From positions 14,502,053 through 14,566,052 of the forward strand of contig OX344750.2 in the NCBI GenBank assembly GCA_947034885.2: a stretch of DNA of 64,000 nucleotides, written 5' to 3'. Position 1 is the stretch's first letter. The number at the start of each line of letters is the position of its first letter. The position numbers and the translations under genes were made by a program. The DNA is from Thuidium tamariscinum. Lineage: Eukaryota > Streptophyta > Bryopsida > Hypnales > Thuidiaceae. The notes under the pieces are model-generated. The model was not told where the DNA came from, did not search any database, and saw only the letters and a list, made by a program, of their open reading frames with translations. Shown here piece by piece: positions 1-64,000 of the stretch.

Positions 1-2228
1 TAATGTAGGGGGCTTTTTTACTTTTATACTAAGTAACACAAGTTTTATCCTGTTTGTCATACTTTGTGGGATGGATTTAATGTTGTACCCAGGTTAGAGC
101 ACTTTAACTTATGTGACCTTGATGGGGGAAAGACAAGCTTTGTCCTCGTAAGGTAGATGTAGCCATAGACCATCACTTAAGTGATTTTCACGTAGATCGT
201 GAGCAATATGAGGCAAGTAAAAAAAATTCTACGTAGAAAGATAGGAAATATCAGGACTACAAATTTTTCAAAATTAGTTTCTTTCCCACAATTGAAATTA
301 CTATGGTTTTTGGGAGCCAAAAAGTTATTTGGACTAATAGCCAATGTCTAAATTCTTCATATTCTAATCATAGACTAAGTATTTTTTCACTCACTACTTT
401 CTACTTTCTTCTTCACTATTTTGGAAAATGTATTATGATTTTATTGGGCCCAATCATAAAAAGGAGGAAGAAACACATTCCAAGCTTCAGTTGAAAATAT
501 ATTCGAATTTTGGTTGGAAAGAAGTACATCCTATAGGTTGAGCCTAGGTCCATGATTAGGAATGGGTGGTCCTACCTTAGTTGTGGTGTTGTGAACCTTT
601 AAATCTAACTAACCTCCGAAAGTAAGCCCTAGCACCAATAAATAAAGACTTGTGTGCATTCACTAGGTTTTGGAGGGAAAAACATAGGCAAGTTGAATTT
701 GTCTACAAATGGCTATAAATTATCCCCCTACTAAAAAATAATCTCTAAAAAAATGTCTACTTGTATAATAGAAGGTTCATGAGTCCCCATTACACAACAA
801 TACCTACTTCAAAAATATTGCATTCTTCCACAATAATTGAAAATATTTAAAATATAGTCAAAGGTTGAGAAATTATATAGTGATAAGCAACCTAATTTCA
901 CTATTTTGTGTAGTGAGCTTACCAAGGAAAATCAATCTATGAAATATGCTATCCAATTGGTCCAAAAGAGTCTAAACACTATCCTAAAACCAACCCTATA
1001 TCTAAATAGTTATAATATGCAACTACACAAAGACCTAAAAAAACCATTCTTATGAATAAATTTATACTTTAAAGATAGAAGTATTGTTTGTAGTCACTAA
1101 TCACTTCATCACCATCATCTAAGACATTGATTATTTGATTGTGACAACTACCTCACTCTAATGTACTTCAATCTAAATAATGTAGTTCTAATTTATTGAA
1201 AAAATCTATTATGGGTTGATGCAAAATTCTAATCTTCACTAGAAGAAAAGTATGTTGTAAGCCTCCAAAACGTGTCAAAAATTGTGTTGGAAGCTACACA
1301 ACACATCATATGGATTTTGTTGATTTCCATGTTTTCAACGCAGCATTTTGTAAACATCTACACTAGACTGCATTTCTACGTTAGAATTCTATAGAACTCT
1401 GTGGGCGCTTTATTCCCACCCTTCGAATAAAGTGTACACAACTGGGTTCTACTATTTTTGCAAACAATCTCTAATCGATGTCTAACATATGTGTAATCCA
1501 ATTACGCCTTCCAAGCAATGAATCTTTCTAAATTCCTACTCTTAATTGGTCCACTTATAAGTGATGAGTTAAAATAACCTTGCATTTAAGAGTTAGCCAG
1601 TTTTAGCTACCACAATCCTGACTAAGTGTTGTTAAATGATGAACAAAGGTCAAGTGAATTGGACTAAATTTGAAGAGCTCGTTTTACTTCTTCCAACTTC
1701 TTAAAGAAATCTATGGTTAACCTAACTCCAGGCTGTTGTATAATTGTGGATGAAGTTTGGGTGTTTAACCTTTAAACTTCATCCATTGATTGCAGATGTT
1801 CTAACTATCAAAATTAGATAGGTATTTTTCAGTCTTTTTCTATTTTTTAATGTCTATGGAATTTTAAGTTCTACTTGCTTTGGTCAATCCTATTTGACTT
1901 TTATCCAAATGAGTGAAGCTTTTAACTAAAATTTCATTCTATTCTAACTTCTTCGCTGGTTGATCAAATTCAAAGTATTTTTGGGTTTTATATGTTCTAA
2001 GATATCTTTATAGGATTCTATACCTAACTTGTTCTTTGGTTATCTTTTAATCTAATTAACGTATTGTTTTAACTACTTTGACTAGATACCTAAATGGTTA
2101 ATTTGAATTTTATCTCAATAGGACTGATTTTATCCTTTCAAAAGTAAACCTCAATTTTTGACTTTGAATAAATGTGAATTTTTATGGTAAATTTTGACCG
2201 TTGACCAATTCATCCAAATTTTACCTTG
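1..2228. other. AT-rich intergenic DNA, no gene seen
   Basis: Apart from one arm of a dispersed repeat at about 313-600 (listed separately), I see no gene, RNA or structured repeat here. Open frames are short, AT-driven and interrupted, as expected for decayed noncoding DNA. Confidence 0.6.
313..600 (+). repeat. Dispersed repeat R1, copy 1
   Basis: This stretch is recognisably related to about 15891-16175. Shared landmarks in the same order are 'atagccaatgt', 'ctactttctt', 'acattccaagctt' and 'ggttctaccttag'-like ends. The two copies are diverged, and the 63- and 120-residue frames over them do not stay in register for long, so I treat this as an old dispersed repeat and not as a gene. Confidence 0.5.
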
Positions 2229-3177
2229 TTAACCCCTAAAGCCCTAAACTGCGTTTTTTGAAAACATAAATTTTTTAGGCAGCTCACTACGGATGGAGGT
2301 GTTTTTTTTCTTTGAAATTTTGATATAACATTTGCCCAAGGAGTAGCTTTGAGGCCCAACAATTTTCATAACTTTTGACTTCACAGTTAAAAAGTTATGG
2401 TAGGATATATTGTTTGCTTTACTCGGCGGGCAGCCTGGGCAGGTAAAAAAATTATTCAAAAATTACTTTAAAAAAAAAAAAAAACTTGAAATTTGTTTAT
2501 TAGATTTCTATCTAAAAGTAAAGCTTTGAATCAATCCATTCCGATCAATGAGTCAAAAGTTATGAAGATTTTGAGTTTGGGGTAGTTTGCGGCCAGTTAC
2601 AAAATCTCTACAATACAAAAAAAGTTTGAAATTCTTCATTTAATTCAATTTTTTATATTTTTGAAAAAAAATAAAAACAAAATGTGTAGATTGTTTATTA
2701 CAACATTTTAACCATTGGGATTGAAAATTTTCAATTCCATGAATAAAATGTTCACAATTTAGTATTTTGGCTCATTTTTTACTTCTTTCTACTTACTTAT
2801 TTTTTCCTATATGTTGTACGATTCCAAATGGTTTGAAATTTTTTGAGAATGTAGCCAACTTGCATTGAAGTATGAATTCAAAGAGTAACCACAATTTTGA
2901 ATTTTTTTTCACACAAATGTGACCTTGTGAAGTGCAGCTGCCCGGATTTTTGCAGGGATAAAAAAACAATTTTTGTCAATTCAAATGCTTATATCTTACA
3001 ATCTACACGGTGGGAATTTCTGAAAATTTTTCCACATGTTTACAAACCACCTTACTACAAGATCCTACGGTTACATGAGTCAAAAATGTGTTTTAAGAAA
3101 AAAATTGCACTTGTATTAGAAATGGCAGTTTTGGAGCATTTTTGGTGAAAACATAGTCAAAAACCTTTAGGGGTTAA
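2229..3177 (+). mobile_element. TTAA-flanked terminal-inverted-repeat element, copy A
   Basis: A 949-bp element starts TTAACCCCTAAAG and ends CTTTAGGGGTTAA, a perfect 13-bp inverted terminus that includes TTAA on each side. Internal sequence aligns along most of its length with copy B (9947-10881), with the composite copy at 13625-15901 and with the truncated copy at 3880-4252. It carries no convincing protein. TTAA targets with termini beginning CCC are known from piggyBac-type transposons; assigning this non-autonomous family there is inference. Confidence 0.75.
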
Positions 3178-3879
3178 TACAAAAGTTTTGAATGCAAGAC
3201 TATCATAGAATTTTATTTGGCATCCATTTGGATTAATAAAGAAGTCCAACCAATACATCATTGTTGCAATTGCTTTCTATTAATTCTCTTGTTAACAATA
3301 TATACATTTTACTTACATGTTAACTTAGAAATAACACAATCTACAACAATTTTAGACTTACATTTATACTAGTGTATTCAATCAATTTTGGAGTAATTTT
3401 TGTTGGAAATTTACCAAATATATAATTTCTATCCTTAGAAAAATTATTTGTGAATGACTAACTAAGATTACAGTTTCAATTGAAATGTGTAATAGAATAA
3501 TCCTTTTGAAGTATGTCGACATTGTAATTACCTTGTTCTTTTCTGTACTATGCCATATCATTTCTCCTTCACAAAGAAGTAATTACAATTGTATAAAGAT
3601 CAATATAGTTATCACCACCATAAGCAAAGTTTTCATAGAACCATACATAGGAATAACTTCCATACTTGAGGAGGTCATTAAAATATCTATTACTAACTAT
3701 GTGCATCTAAGTGATTTTTGATCCCCTATTTTCCTCTCAATAAATCCAAAATTCAACATATGATTTTGAACTTTGTTTAATAATTAAGTTTTTTTTAATA
3801 ATATTTTTATTTCAAATTATTGATATTTTAATTCAATTTTTTAAAATAATTATTTATAGTTTTTGAAGTGAAAAGATAT
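3178..3879. other. AT-rich intergenic DNA
   Basis: Nothing recognisable. The 78-residue frame at 3485-3721 has no family resemblance and an AT-driven composition. Confidence 0.5.
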
Positions 3880-4252
3880 ATAGTACGGAGTTCTTGAAAA
3901 CCATACCTACCAACAAACTAAAAGTCCTCATAACTTTCATCTCATTAATCATAATAGAATGATTCAGAGCTTCCCACAAATATATAAATCTAAAGTGAAT
4001 TTAGAAAAAAAAATTCTTAAAGAAGTTTGTCGAAGTGCCCAAGCTGCCTACTGTCAAATGAAAATTACATACCATGCAATAATTTTTTAATCATGCAGTA
4101 AAAAATTATGAAACTTGCTGAGCCTTAAAGCTACTCCTTAGGCTCATGTTGCATGAAAATTTCAATGAAAAAGAAAAAAAATTCATTTGTAGTGAATTGC
4201 CCAAAGTTGCTATTATGCAAAAAAATGAAGCTTGGTTCTTTAGGGGATAATA
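3880..4252 (-). mobile_element. Truncated inverted copy F of the TTAA element family
   Basis: Read on the minus strand this matches the left half of copies A and B: degenerate terminus TTATCCCCTAAAG near 4252, then the 'aaggagtagcttt' and 'gattaatgag...aaagttatga' blocks in the same order. The right half and its terminus are absent. The terminal TTAA has mutated to TTAT, so this is an old remnant. Confidence 0.6.
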
Positions 4253-4381
4253 TCATATTTGTAAAAACATTCAAATCTTTAAGAATTTTTAACAGTATTA
4301 CAATATTTTTGAAATATCCAATAAGACTTATTGAATAAATGGAAAATGAATTTTGTACTAGCTATACCATCTAAAACATAT

Positions 4382-4466
4382 TTGCTATGTTTCAAAATAA
4401 GACTATAGTTTCTTTTGTATTTTACAAAAAAGGCAACACCACTTTTATTTTGAGACAGAGGGAGTG
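4382..4466. mobile_element. Possible Stowaway-like miniature element
   Basis: The right end reads (reverse complement) CTCCCTCTGTCTCAAAATA, close to the known Stowaway terminal consensus. The left end has a degenerate partner, 'gctatgtttcaaaataag'. The unit is about 85 bp. The left terminus is poorly conserved and no clean TA duplication is visible. Confidence 0.35.
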
Positions 4467-5513
4467 TAATGTTAAAGTTATATGTTAATGTGAATTAGGT
4501 ACCAAAAGATTAAAAGGAGTCTTGAAAATTTAAGTCAATTTTAAGATATTTTATAATGTTCTTATTAATGTATTTAATGAATTCTACATTTATAAATCAA
4601 TCAAAAATACTATTTTTTTTCAATAATATAAATTGAACACAAAGACATTATTATTTGAATCCTTGAACAAATGATTCTTGTCAAGATTTTTTACAAAGGC
4701 ACTTATAGTTAATTACATTTTCTAAGAAATCACTAAATATTTTAGAAAAAGAAGTACCATATTTGGACAAATTTATTGCAACATTCTTCTAAAGTCCTTT
4801 GTAATCTTTTTTATTTTTTGTATATGAATATAAATCATATTTCCAACATTTACAATGAACTAAAAAAATCATTTTATTGTCATCTAGTTGGTATTTGATT
4901 TTTGACAAAAAATATTTAATACCAACTCATCCAAAATAAACATTCTAAATATTTCAAACTATTTCCAAGTTGATTAGTTTTTTTTATCACCCCAATAGAT
5001 TTGTTGCCATAAATTTCAAATTATTTATAATTGTCCTTTGTTTTTTGAAATGAATTTAATTTAATTCTTTCTATATCATTGTTTTTCTAAGAAGATCCTT
5101 AAAATAAATGATTTTGAAAAATAGCATTCATCAAAGCAAGACATTGTAATTTTTTAGTAATGATGAATTACATTCTATTTTTCTTATTAAATATAGCCAA
5201 TTCTTCAAGCTCCTGTTTACTTACCACTACAAAACACATGTAAAATAAAATATTACTTTAGAATAGTTTTCAAACATTTGTTGAATCCATCATCATTTTA
5301 TAGATACATTCCAATAATTGTTTAGAAACAAACTTTAGCTATTCAAGATTATTTTACAAGAATTTAGGATTATAATTCATTTTTACTTGGTTTGTAGTAT
5401 TTAATTCAATTGTAGGTGCAAAAACTAGAACAATGATTTGAAATTATATGTTGTAAATGAAATTTATATTGAATTTTGAAATTTTAATAAAAAATTAAAA
5501 CTTTAAGCAAAGT
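4467..5513. other. AT-rich intergenic DNA downstream of the small gene
   Basis: No gene, tandem repeat or inverted termini seen. It lies downstream (3') of the minus-strand four-exon gene that ends at 5514. Confidence 0.5.
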
Positions 5514-8500
5514 TTAAAAAAATTTTAAACCATTACTTGAACATTGTGAAGATATTGAAGCACTCTTTGAGATTCTATTTGGTCTCCATGAACTACCTCC
5601 TCGAATTGAATTTACAGATTTAGACAATTCTATTGAGTTTGGCCTTCGAATGTATTCATCGTTGGAATTGCATTTGAACATTTGATTTTGTGAATGTGAA
5701 GGTGCAGTTGATGGTCTTGACCATTGTAATTGCTCCAATTGAATATTTCTTCTCAATTCTAAAAAACCATATAGGAAAACATGTTTGATTTTTTTTCAAA
5801 TATTCAAAAAAAATTTAAGTTAATTTTGACATATACACCTAGAAAAAGAATAAGGGAACAATGTTCCTACAAATCTTTTTTTTGTTCAAAAACTTATATG
5901 AAAAATAGATTGAATTAAATTTAAAGTACATTTATTGTATATTGAAAATAAAAATTTCATAATTTTTCTTATTCCATTTCCTATAAATGCATCTCAATGT
6001 GGATCAAAGGAAATGACAAAACGCAATCAACAAATGACATACCAACCATTTCTAAAATAAGTGTATCAAAGCGATGTTACCATCAAATATTAGAATTATA
6101 AGAAAGTCAAATTGTCAAGAATAAAATTTGACCGTGAGATAAGGTATTGTAGTAGAATAAACTATATTTCATCTAAGTTGTCTTTGAACACAAAGTTTCC
6201 AAATGCAGTCTCTTCAAAACAACTTTCTAATATTCATTTGGGATTGTAATGAAAATTTAATTTTTGACCGAGATTGCTTTTATTTAATTAATGATCGTAT
6301 AAACTAGGGAAACAACTAGAAAAAAGATCCACTAATAGAAAAAATTGTCTTGTAGATCTTCTCATGGAAGAATTTTTTGAGTTTATATTTCTATATAATT
6401 CTACTAGTATTAATTATTGTTGTAGTTACAACTATACTATATTAATTTTAATAAAATACATGCAGTTTCATTTAAAATTTATAGTTTTAAAGATAATTAG
6501 AGTTGATTTCTTACTTTAAACTTTAAACTACATATTAAAAAATCTTTTTGTTTGCTTTCACTATATAAAAGAAAATTATAATTCTTGGATTTTACATTTA
6601 GAATAAAGCAACTTCAACAAAAACTATGGTTCAACCCTATTAACCCTTTAGTGCCTATGGTTGATTTGAAGGGCGAGCGTAGTTCTTCAAGAAAGTGAAT
6701 TTTGTGGCCACTGTAAAGATGTAATCTTAGATTGAATCGTATAAAGTATTTCCATAAGGGAGATTCTTCAACCTAACAAAAAATCAAACTCATCCAACGG
6801 TACAAATTGCTATAAATAAGGTAAAAGGTCTATAAACCAACTTCTTAAGGGCTAGAGGAGGTGGAACATCTTTAAATATTTCTTAGTAAATTTTTCTTGA
6901 GAGGCAAGTAGAATAAGCATCTAACTCAAGTGAAGCTTTTTGAAATTAGTTACAAATTTTTGAAATTCACAAAAAATGGTCATATGTGGTCATCAAAAGC
7001 AATATCCTTCTAAAATGTGCACATTTGATACATTGAAGAAAGAAAAATGTAACTCTAAATCATGTTTGCTTGTAGAGCCTTGTTGGAATTTGAATTGTTT
7101 TGTTTAATCCTCAAAAATCAATGACTTGAATGACCTTCTAGAATTTGTGCTACATAAATTTCAATGCATAAGTTTACTTTGGGAATTCATGAGAGTACGA
7201 AGCAACACTCATGCCTTGTCAAAACATCAAGATACAAAAAAGTCTCACAAATTGGTTGATATTTTTTCATATTTTTGTTGAATACTTCCCATTTGAAGGT
7301 TTGGGCCATTTGAGTTTGCAACCTCATAGCAAATGCATTAGTGCTCCAATTCTCTTGAAATTGGTTTTGTTTGAAGTGCATGAAGACACTCTAATTGCGT
7401 TGCTCTTTGAGATTTTTGTAATCAAATGTATTTTGAACAATATTAGACCGAAAGTGCAAAAATCAACCCAAAAGTGGTCAACCGGACACTAAAGGGTTAA
7501 ATTTCAATGCTATTCACATATTTTCTTTGAATTCCTAATTTTTGTCTAATTCATAGGTCCGATGTTTCTTCCATTAAATTATATTATATCCATTCATTAA
7601 GATTATAGTATACAACATTGCTAAATCAATGTTTTTTCAAGTACAAATTTGGGTTTAACAAATTACACAGATGCAGTTTAAGAATGCAATTTATTCAAAG
7701 ATATGACTTTGTGTGTTTGAAAAAAAAAATTGGGAAGGAATTTGGGAATTATAATTTTAATTCAAAATATAAATTTAATAGAATAAAATATTAAAATATT
7801 GCAAAAAATGAAGAAGACCTTGGAAGTGCCGTCGTTGTCTTTCTATAGCTTGGAGTTTACTCATTTGAATAAACATCTCTTCTTTTAGTAATTCTTGCCT
7901 TCTCCAAGCATCTAACTCTGCAACTAATCTTTCGTGTCTCTGTACAAACCTCCATTCATTCACCATTCAATTCCAACCTGTACTTGAAACATTCACACCA
8001 AAATCATCTAACTAGGTTTTTTTCTATGTATATTCGTCTATATGAGAGTGAACAAGTTTTATTAATACTTATTCCTTATATAATAAATCTGAAGTCACCT
8101 AAATGTCAAATATGATAAGAATATCAAAGCAATTCATATTTTCTTTTCAATGTGAAAATAGGAATTAAAAATAGTGTCAAAAGAAATGTAAATCAATGAT
8201 GCTTTGACATCCTAAGTATTTAGAACTATCACATTTAAATCAAACTATTATCATATTCTTTTGCTTGATTTAGATTTTCAATAGTTAAATAATTACAACT
8301 TCATTTTCTACAACATTAAAAAACTTATTAGCTATCAAGGTTTAGTTCTTTAGTGTTTTATATAGAAAATAAAAAATGCCATCATTTACAACATGTAATA
8401 CCTGTATATAGGGAAAATGATTTCAACTACAAATTATAGTACAATAGTTTAATTTTTTTTGCCAATTTTTAAAGTAAAAACTAAAAAATATATTTCAAAG

Positions 8501-9319
8501 TTCAAAGTTTCAAAGCTTAAGTTTTTAAATATTATAAGATATTTGTTGAATAATATAAATTTTAATGTAAAAACCTTATACAATTGTAATTATACATAAA
8601 AACATTCAAAGTTATAAGATGGAATGGAATTTTTTTTGGTGAAGTTTGATATGTTAGCTAATATCAAATATAAGTTTGACTATTTTTACAAATTGGAATT
8701 GAATTTGACAAATTTGACAAGCTTCATTGAGATTTTGGATGCAAAAACTTAGAATTGGCAATCAAATTCTAACCTAAATTGCATATTTACATGTATCAAG
8801 AATATTTTAACAATTATGGCCTTACCTCATGTGCCTTTCCAGTCTCATAGTGTACATATGGATCATTTCTTCTAGTTGCACGAGTTGCTTTATAAAAATC
8901 ATGGGGATGCCCTCCCTATTGAAAAAAAATCAATTTCATTCTTTATTTTATAGATGAAATGTTCCAAAGTTAAGAAAAAAGGTTTTCATATCTAATAGAA
9001 ATACTACATCATTATTACTTCAAACAATTGATGAACTTCAATGTGATTAATTTTTAAAGTAGATGCTCTAATTTAGAGTTGCTATGGAAGAAAGGATTGG
9101 AAAATCTTTAAAAAAACAATTGCTTACAAATTCCCAAGGCTTAATAAATAAGCTTGTATTAGGCCTTTGGGGGAAAATGGAATGTTCTTCATCATTGCCA
9201 AGTTGATAAGATGCATAACCCCACTTGTCTTGTACTCCATATTGAAAGGCTTGAGTGTCATAAAAGGTTTGAGCATCTACTCCAACTTTAGTAGATGCCT
9301 CACCAGTGCGACGCCCCAT
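5514..9319 (-). CDS. Four-exon gene of unknown function (predicted 215 aa)
   Basis: Proposed exons on the minus strand are 9319-9128, 8915-8826, 7939-7819 and 5758-5514. They total 648 nt and stay in frame across every junction. Donors read TTT|GTAAGC, GAG|GTAAGG and AAG|GTCTTC; acceptors follow CAATAG, GTACAG and TTTTAG. The first exon starts MGRRTGEAS and is rich in Tyr/Gln/Trp. The second contains NDPYVHYETGKAHE. The third is a charged, probably helical stretch (QRHERLVAELDAWRRQELL). The last is Ser/Asn/Arg-rich with WSRPSTAPSHSQ and ends in GLKFF. No signal peptide or membrane segment is visible. I do not recognise the family. The amino-acid composition differs clearly from the surrounding AT-driven frames. 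The third exon's 5' edge is uncertain: an upstream in-frame ATG lies at 7966, directly after a stop. Intron 3 contains a TTAA element. Confidence 0.6.
6640..7500 (+). mobile_element. TTAA-flanked TIR element E inside intron 3 of the small gene
   Basis: An 861-bp unit starts TTAACCCTTTAGTGCC and ends GGACACTAAAGGGTTAA, giving about 16 bp of inverted termini including TTAA. The interior is unrelated by eye to copies A/B, so it is a second family with similar ends. It sits wholly between exons 3 and 4 of the minus-strand gene. Confidence 0.65.
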
Positions 9320-9946
9320 AGAATTTTTAATTTGTTATTAAAAGCTCCATTTTTTTTAATTTTTATCACAAGTAAGCATTCTATAGTTCTACCTCCATAG
9401 AAGTGTACTTCTCATTATCTTTGAAAGCAAAAAATCATGTAATTTACGAAATCTTGTAGTAATTTGTGTAATCATCTAATGGCTACTTTTTTTAACTTAG
9501 TTAAAAATTTAATTCTTAAACTAATAAATTCATTCAAGTTTGATTCTTGGGATTAAAATAGTTTCAATAAATTTTTTAAATGTATAAGTTATTTTCAATT
9601 CAAGCAAACCTAAAAAAAATCCAAAATTTGTTTTAAAATCGATCTCCTACACAAAATGTGGTTTGAACTTAATAAACTTGCAAGTGTCATTAGAAGTTTC
9701 TTTATGATGCAAAAAGATACATTGACATTGATAGTTGAAAAGACATTATTTACTAAACGAATAGTTTTGGATCTTTTTGCCAATTTTAGAGTATTTTAGA
9801 GTACTTTTAAGCTATGGAAGAGTGCTAAAAACATTATCAAATAATGAAGAATTCAAGTCACAATTATTTGCTTCAAAAAAGACATATATATACGTGGCAA
9901 TGCTAAATTTAAAAATATTGTAGTCATTTGAACAAGTCCAAAAGTC
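9320..9946. other. AT-rich DNA upstream of the small gene
   Basis: This is the 5' side of the minus-strand four-exon gene, so any promoter should lie here. I see no convincing TATA box or conserved element, and no repeat structure. Confidence 0.4.
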
Positions 9947-10881
9947 TTAACCCCTAAAGGTCCAAAGTGCCTTTTTTGGCAACATAGAAATTTTCGGTAG
10001 ATACATGGGAATAGAGATTTTCATGTTTTAGGACAAAATTTTAATAGAAGGTGCAAACAAGGAATATCTTTAAAGCCCTACAATCTTCATGACTTTTGAC
10101 TTCATGGTTAAAAAGTTATTGCATAACATGTTGTTTCTTTATCAACTCAGGCAATTCGGGTAGATTAGAAAAAAATCACTTTTTTTGGAAACAAAAATTT
10201 GAAATTGGTTTTATAGATTTATATAAAAGTGGAAATCTTTGAAACATTCCATTTGGATTAATGAGTCAAAAGTTATGAAGGGTTTTAGTTTGCAAGTAGT
10301 CATGAATTTTCTACTATGAAATAAACTTTGAAGACCTTTATTTGACTCAATTTTCAATATTTTTGGAAAAAAAATAAAACGATTGGATGTAGATTGTTTA
10401 TTACAACATTTGAACCATTGGGATTATCAAGTTTCAATTTCACAAATAAATTCTTAACAATTTAGTATTTTGAATCATTTTCTACTTCTTTCTTCTTACT
10501 ATTTTTTTGTACATGTTGTACAATTCCAAATGATTTGAAAATTTTCAAGCATGTAGTGAACTTGCCTTGGAGAATGAGTCCAAAGAAGCAATACCATTTT
10601 GGATTTTTTCTCATGCAAATGTGAGCTTGTAAAGTGCAGCTACTCAGTTCTTTGCAAGGACAAAAAAATGATTTTAGTCAATTCAATGCTCATATCTTGT
10701 AATCCACACAATAGAAAATTGTGAAATTTTTTCCTCATCTTTTCAAACTAGCATACTACAAGATCCTATGGTTATATGTGTTCGACAATAATATTTTTCA
10801 AATATTTGATACTTGTATTAAAAAATGGCAGTTTTCAAACATTTTTGGTAAAAACATAGTTAAGGTCCTCTAGGGGTTAAA
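9947..10881 (+). mobile_element. TTAA-flanked TIR element, copy B
   Basis: A 935-bp element starts TTAACCCCTAAAGG and ends CTCTAGGGGTTAA. It matches copy A along most of its length, including the 'gacttcatggttaaaaagttat', 'gattaatgagtcaaaagttatga' and 'atgttgtacaattccaaatg' blocks (each up to about 20 bp). It has no coding capacity and is probably non-autonomous. Confidence 0.75.
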
Positions 10882-11514
10882 ATCACTATACAATTATGTA
10901 ATCACAAATCCACTACATTTTATAGTGAAATGTTGTCAAGCTATAGGATTGCAAAGCTTTTACTCTTTTTCTTATTAATTATTCTTTGAAGATTTAAAGA
11001 TCTAAAGCAACAAAATTCTTTTGAATTTTGTACTCTTTTCCTTATATTCTTCATTGGTGTTATATAATTCATATTGCTTGCTATATAAACTCCAATAATT
11101 CCATCTAGGACCCATTAACTAACTAATTGAATTTTAAAAGGATACTTTTTGAAACCATATTTGATTTTTTTTCAACACCAGAATTGTATAATAACATTTG
11201 AAATTTCATTATCTATAATTAGACATCATTGTCATTGTACAACATACCCTTAGTTCTATTTGAAAATACGGTGGATTACAGTCATAAATTTCAAAAATAA
11301 AATATTTACATTGTCACTAAATAAGAATCATTTGAAGAATTATCATGAGATTTATAATTTTTTCACCCTTGTGCTCGACTTTCACCTTCCAAAATTTTTT
11401 AATCAATATAGGGTAGAACAATTTTTTGTCAAATGATTATTTTTTTCAAATGATAAAGGTTAGCATATGCTGAAAATAGAAAATTTTGACAATATTTCAT
11501 ACACCCTCAGGGCC
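10882..11514. other. AT-rich intergenic DNA
   Basis: No feature recognised. Confidence 0.5.
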
Positions 11515-12244
11515 ATTGCAAGAAACACTTACTGGTTTTGGCTCAAAATGGCTCAAAATCAATGAGTCCTGTGAATCTTGTGACTTTTGGAATAATTTTT
11601 TTTTAAATTGAAAAAAATATGGATAATTTGAAGAGCAATGAGAATATTATCTCTCTTGAAATTTAGACCTAAGAATTTTTTTTCTCTAAATGTTATAGAC
11701 AATGGAAAATACAATGAAAATAGCTTTTTTTTTTCACTAGTTTGGTAAAAATAGTAAAAGATTCAAAAAATGAAAATGAAAATTCATCTTTTTCTCCAAG
11801 TAAAGGTCTTTCTTTTCCAACAAATTTTCATCTTTGGAAAAAATAAATTCTATTCTCTATACTTATGCAAAGTCAGCCACTTTCACGACATGTGGAGGTT
11901 GAATAGTATAGTATTTTCAAAAAATCTCATTGTGGTCGTGTCTAACTTTAAATGAGTTCCTTACATGACAATTTTCAGCTCAAAATTTGCATTTTGGGGT
12001 AAAAAATAGGACTAAACCCCACCCCACCCCCCAAAATGGCCAAAGTAGACACCCAATCGGGGGCAGTTTAAAAATGGTAGACTAATTTTGAAAACATTGA
12101 AAAAATTACACAAAATGTAAAACTTTTGTAGGCACCTTCATTTCAAGTTTCAAGTCAAATGAAAAAAAGATGCAAAAGTTATGAGCAAAAAAATACCTAT
12201 TAAAGGTCAACGGGACAAAAAAAAGGACAAGTGTTTCTTGCAAT
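11515..12244. mobile_element. Element G with 16-bp perfect inverted ends
   Basis: ATTGCAAGAAACACTT at 11515-11530 is repeated as its exact reverse complement at 12229-12244, enclosing about 700 bp of AT-rich DNA with a short C-rich patch near 12016. No clear target duplication is visible, and the 61-residue frame inside is not convincing. Most likely a non-autonomous DNA transposon of unassigned superfamily. Confidence 0.5.
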
Positions 12245-13264
12245 CATTCCTCATACAAAACATATGATTTTGAAAGAAATAATTTTCCAAAAATTTTGGC
12301 ACTTACTCTTAGAACTATTCCCAATGATCTTACCTTACAACTACAATATATATATCAAAGAAACTACTACTATAACTAAACTACAATAAGTTCTATTTTT
12401 GAAGATCTTTCCAATTAAAACTGTAAGGATTGTTTTTAGACTTTTTGAAGAATTGAACATTTTCTAATAAGAAAACAAACTTAATGAATAACACCTTTAA
12501 ATTCTTGATCAAGACTTCATCTTGATAAGGCAACCAAAATGATTTGTATTTCTACAAAATTTTCTAATGATCAAGAATTTTTTATTCCTAGGTGAGCAAA
12601 AGATAATGAAATATGTTTCTAGTTTGTGACATTAAAAAAGAAAATTATGAATTGAAAAATCAATAAGATTAGAAAAATATAAGATTGTTATAAACTTCAT
12701 TGATTGAATACATAACAATATACAATCTTGGCAACACCATCCAAGACTTATACCAAAATAAATACCCTAATGAAACTCAATTTAGACTTTTGTTGACCCC
12801 TAGAGTCAATTCTAGAACAACTTTAGCAAAATTGAAAAAACAACTCTAATGGGTAGGATCAAAACAACAATAATCAAGCTTGCTCTTATTTGGAATATAT
12901 ATTTGAAATAGCATCAAAACATAATCCATGTAATAATCAAGTTTATTCTTCATCCTCTTGATTTAGAGGTTGTATCGAGGTAGTTGCATGAGGTCAAAGA
13001 TCACGCAAGGTCCTACACAAGGTTCGAGGTTCAAGGCACGTGGTTTTAGAATGAAGAATGACCCCCTCATTGTCCCATTCATCTAAAGGCAAGGCAATGA
13101 GGCCATCGATTTACCCTTGCTTCAATTTTGTCGATTCAAACATCCAAATCCATTAAAGATTTGATAGAAATGAGTCCATTTAATCCTAAATGGAATAACA
13201 TGTCAATGCTAGATAGGTTAGTACGAAAGTGCTAATAGATAAATGAAAGAGCAATTAAGGTTGC
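12245..13264. other. Intergenic DNA, nothing recognised
   Basis: A slightly more GC-rich patch at about 12960-13100 could be a decayed retroelement fragment, but no protein motif, primer-binding site or long terminal repeat can be supported. Confidence 0.4.
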
Positions 13265-13446
13265 AACACCCATATTTGCCAAAATAAGCAATTTAGCATG
13301 GTTAGAGGCACCTTTTTCTAAAAAAAACATTTTAGCAATTTCAACAATTGAAAATCATGAATTTTCAAAAAAAAAACTAGAATTTTTAGACAAGGCATCA
13401 AATTTCTCAGAATTTTCAAAGTAGAACTTCTAGAGCACCCTAAACC
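13265..13446 (+). repeat. Left arm of a long inverted repeat (partner 16819-17002)
   Basis: The reverse complement of 16819-17002 aligns here over about 180 bp. Shared landmarks are 'gaggcacctttt', 'aaaatcatgaattttcaaa', 'agaatttttaga/ggcaaggca' and 'aattttcaaagta'. The arms are diverged and separated by about 3.4 kb that contains the nested TTAA elements. Confidence 0.55.
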
Positions 13447-13928
13447 ATATTCTAAGGTAGAACCACCTATAACCGATCAATTAAGGTATTCTAGACATAA
13501 TCTGGTTTAGTGCAAGGCAAAACAAATATTTTTGAAGGTGCAATGATAGAAATGTTGGGGATTGTAAAAAACTTTGGTTTTATTATTGCATGAATTGAAA
13601 TTGCTATGAAATTTGAAAGGCATATTAATCCCTAAAACACCAAAGTGCATCTTGGTGCAATATAGCAATTTTGGGCAAGTTCCTATAAATGGAGTTTTTA
13701 TTTTATTTTTTGAAATTTTCATGGAACATTTTTCTAGGGTGTAGCTTTTAAGGCCCAACAATTTTATGACTTTGTGACTACATGGTTCAAAAGTTATTGT
13801 ATGATATATAGTTTTCATTGCTTAGTGGACAACCTGCATGGTTGAAAAAATTTGAAATTGGTTATTTAATCCCTAAACAACTATTGTACTCTTAGGAGAC
13901 AAAATGGATTTTGGACAGGTTCCTATAG

Positions 13929-14199
13929 AGTAGGTACACCCAAAATGGCACTTGACTTTAAAGTGCCATCTACAATGTGCATACAGTTCTAAAATCAGTC
14001 ATGTATCTAGATTGTAGATGGCACTTTTAGAAATAGATTTTGACCGTTAATAACTTTTGTATACGGTATCCAAATCCTCTGTTCTTTGGTGCATTGGAAC
14101 ATGCTTTCACTCGCCAACAAGACTATATAAAAATTTAAACAACATGATAGCATGACCTAGGCACAGTAAGAGTAAGTGGCACTTTTGGGTGTACCTACT
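13929..14199. mobile_element. Miniature inverted-repeat element M1
   Basis: The termini share a perfect 17-bp inverted repeat, AGTAGGTACACCCAAAA, continuing imperfectly into GGCACTT. A second, internal 16-bp perfect inverted repeat (AAGTGCCATCTACAAT, 13961-13976 with 14011-14026) lies in the left half, so the transcript could fold into a nested hairpin. The unit is 271 bp and its target duplication is unclear. Confidence 0.6.
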
Positions 14200-14235
14200 T
14201 TAACTTCAAGTTTCATTAGATTTTCTTTTTGCTAA

Positions 14236-14483
14236 TTAGAAGATTGTGAGTTCCCGACTGTGGGAACGCTGGAGAACTCTGCCACATCTGTGATGTAATG
14301 TGGCCGAGAGACTACCACGTTAGATTATAATAATAAAATTTTAAAAAACAATTATTTTAAAAAACAATTATTTTTTTAAAAAATATTAAAAATAATTTTA
14401 ATTAATTTTAAAAAATTATATTATTATTATTTTTTATTTTGATAGTTCCCATCATTGGGAACGGGCCTGAAACAACCTTCTAA
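14236..14483. mobile_element. Miniature inverted-repeat element M2 with paired hairpins
   Basis: The ends TTAGAAGATTGT and ACAACCTTCTAA are inverted repeats with one mismatch. Just inside each end sits a GTTCCC-N6-GGGAAC palindrome (14250-14267 and 14445-14462), separated by an almost pure A/T core. Superfamily unassigned. Confidence 0.5.
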
Positions 14484-15890
14484 TCCTTGAAAAAAACATT
14501 TAATGTAGTGAAACCTTTTGAAATGTTTTCATCAAATAGAAAAATTGATTAACTTTGTGGGAATATAATTTTTATTTCAATTGGTGATCGGTAGCAAAAG
14601 TTATGCCTCAAAAAAATCCAAATTCTCATTCGGTGGGCATCAAATTTTTTTGGTGAGAAGTCAAAATCTAATCTCATTTTTCTTAAGAAAAAATACTACA
14701 TTTTTGCCTATATGTGAAGCTTTGATTCATTCTATTTGGACTTATAATGAGAAAGTTATGGACAGTCTTGTTTTGGGGACAATCTAAACATCTTCTTGAA
14801 AAAATAACTTACAAGATTCATTTATGAATGCAATTTTGACAGTTTTTCAAAAAAAATTGTTGGACAAGGTTACATTTATTTGCTAAAACTATCTCATCAT
14901 TGGAATTATTGTATTTCAATCCCATCTTAGAGCTATTAGCCATTTAGTTTTTCTTTCATTCTTGGACCTATTTCTACTTAACAATTTTTTAAAGAATGGA
15001 AATCAAGTGTGTGTTTTTTCTTAAAAATTTCCTAGAATCTCAGCTCAATTCTTTAAGACAAAAAATTATAAATTCATATTTTGTAATTCAAATATTTTTT
15101 ACAAATGGTTGTCAAAGTCATCTAAAATTACAGACTATAGTTCAAAAAAACTTGTTTGTCCAACTTTGAATGCTCATATCTTCCAATCTATATAGTCAAA
15201 CTTCATGAAATTTTTACCACATGATCTCGATTAATTTAAGTACAAGATCATATGGTTAGCTTCTTGAATTTTTTTCCTTGGATGAATGCAAACAAAATGG
15301 AAGTTTTGTGGGTAGTTTGTAGGAATAGTTATGAAATGTCCATTCTAAAATAAACTTTGAAGTCCTTTATTTAATTCAATTTTTAATATTTTTGAAAAAA
15401 AAAATAACATTGGGTGTAGATTTTCTATTACAATAGTACAACAATTGGGATTGACTTTTTTTAAATCTATAAATAAATTGTTAACAATTTAATATTATGA
15501 ATCATTTTTTTTTGTGCTCACTATTTTTTTCCTACATGTTGTACAATTCCAAATGATTTGAAAATTTTCAAGAATGTAGCCAATTTGATTTGAAGAATGA
15601 ATCCCAAGTGTTGCAACCATTTTGGACATTTTTTTATACAAATGTCGCCTTCTAAAGAGTAGTTCCTCAATTTTTGTAGTGGTAACAAATGATTTTTGTC
15701 ACTTCAAACACTAATATCTTGCAATCTTTATGGTGGACATTTATGAAAAAAAAATTCACATCTTTTCAAACCAGTGTACTAAAAGATCCTATAGTTTTAT
15801 TTGTCTAAAAATGTTTTTTTCTTAAAATTTGGTAGTTGTCTTAGAAATGACAATTTTGGAGTGGTTTTGGTGAAAACATAGTCAAAACCT

Positions 15891-16175
15891 TTGGGAGTTA
15901 AAGTGTTGTGGACCCATAGCCAATGTTTAGATTCTTTTCAATTACAATCATTGAAAAACTCCTTTCCTATTCATTATTTCCTACTTTCTTGCTTACTAGT
16001 TTGGGACATGTGTCTTGAACTTATTAGTCCCAACCTTGAAAAAGAAAAAAATTTACATTCCAAGCTTTGGTTATTAAACTATTCGACCCTAACTAGAAAT
16101 AAATGTAGTCTACAAGTTAGTGATTGGGTGTTGATTGATTATAGGTGGTTCTACCTTAGTAAAGTTGCCTTGATT
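15891..16175 (+). repeat. Dispersed repeat R1, copy 2
   Basis: Related to 313-600 (see there). It abuts the right terminus of the composite TTAA element. The 120-residue open frame over it is not shared intact by copy 1, so I do not call a gene. Confidence 0.5.
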
Positions 16176-16818
16176 CTCACACCAAAACCTAAGAAAATCA
16201 AAGCCCACCAACCACCACCAACCACAATTAAGAATGTTTTCAAGGTACTTTAAGAGACAATGTAACCCTTTATTGCCTAATTAAGGGGTCAAAAAAGAGT
16301 CCTTGCAATTCAATTCAAAGTGTTATAACTTTTGCATCCAATGTCTCAATTCAATTAAACTTTTTGGGAAAGTTGTACATACTAGACTAGTTTGCATGGT
16401 AAGTTTTAAGATCAATCCAAAACAATATGATTTTACAATCTATATGACCACATGACTCCAAATTTGATCCACTTCATCTACAACATGTAGACTACAAGAT
16501 TGTACAATTGAGACTTTTATAGCCTAATGACATTGACTTATAAGGCTTGGAAAGCAATGTTGCTTTTAGGCTTGTGTGGGGTCACTCTAGTGTCAAACAA
16601 AGGGTGCACCAATTGTTATGGATGCTTCTACCTTATGAATTGTTTGAAAATGGTTAAGGTAGAAGCACCCATTATTTTCAATGTATCCATAATTTGACAT
16701 TAGAGTTTCCTACAAAGTGTCCCCACTAGTACCTTGAAACTTTAGTTGTGGTTGGTGGGCTCTAATTATTTTAAATTTTGATGTAAGAATCCAGACAGAT
16801 TTCCTGAGAATGCAGATT
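16176..16818. other. Repeat-derived intergenic DNA
   Basis: No gene. A short inverted repeat around 16629-16672 pairs 'tgcttctacctta' with 'taaggtagaagca'. A terminus-like string TAACCCTTTATTGCC at about 16262 resembles the TTAA families but has no visible partner. Confidence 0.4.
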
Positions 16819-17002
16819 TAGGTGCTCTGCTAAGTCCTACTTTGAAAATTCACAGAAATTAGTTGCCTTGCCCAAAAATTCTAATTTTTTTTTGAAAATT
16901 CATGATTTTCAGTTGCCAATACTACAAAAATATTCTTTTTAAGAAAAGGTGCCTCCAACTATGCTGAAACTGCTAACTTTGGCTGTAATGGGTGCTTCTA
17001 CC
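16819..17002 (-). repeat. Right arm of a long inverted repeat (partner 13265-13446)
   Basis: Inverted relative to 13265-13446; see that entry. The outer edge carries 'gggtgcttctacctta', a string that recurs in inverted form near 16660. Confidence 0.55.
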
Positions 17003-18002
17003 TTATGATTACTCTATTCGCAATTTTGTGATTTCAAGGCAGCACTCACCTATGAAAAATATGTGTCCGTCTTAGAAATTTGCAGACTCCAAATTATAAT
17101 AGGCTTGGTAAAAGGCCTGACTACCTTGCTACTGTGAACACATTTCCAAGCAGTTCTGGCACCCAGTTGAATCTTTAAATTCTGCACATGAGATTAAGTA
17201 AATCCTTTGCATGACGTTATAATCACACTGAACTGCACTCGCAAAATTTTGGTTCACTCAAAATTCAAAGACGTGCACAAAGGAGGACAAATAACTTCCC
17301 AAGGATCACCTTCCTGAAAATATACATTCAAACAAGCAGACAGCAGTCACAGCACTACACTTTTGCAGAAGAAGAAATTGGCAGACGAGGAGAGCCTACT
17401 CTCCTTCCCAGCCAGTAATTCATACACTTAGCAAACACGTTTGAGACCCAGACCCAGACAATCAACAGCTTCAACTCGGAAGTGAGCAGAGTGAAGGCAC
17501 TTTCATATCACAAACAATTGCAGTAACTTACTCCTAACAGGCGTACAATGCAGCCAGCATTCAATATTGGCGAATAAAAAATACACTGCTCAAATCATAG
17601 ACAGCACGAAACGGTATTAGTGTAAGTGTAATCGAATGTTCAAACATTCACATGGGAGAATGGAACGCACAATATGTACACGGGGGATAGAGGGCTGCAA
17701 TCCTACAGAATACGCCACAATCCTACAGAATACGCCACAATCCTGCTGGTTTCACTGTTTTGTACGTCCAAAGCCTCCAATCAAACAGAAGTCAGCATTA
17801 AAAAAATGACATAACTTCTCGAGGAAGATATGGAACAGACAGCCAAATTGATGAGAGCAGATATTTTCACTCATCAGTGAGGACTAGGAAAAAGGGCCAG
17901 GACAGGACAACTACGAACAGTATTTACGCAGACCCTAACTAGACAACTAAGAAGATTATGGCACCAGGAAGTCAACAAGCCACCACCTTGGCATTGTCCC
18001 TT
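17003..18002 (-). other. 3' flank / probable 3' UTR of the UPL1/2 gene
   Basis: Base composition rises toward that of the gene and no repeat family from the left side continues here. On the minus strand the sequence after the stop codon at 18005-18003 is untranslated. A TGTACATATTG string (about 17670-17680) is a plausible upstream polyadenylation element. A 20-bp direct duplication (tcctacagaatacgccacaa) occurs at about 17701-17740. The exact cleavage site cannot be read. Confidence 0.45.
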
Positions 18003-21000
18003 CTAACCAAACCCAAATCCTTCGCTGGCCTCATGGATTGCCAAGAGTAACCGATCCTGCAGCTGGTCCTTGGTGGCGTAATCAGGGAGATCCAGTTGGT
18101 TGAAGCTGCATATGTCGTAACCAAGAACAGAATGTCAATATAGACACAAGCTAACTTTAAAACTGGAAAGCCTCACAACAATAGCCAAGATAGCTGAATT
18201 CAACTTGCAAGTTCAGCAAAACAAAAGCGTGCAATCTTTGTGCAGAGAGGAAAAACTAATTAGCTAATTAGAACATACCAAGTATGCGCAGAGGGGAGTC
18301 GTTCAGGAGCTCCGTAGGCTTTGTGAATCTGGAATCGCTGTGGACCTGAGATGCCTTGCAAAGCTCGGAAACCTTCCAGGGGCACCTGCAGATCAATTCA
18401 TTTTGAGTACTCGAGGCAACTAGAGTATCGCTAGCATTAAACAATAGACATGTAGCATTCACTCCTAACAAGAATGAGCACATGGAAAATCGGAACAATT
18501 TGAAGACACTAGAGCAAGCAGCCTCCATGAATGGCCAAAAAAACGGAATATCTACATCTGCACTCTACACAGCCATCTAAGGATTTTGAACTACCTTTGA
18601 TGTGCCGGTAATAAATTGCAAAAGCCGAGCCATGTCCTCTTTGCTGAAAGATCGCACAACATCCCAAAACCATTGAACCACAGGTGATGCAGCAGTATAC
18701 CCTGTATACTCGGTATTGGCTTTCAGGTCCTCCACTGTCATTCAACACACACAGTTTAGAAGAATTTATGTAACTAAGAAGCCAAGTTTCAATAAACAGT
18801 CACAGCCATCATACCTTCAGATTGATTTACTCCTTTCTTTTCATGTGAAAAAAAATAAAACTCCAATTCAACGTCTCTATTAAAATCAGGTGCAACTCAC
18901 TAAAGGAAGGGTAATGACTCACAGTCAATTTCTGGCAGGCCACTGATCAGAAGCTCAAGCTCCTTATCATTAAAGATGGAGATGAGATCCCGCGAAACAA
19001 GCTCATTAAAGCCCTCCATGAAAGATTCTATTTGAGGTCGAATCGCAGTTGTCAGGCGATGCTCTGCAACTTTATCCACATATTCATGCTTATTCTCCTC
19101 TGTCACCCGAATGTCACGACCACCAGGGATAAGCTCAAAGTCCGTCACCTGCAACCAAACGACGGATAAGTGTCAATAATCACTGAAGAATTTGAAAGTA
19201 TTCTTGTGTGCCTCTCAAACTCTTGGGTGATCAAACCTGCAAGTAAACATCCAACAAAGAGTAGAAAGTTTGAATGTCTAATCCAAGAACTAATCCACAA
19301 GTTCACAGGTACTGAAATAATCAAATTAAAACTATACCTCAGTCTTTTCATACAAAATATGCTTCTCTTCATCAGGATCCATGCTAAACGTCAGTCCCAG
19401 AATATCACTAATATCATTCTGCCAAAAGATCACAACATAGAGAAGATGGTCAGAATCGTTGAATTCCTGCTATGAGTTACAAATGAAATGGAAACATTTT
19501 GAGCCACAGTGCTTAACAAGGAAAAAAACTCCAGCTAAAATGCAATAATCGCTCCCTCTGCAGTATAAGAAAGAGCATACCTCGAGGATCCACTTCAAAT
19601 TCTTGAAGTAGTCTGGATCAATGGCCTCAATATCGTGATAAGTCACCTTCACTCCCAGAATATGCTTATAGAAAGATCGTGTGAAGTAAACATCGAGGAG
19701 TTGTCCGTCAAAGAGGGCCTTCGCGACCTGGATCCAATACACGTGGTATGAATTTTAATCAAAGTTCAGTGAAGAAAAGAAAAACGATAGGAACTCGTCT
19801 GAGAACCCAACGAACCATTGAGGACCGGCATTCCTTCGATAAATCAGAGCACAAGGCGACTTACCACTCGGCCAACAAACTTGAAGTATGACAGATGCTC
19901 TGTTTGATAAACTGAATTTGGATTCGGTTGAAACGTAGATTCGTTTCCGACAGTCGTGAATAAAAGGGCACCCTTGTCGAAAGTCACGCGGGAAAGCAAT
20001 TGATACCATTCACGGGTTAAACCACCGGCATCGATGCCCTCCTCTCCCTGAAATTGAACAGTGAGACGACCCTTCAACTCGTCCGGGGTTCTCATTCGCA
20101 GCTGATTATATGAATCTTCCAGCACATACGCCCGTCTCACATGGATGCGAAGTGGAGAATAGTGCTGTTGTTCATGTTGCTGCCGAATGCGAGATCGGAA
20201 ATATGCTCGCTTGTTATCGAAGTCAATTAATCGGGGAGTTCTCAACAGGAGACAAAGTGACTTTTCAAGCAAACCAGGATTTTGCCGCACAAAAGCATTC
20301 AACAAGCGCCGGTGCTTGTCAGCAAACCTTATGAAAGTCATGGTTTTCTCACTCTCTGATTTCAAGGCCTTTTGAGTGTGCCGTGGCGACCGAGGGGACA
20401 GTGGAGACAAAATTAGGTCTGTCGAATGGGAAGCTTCCGCTTCCTTGATTTCACTTGCTGTCGCACTGTGTGGTTCATTCTGTCCAGACTGAGAGGCGCC
20501 AGTCTTAAATTTTTCACACAGCACAAAGAATGCCTCCACAAAAGGCAACAGCTTCTGGGTCCCTGGTGGAAGGGGAGGCGCGACGCTGCCAGGGCCTGGC
20601 CCAACAACAGCTGCAGGCAAAGAAGTGCTGCTAGAAGGAGCACCGAGGGCCGTGGAATTGCCAAGTCGACCTTCTATCTTCCCGACACAAACACTCAATC
20701 CCTGCCAAAGCATTTCCAACCCTCCGTTCAAATCCCTCACCAGCAACACATCTTCCCGCTCTCTCTCTTCCCCTCCTGCATCCTGTTCAGATGCGCTTTC
20801 AATACCCGAGGTAAGGGCACTAAGAGCTTGAAGAACCCTTAAGAGAGCGGCCCCAGCCATAGAAGTTGTGCTCACAGCAACAGTGTCTGCATCACCTAAT
20901 CGATCAAGTTCATCCACAGCAGGACCACTGAGATGCCTAGCAGCCACGGCAAGTTCAGCAACAAAAAGTCGCCGATGGGTTGGAGCTGCAGTTGCGAGTT

Positions 21001-21044
21001 TCTTTAAAACCTCTGCAACACGCTGGTAGGCTGTGTCTGATAGT
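18003..21044 (-). CDS. UPL1: UPL1/2 exons 16-22: HECT domain
   Basis: Exon 16 (21044-19865) carries a Ser/Pro-rich linker, then [19 protein letters not shown] and the start of HECT near residue 3545 ([50 protein letters not shown]). Exon 17 has the [19 protein letters not shown] block. Exon 18 is only 27 codons ([20 protein letters not shown]). Exon 19 holds [18 protein letters not shown] and [15 protein letters not shown]. Exon 20 has [11 protein letters not shown]. Exon 21 has [21 protein letters not shown] and ends inside the active-site codon. Exon 22 finishes with [10 protein letters not shown] and a stop at 18005-18003. Every conserved N-lobe and C-lobe block is present, so the catalytic domain looks intact. 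Confidence 0.95.
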
Positions 21045-24000
21045 CTGCACAAGAAAAAAAACAGTTTCGTTGAGACAGCTCATTACATAATTTGTCTTCA
21101 GAAGTAGAGAAGCAAAAGCTAAGAAATTCGATCCAGCTAAGTGTGAAGCAGAAAATGAGGAAAAGAGTTAGACCATAGTACTCACCCTTCTTGGGCAAGA
21201 AGCTTGCATAAATTCCGAAGCTCTGGTTCAGGCAGGTTGGCAAGGATAGCAGATGCATTAAATTTATGACCTGAGCCAGAGGTAGAATGCCCCAGTTCCT
21301 CCTCAGAAGGATCGGTGGCATCACCCGAGGCATCAGGTCTTGAAGCTTCGGTATGAACGTAAGGCTGCGGCGAATCAACCATACTCGTAACTGTATCGGC
21401 CTCTACACCCGACGGTGCAGGTGGAGTAACAGCAGTTGGAGCGGTTTCCACAGCAGCTGCATCAGTGCTTGCAGGTTGAGAACGAGCTTCATTAGCTTTC
21501 AACTTAGCCTTCAAATCTGCTTTAGCTCCAGCATTGCTTGTAACAACTTCAAGCAACCCCATAACCTGCAGTAGAAATTTAGAGGGAAGTCAGATTTTAG
21601 GAAAAAAAGGTTCCTAAAAGACATCAAAATGTGGCGACTCAGACAATTGTAGTTCCCAACCATACCTGTTCCAAGTGTGCACTGCTTCGAGAGTAAAGTG
21701 GCTGATTCAGCAGCTTCAAAAGTAATATGAGAGGGCTCTCTCCCTTCACATTACGCTTCTCGTCTGCGGGAATTTCAACAATCTTGGCTTTCCCTTTTTC
21801 TTTGACTTTCTGAGGAGAAACCTCTACGGAAGCTGAGGCGGACTGTGCTAATGGCTCCAAATACAAGAGCAGATTAGCAACAGAGGAATGGTTGCGAGCA
21901 AGGTAAGTCAAGATCTCCAGTACCCGCCGTGACACCAAAGGTGGAATTCCTGGAACGATCTCGTCAAACACAAACTTAATGAGTATTCAGTCAAAACTTT
22001 GAAGTGACAAACTTAATAAAAATAACAAATTAACATCTTCACCAAGAAAGTAAGCAGAAAAACAACAGATGACGTTCGCTGGAAATCTGGAATAAACATA
22101 GAGTCAATGCCTCAAATCTGAGAATCATAATGAACAATAATGCTGATCCTCGCAACGTGGAAGAAGCGGACAGTACCATCTGACATCTGAGATCGTGCAT
22201 AGACGACATTCCACTGACAACCGTATAAGCGCTGAGGTTGAGCACCATCAGCAGACATGCCCCCTGTTAAAATTCCCTCTGCTTCTGGGCGTAACATGTC
22301 CAGCAAAAGCTGCAACAGCGTCAGGCGTGTCACACTATGTGCACACAAATTTAGAAGCAGTCGCTGAAGAAGACCCTTCCCTAAAGGCTGGAACACAAAC
22401 ACGAAGACTCAGTCAAAATCAACGAATAAGGGATCATGAAAGAAGCTCTTACTGAACTTCTATGTACAGAGATTCCTCGTGCTGCCATATACGTTTGAAG
22501 AACTCAATAATATCGCACAGAACAGCCCGAGAACACACCTGTGCCAATCTTAGGAGACGCAGCAACGCTTTCAGTGCAGCTATGTCCACAAGAGGCTTGC
22601 CTTCAGCTTCCTTCATTTTTGAGTTGCTACTGAGAGCAACTGGTCTCCGACCTACTACAAGTCCAGCCCCTGATCCCAAACCTCGATCCATAGTTCCTGT
22701 TCCTGTTCCCGCTCCCGCTCCAACTCCTAACGTATTGCGTCTGTGTGTAATGCGATGTGCAGCACCCCCAAAAAGACCTCTCGCCTGATACTGATTCATG
22801 GCCCTCTCACGTAGAAGTTGAGCTTCAGCTAAAAGAGCTGGAGGCAAGGCAGCTAGTACAGCCTCTGAAGAGGTCAATAATACCTGTCACACATGCAAAG
22901 TCAATCCCTTGTCACAGAAGAACGTTCACCACATATATGTGACTGTAGAAAGATGAAACGATAAATTGTAAAGATTTACTCCACACAAGCATGATCATAA
23001 CTCAAGTACAAGCAAACGAACCCAAAATCTATGAGAAAGAAAATAAAAACTTCATAACACACACTGCCAAAGTCGGACGAAAACAAAAATTCAGAGCTCC
23101 GTTACAGTCAATAGACGAGAATCTGACCTCTTCACGAAGTTCAGCCGGGAAGGTGGCAATGATTGATGCACTGTCCATTTCCACAGGTTGTCCCTCTATT
23201 GTCTGAGCTATCACTGCACGCTGAGCACGCTGTTGTGCTAAAACCTCCGCTTGGATGTCAGGAGGTAGCGCAGCAAGGAACTCAGGGTCAATTTCCTCTG
23301 GGGGTGCAGGAGGGGCAGGGTTTGGTGGTCTTACAGCTCGTGTTTGCTGGGAGGCAAGGACCTCCGCACGAAGGTCAGCAGGTAAAGCCTCGAGGAAAGT
23401 AGGATCGATAGAACTCATGTTCGCGTCAGGTCTCTCAACAGGATCTCTTGAGCCCTGAGCTGCACCACTTGCTGCAGTTGGTGCTACCTCTTGCTCCCCA
23501 CTACGATTAGATGGCCTTTCGTCAGCACTTCCTCCGCCTTCTTGATGGCTTCCAGCTGTGCCTGAACCTTCCATATCTTCATCGATGTCACCTCCCTGTT
23601 CTGATCTTCTAGAACTACTAGTTACCCTCTCAGCTCCACTTGAAGGCTGCAACTCACCGGCAACCAACCTTTCTGGCCCAGGATGACGATCTCCTTCATC
23701 ATGACCATCTGCGCTGCCTATCTCAACCTCCAAACTTCGGAGGCTCTCTCCAACAGTTGCCCCACTTCCTCCACTGTCTTGGCTGTTTGCCTCAGTGTCT
23801 CGAGCCACAGGCTCACTCCTTTCATCTTGCATTTGAACATCAACGTCAGCAGAGCTTTGGTTCACTGTCGCGCTTCCACTGTCCAGCCTGCCGGTCACAT
23901 CACGCCCTGTGCTCCCAACACCCACCTCACTGGGTGGGTCGGCTGCTACTTCACCAGGCTGCTCACCCATAATATTCTGAGCTATTGGGGTAGGGAATTG

Positions 24001-27000
24001 TGGGTCATCTCCTTCAACGACATTACGTGCTGCAACAGGAACTCTTGCTTCAGCAGATTCTGCAGCCACAGCGGGAGATTGGACTGCCACTGGTTCAGCA
24101 CTGGGAACAAGGAGACGAAGCTGTTCAATAAATTGCTCTTCAATAGCTTGCGCTACGGCTGCAGCTTGTGCGCCTGCTTGTGGTTGACCATCGTCTGTCC
24201 AACTACTCAAACGGCTCTCAGTCCTACCGCCCCGCCTACCCATCAGGTACACTGGGTCCATTGTGAAGTCTAAAAGGGGTGGTGCGCCACCGAGCCCCCT
24301 CTCTCCAAAAAGACCTTCAGCAGTATGCTCAGAGATCATAGGCGCGTCATACATGTAAAAGTGAGTAACATCTAAGGCTCCCCCACCGATACCCCCAAGC
24401 ATAGCCTCTGCGTCCCGAACGATACTGGTGGTGCTATTCCACAGAGAATTGCTTGCGATTGCCGTAGTGACGCCACCCCCTGGGGTTGCAGACGGTCTGG
24501 TAAGTAATGGGTGATGGAATGCACCACCACGCTCACCACCCGGTCGGTCAGGGAACGGTCTGTAGGTTGCTGTCCGCCGACGGTCACTGCCTCCAGGTCT
24601 TCGGAAAGATCCAAAAACGTCATCCATATTCATTCCCTGAAATGGGTCTCCTGGGAAATCAACCAAATTACTGGGACCCGTATGACCCAAGACCTGCATA
24701 GGACATACAATGCTTAGCGTCAACTATATCTAGAAGGTCAAGGGTCACAATTATGCAGCATTCCCGACCCTCTAACTAGACTGATCTATCCTAGTCCTTG
24801 AGCACTTATTTTCGAAATTCACACTATATTCACACTACGCTGAACTAGAATTGCATTGTGCGAATTTCCACTCAAAAAAAACATTTTCGTAATGATGCCT
24901 GTTTTGGGCCTTTACTAATAGAATAAATCGATGCAATATTACCGTTGCATCAATTATCTACATTCATCTATTATTAGTACTTCAAGACACCACGTGAGAA
25001 ATCAGCGCCAAAAAGTCAGAAGCAGTCTTCTAAACAGTCCAAGGAACAACTAGAAGCTTTTACATCCTGAACTATGGTTAAAATAAGAACTAGAAGAAAA
25101 ATACCGGTTATGTCACATAATGTCAGATAAAAAATATTAGACACAACATTCAAATTACATTGACTCGAGGAAATCCTGCTGATAGGTACCTGAACATGGC
25201 TAAGACCTGTTAGGCCATCACGCCACCGGACTTCAATCACCCGATCTTCGCGCCAATCATCATCCTCGTCCTCATCCTCCTCCTGAACCATGTCTTCATA
25301 TTCATCACCCAAGCCATTGTCTTCGTGATCCTCGACATCTGTGTCAGGTGGAGAAAGGTGCGGTACCCCTGCATCCATGAACATATCTTTGTAAATTCAG
25401 GACGAACCCAAATTTACAAGTGGTATTAACAAGCTGCCTGCAAAAGTCTGTCATACTAAACTTCAAAAGGTAGGATAATATGCACATTAAACAAATAGTA
25501 CACACAAATTATCGAATATTTCATCTATGTCAAACGCCGCGCATAATAGGGCACACTATGGCTGTTACCCTGTGTAATGAAATTTCATTCCAATATTTTA
25601 GACCAGTTCAAGAAACTCATCCAGCATAACGACAAGACACCCTTGTAACAACAATTAGAAATATCTTTTCTCGAAGCTCTTAAAGACATGGCAGTACAAT
25701 ATACCCTAGTGTCTAAGACATATACAGCGAGACACGTTGCCGAAGCAACTAAGCTAACAGTTGACGCTAAAACTACGAGAAACGCAATGATAAGAACATA
25801 GTGATTAATACCTTCATCACCATTCATGTCATCTTCATCTTCGTCTTCTTCCTCTTCTTCCCCATCATCTTCCCCCTCGTCACCGTCCATGTCCTCCTCA
25901 TCCTCATCCTCTTCATCCACAATCTCGTCATCTGGTCCATGCTCCATCCTGTAATGCATGACAGCAGCAGCATCTTCAAGTTCGGCAGCATCCTCGGCTG
26001 CCTCGCGCATGAACTCCTCCTCAGCTTCTGCTTCAAGGCAAGCCTACACAAATACAATTCTCTGTTAAACAGCGAGCAGCACACAGCATGCCGATATTGA
26101 AATAACTAGAGTCACTTGCAATAATACTCAGACAATGAACAAGAAATATCAAGTGACTAGGGGCTCTGTACAGATAGGACAACGCACATGCATGAATAAT
26201 ATTCACAATTATGCCCGGAATACAACACGCACTACGTCAGAACTCTCCACAAGACAAATCCAGATAAAATCGTTGACTACGCACAACAACCAACATAACA
26301 TTTACCCCTTCTGCTGGATCTCTCTCAAATCCGTCGTCATGCTCCATCTGCTCCTCGCGCACAATATCTGTGCTGTCAGGAAGCGAAGGTCCTACTTCTG
26401 GAACTGACGTATCCTGAGGCACGGAGTCTCGCATTGTTTCGTCCCTAGCCTGGGGCTGAGCTCCATCATCTGCTCTGGTTTCAGTCTCAGCAAGAACAGT
26501 TACCAGTGTCGGCTGTTCAGTACTCTCTTCAGTAGCTTTTTTGGGAGCAGCCCCATCAGAACCATAAGCACGCTCTGTCATGCTGGCTGCCCTTGTAAGA
26601 GCTTCAAGAGCTTTCAAAATAGAGTTCACAAGCTTGGGCGCATCGGGATGATCCAAGTCGATTACCTGCACCCAAAAGCGATTAAACAGTTAACTTACGA
26701 GTAAACTTATTGGGAAAATTCTCCATAGAAAGTCTCCTGTGAGACCTGTGTCTGGAATTGGGCAGCATGAGCGTTTGTTCAGTGCTGTCTACAGTATAGA
26801 AAAACACTAACTTAACTGTAAAAATTGTAATATAAGACATAAAAGCCACCAAGAGGTATGATTATACAAATTGTAGAGAATGCGGGTACCATGGAGTTGG
26901 ATGAAGAGAACTACCTGAAGAGTACGAGTAAGTGCTTGGACCATACCCGCATCCATCATGGACTTTGCCATGTCCTGTGAAAATCCAGGAGCCTGGGCAC

Positions 27001-30000
27001 CTCCTGTAGGGGAATGAGAAGAGAGGACAGAATTCACAAGATCCACAAATGCCCGGACTTTTCTGCTTGGGGACTGTAAACCTTTTGAACCCTCAGAATC
27101 AATCCCTGATGAAGTCGGCGAAGCAGTTGTAAGAGCACGTGCAATCTCCACCACAACCCTTCTCCTGCCTTCTCCTGATCTCACACAAACTGCCATCACA
27201 AAATAGGCAGCCTTGTCTGACAACTTTTCTCTCCATTCTTCCTCATTCACCTTATCGTTGACCTTCTCACCAGGATAAGGAAGTAGCCTGTGAAGAATGT
27301 GGTAGAGAAGACCTCCGTGACCAACAACCTCTACACCACCCTGTGATGGACCTCTACCTTGACTGCTCTCTAAATCCCTTCGAAGGACCACACTTACAGC
27401 CGAGGAGTACATTAGAATGATATCAGTGATAAGTCTAAGGATGAATGTTACTTTGGCTAAAGCTGCGGAACTTTCTGACATATCTGAATCGCCTTCTGAT
27501 TTTGATGTTCCAAGGTCCTCAACCTTACCCTTTCCTTTATCCTTCACTTCTGTGTCATCTACATCCATGGCAGTGCTGTTATCCTTAAATGACAAATCTT
27601 CCTCCTTATCATGTACAGGGTCGGCAGTAGCGGAAGGATAGTGAAGAATAACGTCTAACAACTGGTCAATGACCAATGAGAAGCTGTGGGGCACGACCTT
27701 CTTGTGGTGATGGCCCCTAGCACTCTTCCCAGATTCATGAACTTTTGTGCTCACATCTACATCAACATTTCTGGACTTCTCAGAAATTTTTTCCTGGCCT
27801 TTCTCTTTCTCCTTTTCTTTCTCTTTGTCTTTGTCTTTCTCCTTCTCCTTGGCCAGGACAATTGTGGGACGACCGCCAACTGTCTCAAGTTGGCAAACAA
27901 CAGAAGCAGCTTGCATGAATATGGCAGGATCACGAGACACGACTGGGGCCATTGCAGTTAAGAACATCCGTGGAGAAACCCGGCCATTGTGCCGTGACAG
28001 AGTGGTAATAAGGGTATGTCGAATTTCTGTTTCCATTGCTTGTTGTAATGTTTGTGGATCCTCAAGGAGGTGACGAATGATAGCAGCAGCGACCGTATCG
28101 AATCCAGGGAATAAGCAGCTCCGTGGAAGTCTTAAAAGGGCAGCCAAACCACCTGAAATACACAATCATTTTGCGATCACATCCTTGTGCGCAAAGATTG
28201 TCACGAAAATAACCCGGAATAATGCCAAAACCGCACAAGAAACTGATGGCAACGCCAAACACAGACAAGCTATATCGTGGAAGTGCAAATTTCTAGTTGC
28301 TCAACTGAACTGTCCATGAATTACTCACCTGAATCGAAGAAAGCAGAGGCGATAGGGTACGACTTTGTCAGCCGGGCACATAGCTGCAGCACAGCCTGAA
28401 CTGTTGCAGATGGCAATTGCATCTGAAGAAAACCGGCAGCCACGGACATAGCCCTTCTCTGCTCGTCCTCTGACATATACCCAGACGGTTTCCCGAGTAC
28501 TGAAACGAACGGGCTCGCAGTAGTTTCCTTCTGCATATTGAAAGCTTCTGAGAGTTGTTCCACTGCTGCAGGCGTACCAGAACTAACGCCCATGCTGTTG
28601 CTGGCGGTAGCAGCAGTCGCTGACCCACTGGGTTGATCAGAAGTAATCTTCAGTTTACAGACCAACATGTGGTCCAGAACTAGCAAAAGAGCAGTAAGCC
28701 ACTTGGGGATCTCGTTCTTCTGAGAAGTTTTCACAGGTCTGAATTGTTCAAGAACGTCTAATGCAATGCTCACTGCTCCATTCTCTGCTGCAATCTCCCG
28801 AGCCGTGCTGTCTTCACTCAAAACTAAAGCAAGGGTGTGCGAAATGGTAGATAGCGGACATGTGTCGGTCAATGATCCGTCTACTTTGCAACTTTTCAAC
28901 TGACGAACCAAATAAGATATGACTTGAGTGCGGTCCTGACCCTTGTTACGGTTGCACATAGTCACCAACAGATCTGTAAGAGGGAAGGCAACAGCTTCTG
29001 TGTTCTGGAGAAGGTTCATGCATGTCAAGAGCATATCTTCAACTGGAGGAACTTGACTGACTTCGTGATCGACAGTAGATTCCTTATCCTGGTTGTCTGG
29101 TGCTGATTCTTCTTTGGATGGACCGTCACTGCCCAATGACAGTGCCAATGCTCGAGCCAACTCATCGTCCTCCTGCAGATATGTATCCAAAAAAGGACTC
29201 AACGATCACGGACAATCTGAAGAAGCTAATGAACGGAAAAAAGTTGCGCCGAATGAACATGAAGAAGAAAAAGAAGCCATCGGAGGTTACTTAACTCACA
29301 GGTTCAAAGGTCAATATATTGAAATCAGCCCATACCTGTGCTGCCTCCTCAGGATGGCTGAATAGCCACTCCACTGCCATTTCTGCATTGTTGTCACCAA
29401 CACGACGAAGTGCTTCTTCCGCTCTGGAGCGTGAGAAACCCATTTCGACAATCATTGAGATAGAAGATTCATCAGGAGGGGGCCCTGCCAAGCGAGCCCC
29501 TGCACCAGCAGCTCCTCCAGCACGACTTGTCTTTGCATCCCCAACACCTGTGTACACATTCGTGATGATAGAAGCTATTGAGGTGATGAAAGTTGCACTA
29601 CACTGTGCAAATTGGGGATGATTCCACACAGGTAAAACAACTTCCAGAACTTGAGCCTGCAGGCTCCGGACAAAGGCCTCAGGATCCTTGGCCAAGGTTT
29701 CTGATACACCAGCCACAGGTTGTATCAATATCTGTGCCATTGGGGCGGGAGTCAGCAACAGCGAGGATGTAACAAGGTGCTCCATCAGGCGGGCATAGTT
29801 GCGCAAAGTATCTAAAAGCCAGGAATTGGCCACTGCTTTCTCTTCAGATTTTTCAGCCTTTGATTTCCCATTCTCAGTTTCCATTGGGGAACCTCCAGAA
29901 CTTTGTGGCAAAGTCCATAGCAGTTGGCTAGTTGCAGCGAATGTTTTCAATAGCTCCTTGATTGCTCCATGACCATAGAGGTTATTCAATAAAACAGTGT

Positions 30001-33000
30001 TGCAAGTTCTTCGTCTACTATCAAAGACTACTGCTAATATATCTTCCACTACCTTCCCCAAGTATCGGCATTTGACAGAGACAGAGAGCTCTCCTTGTGA
30101 GGCCTCCCCGCGCCCACTGAAGCTGAGATTTTCACGAAGAAGTTTTGCTAGATTCCCAGCAACCGTTTTAGCAGCGAGAGTCAACGGAACAGTATCATCC
30201 CTCCTACGCGAAGGCATCAACATGGCCTTCCCCAACGCCACGTATAGTCCCCTAGCGGCTGCCGTTAGCCTAGTCATCATGTCATAATTCATCGACTCAG
30301 GAGATTTTCGTTTGGCTACCTCCGAGGCAGGAGGGGACTCCGAAAGGCCTGCAACACCCTCTGTATCAACCTGGGTAGCATCTGCTTGGCGAGCCAATCG
30401 ACCCAAGCGAGCAATCTGAGTCAGAGCTTCGGCATTAGCCGCGTGATCTCTTCGGCTTCTTCGATGGGGCCCATCACTTGCGTGCAGCACAGGTAAGAAC
30501 TCGGGCTCCACGCCCCAATGAGATGACGGTCCATTCCGAATATGTACAGGATTCACATACCTAACCACTGGATAAGGCTCCGCTACATCCTCCCCTTCTC
30601 TCGTCGCTGTTCCCACACCTACACTTGCCGGAGTACTGCTACCGCCTTCTGCTTCCTTCTTTGACTCAACCTTTGCATCATCAATCTGAGCTATTTGCCA
30701 TAGGACCTCCCTATGAACTGTGCCAACGTTGCCGAGGGCTTCCGCAGCTCCTGAGCTCAACTCGGTCATCATGGCGTTCGAGCTCCGCACTAAGACTGAC
30801 GACAGAGACAGATAACATTCTGCAGCCGAGAGAGAACGAACAACCTTGTTCCTTTCTCCAGTGTCCAAATCAGAAAGTTTTGTTCCTGATAGAAGCTTCA
30901 GCTGATCCAGAGTTGCCTGCATCATAATGCTACAGTACATCACTTTCCAATCCTTATTGAGATAATCAAGAGATTTCGAAACGACCTGTCCATATTTTAC
31001 ATGATCTGAAACGAGATTTTAAGAAAATAATGTAAAAAAGGGCAGATTTGAAAAGAAAGGACCACGAAATCTGCAAAGATTACCTGCAAATGCTCTTTCA
31101 GGGCACCACAAACTGATCGAGTCAGTGCAACCGAATGTTGAGGGGAGAATGCACGAAAAGTGACAGACATGTTATGTGCCGTGGAAGAGCCTCCAAAGGA
31201 AACAGGTAGATGCGGAAGAGTGTAAAGCTGTAGTAGAGCCTCGATTCCCTTCTTATCTATAAAAACACGACTAGTATCTGCATTTTGAAGTACTGTTTCC
31301 AAAAGTCGTACTGCATTGTTTATACAGTCAGGTAAGAAGGTTTCCAAGTTACTGTCAGCTCCAGGATCTTGTGACTGCTGAAGAGACGTTGAGGCTCTAG
31401 ATAGATTGTCTGGTGTTGCACTGGACCTCTCCTCAACATCTGTATCCATCGGCACAGGTGCATCCACACTACTGGTATCAGGGGCATCTACAGGCACTGC
31501 TGGTTCAACCGGCGCACCACCAATAGCTGCAATGGTCTTCAAAATTTCGATGCACATGTCTATACCCGGACCTCTCAACGAAGGTGCATGTCGAAGTAAC
31601 TCATCGAGGCCTGAAGCGAGAGATCCAGGCGTGTCATTTGCAAGAGCTCGGACGTATACTTTCGATGTGAAAATCTTAACGAAACAACCAAGAGCATTCC
31701 GATCTCGAACTGCCTGTAAACCTGAGATATTCAAGCACAGGGCATCCAAGCTGTTTGGTATGCATCCAACTGCCTCAGAAGATGGCAGCACACCGGCCGT
31801 TATAGCATCTAAGAAGGCTGATGGTAGCCCAGCCGCATCTAATGTAGCAAAACAAGTTGGGTCTTTATGGATAAGATCACTCATAACTGATGCTGCCAGC
31901 GAGAAAACACCTCCCCCAAATTCCTTAGCATGCCTGAAATCAAATAACCATGATAAAACATGATTTAAAATCCGTAACAATAAAAATAAATCACATACAA
32001 GAAGTGTAAGATAACTAATACAAGACACAGACATTAAAGCGTGTAGCTTGCCGCAAAAAAGAGCCCCTTACCTAAAAATGGTACAAAGGCAGTATGGCAA
32101 ATCGCTCTCTTCTGAAATATGGAGTCTCGTAGAGTTTCCAGGAGCGTATGTGCCGAGGGCGATAGCACGCAGTAAAGCCTTCAGCAATAATCTTTGATGA
32201 TAAGGTATAAGAGTCTCTGCCTGCCCGGTCACTTGAGAAGATTGAGAATCCACGTCCTCATAGCCCAATTGATATAGCGGAGGTGTATAAACCATTGCAG
32301 CCTTGCCCTTAGAACTCGGCTTCGATTCTTCTCTTTCAAACTTGACTCCCTCAGCAACACGAGTGACTTCTACTTTCAACCTCGTAACAGTATCACCTAG
32401 ACCACCCAAATCACGGAACAGAGTGCCAGCTGGGTTGCTGTAATCCATAAAAGCCTCTAATATATGTACAGCTGCACTAACCAAATGTGTATGTTGCGGA
32501 TCCATATCCTTCAGGAGAGGGAGAAGTGTGGGAATCAATCCAGCCTCTCTTAGGGCTGCGCATCCAGATGATGAAGAGACCAGAACAGTCACTAAAGAAA
32601 GAAGTCCTTCCACAAATGCCACAGAGCATCCTGATGATCCTTCAGTGATCGACCCAATAGCTTTCTGCATAAGACTCGGTAGAATGCCACGGTGACCACC
32701 AGCACTAATGACATTCAAAACATTTGATTGTCTGGGCCTGTCCTGAGATTGGGCCGCTAGCGCAAGAATCGCCAATAGCCGGATCTCCTCTTGAACGGTA
32801 TCTTCATATCGCAACACCGTCACTAATTCATCCACAAATTCTGGCTCATTTATGAAAAAGGCCGTCAGGTCTTCATGATCAGGATTTGACTGAAGAAGAA
32901 CTGTGAAAGCAAGCAGTCTTATGCGTATGTGCTGCCTCCTCGTTTCAAGGTTAGCAAACGCCCGAGCGAAACGAATGCGAGTAAGCAGAGAGAATCTTAA

Positions 33001-34103
33001 ATTCGATGGTACTTGATGTTGGTCAACTAACTGTTTAAGTAACTGCAGATCCCCCTCCGGTCGAAGATGAACGTCAGCAATGTGTATCACTCTAAGCCCA
33101 GAGGTGTTGGTCTCCCCATGAAGGGAAGAAGAATCGCTTTCTGCATAAAACTCAAAATGAAGGGTAGCCCCTAGTCTACACGCATTAGCATCACAACCAT
33201 TATCCTGAGCACACGCCAATAAACCTAGTCCTTCTTCCTTGCCACCCCAGCCCTGTGACAAAGAGAAAAGGCGAGCATTGAGAGTTGTGTCTCCATGCCA
33301 TCTCATAGCTCGATTTGACTGCACGGGTTTTTTCACGAACGCTGCTAAAGTTTGCAAAGCTGCGATAACTATGTCCGGGTCTGTCGAAGCAAACATCAAT
33401 GATACATGCTGCCACCAGCCCCAAATCCCCTGATACGATTAGTCCCACGATTAATAGAATGTTCTTGTCACAATTAAACATGTAACACCACAAACAAGCA
33501 GTCTACTTCACTTCAAGATATACCTGCCTGATGACGACTTCTCGAGAAAGGAGATATTAAGTGGCAGAAAGAGTCTCTAACCATCAAGGACCAATAGAAC
33601 TTTGACATCAAGCATACACAAATCCAGAAGACTAAAACCTTTCGATATTAGAGAGAGAACAGAATCACTGCAAAACAATAAATAGTACCTCGTTGCTGCT
33701 GTATAGGTACTTATTCACGCAGTTTTCTAATATAATGCGTGTAACCCTGAGAACTTGCAATACAGCTTCCTTCGGAAATGGACCATCTCCTTCCAAAAAT
33801 TCACCCTCCAATTGCAAGTCTTTCCTTAACTTTACATGTTGCTCAAAGAAAACCTCGAAGTGGTTGAACAAGTCCACCCAATGATAAAATTCTCCCTGTA
33901 CAGTACAGTACCAAACGTAAGTAGAAAGAAAACAGAGCAAGGATATGCATAAGGAAGCATCCTCACGCGTGAGGACTTAAGGATATGAGCCACACCTTTT
34001 CATATTCCCAACTGAACCTGCTAAGAGGAACGTCGATGTTATCTAGCGGCGTACTTACTACGCTGGTGATGAATGCCTTCACTTTCGGTGGCTGCCACAA
34101 CAT
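18003..34103 (-). CDS. UPL1: UPL1/UPL2-type HECT E3 ubiquitin-protein ligase
   Basis: Exons (minus strand): 34103-33996, 33895-33689, 33408-32072, 31933-31084, 30916-29336, 29172-28329, 28152-26915, 26665-26306, 26043-25812, 25386-25190, 24693-23128, 22883-22539, 22387-22177, 21949-21666, 21565-21186, 21044-19865, 19727-19581, 19418-19338, 19148-18923, 18734-18595, 18385-18279, 18105-18003. They join in frame to 11,724 nt, or 3,907 residues; Arabidopsis UPL1/2 are near 3,700. Order: N-terminal DUF908/DUF913 armadillo-like region, UBA, UIM, acidic tracts, DUF4414-like ALP repeats, then HECT. The catalytic Cys (HTCFNQ, about residue 3874) lies 33 residues from the end. The enzyme takes ubiquitin from an E2 as a Cys thioester and transfers it to substrate lysines. 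All introns are GT-AG and 100-500 bp. The start is the uncertain part: ATG 34103 is in frame but may lie in an intron. Confidence 0.95.
21186..22883 (-). CDS. UPL1: UPL1/2 exons 12-15
   Basis: Exons 22883-22539, 22387-22177, 21949-21666 and 21565-21186. They contain the family blocks [84 protein letters not shown] and [15 protein letters not shown]. Exon 12 includes a lineage-specific Gly-Ala-Thr run ([20 protein letters not shown]). Exon 15 is a low-complexity Ala/Pro/Ser segment ending in [13 protein letters not shown]. Junction phases all agree. Confidence 0.9.
23128..24693 (-). CDS. UPL1: UPL1/2 exon 11: disordered linker and DUF4414-like repeats
   Basis: One 522-codon exon. The first half is low-complexity, rich in Gly, Ser, Glu and Ala. 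It includes the family signatures [12 protein letters not shown] and [20 protein letters not shown]. The second half has a tandem pair, [20 protein letters not shown] and [20 protein letters not shown], followed by [20 protein letters not shown]. These match the short helical repeats found in UPL1/2 and HUWE1-type ligases. Confidence 0.92.
25190..26665 (-). CDS. UPL1: UPL1/2 exons 8-10: acidic region
   Basis: Exons 26665-26306, 26043-25812 and 25386-25190 (about residues 2056-2318). They start with [20 protein letters not shown] and run into long Asp/Glu tracts (for example [16 protein letters not shown]), then [15 protein letters not shown] and [17 protein letters not shown]. The acidic stretch is typical of the family and is probably a disordered interaction surface. 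The flanking introns (426-496 bp) are the longest in the gene. Confidence 0.92.
26915..28152 (-). CDS. UPL1: UPL1/2 exon 7 with Lys/Glu run
   Basis: A 1238-nt exon (about residues 1643-2055). It opens with [18 protein letters not shown] and [20 protein letters not shown], both strongly conserved in UPL1/2. It then carries an alternating Lys/Glu/Asp run at about residues 1743-1764 and ends LTRTLQ. A comparable KEK/KDK run exists at the same place in the Arabidopsis proteins. Confidence 0.92.
28329..30916 (-). CDS. UPL1: UPL1/2 exons 5-6: UBA and UIM ubiquitin-binding modules
   Basis: Exon 5 (30916-29336) ends with a UBA domain, about residues 1317-1358: [20 protein letters not shown] and [11 protein letters not shown]-like [11 protein letters not shown]. 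Exon 6 (29172-28329) begins directly with a UIM-like helix, [15 protein letters not shown] (about 1362-1376). Ubiquitin-binding modules next to each other are diagnostic for UPL1/2. Exon 5 also holds [23 protein letters not shown] and [12 protein letters not shown]. Its 5' edge was chosen after ATGATGCAG because that restores the phase and aligns HLQ|ATLDQL with family members. An alternative acceptor is at GGACAG about 70 bp upstream. Confidence 0.93.
31084..34103 (-). CDS. UPL1: UPL1/2 exons 1-4: N-terminal DUF908/DUF913 region
   Basis: Exon 1 as read (34103-33996) gives [20 protein letters not shown] and ends WEYEK. Exon 2 gives [20 protein letters not shown] and [15 protein letters not shown]. 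Exon 3 includes [35 protein letters not shown] and [16 protein letters not shown]. Exon 4 includes [20 protein letters not shown] and [12 protein letters not shown]. All match the alpha-solenoid N-terminus of UPL1/2. Family members carry additional residues before PPK. The codon before CCA in exon 1 can be supplied by a splice (acceptor TTGTGGCAG|CCACCG) from an exon ending ...TCC GAG|GTGCGT at 34157, which would give SEPPKVKAF, so the true start may lie further upstream. Confidence 0.9.
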
Positions 34104-34306
34104 GACAAAGTAACACAAAGTCAGCAACCACAAGCCGCTAAGTGCACAGTACGCACCTCGGAGACCACACTGGCTATGTAACACGTACGCAGAGCAGTTG
34201 CCACTCACAAACTTGTCACTCACTTAGGCCTGATTCCAGTGAAGGCCGAAACAGACCTGGATGATAATTACGTGAAGTTCCTAACCCGAAATCGTACTAA
34301 ATAGCA

Positions 34307-34315
34307 AAACCCTAA
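34307..34315 (+). promoter_or_regulatory. telo-box-like motif
   Basis: AAACCCTAA lies about 200 bp upstream of the first recognised UPL1/2 exon. Such motifs are common near transcription starts of plant housekeeping genes. A single short match is weak evidence. Confidence 0.3.
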
Positions 34316-35426
34316 ATTTAGGACTTTCGTCAACGATCAGTTATACTAACAAGCTCCTCGAAACAAGAAAGCTACAAGCGTACAAAACGAATGCCACTCG
34401 CTAATCATGCAGGGCCATTCCATGATCGACGATACAAACAGAAACGCCACCCTGAAAAGACCCGATCTCCCCACATTAAATGTTATATACTAATCGGTTG
34501 AGTTACCCTTGAGGCATACTCAACGATGATAAAAGCGATTCGAGCGCTTCGGCTAATCGTTAGAAAGTCTGTACCAATTGTCAAGATACAGGTTCATACA
34601 CTGGCACTGAGTTCCCACGATAACGTACTGACACACTAAATCAATTCCAGCAGGCCTCCAAGGCTACAACCCTGCAGGGTAAGCTCACGGGATCACGCCA
34701 CGCTTTCAGAACCTCCTAGCTTACTCCAAGATGCGAGTACTCGCTCTCTCTTTACAACGACACGCATCCAGTAGTCTCAAACATCGTCTCACAATTTCTA
34801 AACCTAACAAAGCGGTGTCTACCGGCCACATTGAACCGTCAAGATACCCCACAGAAAATCCTGTTCAAACCAATCCGAACGTTCCGTCTTCAGACAATCA
34901 AGCTCCAGAGCTAACCTGAAAGATGACGAACAGATCCAAAACAAACACACACTCTCCTCTCTCAAACATCCTACACGCTCCTCTCGCAAAAAAAGAAATA
35001 ACCCATGCAACCTCCCTGCCCCTCACTAAATCGACTAAATCAAACCTCTATCACCCCAGCACGAAACCGACCCCAAACCACACCCTACAAAACAACCAAA
35101 ACCTACCAAATTTTCACTCTCGGTCTGGCAGCACCGCGACATCATCGTGCGCGCCATTTCCACACCACAATTTACACCCCCACGAGCTCACACCACACCA
35201 CAACCACAACCACAAGCCAATTCATCCAAAGACCAAACGCAAAATCGGCCAATCGTCTTTCCAATCGCGCCTCGCAAACAACATCTACACCGCTTCTTTT
35301 CCCGATCAGCAGCTCCACCAACCAGCCCAGCATCGCAAAACCCTAGCAATCTGGAAACCCCCACCCGCGAGGTCAATTGTTCCCCTACCCGGCAACAATC
35401 GCACATCCAGCCACATCCGCTCTCAT

Positions 35427-35458
35427 CCCGTCCCTCACCATCCCCATCCCCCCTCCCC
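35427..35458 (-). promoter_or_regulatory. Canonical G-quadruplex motif on the UPL1/2 sense strand
   Basis: Read on the minus strand, five runs of at least three G are separated by loops of 1, 2, 7 and 2 nt, meeting the standard G3+N1-7 pattern. It lies in the proposed 5' UTR/promoter, on the non-template strand. Confidence 0.5.
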
Positions 35459-35935
35459 TAACCACACCACACCACACCATCTTCTTTTAACCCCAACGTC
35501 CTCCCACAACTACAGCCGCCTCAACCAACTTACCGCCTCCACCCCGCGCTTCTTCTTCGCCTTCATGTCGCCCAACTGGTGGCTTTCTCTCACCACCGCT
35601 CAAACCGCTCCCCCCCTCGTCTCCCCCTATGTACCACGCATGTCAATGATCTCAAGCTGCTTCTCCTCTCCTTCTCTCACCCCAGGGTTTGCTGGCTTGT
35701 TGGTTTAATACACAAACTCTGTGAGTCCGGCTCAGTTATAGCCGTCCACGGCGTGGATGGAGGTCCCCGTGGAGTGCAAGAAAAGAAAAAGGTTAACAAT
35801 CGCCAAAGAGAAGATGAAGAACAGCATTAGAAAAAGAACACAAATAGGGCGGGCGGAACAACTGGCTGCTGCTCTGGCTTCTTCAAACCCACGCCCACAC
35901 GGCTCCCCAAGTCTGTCTCCCCTACAGGAGGCGCT

Positions 35936-35985
35936 CGCTCGCTCTCTCTCTCTCTCTGTCTCTGCCTCTCTCCCTCTCTCCTTAA
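35936..35985 (+). repeat. CT-rich microsatellite in UPL1/2 5' flank
   Basis: Roughly 50 bp of mostly CTCTCT/GCTCGCT repeats (GAGA on the sense strand). GA-repeat tracts are frequent in plant 5' UTRs and core promoters. Confidence 0.7.
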
Positions 35986-36280
35986 GAAAACCAAAACTCA
36001 AGTTGCTGGCGTTCTCGCTCGCGGGGGCTTCTTCTATGTGTGCTCGCCACGACGACGACGCCTGCACAAGTCTCTCCTTCGCTTCTCTCTCCTCATCAGC
36101 AATCCCCCCGGGCCCGGCCCTTTCCCTTCCTTAAAAGTTTTCCTCTTGTTGGATTTTGGGGGGCGATACCAAAAAAAGATGGGGAGGGAAATAGTTGGGG
36201 TTAAATGTTCTTTGGAGCGAAATTGTTGCACAAAACTTGGGAGAATATGGATTCATTTTGGATGAATGTATACACAATTG

Positions 36281-36489
36281 GATGGAAAAATGGGTTTCAT
36301 TCATCCATGGTTGATGTGTTTCATCCAAATTTGATATGTTTCATTCAAATTTGAAATTTTCATCCATATTTTGTATGTTTCATCCATATTTTGTGTGTTT
36401 CATCCATATATTGTGTGTTTCATTCATGCTTTGTGTATTTCAATTATATTTGGTATATTTCACTTATATTTTGTACCTTTCATTGTATT
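36281..36489 (+). repeat. 20-bp tandem repeat, about 10 degenerate units
   Basis: Successive 20-bp units follow the pattern catccatattttgtgtgttt (36361-36380, 36381-36400 and so on). They drift at both ends (catccaaatttgatatgttt-like and caattatatttggtatattt-like). The array starts where GC-rich UPL1/2 flank gives way to AT-rich DNA. Confidence 0.8.
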
Positions 36490-39400
36490 ATCTAACTTTT
36501 GATATGATTGTGTAATCAGGCTTGAATTGTCATTAGGTGGATGGGAATTGATTTAAATTAGATAAAGAATGCTATGAGTCTTACAATATATGGTCTAATA
36601 GATGAAGTATAGTAATATCCCCATAGGCTCATCTTTCTTTTATCTTCTTGCTTTTCTTTAAGAAATGATTGTTTTTTATTTGTTTTGGTCATTAAATGTT
36701 ATAGCAATGGCAATGTCTAACATCGTTGCATTGGCAAAGTTAACTTGAATATCATTAAATAGATGAGAATTGACTATTAGTACGATTTTGTTGTCAAATT
36801 TGGAAAATAAATTAAATGGATGACAATTGACTTGAAATACATGAAAATTAATATGAATTTCATGAAATTTGGTCTAATTGATGAAAATATGGCAATCCCT
36901 CTTCATTAATCTTTTTTATTTGAGTTTATATTATTAGTCATCCATTAAACAATCTTTTTTAATTTTTTCTTCTTTACAATATGATTTTACATTGGTTTGT
37001 TTTGGCTCTAGAGTTTAGTTGAAGTGGCAATTGGTAAGACTATTGAGTCTTTGAATATGAAATGTCATTAAATGGATGAAATTTGATCAAATGGATGAAA
37101 GTATGGAAATAACTTTTATGAATTCCTTCTTCTTTTCTCTTCATATTGGTCATTTATATGTAGTTTCTTTTGTTTATTTTCTAACACATGACATAAATTA
37201 TTTTGGGTTGCTTCAATCTTAGAGTTTAGCTAAATGATGACTATCACTATCATTATAATTTGTCAAATTTGAAATACATTAAATAGATGTGAATTGATTG
37301 CTACTGTTAGTATGTTGTGAAATGACTTGCAAGGTCCTTAAATAAATGAAAATTGATTTAAATGAAATCAATGTTGATATGAATTTGATGAAAGTTTAAA
37401 TTGACAAGTTACCAATAAATTTAGTAATAATAGACAAGCACTATATATTTATATTTATCACATAGCCCAAATCTCTAATCAATCATCCTTGGAGTTTTTT
37501 TGTAGAAATCTAGTATTGAAGAACAATTGAAATCTATTTTCAAGAGAATATTTGGTGATGTATATTTCCTTTTGCAATGAATGAAATCTTGAAATTGCTA
37601 CAAAATCTTAAAAGAGAATTGCACGATTAGGATGAATGTATTTCATATTGAATTAATATAAGAGCAATGAATCACCCATACTTTGCATACTTTCCATGTC
37701 ATTTTTTCTATTTTTATTTAAATATGATTTTATTTAGATTCCTTTGTCATAGAGGGTGGTCAAAGTGACAACTACTATTATCATTATTAACATTGCCAAA
37801 CTTTAAAAGTCACTAAATAGATCAGAATTAATCATGGACAAGCTAATTCAATTAATGCTAAAATATTAGTAGGGCAAGATCCTTCACAATAATTTGGATG
37901 AATGACAACAGTGTAATGATGACCAAAAGAAAATTAGATGGAAGTAGATATGAGGGTATAGAATATTTTATATATATGAATGAAATTTGGGTGAAAATTG
38001 GATGCAATGAAAAATTATATATTATTATATTGTTAAACTTGAAAGTTGATAAAATAATGGATGAAAATTGATTCAAATAAAATAAAATTTTATTTGAATA
38101 TAATGAAAATTGGTCAAATGTACGAAAGCATAAGGAATCCCTTTCAAGACTTTTTATATGCTTCATTATCTATTCAAGGGTTCATTCTAATTTTGTATTG
38201 AATTGTTTTGTTTTTGAAATGAAATTATATTAGCAACTATTTACATCATGTGTTGTCAATCCCAAAAAATCATGAAATAGATGAGAATTGATTTAAGTCC
38301 AATGAAAGTTAATTTGACTCAAATATGGCAATGTTGTCTCTAATCATTCCTTCCTTCTTTTAGAGTTCATTCAATTGTCTTTTCTTTTCTACCTCATGAC
38401 TTTGTATTTTTCTTATTTCTCATTCAAATGTAGGTAAATAGGGACTTTGATTGACATTATTTTGCTAAACTTTGAAAGTCATTAAGTGGATGAGAATTGG
38501 CTTGAGTAAAACAAAATTATAGTCATATGAATGAAAGTATGTCAATCTCCTCCAAAACTTTTTTATTCCTTCATTTAGATGTTTATTGTTGTTTTTCTTC
38601 TTCCATATGATTACGTTTTGTTTTGTCTTACAATTGAGCAATATTGTATTTGGTAACCAATACTAATGTTATTTTATCATCAAACTAAAAAAAAATTTAA
38701 GTGGACAAGAATTTAATTCAAATTAAGTAAAATTTGGTCAAATGATGTAATCTTAGCAATCTTCTCCCCAATCTTTCTTTTTACTTCAGATTGTTCATTT
38801 GCACATCTTTTCTTTTTTCTATTTTGTGTTTAAATTGATTGTAAAAAAATCTTGGAGTATAGATAAAATAATATTTTAATTAGTATCATAATTATTTGTA
38901 TCATAAAGAAATCAAATTTAATTAATTATTGAATGGATGAAAAATGGTATAATGATGATATGATGGATTGACTTATTTGAAAAATTTATCAAGTATATTA
39001 GAATATGATAATCTTCTTGAAGACAAATTCTTTTATTGTTGTTATTGATTCAATTTTTTTTTAATTTTCCATTTATAATTTTCTAAATTCTATTTTTATT
39101 TTGGAATGCACTTGAAGTAATAAGTGTTAGTTTGGTATTGCTATTGTTATTAAAATAAATGTTGTAAAAACATGACAATAATAAATTAGAACTTTAGCAT
39201 AAATTTGGTATTTTGGAATTTAGATTTAAGTCTTTTACATTAGAGACTCTTTCTATTACAACCAAACTATAATGACAATGCTTAAAGAAGTCTATTTTTC
39301 TCATTAGCAATACTATTTTGATTCTTGTTCATCCATTTGACTTTTATTTTTCTTCCTTTTTTTTCTTGATAATAATGTTGAATTTTCTTGCTAAGGGTTC
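36490..39400 (+). repeat. Degenerate tandem array with ~220-bp spacing
   Basis: A core like 'cattaaatggatgagaattg' recurs at about 36531, 36751, 36811, 37064, 37268, 37338, 37808, 38041, 38268, 38476, 38693 and 38921. Most gaps are 204-253 bp. Between cores the order is conserved: 'gatgaaagtatggcaat', a pyrimidine-rich stretch, then 'ttagagtttag', then 'gtcaaacttt'. This looks like an old satellite or tandem duplication, not a gene. The short minus-strand frame at 37858-38166 is incidental. Confidence 0.65.
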
Positions 39401-39892
39401 TTAGTTCTAAAGTGTAGCAAGAATGATAAAAGTTGATATTTTTTGTATAATTAAAATTTTAAAAAATCATTATTCTAATGAAATTAAGATGAAATTGAAT
39501 CTATTGAAATGGAAATCATGTCAATACAAAAATTGATTCATCTTTAATATTTCTAAAACATTCACTTTGATGCATACTTTTCATGTATTTCTAAAACATA
39601 TCTTTTTTGCATTCTTATTTGCATTCCATTAATTTGGGTGTTTTATTGTTCATGAAGGAACTTTGTAGATTACATCTTCTAACACTACAAGGGAAAACTC
39701 TAGAAAAAACTGTATCCTATTTGATAGAGAATTTGACAAAATCTTGTCAATTCTTCTGTTGATTAGGAGACCCTGATTCGGACATCCAATTGACAAAATT
39801 CTGTCAGTTTTTCTGTAGATTCGGACATGAATACACGTCAACAAGTCTTTTTTTTCACTCCTTTGCCACCGTGGATTTTTTTGACAAGTCAC
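39401..39892. other. AT-rich intergenic DNA
   Basis: Nothing recognised except a short local similarity between 'gacaaaatcttgtcaattcttctgt' and 'gacaaaattctgtcagtttttctgt' type strings around 39729 and 39790. Confidence 0.4.
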
Positions 39893-40702
39893 TTAACCCC
39901 TAAATGCCCAAGCCTTTTCAAGTGTGTTTTGACTATGAATAAAGTGCATGGACTTGTAGTCATCCCTAGTGAAGCAAATTGATTTTTTTTCAAAATCTAA
40001 CCGCATAGATGTTTAAAAAGCTTGTTTATTAGTAAGTACACAAATTTTGAGTACAAAATTGCATTGGAGTTGTGAGATTATAACGAGAGAAGAATACATT
40101 TTCTATATTTAGTATGCTGCTTTTTCCCACAATGTTTCTCAAATTTGCATATAATTTTTTGGGGGGATTTGAGGTGACATGAACAACTACAAAAAGTGTT
40201 AGCACACTAAAATGCACTTCTAGAAAACTTAATTTCACATGAAAAGCTATTAAATTCATTACACAATCCACCTTGCAATTGTTGAAATGCAATTATTTTT
40301 ATAAGTAGAAATTGCAAATAACTCCAAATCAATAGTTGTATGTTTAAATTTTCAATGGTAAATATCATGAAAACACTTTCCTCTTTCCATTGGGACCATT
40401 TTCAAAGCAAATGGATATGTACAATTTTTTAGATCTCAAATTAAGTGAAATTGCATAAAGCTAGGAAATGAAGTAAAATTGGCAAGCTTTACACTTCACT
40501 TATAGTACATGTATGCCTTTGAAGACCTCTCAATAATCAAATATGTACTTTTTTCAGTGAAAAATGAAAGTTTTCAATAGTTAACCCTTAAAACTGCCCG
40601 AATTTTTTTTTAAAACGGGCATAGGAATTTAACTGCCCATCCAGAAATGAGCCTGAAATTTCAGGTCGACCATATATGGTTGCTGGGGCAGTTAGGGGTT
40701 AA
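39893..40702 (+). mobile_element. TTAA-flanked TIR element, copy D
   Basis: An 810-bp unit starts TTAACCCCTAAATGCCC and its end reads, inverted, TTAACCCCTAACTGCCC (16 of 17 matching). A diverged inverted copy lies at 43600-44534 and aligns across the whole length, which supports these boundaries. A second internal start-like string, TTAACCCTTAAAACTGCCC at 40581, could define a 120-bp nested unit ending at the same right terminus. The 87-residue minus-strand frame has no recognised family. Confidence 0.65.
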
Positions 40703-41008
40703 TTCAAAAAAAAATTATTTTATTGTCCAAAGATTTAATAAAATAATTGAAATAATGGCCAAAAAAATTTGGATGAAATTTTATTGGATGAATGATAAAT
40801 GTTTAGATGAATATTTTTGATTTAATAAATTTTTATTATTTTCAAAAGTATATGAACCATTTAGAATGTGAAGTGAATGGAGAAGGAAAGCTCTATATAT
40901 ACACATATGGAGGTAGGAACATGACCAATCCATGTGGGATATGTGCATTTTTGAAGTTAATAGAGCTCATTGTCAAGTTGGAAACCCGTGATTTGTTACT
41001 GAGACTAA
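40703..41008. other. AT-rich intergenic DNA
   Basis: Nothing recognised. Part of a 91-residue plus-strand frame overlaps the adjacent foldback and is not considered coding. Confidence 0.4.
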
Positions 41009-41342
41009 GATTTCAGACCTTAATTAGGCATAGAAGAATGTCTTCTTACAAAAAAATTGAACTAAGACTAGTTAGAATATAAAATAGAGTTTCAAGTCCA
41101 AAAATCCGTTTGACATTTAAAGCTGTCAATCAAAAGTTATGGACATATTTCAAAGAGAAAATTCGGAAAAATGTAAAAAGAACAATTTCAAGCACCTCTT
41201 TGAAAATCCAAAACTTTTGATTAGAAACTTAAAATGTACAACAGATTTTTTCGAATGAAACTTCAATTAATAATATAACTATATTTAGTTCAAAGTTTTT
41301 TACAAAAACACATTCTACTATGCCTAAATGAGGTCTGAAGTC
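41009..41342. repeat. Foldback (long hairpin) with ~130-bp arms
   Basis: The left arm from 'cagaccttaattaggcatag' (41014) to 'caatcaaaagttatgga' (about 41143) is repeated in inverted, diverged form from about 41205 to 'taggtctgaag'-type sequence at 41337. The loop is about 60 bp. RNA from either strand would fold into an imperfect long hairpin. Confidence 0.6.
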
Positions 41343-43599
41343 CTACTTTTAATACAATTCATATTTTTAACTTAGTGCCAAGTTAATACTTTTAAATGAA
41401 AATACAATTGAATATTAAAATTTTAGAATTATTTCGTTTGATTATTCTAGTAATATCTTGAATACCAATAGTCAAAATTACATATTACTTTTGGAAAATA
41501 TACACTAAAAAAGGTGAATTATTAACTCTAAGATGTCCTACCTTCTATTTTATGGTCCTACCTAAATTTTTTCAAAAACGTTTTTATCTTTGTCCAATTT
41601 CTTTTTACATACAAACTTGGATTGTCTTTCTACTTTTTTGAATAGACTAGGATCACTAAAGTCAAAAGCTTTCTAAAAAAAATGAGCACAAATTGTTTAG
41701 TTTGTGCCTAGTATTGGAAAATTCACAAATTTCAAAAAAGTATCACCCTTAAACATTGTCCAAGCAACTCCCTACTAGGCCCATGCAATCTCACTTTGAG
41801 GCTCATTTTAGAACTTACTAATTTGGACTCACATCATTACCTAGCATGGAATGGAACACCATCTAATTGGTACAAAAAAATGCCTAAGACCATAAAATGA
41901 TAACATAAAGGCAATGAGGCTTACTACCAACCTCACTGCATTTGACCTCTATGGTTCACCATTCAAGAAGTAAAGAGGGAGACTACCCTTCCTTGTAGTG
42001 CCCTCTATAGGATTTGGCAAAAAATTCTTCTTTTATGGGTTTTTAAGACATTCGATACTCACTTCTTTTTTTTAAAACACTTGATTCCATGTTTTTAGTC
42101 TCAAAACCAACCCCTAATGGCTTCTCAATCTTCTTGTTAGCATAATTAACGTTAAACCTTAAATTTCAAATCTAAATTGCAAGCCTATTTTTGTGATCTA
42201 TTCATTCCATAATTCACTATGGACTATTCACATTTCCAAAGGCAGTAAGTAATAAATAAGTTATGGCCTTCCGAAAAATCAAATCCTCTACGAGGTCTAT
42301 TTCTTCCAAACACCATCTCCTTTGTGTTACATAACTTCTAACTCACAACTAAGCTCTTCATGAGCCTTAGGCTCATTCTTAAATCTTTTTCACATTAACT
42401 TTTTAACAACATGTAATATGCCATGTATAGGTGAAAAGATCCTCTTAGAATCAAAAGTATTTAGAACACCTATTTGTATATCTTACACCTTAGTTAGGTT
42501 TATATTTAAGACACTTCCAACTCTAAATATTTGACTTACAATTCAAATTGTTGAATGTGCTCTTTAAAGTTTAATCTCATTGATGTTTCCTCTAATTAGC
42601 TTTCCAAGGATATATAGCATGCCATACACTTCATCTTGACCATAACACTACAATGCCTTTTCTACTTGGAACCCTTCATTTCTCTCACCTCATAGCTTAT
42701 AAGCCTTAGAAAAGCACCTTGATATTTTTATTAATTACCAAGGTGGCACAAATAAACTTTAGAGTGAAGGTCAAGATATTGATCCTTGCTCCTAGTATAT
42801 AAGGTGCAAAAAAAACATCTCATTTGTGCAAGGGAGACGTTAGTCATTTTTAATGCTAAGAAAACACTTCTCTAAAGTTTTTCCGTGCTATCTCAATCAC
42901 CTAGAATGTATTGTATGTTGTGCATATTTGTGTGCATGTCCATCTTTCTCCAAATTTTCTTGCATCCTATAGGCCCCTCACATAAAATTATTTGTCGCTA
43001 TAGTATATAGTATCAATTTTCAATGAAATTTGTCATGTGTGGCTTATTTTTTGGAAGTGGAGTTATCTTCTTGAGAAGTTGATCCTAAACCAAGTTTTCT
43101 ACAAATAAGCAAGCTAAAAAATATAGGCTTTATTTCGATCTACTCAATGCTATAGGGTTTATTCATTTTGAATTTGAATTCAGTGCTATCTACAACTTTT
43201 TGGATCCAATTAGTATTTGAAGTATGTTTCTTTGATATACCATTTTTTACCATATATAGAATGCATTTAGTAATGATGGCATAATTTCCCTTCCATTATT
43301 TCATATTCTTCCATTAACAATATTGTAAATCAATAATTGAAATATTTAAAGAAAATCCATATGCCCTTCTTCATTAATGAATTTAAAAATATATATATTA
43401 TACAATAACAAATATTATTACACATTTCAAAATTATAATTTATATTTTGACAACTTCCAGTAATCTAAAATTTTGAAGTTTAGCATTTGAAACTACATAG
43501 AATCAACAATATGTCATTATAACTAGCGCGCAAAAAGTAAAGTCCAAATTCTAGTGACAACTTTTAGGTCTAATCAACTACTTTAGCCAATTTTAACAT
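41343..43599. other. Intergenic DNA, nothing recognised
   Basis: About 2.2 kb of AT-rich sequence without open frames above 60 codons, tandem repeats or inverted termini that I could detect. Confidence 0.5.
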
Positions 43600-44534
43600 G
43601 AACTATCCCTATTGACAATATGTGGTCAATATAAAATTTCTAGCTCATTTCCGTGTAGACAATTAAATTCCTTTGATTGTTTTAAAAATATTTAGGCAAT
43701 TTTGAGGGTTTAATATTCAAATTTTCATTTATCACTAAATAAATAAAAAATTTACTGTTGAAAGGTCTTCAAAGGCATATGTACTATTAGTGAAAGAGTA
43801 ATGCTTGCCAACATTATTTCATTTTTTAGCTCAAGCAAATTTGCCGATTTTACTTTATTTGAGATTTATGAAATTGTACATATCCATTTGCTTTAAAAAT
43901 GGTGTGTCAAGTAAACGGGGCATTTGAGGGGGTGATTGTTATGCAATCAAGAGTAGTTTTTGATTGCATACTTGATGTTGATTGTGGCATTAAATGTGTT
44001 TTGTATTATGATTTTTGTTTACATGCAAGTCTCAATGGAAGGATTAAAGTGTTTTCATGATTTTTATCATTGAAACTTTAAACATGCAAGTCTTGATTTT
44101 AGAGGTATTTGCAATTTCTACTTGTTAAAAAAATTGCATTTTAACAATTGTAAGGGAGATTGTGGAATGAATTTGTTAGCTTTTTATGTAAAAATAATTG
44201 TTTTGGAAGTGCATTTTAGTATACTAATACTCTGTGTAGTTGTTCATGTCACCTCCAATCCCCCAAAAAATTTATATGTAAACCTTTGTCGGGAAAAGAA
44301 GCATACTATAAATAAAAAACATACATTTTATTTGATATAATTTCACAATTCCTATACAATTTTGCATTGAAAATTGGTGAACATCCTAATAAGCAAGTTC
44401 TTTAAACATCTATATAATTAGATTTTTTTTTAAAACAAAAAACACAGTTTGATTCATTTTTTGAAAACTACAAGCCAATGCTCTTTTTCCATATTCAAAA
44501 CACACTTAGAAAGGCTTAGACATTTAGAGCTGCA
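43600..44534 (-). mobile_element. Diverged inverted copy D' of element D
   Basis: Read on the minus strand this follows element D (39893-40702): 'ctaaatgtctaagccttt', 'aagtgtgttttga', 'ccccaaaaaattt'-type block, 'caattttttaga/ctc', 'gaagacctttcaa', 'aatgagctagaaatttt'. It has an extra ~130 bp around 43905-44030 with a small TGCAATCA...TTGATTGCA palindrome. The TTAA termini are eroded. Confidence 0.6.
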
Positions 44535-45326
44535 AATTCTAGTAGCAACCATAGGGTGCCTGTAAAGCCATATTAGAATGATAAATGAAGCCAAGATAAA
44601 AGATTTGAAATTTTGAATTTGCAAGACTACAATTGAAGCCAGTTGTATCTTTCCAATTCAAGGAGTTCAAAAGATTTTAGGAAATTAGTAATAAACTTTG
44701 GAATTTAATTGATTTACAAAACCAAGGAAGAGAGAATTTGGAATTATTGGGGAAAAAAATGAGGATTGTAGGGTTTTTGATTGAAGACACCAATGGGTCT
44801 CCAATCTCTTAGGTTTCTATATTGACAAAAAAAATCCTATATTAGCTATCGGTCAACATAAACCTCCAAAATCTACAATAATGAGTTTTGAGTTGCAAAG
44901 ACTTCAATGTTGAATGAAGTTTACCAATTTATAATGTCAAAGGACAAGCCTATAATCATTTTTTCAAACTTCATTTGCAAGCATCTATTTATTTGATTTT
45001 TTGTTTTTATTTTTCAATTATGTGATTGCATGTCTTCTATTGATCATTAAAATAAATTCAAAAATTTGAAATTACTATAAAATTTTGATAAAAAAATGTA
45101 ATCTTCAGTTCACTACCTCACTGCGCCTCTGATTTTGCATTCTGTCCCTAAAACGTTATACAAGATCAATTATCAGCTTCCTGTCACTTAGCAGAATAGA
45201 AAAAATCGAAAATGTTGAGGAAATGGTTTACCCTATATGCTTAACAAGAATTTCAATTTGTAAAAATGAATGCACTTCATGTTTCTATAGGAAGAGCATT
45301 GTACAATCCATTGATGGGAGTGCTTA
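44535..45326. other. AT-rich intergenic DNA
   Basis: Nothing recognised. Confidence 0.5.
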
Positions 45327-45542
45327 CACTAGTAGAAACCCCCGTTTAATATGACAAGGCCTAATTTTTCTTGACGAATTTTGCTAGGCATCAAAAGTAA
45401 CAACTCGTGTTTTTATGTCAACAAAAACGTTCAAGACAACATTAACACTGACATAAAAACATAGGTTGTTACTTTTGATGCCTAGCAAAATCCGTTAAGA
45501 AAAATTAGGCCTTGTCACATTAAATGGGGGTTTCTACTAGTG
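45327..45542. mobile_element. CACTA-type miniature element, near-perfect hairpin
   Basis: A 216-bp unit with ends CACTAGTAGAAACCCCC and its exact inverse, flanked by a 3-bp TTA duplication (45324-45326 and 45543-45545). Both features are standard for the CACTA (En/Spm) superfamily. The two arms are roughly 95 bp each and differ at only a handful of sites, so the copy is young or its hairpin is maintained. It has no coding capacity. Confidence 0.85.
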
Positions 45543-48500
45543 TTAATTAAAAGTACTAGAGAGTTCAGTCTTGTTCAGGACCTCTTTGTTAGTGCATTAA
45601 CTACTCCAGAAAGCAATAGTGAAGATGAATTTGATTACAGTTGAATGCAATAATCATACACAGATGTTTCACTGGGCCTTCTACATAGGAAACCCTAGTG
45701 CATTGCATTGAACGGTCAAGTAGTCCGTTGAACACAATCTAATGTCATGGAAATAGGGTTAACGATGTTCAATTTCAGAAATTAAGTGTGCAATTGGGTT
45801 CAGGGTCTTCAATTTCTTAAATTAAGTAGAAAAGCAGTTAGATCTTCTGAATGGACATAAGAGATGACTTGCTCACTTGCCTTAAAATATTTACTAGTAG
45901 AGAGTTATGTAATGCTCATAGGGACATTTAATTCTCCAAAGGTCAATGTTGTTTGCTTCTTTGCTTATTCCGCAGTCATTATCTTGGTCATTCAAGTTTA
46001 AGAAGTTTAACTAAAGCTTTCAATTGACATTGTGCTAGAAAGTACAAATATGATTCAATGTGTAGCTTCATCTTGGGAAGAGTGTATATATTTAATACTC
46101 CATATTCACGAAATATCATACGGTGTCGTACTAGCTTTCATATGAAAGAGCGTGAAGGGATGTCATTGAAAGTCAAAAGGATGTAGAGTATATATTATGA
46201 TAAGATATTCTCCAATTATTGTTCAAACTTTGAATTATGATAAGGTAATCCCCAATTATTGTGTAGACTTTGAATTAGGATAAGATGAATTCTAATTATT
46301 GTCCAAACTTTGAATTATGATAAGATGATGTGGATCACTTCATGTCACGTATTCATGCATGCAATGTACATGTCAGTCTACAAATGATGCACTACAAGGA
46401 TGCTAATTGAAATTCAAGAATCCTTTAATACTTCAATTATTGAGCGAATTGTTGTTTGGGGGGAGAAGAAAAATAAACATTGAAGCTGAATTGGTTCATG
46501 ATTTTAGAAGATAAGAGTTTTAATTTAGCTAATAAAATATAAGACTATGTTCTTAAAGACTTCAAATATTAATCATTTTAAGCTTGGGTGTCTTGGAAGA
46601 AAGGTCACTGTGGTTGTGATTCCTTCATCTAAGGCCATTATAGAAGAGACAATGCACATATGTGAATGATGGAAGGATTTGAAATAGGTGTCATTTTGCT
46701 AAACCATGTAGTGACCTTGCGAAGGTCAAAAGATGCATCAAGTGATACTAGAGAAACTTAATTTGAAAAAATTATTGAATAGTTGTAATTCAATTACTGT
46801 ATGGTATGTTTTTCTTGAAGACTCAAAATATTTTCTAAATAGGTCCAATCAAAAAATCTTATAATTTACATTTTTCCTCATTTTTTTTTGAGTTTTGTAG
46901 GATTACTTATGGAAATTGGAAATTGAAGTTGTCACTATGAAGGACTTCAAAATCTAGCACCTCTTGATATATGAGAGCTTGGTAAACTGTTAAAGGCTTT
47001 AGTAAATTAATATTGTAGACACATTAAATAGTTGATGAGTTCCATTTTTCTAGGTTTTCTTCTTGATTAGTTTGTTGTACCTCATTAAGAATGGAAGGAA
47101 GCAGTTCACTAGAAGCACTTAGGTTGTCTTCCCTTTTTTTCCATTAGGGGATACAATAGAAGAAAGAGTTTATGAATGTGAAGAAATCATAGAAGAAAAG
47201 CTAATATTTGTTCACGAATTTCTGAAGCAATTAAAGATAAAATATCATGGAAGTAGTTTTTTCCAAATGTTTCATACATGACAAGGGTTTTTGTCGAAAG
47301 AATTATGAACCTTTGAAGCTATAGTGCTATACTTTCTTGTAACATGTGTTTACTTAAATTCATACTATTGATGTAGAAGTTGGGCTAGTAGAGAAGGATA
47401 GAAATAACTTTGTAATTAGGGATTACTTGAAGTCATTCATAATTTTGAGATTGTAGAACTCCTGTGTAATCATAAGAAAATAATGTAGAAAAAAAAATGA
47501 TTGGACTTTACAAAAACAATTACATTGAATTGAAGCTATGTAGTAATCCTAAATGAAAATCTCTTTTATACTTGAAAAAAATCTCTAGAGGATTGTCACT
47601 ATTAAAAAAATGTACTTTATTATTTTTGAAGTTATTGGTTGTCTGGGAATTTTTTAGACTATGTTGGCAATGATAGAATGTAATAAATTTATTTTGGGTT
47701 TTTTACTCATTACTTAGAAGTAAACTAATGTTGAAAATGTTTGTGTGCACCAGAGGGTGACTAGTATGGGAAGATTGAAGACTGAATACAACTCAGAATT
47801 CTAAAGCTTTGCGTGCAAGATTAGTTGAATATCATTGACAACCAAGAACTTGAGCGAAGTCAGTATTAGTAGATAAGGTACTTAAAGGAAAACCTTTTCG
47901 TTTGAATTAAATGTCAAACATATATTTTGGAAGGAAAGACTTGGAATTAAAACAAGACATGTAGATTGTAGTAATTCTTAAATAAAACATAGAAAATTAG
48001 TTTAGAAATTGAGAGGCTCAGATACTTTATTCATTGTTGTGTAAATATTGTATAGTTGTGAGATTGTATGGTACACAAAGTGTAAAGAGGGTGGGAAGTA
48101 CATAAACTAACTGATCTTGCCTATTCTATTAAGAACATTAGGTGCAGTGGCATTCATTTTAAGAGTGTCCGTAGTCCACTTGAAAGTAATATGCATGAAT
48201 GATAGTACTCTTGAAATGTAATGATTTATGAAGATGTAATGTGTTGAAATTTATTCTTTCTTGGAAAAAAAAGGGAGCATAACTGTATTTGTAATTTTGG
48301 TTGTTGTATTTGCAATGACATGCTAGTCACTGTGTTCATATGTTTTCTCCTTTGTATTACCTAATTGGAATTCTCAAATTCAGATTTTAATTTTAGAGTT
48401 AGGGCTACTTAGTGCTAGAAGGTTATTCCTCATGAACCAAAAATGGAGATGTCACAAAGTCATTAGACAATAGCATTACTGTGTTGAATGTAGGGATTTC

Positions 48501-48597
48501 AACTGAGTTTAATAAAAGAAAATATTGTAGGTGTGAAGTATTAATTTATCATTTTAAAAGGTCCGAGATCAACTAATTCTTTAATTGCATTGTTATA
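45543..48597. other. Intergenic DNA upstream of the broken methyltransferase-like gene
   Basis: No gene recognised. It contains the 40-bp tandem repeat at 46193-46328. I looked for long terminal repeats matching the region after 52.7 kb and found none by eye. Confidence 0.45.
46193..46328 (+). repeat. 40-bp tandem repeat, 3.4 units
   Basis: Units beginning attatgataagat, attatgataaggt, attaggataagat and attatgataagat start at about 46193, 46233, 46273 and 46313. Each contains 'caattattgt..a.actttga' (one has 'ctaattattg'). Confidence 0.75.
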
Positions 48598-49197
48598 ATG
48601 GTTTGCAGTGTATTATGGCACCAAAGGTTCACTCAGTGGGTGGACCACGGATGGTCGATAGAAGAGAACGGTATAGAGAAGCCAAATTTATGGATTACAG
48701 ATTTTCCTATTCAGGAAGGGAGATATTGGACTCCTTTAGGTACTTTGTATGGAGTCATCGAACTTGAGGATACAGATGAATTGTATCGATTGTATGCAGC
48801 TCTTTTGAAGGAGAATTGGATTCTAGTGGCTGAACGAAGCATGAAGCTTGCATCTATTGAAGAAGAAAATGCCAATGCTTTGGAAGAAGGAGATGTTTCA
48901 CAAAGACAAAGAGTACATCGTCAGCGTATATTATCTGCAACAGAGAATGTAGTGGAAGAGCCAGTGGCGGAAAGTGACATCCATGAAGTTGCGGTTGTTG
49001 AGGGCAGTGCACCACTTATTCCACCTTCAACGGAAATAAGTGTAGAAGAAGTATTAGTGCAACGAGAGGGAAGGACGAATGATGAAGAAATTGTCCTTGC
49101 TATTCAAAATGAAAGTGAAGTTGAAGTACGGAGAACAATAACGGAAGCAAGGGTTGAAGCAAAAGTTCCAACAGTACGTTCTGACAATCGTGTGTAA
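48598..49197 (+). pseudogene. N-terminal open segment of the broken gene
   Basis: About 199 codons in frame 1. Sequence such as WSIEENGIEKPNLWITDFPI, YWTPLGTLYGVIELEDTDEL and ALLKENWILVAERSMKLASI looks like real protein, then becomes a Glu/Val-rich linker. It ends in TAA at 49195, after which the same frame continues. The true start is unclear: ATG 48617 lies in another frame (MAPKVHSVGGPRMVDR), so an early frameshift is possible. Confidence 0.5.
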
Positions 49198-49263
49198 CGA
49201 TCGGAAGTTAGAATGGCCAATGTGAATGTTCGAGGACATAGTGTTGGAAGAGGGTGAAGTACA

Positions 49264-49830
49264 GGAAGAGGACGTGGTATTGGAGGTAGAGGAAGTGGTG
49301 TTCGAAGTGGAGGAAGTGGTGTTCAAAGTGGAGGAAGTGTTGTACGAAGTGGAGGAAGTGGTGTTCGAAGTGGAGGAAGTGGTGTTCGAAGTGGAGGATG
49401 TGGTGTTCGAAGTGGAGGAAGTGGTGTTCGAAGTGGAGGAAGTGGTGTTCGAAGTGGAGGATGTGGTGTTCGAAGTGGAGGATGTGGTGTTCGAAGTGGA
49501 GGATGTGGTGTTCGAAGTGGAGGATGTGGTGTTCGAAGTGGAGGATGTGGTGTTCGAAGTGGAGGATGTGGTGTTCGAAGTGGAGGATGTGGTGTTCGAA
49601 GTGGAGGAAGTGGTGTTCGAAGTGGAGGAAGTGGTGTTCGAAGTGGAGGAAGTGGTGTTCGAAGTGGAGGATGTGGTGTTCGAAGTGGAGGATGTGGTGT
49701 TCGAAGTGGAGGATGTGATGTTCGAAGTGGAGGATGTGATGTTCGAAGTGGAGGATGTGATGTTCGAAGTGGAGGATGTGGTGTTCGAAGTGGAGGATGT
49801 GGTGTTCGAAGTGGAGGATGTGGTGTTGAA
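49264..49830 (+). repeat. 21-bp tandem repeat (~26 units) encoding a glycine-rich heptad
   Basis: The unit is cgaagtggaggaagtggtgtt, with aagt/atgt variants. Because 21 is a multiple of 3, every frame stays open: frame 2 gives FEVEEVV, frame 0 gives CSKWRKW, and the minus strand gives a Ser/Thr/Asn polymer. Only frame 1 (R-S-G-G-S/C-G-V) joins the flanking protein segments, through GRGRGIGGRGSGV before it and GGERGRRGGCILGRRFGQS after it. It is therefore the ancestral reading, an RGG-like low-complexity domain. Confidence 0.85.
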
Positions 49831-50113
49831 GGTGGAGAACGTGGTAGAAGAGGAGGTTGTATTCTTGGTAGAAGATTTGGTCAATCTACAGTTCCACAGG
49901 ATTCTCAAGTAGAAGACATTGTTGAAGAGCAGTAAGTATCAGAAGCTATAAGAACAGAGAATGTGGAAGAGCAAAGTGTACGTACTCGGTGTACAAGTCA
50001 GGGAGAACTTCATAGAGCAGCAACGGTTGGTCCTTTAGAACAACACAATGATGGTGAAGAGGAAATCTATGATGATGATTCAGTAGAGAAAGAAGTGGAG
50101 GAAGGATGGAGGA

Positions 50114-50770
50114 ATGTACCGGCACGAAGTGTTGCAAAACTACTTGTATTTTTTCCAACAAAGAATGAGTTCAGAGCTGGATAAATATGGAGTCAAGAAA
50201 CTATTTTTCAATGCCAATATTGATAGTATCCGCAATGTTGAAAATGTAGAAACAAACCATAGGACTCTGATGGAATGGTGGGTGACAGAGATGTATGAGC
50301 GTTTGAAGGGATCAAAGGCCGATGGAATCAGTGCAATAACACTTCGTTCAATTGCATATCTTTATGAAAGTACCAATGATGAGGGGGAGACAGAGATGGT
50401 ACAAGTTCCTTTTAGTCAGGAAGGTGCAGCACGAGAATTTGAAGTTGCATATCTGACTCATTGTAAAGTTGATCCAACTATGCCAAGGGATATGGTGAAG
50501 CACCATTGGTTGGAGAATCATATTTTGTGGGAGGCAGTGGATGGCCAACACGTTGTCAGTGCTTGTAAACAAGCCCAACAAGAACACAAAGATGGAAAAA
50601 TGTCAGAAGAGGAGTTCCATTTGTGCTTTGGAAAACGAAGAGCAAAGTTCTTGGTATATAACAATGCTCAATTTTATATTGAAGCATCGATACGAATTAA
50701 TGCAAAGGAGTTTCAACGGCCTTTCTACACTTCCTTCTACGAAAATTTGATGAAGTTGCATGACATATAG
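50114..50770 (+). pseudogene. ParB/DGQHR-like segment of the broken gene
   Basis: This 218-codon frame is the longest intact piece. Features in order: GVKKLFFNANIDSIRNV, TLMEWWVTEMYERLKGS, ITLRSIAYLYEST, KVDPTMPRDMVKHHWLEN, then LWEAVDGQHVVSACKQA (DGQH at 50540-50551), KRRAKFLVYNNAQFYIEASI and ending LMKLHDI. The pattern hydrophobic-DGQH-x-hydrophobic-x-A resembles the core of ParB N-terminal and DGQHR domains (typically DGxHR). Here the usual Arg after His is Val, so either the family lacks it or the match is fortuitous. The TAG at 50768 is followed by more in-frame protein-like sequence to 50866. Confidence 0.4.
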
Positions 50771-51043
50771 AAAGCTTGTGATTGTTCTAGTATAGTTGCT
50801 CAAGTTGATGATGTATAGAGAGCGAAAGCAATGATGATGGCAGCAAGTGCATTGCACTGTCTATAGTAAAGAGTTGCCGCAGCATATGACGTTGGGAGAG
50901 TTGTCAAAGAGGATGGTTGACTATATAAGACATGCCTGGAATGATGATGAGGAATCGTATGAGGCAGAATTGTAGGTTTGCAAAGACTATAAAGAAGGGA
51001 AGTTATTCTACAGCAAGAGAGCAGAGGACATAGTCAGGATGTG

Positions 51044-51830
51044 GAGAATGTATTAAATGCACGATGGGATTGGCAAGTAGCCCTCTCTGCAGTGCAAGGT
51101 CAAGAGAGTGAAAGAGTAGTGCATGTGTGATGTAGGAGGGGATTTTTTGAAGAGGAGTACGTGGAATTAGGAAAACCATGTTTATGGATTTTCGATTGTA
51201 GACGAGGAGGTGCAAAAGGGCCAGACAGAGAATGGATAGATGATGATTACAGCAAAGTAATGCAGAAACTTCAAAATTGGATGTCTTCAATTTTGAGGTG
51301 GACTGCCATTTTTCTTTTCCTGGCAGGTATACATTTTGATAAAGCAATGCAGTCGAAGATTATCGGAGGCATCTCATTGTTTGTAGGGTTTGCAGATATT
51401 TGAACGAAGAATAGTTCCTGCAGGCATGTGTAAATGATCTATACCATGGAGGACAAAAGCAATGTGGTGTGCAAATAGTGGGAGACATTGCCATCATTAT
51501 GCATTATCTACCAGAAAGTGGGCCTATAGGGAACATTCCACGTAGTACGGATGATTTGGATGTCATATTTAAAGACAGTTGGAGTACGAAAGTGGTGCCT
51601 CGAGTGGAGGACAAATTTGAGAGAACACCCTTGGAATTGAAGAGAATGGTGCAAATGTATCTACCACGAAATTGGGATTAGTGACTTTGGGCATTACAAT
51701 GGCCGTTCCAGGGATTTTGGAGAGTACTTTTGTAGACAAAGAAATCATCATTATGGAAAGAGCAACCAGTCGTACACAATTTGTATACAATATACTCCAA
51801 CTGCTGTACGGTGAGAGAATGGTGATGGTC
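51044..51830 (+). pseudogene. DNA-methyltransferase-like segment of the broken gene
   Basis: Frame 2 (51044-51403) gives RWDWQVALSAVQGQE, a TGA at 51128, then PCLWIFDCRRGGAKGPDREW-IDDDYSKVMQKL and RWTAIFLFLAG. This resembles the motif IV neighbourhood, where an Asp-Pro-Pro-Tyr/Trp loop would be expected in an active enzyme. Frame 1 (51411-51681) gives VGDIAIIMHYLPESG, RSTDDLDVIFKDSW and KFERTPLELKRMVQMY. The last resembles the 'K(P)xxLxxxxIxxY' helix before motif I. Frame 0 (51672 on) continues LVTLGITMAVPGILES, EIIIMERATSRTQFVYNI, in the place of motif I and the acidic strand. The canonical DPPY and FxGxG are not visible, so this is either a remote homologue or a damaged copy. Confidence 0.4.
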
Positions 51831-52690
51831 AATGCTGTGAGTAGAGCAGCTGAACGTAGAGTTACAGATCGTATGAGTACAGGAGATGAATCGCCAATTA
51901 GTGGTCGTCGTGCAAGAGATTCAAATGTCGAGCCTCTTGGATTGGAAAGGCAACCTCGATCAGGGAGTACCTTTTCAAATAAAAAAAACACTTCAGAGGA
52001 AGAAACAGAAGAGAAAAGAGACTGGAGATGATTTCGGAGTTGCATCATCAAGTGGAGATAGTAGAGATTCTGAACGAACTCACTCTGACGATTTTCGAAG
52101 TTTTGACCATGATATAGGCTTACAAGCCACAGATGATGGATATACAGCTCATAGAGACCAGGAGGGCTTAATGAAAGTGGAAGAAGATCCTGATTATGTT
52201 CCACCAGAAACTAATGTTTTTGTGAGGAACAAAGAAGCTGAGGTTGTAGGAGTTGAGGCAGGAGAAATTGAAGGTACAACAACAGAAGAAGAACCAATAT
52301 CAGCATTAGAAGCGTTCAGCACTCGAAATATAGAGAGCTTGACTCCAGGTGAAGGTGGATATTATTATGACAAGGATCAAGTGAAATATATTCGGACAAC
52401 ATGAGAAGATGGGAATTATGTTTATAAATGTGTTGTTTCAGTTATGGAAGAATCTACAGAGTATCCTTCTTTTGTAGAGAGAGTTGCAACCCCTATTTTA
52501 GATGCTATGGTGGGTAGGGCATTGGAGTATGCTTCTCCACCTCTACTAATTCCAATAGGTGAACAAGGTGTACATGAAGACACATAGGCAATTGGTGGAG
52601 AAGAAACAGAGGACTTGACGGAATCATCTGTATAAGTATTGGAGACTCTTGAAGTAGAAGTGTAGTAGAAGCAATGAAGTTAGAAGTATA

Positions 52691-55075
52691 TGTCATTGTA
52701 GTGTAGGATGTGGAAATGAGTGGAATTTGCGTGTTTATTTTGGAAGTGGTTGCAGGTGTTGGATTTTTTTATTATAGCGAAAAATATAGAGTAGAAATGA
52801 GAAGGCAGTGGATGTGTTTTGTATGTCATTCTCTTTCTTTAAATAAATGTTTTCATAATTATAGTTATTTTATAGTGTAGGAACTATGAGGGCAATGAAA
52901 TGGTATGTTTTTGGTGTATTTGTTGCTCTCAGTGCAACTAGAATGTAAGTTGAAGAAATAAATGTGTAAGGGACATAAAAAAATTTATTTATTTTCAACA
53001 TCCTTTGATGTAAAGTGTTCTAAAGCATTTATAAAATAGAAATTTGCATATAACATTGAAGTTGTTAACAAAAAGATTGAAAACTAGTACTCATAAAAAA
53101 TGAGGGGGGACCCAAGTTTTTTTGTAACACATGTTCAATGAATAGTAGTGCAAACGGTGATTGCACTTGGCCAAGTGCCAAAATGTCTAATTCGGTGTTG
53201 TTATGAGTTAAAAAAACATAGAAGAAAAAATATCTTCTATGTTCATATTTATTTTCATTAACCTCAGAAGGATAGGCCCATGACTATTGATTTCAAGCTT
53301 CAATTGTTATCACTCTATATGCTTCCATTTTACAACTAGATGCAAATGAAAAAAAATTTATTTATTTGTTAGGGATACAATCATATTTGTCTACTAAAAA
53401 GCTATAAAATTTTCAAACTTTTAGAAAATTTGAAATTACCATAAATTTCTTAAGAAAAAAATTGAAAAAAAATTCAAATCACTGTAGTTGTACATTATAG
53501 TATTGAACATCATGGTATAAATCAATGTTATTATATCACTCTAAAAGTAGAAAATCAACAAACCAAAGTTAGAGATACAAATTTCATATTGCTACAAAAT
53601 GTTGAAATGTATGAATTTTTCCTAGAATTTTTCAAAATTTCCAATTGGAGTAGAAACTACACTTAGAACTTCATTTAATAAGTTAGATTCAAATTTAGAA
53701 TAGATCATTTTAATGGCTAAAATACACATCAAGAAAAAATAATAAGAAATGGTTGAAATACACTACAACTCTACAAGCAAGGTTAAGCAAAAATCTAGGC
53801 ATAGCAAAATATGCCAAAATATAATATACACAAGAATATACAAGAAAGAGAGATGTTGGACATGCAATTGAAGTAAAGGATTTTTTTTTAGTACAAAAGT
53901 TCATATGCTATTAAAGCCTCTTGATTGATGGAACAATGTTTGGGAGGAAAAATCAATAATAAACATTGAATTGATCAAGTTTCACCAAACATCAATGTGA
54001 TTTTGATTGTGGAGTAGTAAAGATTGATAAAGGAGGTAAAAATAAGCATCTAATGTAATTGCAAATTTTCATTCCTACCTTGTTGCATGGTACTTTAATG
54101 TTACTTCACCTCCAAACAAGTGAAAGTCTAAAAGATGATTTTAATTGCATTCAATACTTTGACTAATAAATTATCAAGAAATCAATTTTATCATCTTGGC
54201 AATTAAAAGAAGATTTTAGATTTTAGTATGAATAACAATCTATGAAGTCTTAAAGTAGTGACCATAGGCTTTTACATTCAAAAAGTGTACACTTAAATGA
54301 GTTACTTTTGTAAACAATTCACAATTATGTGTAGTTAACTTTAAATATATTAATGATGGAATTGAAATCCACCAAATATATGGTATAATTTGAGTTATTT
54401 GTAAAGTCCTCCTCTCTTTGGGCATGACTTTTTTTGAAGTTGAGAAGGCAATTATAGTTGAAGCATCAAACTTTTTTGCAAGATACTTATGTCACATGAC
54501 TTCAAAAGTGGGGACCAAACCTTTTTAGGCACCATTTTGATGGAAAAATAAGTTTCATATCCACTTTTATTTTGACTTTTTTAACTCAACCGGATTTTTC
54601 AGAAAACTCATGGGTTTAAACCCTGGTTTAGAGTACTTTACAAATAACTCAATTGTCCTCAAAATTAATTTTAAACTATTTGCTAGGTCAATGTCTTTTT
54701 CAACTCTAAATAAATAGACAAAGAAATATTTTGGATCCATAGGAGAAAATTGAGCCATTAATGAGGCCTCACTTTTTAATTGCACATCATCCAAGTCTTT
54801 CTACTACAACTCCATTTGCATTGAATGACATAATAGTCACAAGTTGAGAGCTTATAAAATATGCAACTATCTTCAAGTGTCTACTACAAATAGAAATGTA
54901 AAATTTTTGTATCTCTATACACATAGTCTTAGGTAGAATTTTATGTATTATTCTCATTAATTCAAAATTTCAAAACCCAATTATCAATCTCAAAAGTCAC
55001 TAATTAACCATTTTTATAAATACATGTCACAATTCTATACATAAAGAACAATGTACTACTTCTAACACTAGTCTC
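52691..55075. other. Intergenic DNA, nothing recognised
   Basis: AT-rich, no repeated termini found. A 75-residue minus-strand frame at 54567-54794 is isolated and unsupported. Confidence 0.5.
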
Positions 55076-55386
55076 ATGGTGAATTTCGTTAACATGGCAA
55101 TATTCCATTAGTTTGACAATTTTGATAGTTCAAAGTGTGCGGTCTAAAATCTACATCTGTCATAGATTTTTGAAATCTATATGTGTTGTAGATGTCTGAA
55201 ATCTAAATCTATCTAAGATGTTTCAAACTACGCCCTCTGAAATCTAAACCTGTCATAGATTTTGGAAATCTATATAAGTTCTAGATAACTGAAAATGTAT
55301 ACCAGCCGTAAATGCCAATTTTCAATTCAAACCTTGTGGTTTGAAAATGGCATTTGGAATACCACCATTTTAACGAAATTCATCAT
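55076..55386. mobile_element. Inverted-repeat miniature element
   Basis: The left end ATGGTGAATTTCGTTAA, with 'atggcaatattcca', is mirrored at the right by 'tggaataccaccat' and TTAACGAAATTCATCAT. This gives imperfect inverted ends of about 30 bp around 311 bp. The interior carries a roughly 95-bp direct duplication built on 'tgtcatagatttt.gaaatctata'. Superfamily unassigned. Confidence 0.45.
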
Positions 55387-56744
55387 TCTAATGAAATTCA
55401 CCATTCTCATGTTCATTGGATACCATAACTTTCTGCACAAACCATTACTCACTCTCTTAACAACTACAGTAGCTTTTGATTGATTTTACAATTACAACCA
55501 ACTTCTGATTAATTTTGCAATTAGCCTATAGTCACAAAAAGAAAGGTCTATATTACCATTGTAGTTTGAAGAGGATTTTTTACTAGGAAAATTCATAGTA
55601 ATTTCATTTTATATATAATAATTATGGTAAAATATGTAATCATTCCTAAATCTATGTACATAGAAAAATAGTTGAAACTCAAAAAATCTATACTCCAAGT
55701 ATGCCTATATAATTGCTTAAGTAATTGGAAATGGATTGGCTACCTTAAAATTGACCTTAAACTTTTATGAATACAAGTTGTATATCTGGGCAAGAAGCTA
55801 AATAAAGGCTTCAATTTTTAAAATGGAATCACAAACTATGTATAGCTACCTTTTATTGAAAGTGAGAATAAACTCAATTAGTCACAAACTTGAATTGTGC
55901 CCTTTTGTAGAAGTTTTTGGAGATCTTCAAGACAAATTTGTGGTAAAACTATCTAAGATATTCAATTGATTTGATGTGCTCAAATATACTAGAATAAAAT
56001 TCATAATCAAATTTTTCTTTCATTTGTAGACAAGTAAAAATTACAAATTTTCAAGAAGATAAAAATAAAAACTTACAAAAAATTTGTAACTTTTCATAGT
56101 CAAAACTTGATGAAACCATTAAATGCAACGTAGATGCATTTAAAAAAAATTGTTTTAAAGATTATTCATATTAGTCACACAATTATAATTTTACGCTAAA
56201 ATTGTGCCCATGTAAATTATTTAGTACTTTTTAAAAATCATGTATAGTATAATATAGGTATTTTTGACATGCTTTCTGACAAAAAACTAAATTTTGTACA
56301 AATTCATCTTAAAATTTACATAGTATTAGCTATGGTACCTCATCTCTATGAAAGAAGAAAACTAGCATCTAATTCAATTAACATTAAGCTTAGATGAGCA
56401 ACTATAAATGAAATTGTATACAAAACAAACAAATATTACAAGACAAATTATAAAGTTCAACACATACATGAAAAATGCAAAATTATGCACTCTTGCTATG
56501 AGTTTTCACTTCTCCAACCTTCTCACACCAACAAATGGTCTAAGTTTGTTTGGTATTTAATGCACTAAAGCTAAAAGTATTATAAAGTGGCACAAAGAGA
56601 TGCATTTGGTTGACACCAAAAGGATTGACTCGTCCTTGGCAGCTCAAGCATTGGTGATACTTGCTTTTTCTACAAAACTTTCTTCATGCAATTTCAAATT
56701 TCTACTTGTGGAATGTGTGTGTGACAAATAGAGTATCCACATTC
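55387..56744. other. AT-rich intergenic DNA
   Basis: Nothing recognised. Confidence 0.5.
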
Positions 56745-56850
56745 ACTATAAGAAACTTGTGCTTTAAATGACGGATTTTAGATGACATCCAATGTAATAA
56801 TGTATGTTTTTATGTCTAAACTAATGTCCGCCATAACATCTTGCTTCTTA
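56745..56850 (+). mobile_element. Single end of a CACTA-type miniature element
   Basis: CACTATAAGAAACTTGTG followed by 'tgacggattttagatgacatc' is the same family as the hairpin at 62056-62325. The opposite terminus is not found nearby, so this is a fragment. Confidence 0.5.
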
Positions 56851-57086
56851 GTCCACCATAACATCCATACTTCTCCAAGTACCCACCACTGAGATCAATA
56901 ACACTTGCAATTGAGATTGTCAACCACCCAAAACATTGAAGATCGTAGCAGGCAGCAAGAATTGCAGATGAGACTATATATATTTATATTCTCATTGTTG
57001 CTCGTAGAAACGATACCATAGTCTGCAGGAGAAATAATTGTCATATGCTCCTAGCCTACTCTCTAAATGTCGGTGTGTCTCATTGA

Positions 57087-59000
57087 GTGATTAATTACTC
57101 AGAGACCATTTATCTACGCAAGTACGTTCCTCTATCGCCATGGGGTGGAGAAGGTGTCAAAGACCCTCAATCCCTCTTGGAGTTTCGCTCCCGCCCAAAT
57201 GTTACAGAGCTAGAATCCGGCTCGTCGATGTACTGTCCACGTCAGGCATGCACGGCAACTACTGCGATTGAATTGCCAAGTAAAAACAAGTATCAAATAC
57301 ACACCGAATTTATCACGGAATGAAATAACAACTGATATCAAATTCATCATATATAAGTATCTAATGATGATCAATCGGCGGGGAAGAATCCTGCTCATAT
57401 GTCGGCGTGATCGTGAAGAGTGAACGTCGCGATTGGCACTTGAAAACCACAAGTAATAAGTGGGTACCGAATTCATCATGGAATGAAGTAACGACTGTTA
57501 TCAAATCCATATATTGTGTACAGCTAGCAATGCTCAGTAGCTACCATATTACAAGAAAAGACCACGAAACTTGAATTCAAAATTAAACAAATTTGATCCC
57601 GATCAAGAAGTGGGGTCTTACTCTGAAGACGAGGTGATGTCTGTGTCGGGAAATATCTAAGATCCTCCGTCCCTCTCGGAGTTTCGTTCGTACGAGTCGG
57701 AAAATTTTCGCCCAAGTGATGGGGAGAATCTTGATTGGACGATTGGCTCCTGCAAACAATAAGAAACAAGTAGGTACCGAATTCATCATGGATTGAAGTA
57801 GCAAATGTTACCAAATTCGATCATTGCGTGCAGTTAGCGATGCTCAGGAGCACATTATAAGAAAAAGATAACAAAATGTGAATTCAAAATTAAATAAATT
57901 TGATCCTGATCAAAGTAGTGGAGTCTTACTGTGAAGACGAGTTGATGTCCATGCCCGTGTCCGTGTCGGGGAAATATCCAAGATCCTCCGTCCCTCTTGG
58001 AGTTTTGTTCGTAGAAGTCAGAAAAATTTCGCCCAAGTGATAAGGAGAATCTTGCTCGGCTGATTGACACCTGAAAACAGCAAGAAACAAGTAGGTACTG
58101 AATTCATCATGGAATGAAGTAGCGACTGTTATCGATTTCATTGTATGCAGCTAGTGATGCTCAGGAGCGCATGATAAGAAAAAAATCACAAAACTCGAAT
58201 TCGAAATTAAGCAAATTTGATACCGATCAAGCAGTGAAGTCTTACTTTGAAGACGGTGGTGCGACGTTCATTGTCACCGGTGAAGAAGAATCCTGCTTGG
58301 CCGTTGCCCCTATCGTGCCAGGAGAAAGTTGGGACCTAACAACAGGAAACAAGTAGGTACCGAATTCATGATGGAATGAAGTAACAACTGCTACCAAATT
58401 CACTATGTGCAACTACCGATGCTCAGGACAGTATTACAAAAAAAAGATGAAAAAACGTGAAGTCGAAATCAAACAGATTTGATCCCGATTAAGTAGTGGG
58501 GTCTAAGTACTCTGAAGACGGTGGTGTGACGTTCATCGACACCGGTGAAGAGGAATCTTGTTCGGCTGTTGCCCCCATCGCACCAGGAGAATGTTGGGAC
58601 CTGATAACAACAAGAAAAAAGTCCGTAACGAATTCATCACCGATTAAAGCAATAACTGTCACCGAATTCACTATGTACAGCTAGCGATTGATGCTCAAGA
58701 GTTAGGAGCACATTACAAAAAAACGATTACAAATTTACTCAAATTCGAAATCAAACGGATTTGATACCAATCAAGTAGTGGGGTCTTACTCTCAAGACGA
58801 GGTGCTGTCCGTATCCGTGTCCGTGTCGGAAAAATATCCAAGACCCTCCATCCCTCTTGGACTTTTGTTCATACAAGTCAGAAAAATTTCACCCAAGTGA
58901 TAGGGAGAATCTTACTCGCCCGTTGTCCCCATCGCGTTGGAGGAATGTTGTGATTGGCACTTGAAAACAGCAAGAAACAAGTAGGTACTTAATTCTCCAT
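57087..59000 (-). repeat. Tandem array of exon+intron-like cassettes (~260-360 bp each)
   Basis: Repeats are anchored by 'aagtaggtaccgaattcatc' at about 57450, 57768, 58087, 58349, 58617 and 58978. A further diverged unit lies toward 57150. On the minus strand each unit contains an exon-like block bounded by an AG acceptor (several are preceded by TTTTCAG- or TTATCAG-type tracts) and a GTAAGAC or GTAC donor. Examples are 58070-57930 (141 nt), 58335-58246 (90 nt) and 58600-58511 (90 nt), all multiples of three. Translated blocks share EQDSPYHLGEIFL, NKTPRGTEDLGYFPDTDT and QDSSSPVSMNVTPPSS. The unit at 57749-57622 is 128 nt and frame-shifted. No flanking gene was recognised, so this may be a decayed internal part of one. 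Confidence 0.55.
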
Positions 59001-59005
59001 GGATT

Positions 59006-59368
59006 GAAGGGTTTTCTTGTCGGACATATTTTTGGGTTTGGGTGTCGTGTAAGACGTCTGACGTCGCATGTCGCAGGTGACAACTTGTCACAAGGGCGTC
59101 GCACCTTGTCACGAAAGTCCATTTTTAGCAGCTCAAAAAAATGTAAATCTTACTATAACTATGAATCTAAATTTAAAATGTAATATGTAATCATGAAATT
59201 GAGACATTTAATTGAAACCAAACTTAAATATGTTAAAGTTTTAAATTTCTAATGATTTATTTTTATTTTTTTAAGATGTTGACTCTATTGGACATCGCGA
59301 GGGCTCTACTAGACGTCATGTGACGTCTATCTGTCACGCTGTCACACTATCCTGGTAGAAAACCCTGG
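59006..59368. mobile_element. Possible hAT-like miniature element
   Basis: AGGGTTTTCTTG at about 59007 is mirrored by GTAGAAAACCCTGG near 59352. The subterminal regions are GC-rich, with repeated GACGTC and TGTCAC strings, while the middle is AT-rich. CAGGG-type ends are common in hAT elements, but no 8-bp duplication is visible. Confidence 0.35.
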
Positions 59369-59589
59369 TGTTCAATGAAAAATGTAAAAGTGCCACACAA
59401 GCACACTTTAAGTGCATTTTTAATCCTCTCATTGAATTAGAAGCAAAAGAAATTTTAAAAATAATATGTTGAATAAAGAAAGTAAAAGTGTGTGGATGAT
59501 TGGATGTGTATTTGAGATAGACTTCAAGTAAACTTCAACACACTTTTCCTTTTTTTAGGATTTAGGACCGAAACTTAATGGGTTTTGGT

Positions 59590-59945
59590 TCCAAATTGGG
59601 TTAGTGCAATTAGTGACAAAGGATTTTTTTCCATAATATGAATATGTCACTAACCATACTAACCTCAATTTTGGGGCTTAGTGTGCTTAGTGACAAAGGA
59701 TTTTTTTTCCCAATGTGCCATGTATTAGTAATAGTATTAACCTCGATTTTTGGAATTAGTGTACTTCGTCAGAAAGGATTGTTTTTCCACAATATGAATA
59801 TGTTACTAACCATACTAACCTGAATTTTGGGGCTTAGTGTGGTTAGTGACAAAGGATTTTTTTTCCCAATGTGCCATGCATTAGTAATGATACTAACCTC
59901 GATTTTAGAGATTATTGTGGTAGTGTGGTTAGTCACAAAGGACTT
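59590..59945 (+). repeat. 78-bp tandem repeat with two-unit (~156-bp) higher order
   Basis: 'agtgacaaagga' or its variants start at 59612, 59689, 59767, 59845 and 59931. Alternate units share 'ataatatgaatatgt.actaaccatactaacct' versus 'aatgtgccatg.attagtaat', so the true period is two units. Confidence 0.8.
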
Positions 59946-59997
59946 GTAATATAATTTTAAAATCGCACGGACACTCGGAGTCTCAGATAACACATTC

Positions 59998-60365
59998 TTA
60001 GTCCGTCCGCCCGTTCGCTCCATCTTGACCGTTTGCTCGCCCGTTCGCGCGTCCACCCGTCCGCTCCATCTCGGTCGTCCGCCCAAGCATCCGCTCCATC
60101 TTGACCATTTGCTCGTTTGTCCGCACATCCGCCCGTCCGCTCCATCTCGGTCGTCCGCCCAGGCATCCGCTCCATCTTGACCGTTTGCTCGCCCGTTCGC
60201 GCGTCCGCCCGTCCGCTCCATCTCGGTCGTCCGCCCAAGCATCCGCTCCATCTTGACCATTTGCTCGTTTGTCCGCACATCCGCCCGTCCGCTCCATCTC
60301 GGTCGTCCGCCCAGGCATCCGCTCCATCTTGACCGTTCACTCGTTCGTCCGCTCGTCCGCCGTCC
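59998..60365 (+). repeat. 76-bp GC-rich tandem repeat with 152-bp higher order
   Basis: 'ctccatcttgacc' begins at 60018, 60094, 60170, 60246 and 60322, exactly 76 bp apart. Alternate units differ in phase-specific blocks (gcccaagc...tttgctcgtttgtccgcaca versus gcccaggc...tttgctcgcccgttcgcgcg). Since 76 is not a multiple of three, the long minus-strand frames across it shift register at every unit, which argues against coding. Confidence 0.85.
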
Positions 60366-62055
60366 CCCGGACAACGCCCACCGTCTGCCGAAGCATGTGT
60401 CCGCTGCGTTAGGACGTCCGGATTTTGGACGTGATTTTACTCCGGACGTGGCAATTCATCAGCCTTGGTCCATATCGATATAAACTGTCAATGCTGCCTG
60501 TAAGTCTTCCATAGTGAGCTTGTGAATAATCTTAGTCTGTTTGTTTTGTGGATGTGCAAGGTTAAGTGGACAACAAGCAAGCTAACAAGAATCTAGGTCA
60601 CATCAATTGAAGTACTTCATAATACCTGTAATCACTAGTTAGTATGAGTAATTTTCCACCCTTTTTTCAAAAGCGAAAACTGCACCTGCGTCACCCGTTG
60701 TTGTTGTCTTGGTCTCCTTTGTTGAATTAAAAATTTCTAATTTAGGTCAACGAAATTAAGATTAACCTGGAGTTCAAATGAGCATCATGTTTCCGCTTGG
60801 AATTGTAGTATTTCTTTGTTGTCATTGAGATTTTTTAAGTAATTCCTAGATTAGGGTTTGTAATGCACTAAAGAAGAATAATTCATTGAGACCGACCTCT
60901 ACCTGCAATGCACTTTACTTGAATTTCAGTTTTGGCTGTACTCTGGTTTTCTACTGTCAAGAAGGAACAAACTGCTTCGCATTACATTGTATGTGAATTC
61001 TAGAGTGACATAGCTGCTATTTACACTCAATTGGTCCATGGTATGTTCCTTGGTTCAGAATTTCAGTTGTATAGAGGACTCTAGCAATTTAGTGACACTA
61101 TTGCACGTAGTTGTTGAATAACATTCAGGAGTTCGGTGTCCACTGGACTCTGTGAGGAAAACTGCTAGGAAATGAACGTGTAGAACTTACAGGCATGATG
61201 CGAGTTTTTGGAAAATGATCAATCTTTGTGTTCGAAGCCTAGGGATTGGTACTGAAAGCACTGTGAAACAATTCATATAAAATGCAATTTATGCTGAAAG
61301 CACCTAAAAATTTCACTATTGATTTGTAATACAATGTAAGACATTATAGTACAAATTATTTCATCATATCATTCCAAAATTAAAAAATCAACACTATTTG
61401 GTTATAGATTTAAAGTTCCAATTGCAAAGTGAAGTTTCGATTGTAGGTCTTTAGATTTTGTAAACCAATTTTTGGAGTATTTGTATTTTTATAAATATAG
61501 GATTTCTTTTGTGACTATAAAACAAAATATTAAGTCACAATTTAAAATTGGAGAATAAATTTGAGATGAGAATTATTTGAAGCCATGACAAAAGTAATGA
61601 AATTTCAAAGTGATACAATTAAAATTGAAGTCTACATAAGAATTATCTTTTCAATTGAAGAAGTTAAAAGTCATCTCGAGGGAACCAATGGAAAATTAGT
61701 AATATCTAATTAATTTTTGAATCAAAGTTCAGAAAAATTTGGAATTAGAAAAACATTAATTGAAAGGGCTCACTTTGCGAACATGAACTTGACCTCCGAG
61801 AGGATTATGTGTCTTTTCAATTTTGGGAGTTCATAATTTTTTTGCCTAGGGAGAGAACTCATGATTTTTAAAAAACTATGTGAATTAAAAGATAGTGTTC
61901 ATTTAATTCAAAGGAGATAAATTTTATATAATATGTAGGGCTACTATGGGTCCTTGAAATGCCACATACCCTATTGTATATAAATTAGGCTATGTAAAAA
62001 CATCATTTTGTAGTATTTTTTATTAATAAATTAGCCTTTACTAACAGGGTCCATA
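60366..62055. other. Intergenic DNA, nothing recognised
   Basis: The composition moves from moderately GC (60.4-61.3 kb) to AT-rich. I found no open frame above 60 codons, splice-bounded exon or repeat. Confidence 0.5.
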
Positions 62056-62325
62056 CACTATAAGAAACCCGTGTTTTAGGTGATGAGCCCTAATTTTTTA
62101 TGACTAATTTTAGGTGATGTCAATGTTAACAACCCAAAAAATTTATGTCAACAAAAATGTCCAAGGTAACATCAATGTTGACAATTCAATGTTTTTATAT
62201 TAACATTGATGTTACATTGGACATTTTTGTTGATACAAAAATTTTGAGTTGTCAACATTGACATCACCTAAAATCCGTCATAATAAATTAGGGTCCATCA
62301 CCAAAAACAAAGGTTTCTTATAGTG
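62056..62325. mobile_element. CACTA-type miniature element, long hairpin
   Basis: Ends CACTATAAGAAACC and its inverse, flanked by a 3-bp ATA duplication (62053-62055 and 62326-62328). The arms are about 130 bp each and more diverged than those at 45327-45542, but share family strings such as 'cctaattttt' and 'tgacggatttta'. Confidence 0.8.
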
Positions 62326-63475
62326 ATACAAATTTTTCATAATACAATGAGTATAGATGTATACAAATTCTTTCAAGTGAGTGATAAAATTTTTACAATC
62401 TAGTAAATGTAAGGATTTTTTCTTTACATTTGTTGTAGTTGTCAAATAATGTTAGCCTGTATACAGTCTCTATGTTATAGTAGAAGTCATATTTAGGTGT
62501 TAATCTACACTGTTTTTAGAATGTCAATTTCTAATGTTGTTAATGTTATATTGCTAGTATTAATGTTTTTCTTAGTTTTAGCATCATAACTATATTTAAT
62601 GCTTTTATAATGTTGTTTGTTATTCACCATATTAGGTTGTTTAGAATATATGGTATAGAATTTCAAAATATTTAAAACTAATGTTTATTTGACATTTTTA
62701 TTTGTCATTTGAAATTGTACTACCATACAAGTAGTACATATATAAAAAAAGAGGGTTTATATAAGACACTAGTTTTATAGTGTGTATTGTATATAGGTAT
62801 AAAAAAATTAGACATATAAGTTTTGTATATAAAATAGCCCAACTATAAAAACCATATGAATGAATTTATAAAAAATCATAGGATATTAATGTTAAATACA
62901 CTATTCACGCACGTGTATACTTAAAATTACAAGGAGTGATCTCCCCGAGGGTTTTTGAAGAAACCAATAGAAGAAATGGCTATAGAAATTTGAATTTGAA
63001 CTTGGGATTTGGAAAATATGAGAGTTAAAAGGTCCATTTTGAATTAGGAAGAGAAGTTCAAAGCTGCCAAGACTAATTACAATGTCATTTAAAGTTTAGA
63101 AACTTTTAATCCTCAAAGAATGAAGCTATGACTTCAATATTGACCTCAAGGTCAAAACTAGTTTAATAGATCTTTATAGTAATTTGTGGAATTTTATATG
63201 CAACTTTAGGGTGCCTTCAAAGTCACAACTAAAATAGCAACGACGCTAGTTTGTGAGCCTAAAAGCATGAGCTTGCGAGCTGTGAGCGTAGGTTTTGTGA
63301 GCCCAGAGAATCAACCAAAAAAACTGTGAATTTTTTAAGCCAAGAGAAAAAAAAAAGTCAAGTCATTTTTAAAAAAATCTATTTATAGTAAAATTTCAGC
63401 TTCATGACTGTAGACCTATGACCGTGGATCCATGACCGTGGAAATGTGGTTAATGTATTTTAAAATTTTAAACCC
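62326..63475. other. AT-rich intergenic DNA
   Basis: Nothing recognised beyond short local iterations such as 'gagcttgcgagctgtgagc' near 63270 and 'atgaccgtgga' near 63420. Confidence 0.45.
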
Positions 63476-63930
63476 TACTATCTCCAAAAGGCCTCTCAAT
63501 ACCTTCTAAAACAATTTAGAATTTTAGAATTTTTTTTTGAGGTTCGAAATCCAGAATCCAGCGAGGGGTTTTCTAAGGTGATGGAGTCGTGAAAAAAAAA
63601 GTTTTTTTTTTTTTTTTTTTCCGACTTTATCACCCTGAAATTGAGCTCTCGGTACCGAGAGAAGGTTTTAAAGGGTGAAAAGTTGCAAAAAAAAAATGAA
63701 CTAGTAACATAGTCGGAAAAAAAGAAAAAAAAGTTGAAAAAAAATGAAAAAAAAAGTTTTGAAGACTCCAAAGCCCTCTACCTCCAAACCCCTTTCAATA
63801 TCAAGAGGGATTTTTGAGGGTGATGGAGTTGCAAAAAAAATTTGAAAAATAAAAAAAGGACTGAAAAAAAATGAAAAAAATTGAAATTTTTTGTTTTGAA
63901 AAAAAGAGTTTTGAAAATCACAAATTTCAA
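63476..63930 (+). repeat. Two-copy ~290-bp tandem duplication with homopolymer runs
   Basis: 'ctatctccaaaaggcctctcaatacc...gatggagtcgtgaaaaaa' is echoed by 'ctacctccaaacccctttcaatatc...gatggagttgcaaaaaaa' about 290 bp later. Both are followed by A- or T-runs. The Phe-rich minus-strand frames here come from the runs. Confidence 0.55.
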
Positions 63931-64000
63931 ATCTCATGAGGGGGATACTAGATATAAAAATCCAAAATTCTTAAAGCATGGTAATAGGTCCATGCCCTAA

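Follow-up and report, generated by a model that had tools for sequence, protein, structure and literature searches.

The window analyzed here, a 64,000-nucleotide stretch of Thuidium tamariscinum contig OX344750.2, carries on its plus strand a decayed member of a family that behaves like a mobile element, with dispersed copies, three clades, and a sharp shared 3' end that has a palindrome 3' of the gene. We consider it very probable that this member represents a transposon-like element with one large gene, in a copy that is now dead. The fuller explanation, in which the element has spread at the DNA level and its protein would act on element DNA, is the one we favor with moderate confidence, and the way in which the element would work is proposed only tentatively. 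As far as sequence comparison reaches, the fold of the large gene product is not recognized. The first-pass annotation had read the stretch as the remnant of a prokaryote- or virus-derived ParB/methyltransferase module; the decayed, dispersed module with an arginine/glycine-rich middle stands, while the ParB/methyltransferase identity and the prokaryotic or viral origin are not supported.

Extent and decay of the window copy

Coordinates and translation place the plus-strand frames and motifs where they had been annotated, and the frames with WIFDCRRGGAKGPDREW, RSTDDLDVIFKDSW/FERTPLELKRMVQMY, and EIIIMER are consecutive, all on the plus strand (window positions 51131 to 52031). The real unit exceeds the limits first drawn around it: its 3' end lies at 53199, not 52690, and a copy on contig C1 is already homologous to it from about 47216 onward. 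Its features are as follows.

47216..53199, plus strand: decayed copy of the dispersed element; 5' limit provisional (start of homology to the contig C1 copy), 3' limit sharp (common to other copies, with divergence beyond)
48602..48608, plus strand: tttgcag, a putative splice-acceptor-like sequence directly 5' of the start codon; most of 14 aligned copies have a similar sequence ahead of the ATG, which is not evident in L021
48615..52665, plus strand: remnant of a single large reading frame that stops, changes of frame, and deletions have disrupted (ends read by eye against L021)
48615..49197, plus strand: N-terminal part, starting ATGGCACC, with a frame change near 48760
49268..49845, plus strand: 21-bp tandem array, 27.5 copies, 96% matches, encoding an SGG[C/S]GVR repeat; the glycine-rich part
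50087..50770, plus strand: open frame of 227 aa that contains the conserved NHR ... DGQH ... SIRIN region
50540..50551, plus strand: DGQH motif (gat-ggc-caa-cac) within the 227-aa frame; invariant in alignments A3 and A4
51029..51030, plus strand: junction of a ~545-bp deletion in the window copy relative to L021, L022, and L023
51131..51403, plus strand: WIFDCRRGGAKGPDREW piece
51415..51681, plus strand: RSTDDLDVIFKDSW and FERTPLELKRMVQMY piece
51621..52031, plus strand: GLVTLGITMAVP ... EIIIMER piece, where the conserved core ends
51877..52587, plus strand: C-terminal part, acidic and faster-evolving
53162..53179, plus strand: 18-bp palindrome close to the 3' terminus, which reads tgcacttggccaagtgcc in the window and is a perfect palindrome in L021, L022, and L023
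53182..53199, plus strand: terminal aatgtctaattcggtgtt, the element end

The copy is decayed, as had been proposed: its frame is broken by five in-frame stops among 706 aligned codons, it has lost ~545 bp, and it aligns with its relative L039 in seven tblastn pieces. Near 48760, ~340 bp that are present in L021, L023, and L025 are absent from it. The part annotated as an RGG-like repeat is indeed an arginine/glycine-rich middle that corresponds to the 21-bp array, and the same period recurs in three other clade A stretches, with 4.7 to 10.7 copies there versus 27.5 in the window. An Rfam scan of the window gave no matches, and no tRNAs were found in it.

A dispersed gene family under purifying selection

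The DGQH piece has 20 other DNA matches in the same 363-Mb genome (some of them pieces of one copy), and tblastn searches of the genome returned 59 and 67 rows for the family, in agreement with the earlier description of a module spread through the genome. The family forms three clades with ~36 to 59% protein identity between them. The search for intact copies that the first-pass annotation had called for turned up a far better preserved one among the copies fetched, L039, with an uninterrupted frame of 1,495 codons; the large gene has ~1,540 codons in L028 and L029. All seven rows of alignment A4 have DGQH and FDCRR. The window frames are more than chance, because the same pieces recur in the same order in other parts of the genome, where the frames are longer.

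The protein core is under purifying selection between lineages, where core dN/dS is about 0.10 to 0.24 (0.102 for L028/L023, 0.124 for L021/L023, 0.129 for L033/L021, 0.163 for L028/L033, and 0.222 for L039/L040). The two youngest pairs give 0.654 (L039/L041) and 0.785 (L042/L043). Relaxation is uneven among young pairs, with 0.234 for L040/L045 (dS 0.053) and 0.335 for L021/L022, and this unevenness counts against the favored explanation.

A sharp 3' end and a variable 5' side

The 3' terminus with its 18-bp palindrome is common to the copies and, in an 11-row alignment, is degenerate in L026 only. The terminal 18-mer stands at the expected place in 11 of 19 stretches searched and is absent from 8; L039 carries the clade C form of the 3' end, and the last letters are altered in L040. 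When up to 3 mismatches in 36 were allowed, the end was found at 55 places on 11 contigs (28 and 27 for two end variants), and reversed-pattern controls in the same search gave 0 places. For 30 of the 55 ends, a same-strand family stretch lies no more than 9 kb upstream, compared with 0 downstream on the same strand and 1 on the opposite strand; this association was counted against all 158 match rows, and an earlier count on 54 chosen rows gave the same result. For the other 25 ends, the 9 kb upstream contain no family stretch, which weighs against the mobile-element reading, although such ends would fit deletion derivatives.

Copies on different contigs and from three clades lose in-register homology at the same 3' place. 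Over the 3.7 kb that lead to the 3' end, L021 and L022 show 96.4% identity, and they have no in-register homology beyond it; a 131-bp inverted similarity lies past the shared end. Three shortened copies that keep a 5' part and the 3' end, recognized by coordinates only, are located at 26.13 Mb on C3, 11.55 Mb on C5, and 17.24 Mb on C6.

On the 5' side, L021 and L022 have 2.6 kb upstream of the ATG in common, one 445-bp repeat included; therefore, noncoding DNA was copied too. The C3 and C7 copies have a common 1.5 kb before the ATG. Upstream DNA is nevertheless unlike between copies whose frames are 86 to 91% identical, a difference that a simple fixed-ended element does not explain. AGGGTNTNGA was considered as a fixed 5' end and rejected: short similarity to it occurs in C3, C7, and L028, but the C6 stretch and the window are without it, and we therefore claim no 5' terminus. 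Among the copies compared, no agreed 5' terminus was found, and none of those examined is complete between a definite 5' terminus and the 3' end. The window and 18 loci contain no inverted copy of the 3' end, as a terminal inverted repeat would provide, a search made with the 5' end not fixed. A comparison by eye of both flanks of L039 and L028, whose 5' limits are uncertain, showed no target-site duplication; the C7 copy breaks off within its C-terminal part, and the C3/C7 pair is thus unusable for this purpose. No transposase domain was recognized in four frames and seven cores, a scan that left out the clade C N-terminal part. These negative results, the differing upstream DNA, and the 8 stretches lacking the terminal 18-mer count against the favored explanation.

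Tests of ParB and methyltransferase identity

Profile searches of the window pieces and of the long-frame relatives gave no backing to the proposed ParB and methyltransferase identity, the outcome that the first-pass annotation had itself named as a refutation. PF01555 matched none of 9 window pieces, 4 long frames, and 7 aligned members, and PF02195 likewise matched no window piece, frame, or member; in this genome, PF01555, PF02195, and PF14072 gave 0 matches each, in searches that detected 11, 10, and 2 of 14 controls, respectively. Pfam, NCBIfam, PHROG, and PDB sequences contained no match of substance to the window pieces, long frames, or aligned members. The best E values did not recur across members; they were 0.009, for a single member against a single PHROG, and 0.013, for NosL. 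Cyclin_C, NosL, and other Pfam names (E values of 0.01 to 10) fell below the cutoffs and varied from member to member (Cyclin_C came up for 2 of the 7), and we attribute them to chance. No relatives of the family were found in viral contigs, prokaryotic contigs, or phages.

In profile-profile comparisons, all six profiles scored the family, which is ~8 times longer than the mean of the comparison set, within the range of 57 other families. These were clusters of open frames from both strands of viral loci, minus matches to three reference proteins, and they may include spurious frames or methyltransferases that went undetected. The reversed family outscored the real one for three of the six profiles. 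As a positive control, known methyltransferase sets detected one another at 98.6 to 99.7%.

The diagnostic motifs are missing as well. Motif IV, (D/N/S)PP(Y/F/W), is absent as DPPY or any such form in 7 of 7 rows, with FDCRR instead, and the S-adenosylmethionine (SAM)-binding motif I, DxFxGxG, is absent in all 7, which have LGITMA, LGVSMA, or VGITTS at the aligned place. PMC4619093 lists QR, DGQHR, and FxxxN as the motifs of the DGQHR domain. In the family, HR stands for QR, all 10 rows of A3 have V or I where DGQHR has its arginine, and the N of FxxxN is invariant but its F is S (A3 and A4). An unforced hhalign run weakly aligned LELKRMV..LP..WGLV.LGI ... IIIMEG with motifs X, I, and II from two methyltransferase sets, and two of the six profiles were best placed at the proposed site (RcIroh motif X-II, rank 3 of 58; Wizard ParB part over DGQH, rank 2 of 58). 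In all seven rows, the last residue of IIIME/VIVLD is acidic. The motif order HR, DGQH, N and the two best-placed weak alignments make a degenerate ParB/methyltransferase fold possible. Structure prediction of two window frames gave mean pLDDT values of 38.2 and 49.5 (the latter for a single-sequence model of 51621 to 52028), too low to trust.

Discussion

In the mechanism that we propose, the large protein would work on the element's own DNA. Its conserved core is a putative recognizer or processor of the terminal palindrome, and the arginine/glycine-rich middle and acidic tail could make flexible contacts with nucleic acid or chromatin. A splice directly before the start codon would yield the mRNA, and copies that lose the frame would then decay, e.g., by W-to-stop changes.

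The large gene could instead be host or accessory cargo, for example, an anti-silencing gene, in a non-autonomous or captured-gene element that an unrelated transposase encoded elsewhere moves. The scanned frames without a transposase domain, the inverted repeats that were not found, and the 25 ends without an upstream family stretch are all in keeping with this idea, as are Arabidopsis VANDAL elements, which carry sequence-specific anti-silencing proteins (PMC5735166 and PMC10398659). We nevertheless regard it as rather unlikely, since no 3' end was seen with another long gene and purifying selection has retained the same gene in three diverged clades, which one would expect if the element itself needs the protein. 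Segmental duplication of an ordinary host gene family, mostly pseudogenes, with the 3' sequence serving as a transcript-end or regulatory signal, would explain why noncoding upstream DNA is carried along, as in the C3 and C7 copies. It is quite improbable given the common 3' limit of in-register homology on different contigs in three clades, the occurrence of the end on 11 contigs, and the shortened copies that, by coordinates, retain both a 5' part and that end. The broken window copy on its own might suggest chance open frames in repeated DNA with no gene, a reading already refuted, and of negligible probability, given the 1,495-codon frame without a stop, the residues conserved in three clades, and core dN/dS far below 1.

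A further reading combines a degenerate DGQHR-type ParB domain with a dead N6/N4 methyltransferase domain downstream of it; the protein would have come from a prokaryote or phage and would now be a pseudo-enzyme. It draws on the order NHR ... DGQH ... xxxIN, which is like the QR, DGQHR, FxxxN order given in PMC4619093, on the hhalign placement over motifs X, I, and II and the two well-ranked profiles, on the acidic residue after IIIM/VIVL, and on the phage ParB-N6_N4 fusions that PMC12704722 describes. Against these stand the domain, PDB-sequence, and genome searches without a match of substance, the want of viral, prokaryotic, or phage relatives, the null-range scores with controls that detect each other, and the absent DPPY, motif I loop, and DGQHR arginine, and we judge this reading unlikely. 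Highly improbable, in our estimate, is its extension to a eukaryotic mobile element run by a captured partition-like module, in which the sole gene would encode a ParB/DGQHR-like protein with an inactivated methyltransferase-like domain that recognizes its own 18-bp terminal palindrome as ParB does parS, acting as an end recognizer (for movement or protection from silencing) and not as an enzyme.

As a transposon-like element, the family can be set beside several known systems. Helitrons lack inverted repeats and have a hairpin-capable palindrome close to their CTRR 3' end, together with Rep/helicase. The family resembles them in its hairpin-capable palindrome near a fixed 3' end and in that no inverted repeats were found, but it ends in GTGTT, not CTRR, and no Rep/helicase was found in the four frames scanned. 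VANDAL elements are of the non-TIR Mutator type. Likened by description and not by sequence, Arabidopsis VANDAL with VANC is similar in that a non-transposase protein of its own recognizes element DNA (PMC5735166 and PMC10398659), whereas the family has a palindromic 3' end and a single large gene. Revolver and Superior, described in PMC2851119 as transposon-like gene families of plants, are likewise similar by description, not by sequence. The HR, DGQH, and invariant N ~50 residues on recall the DGQHR/DndB (PF14072, TIGR03187) and ParB/sulfiredoxin proteins, but the family has no profile match, V or I after DGQH, S for F, and a context of ~1,500 aa. Phage fusions of the Wizard gp78 type share with the family a DGQH region upstream of one that hhalign weakly aligns with motifs X-I-II in two other methyltransferase sets; unlike them, the family lacks DPPY and DxFxGxG, scores at null level, and has an insert of ~270 residues between the two regions.

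A long gene that is under selection in three lineages of dispersed elements and has no domain recognizable from Pfam, NCBIfam, PHROG, or PDB sequences is a good candidate for an unrecognized class of mobilization or anti-silencing protein, and the fixed palindromic 3' end allows a direct DNA-binding test. If ParB/methyltransferase ancestry proved true by structure, this would be one of the rare instances in which a phage-type architecture has become a eukaryotic element's own protein.

Results

The plus-strand frames and motifs that the first-pass annotation had read between 48598 and 52690, including DGQH at 50540-50551, are present in the window sequence at those positions. They form part of a decayed copy (about 47216 to 53199) of a dispersed family with one large gene. 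In the genome (363 Mb, 19 contigs, with the window in contig C2), the 684-bp DGQH piece gave 20 further matches, some of them parts of one copy, and tblastn with two open frames from relatives as queries gave at least 59 and at least 67 rows. Most fetched stretches (numbered L) fall into three identity groups; several fragments lie outside these, and several tblastn copies were not fetched.

Clade A: the window, L021, L022, L023
Clade B: L028-L033, L036
Clade C: L039-L045

In protein, A and B show about 50-59% identity, and C about 36-48% identity to the others. Among 27 stretches aligned to L039, which include pieces of single copies, only L039 itself has the full 1,495 codons and no stops; L040 covers the same span with four stops. 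At G000:C6:20930031-20931666 and G000:C1:28355099-28359038, family pieces occur as inverted duplicates whose two arms have the same or nearly the same score and identity.

The element reads, 5' to 3':

Acceptor-like sequence, ahead of the ATG in the majority of 14 aligned copies
N-terminal part of the protein, conserved, following the acceptor-like sequence and start codon
Middle of the protein, arginine/glycine-rich and of low complexity
Core, about 736 residues, holding the DGQH and FDCRR regions
C-terminal tail, acidic, 3' of the core
3' DNA of about 0.5 kb after the tail, then the terminal 18-bp palindrome, then about 20 bp

The middle is expanded in the window, where it counts 27.5 units of 21 bp; three further stretches of clade A have 4.7-10.7. 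In-register homology among copies ceases past about 20 bp beyond the palindrome, and this end is recognisable in clades A, B and C though the 3' non-coding DNA otherwise barely aligns across clades. L026 carries a degenerate version and L040 one whose final letters differ; 8 of the 19 stretches searched yielded no such end. Elsewhere in the window, two tandem arrays (57430-58688 and 60001-60365) have periods of 262-321 bp and 38/76/152 bp.

Genome-wide, the end occurs at 28 places in its A/B form and 27 in its C form (at most 3 mismatches in 36), and the reversed patterns, searched as a control, gave none. When these 55 ends were compared with 158 listed family rows (coding and 5' non-coding stretches) within a 9-kb limit, 30 had a same-strand family stretch upstream, 25 had none upstream, none had one downstream, and one had an opposite-strand stretch, at the inverted duplicate at C6:20.93 Mb. 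Coordinates indicate three shortened copies (C3:26.13 Mb, C5:11.55 Mb, C6:17.24 Mb), each with an early part and the 3' end inside 0.8-1.2 kb. L021 and L022 share 2.6 kb 5' of the ATG, so non-coding DNA travels too. This stretch includes a 445-bp repeat (L046:690-1134), MITE-like by size, that is present at 39 or more other places at 89-95% identity. Counting against mobility, a 5' terminus, inverted repeat and target duplication were looked for among copies and none could be shown, and upstream DNA is unlike between copies with similar genes.

Core dN/dS (Nei-Gojobori, stop codons excluded) is 0.10-0.24 between lineages, with synonymous change saturated between clade C and the other clades. 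The window core gives 0.24 against either L021 (531 codons) or L023 (530 codons). The C-terminal part is under looser constraint than the core. The two youngest pairs reach 0.65 (L039/L041) and 0.79 (L042/L043), but L040/L045, also young (dS 0.053), stays at 0.23 and L021/L022 at 0.34. Apart from L040/L045, these values fit a gene that was under selection in its source lineages and lost that constraint later, in copies that had died. Several of the stops, in L028, L029 and L023 among others, coincide with tryptophan codons that are intact in relatives (e.g. KLRDIW, LQNWM), which suggests deamination-like decay.

On the minus strand, 23032-33438 holds pieces of a large ubiquitin-ligase-type gene with DUF908, DUF913, UBA and UBM domains, as in HUWE1/UPL1 proteins; the GC-richer 16-36 kb block of the window is therefore probably host gene in large part.

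Discussion

The first-pass annotation saw in this gene the remnant of a ParB/DGQHR-like and N6/N4 methyltransferase-like module. Searches did not bear out the ParB and METHYLTRANSFERASE identity: in family scans, neither the window pieces nor the long frames of relatives scored above cut-offs, and a seven-member family profile, with E-values up to 10 allowed, drew no match from 177,635 PDB sequences. Relatives were found neither in IMG/VR or GTDB contigs (pattern-plus-tblastn) nor, under the same E limit, among 50,697 phage records. PF01555, PF02195 and PF14072 had no hits in the genome but had hits in 11, 10 and 2 of 14 control genomes, respectively. All seven rows that cover these positions lack DPPY and the motif I loop, and none of 10 rows has the arginine of DGQHR. 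PMC4619093 characterises the DGQHR domain by three motifs, a QR pair, DGQHR and FxxxN, in place of which the family has HR, DGQH and SxxxN. According to PMC12704722, ParB folds of phages commonly occur joined to N6_N4 methyltransferases, and mutation of the conserved arginine abolished nucleotide binding. Two single-sequence structure models of window frames, of very low confidence, were left out of the argument.

Could the family nevertheless keep a ParB-type and methyltransferase fold? In profile-profile comparison with phage methyltransferases from fetched loci (the Wizard and Javan sets being judged ParB fusions by eye), known sets found one another at 98.6-99.7% probability (four comparisons). 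The family reached at most 1.3% in one round and 4.3% in another, the latter between its methyltransferase-like part and one motif X-II profile; the reversed part reached 5.4% in that same round. For 6 of 6 profiles (four motif X-II, two ParB), family scores fell inside the spread seen for 57 other viral families, and for three of them the reversed family outscored the family. The best place was the proposed site for two of the six: with the RcIroh motif X-II profile at rank 3 of 58, and with the Wizard ParB profile, over DGQH, at rank 2 of 58. In two whole-domain comparisons, the LELKRMV-WGLV-IIIMEG run also aligned with motifs X, I and II without forcing. The comparison families average only about one eighth of the family's length, so the ranks carry little weight; they are nonetheless why we leave the fold a modest probability.

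We recognised no paper describing the family in literature that was partially covered, and this was the sole eukaryotic genome searched; the family may thus already be known under a repeat-library name. We class it as transposon-like, with an unusual terminus and a large protein of unrecognised type.
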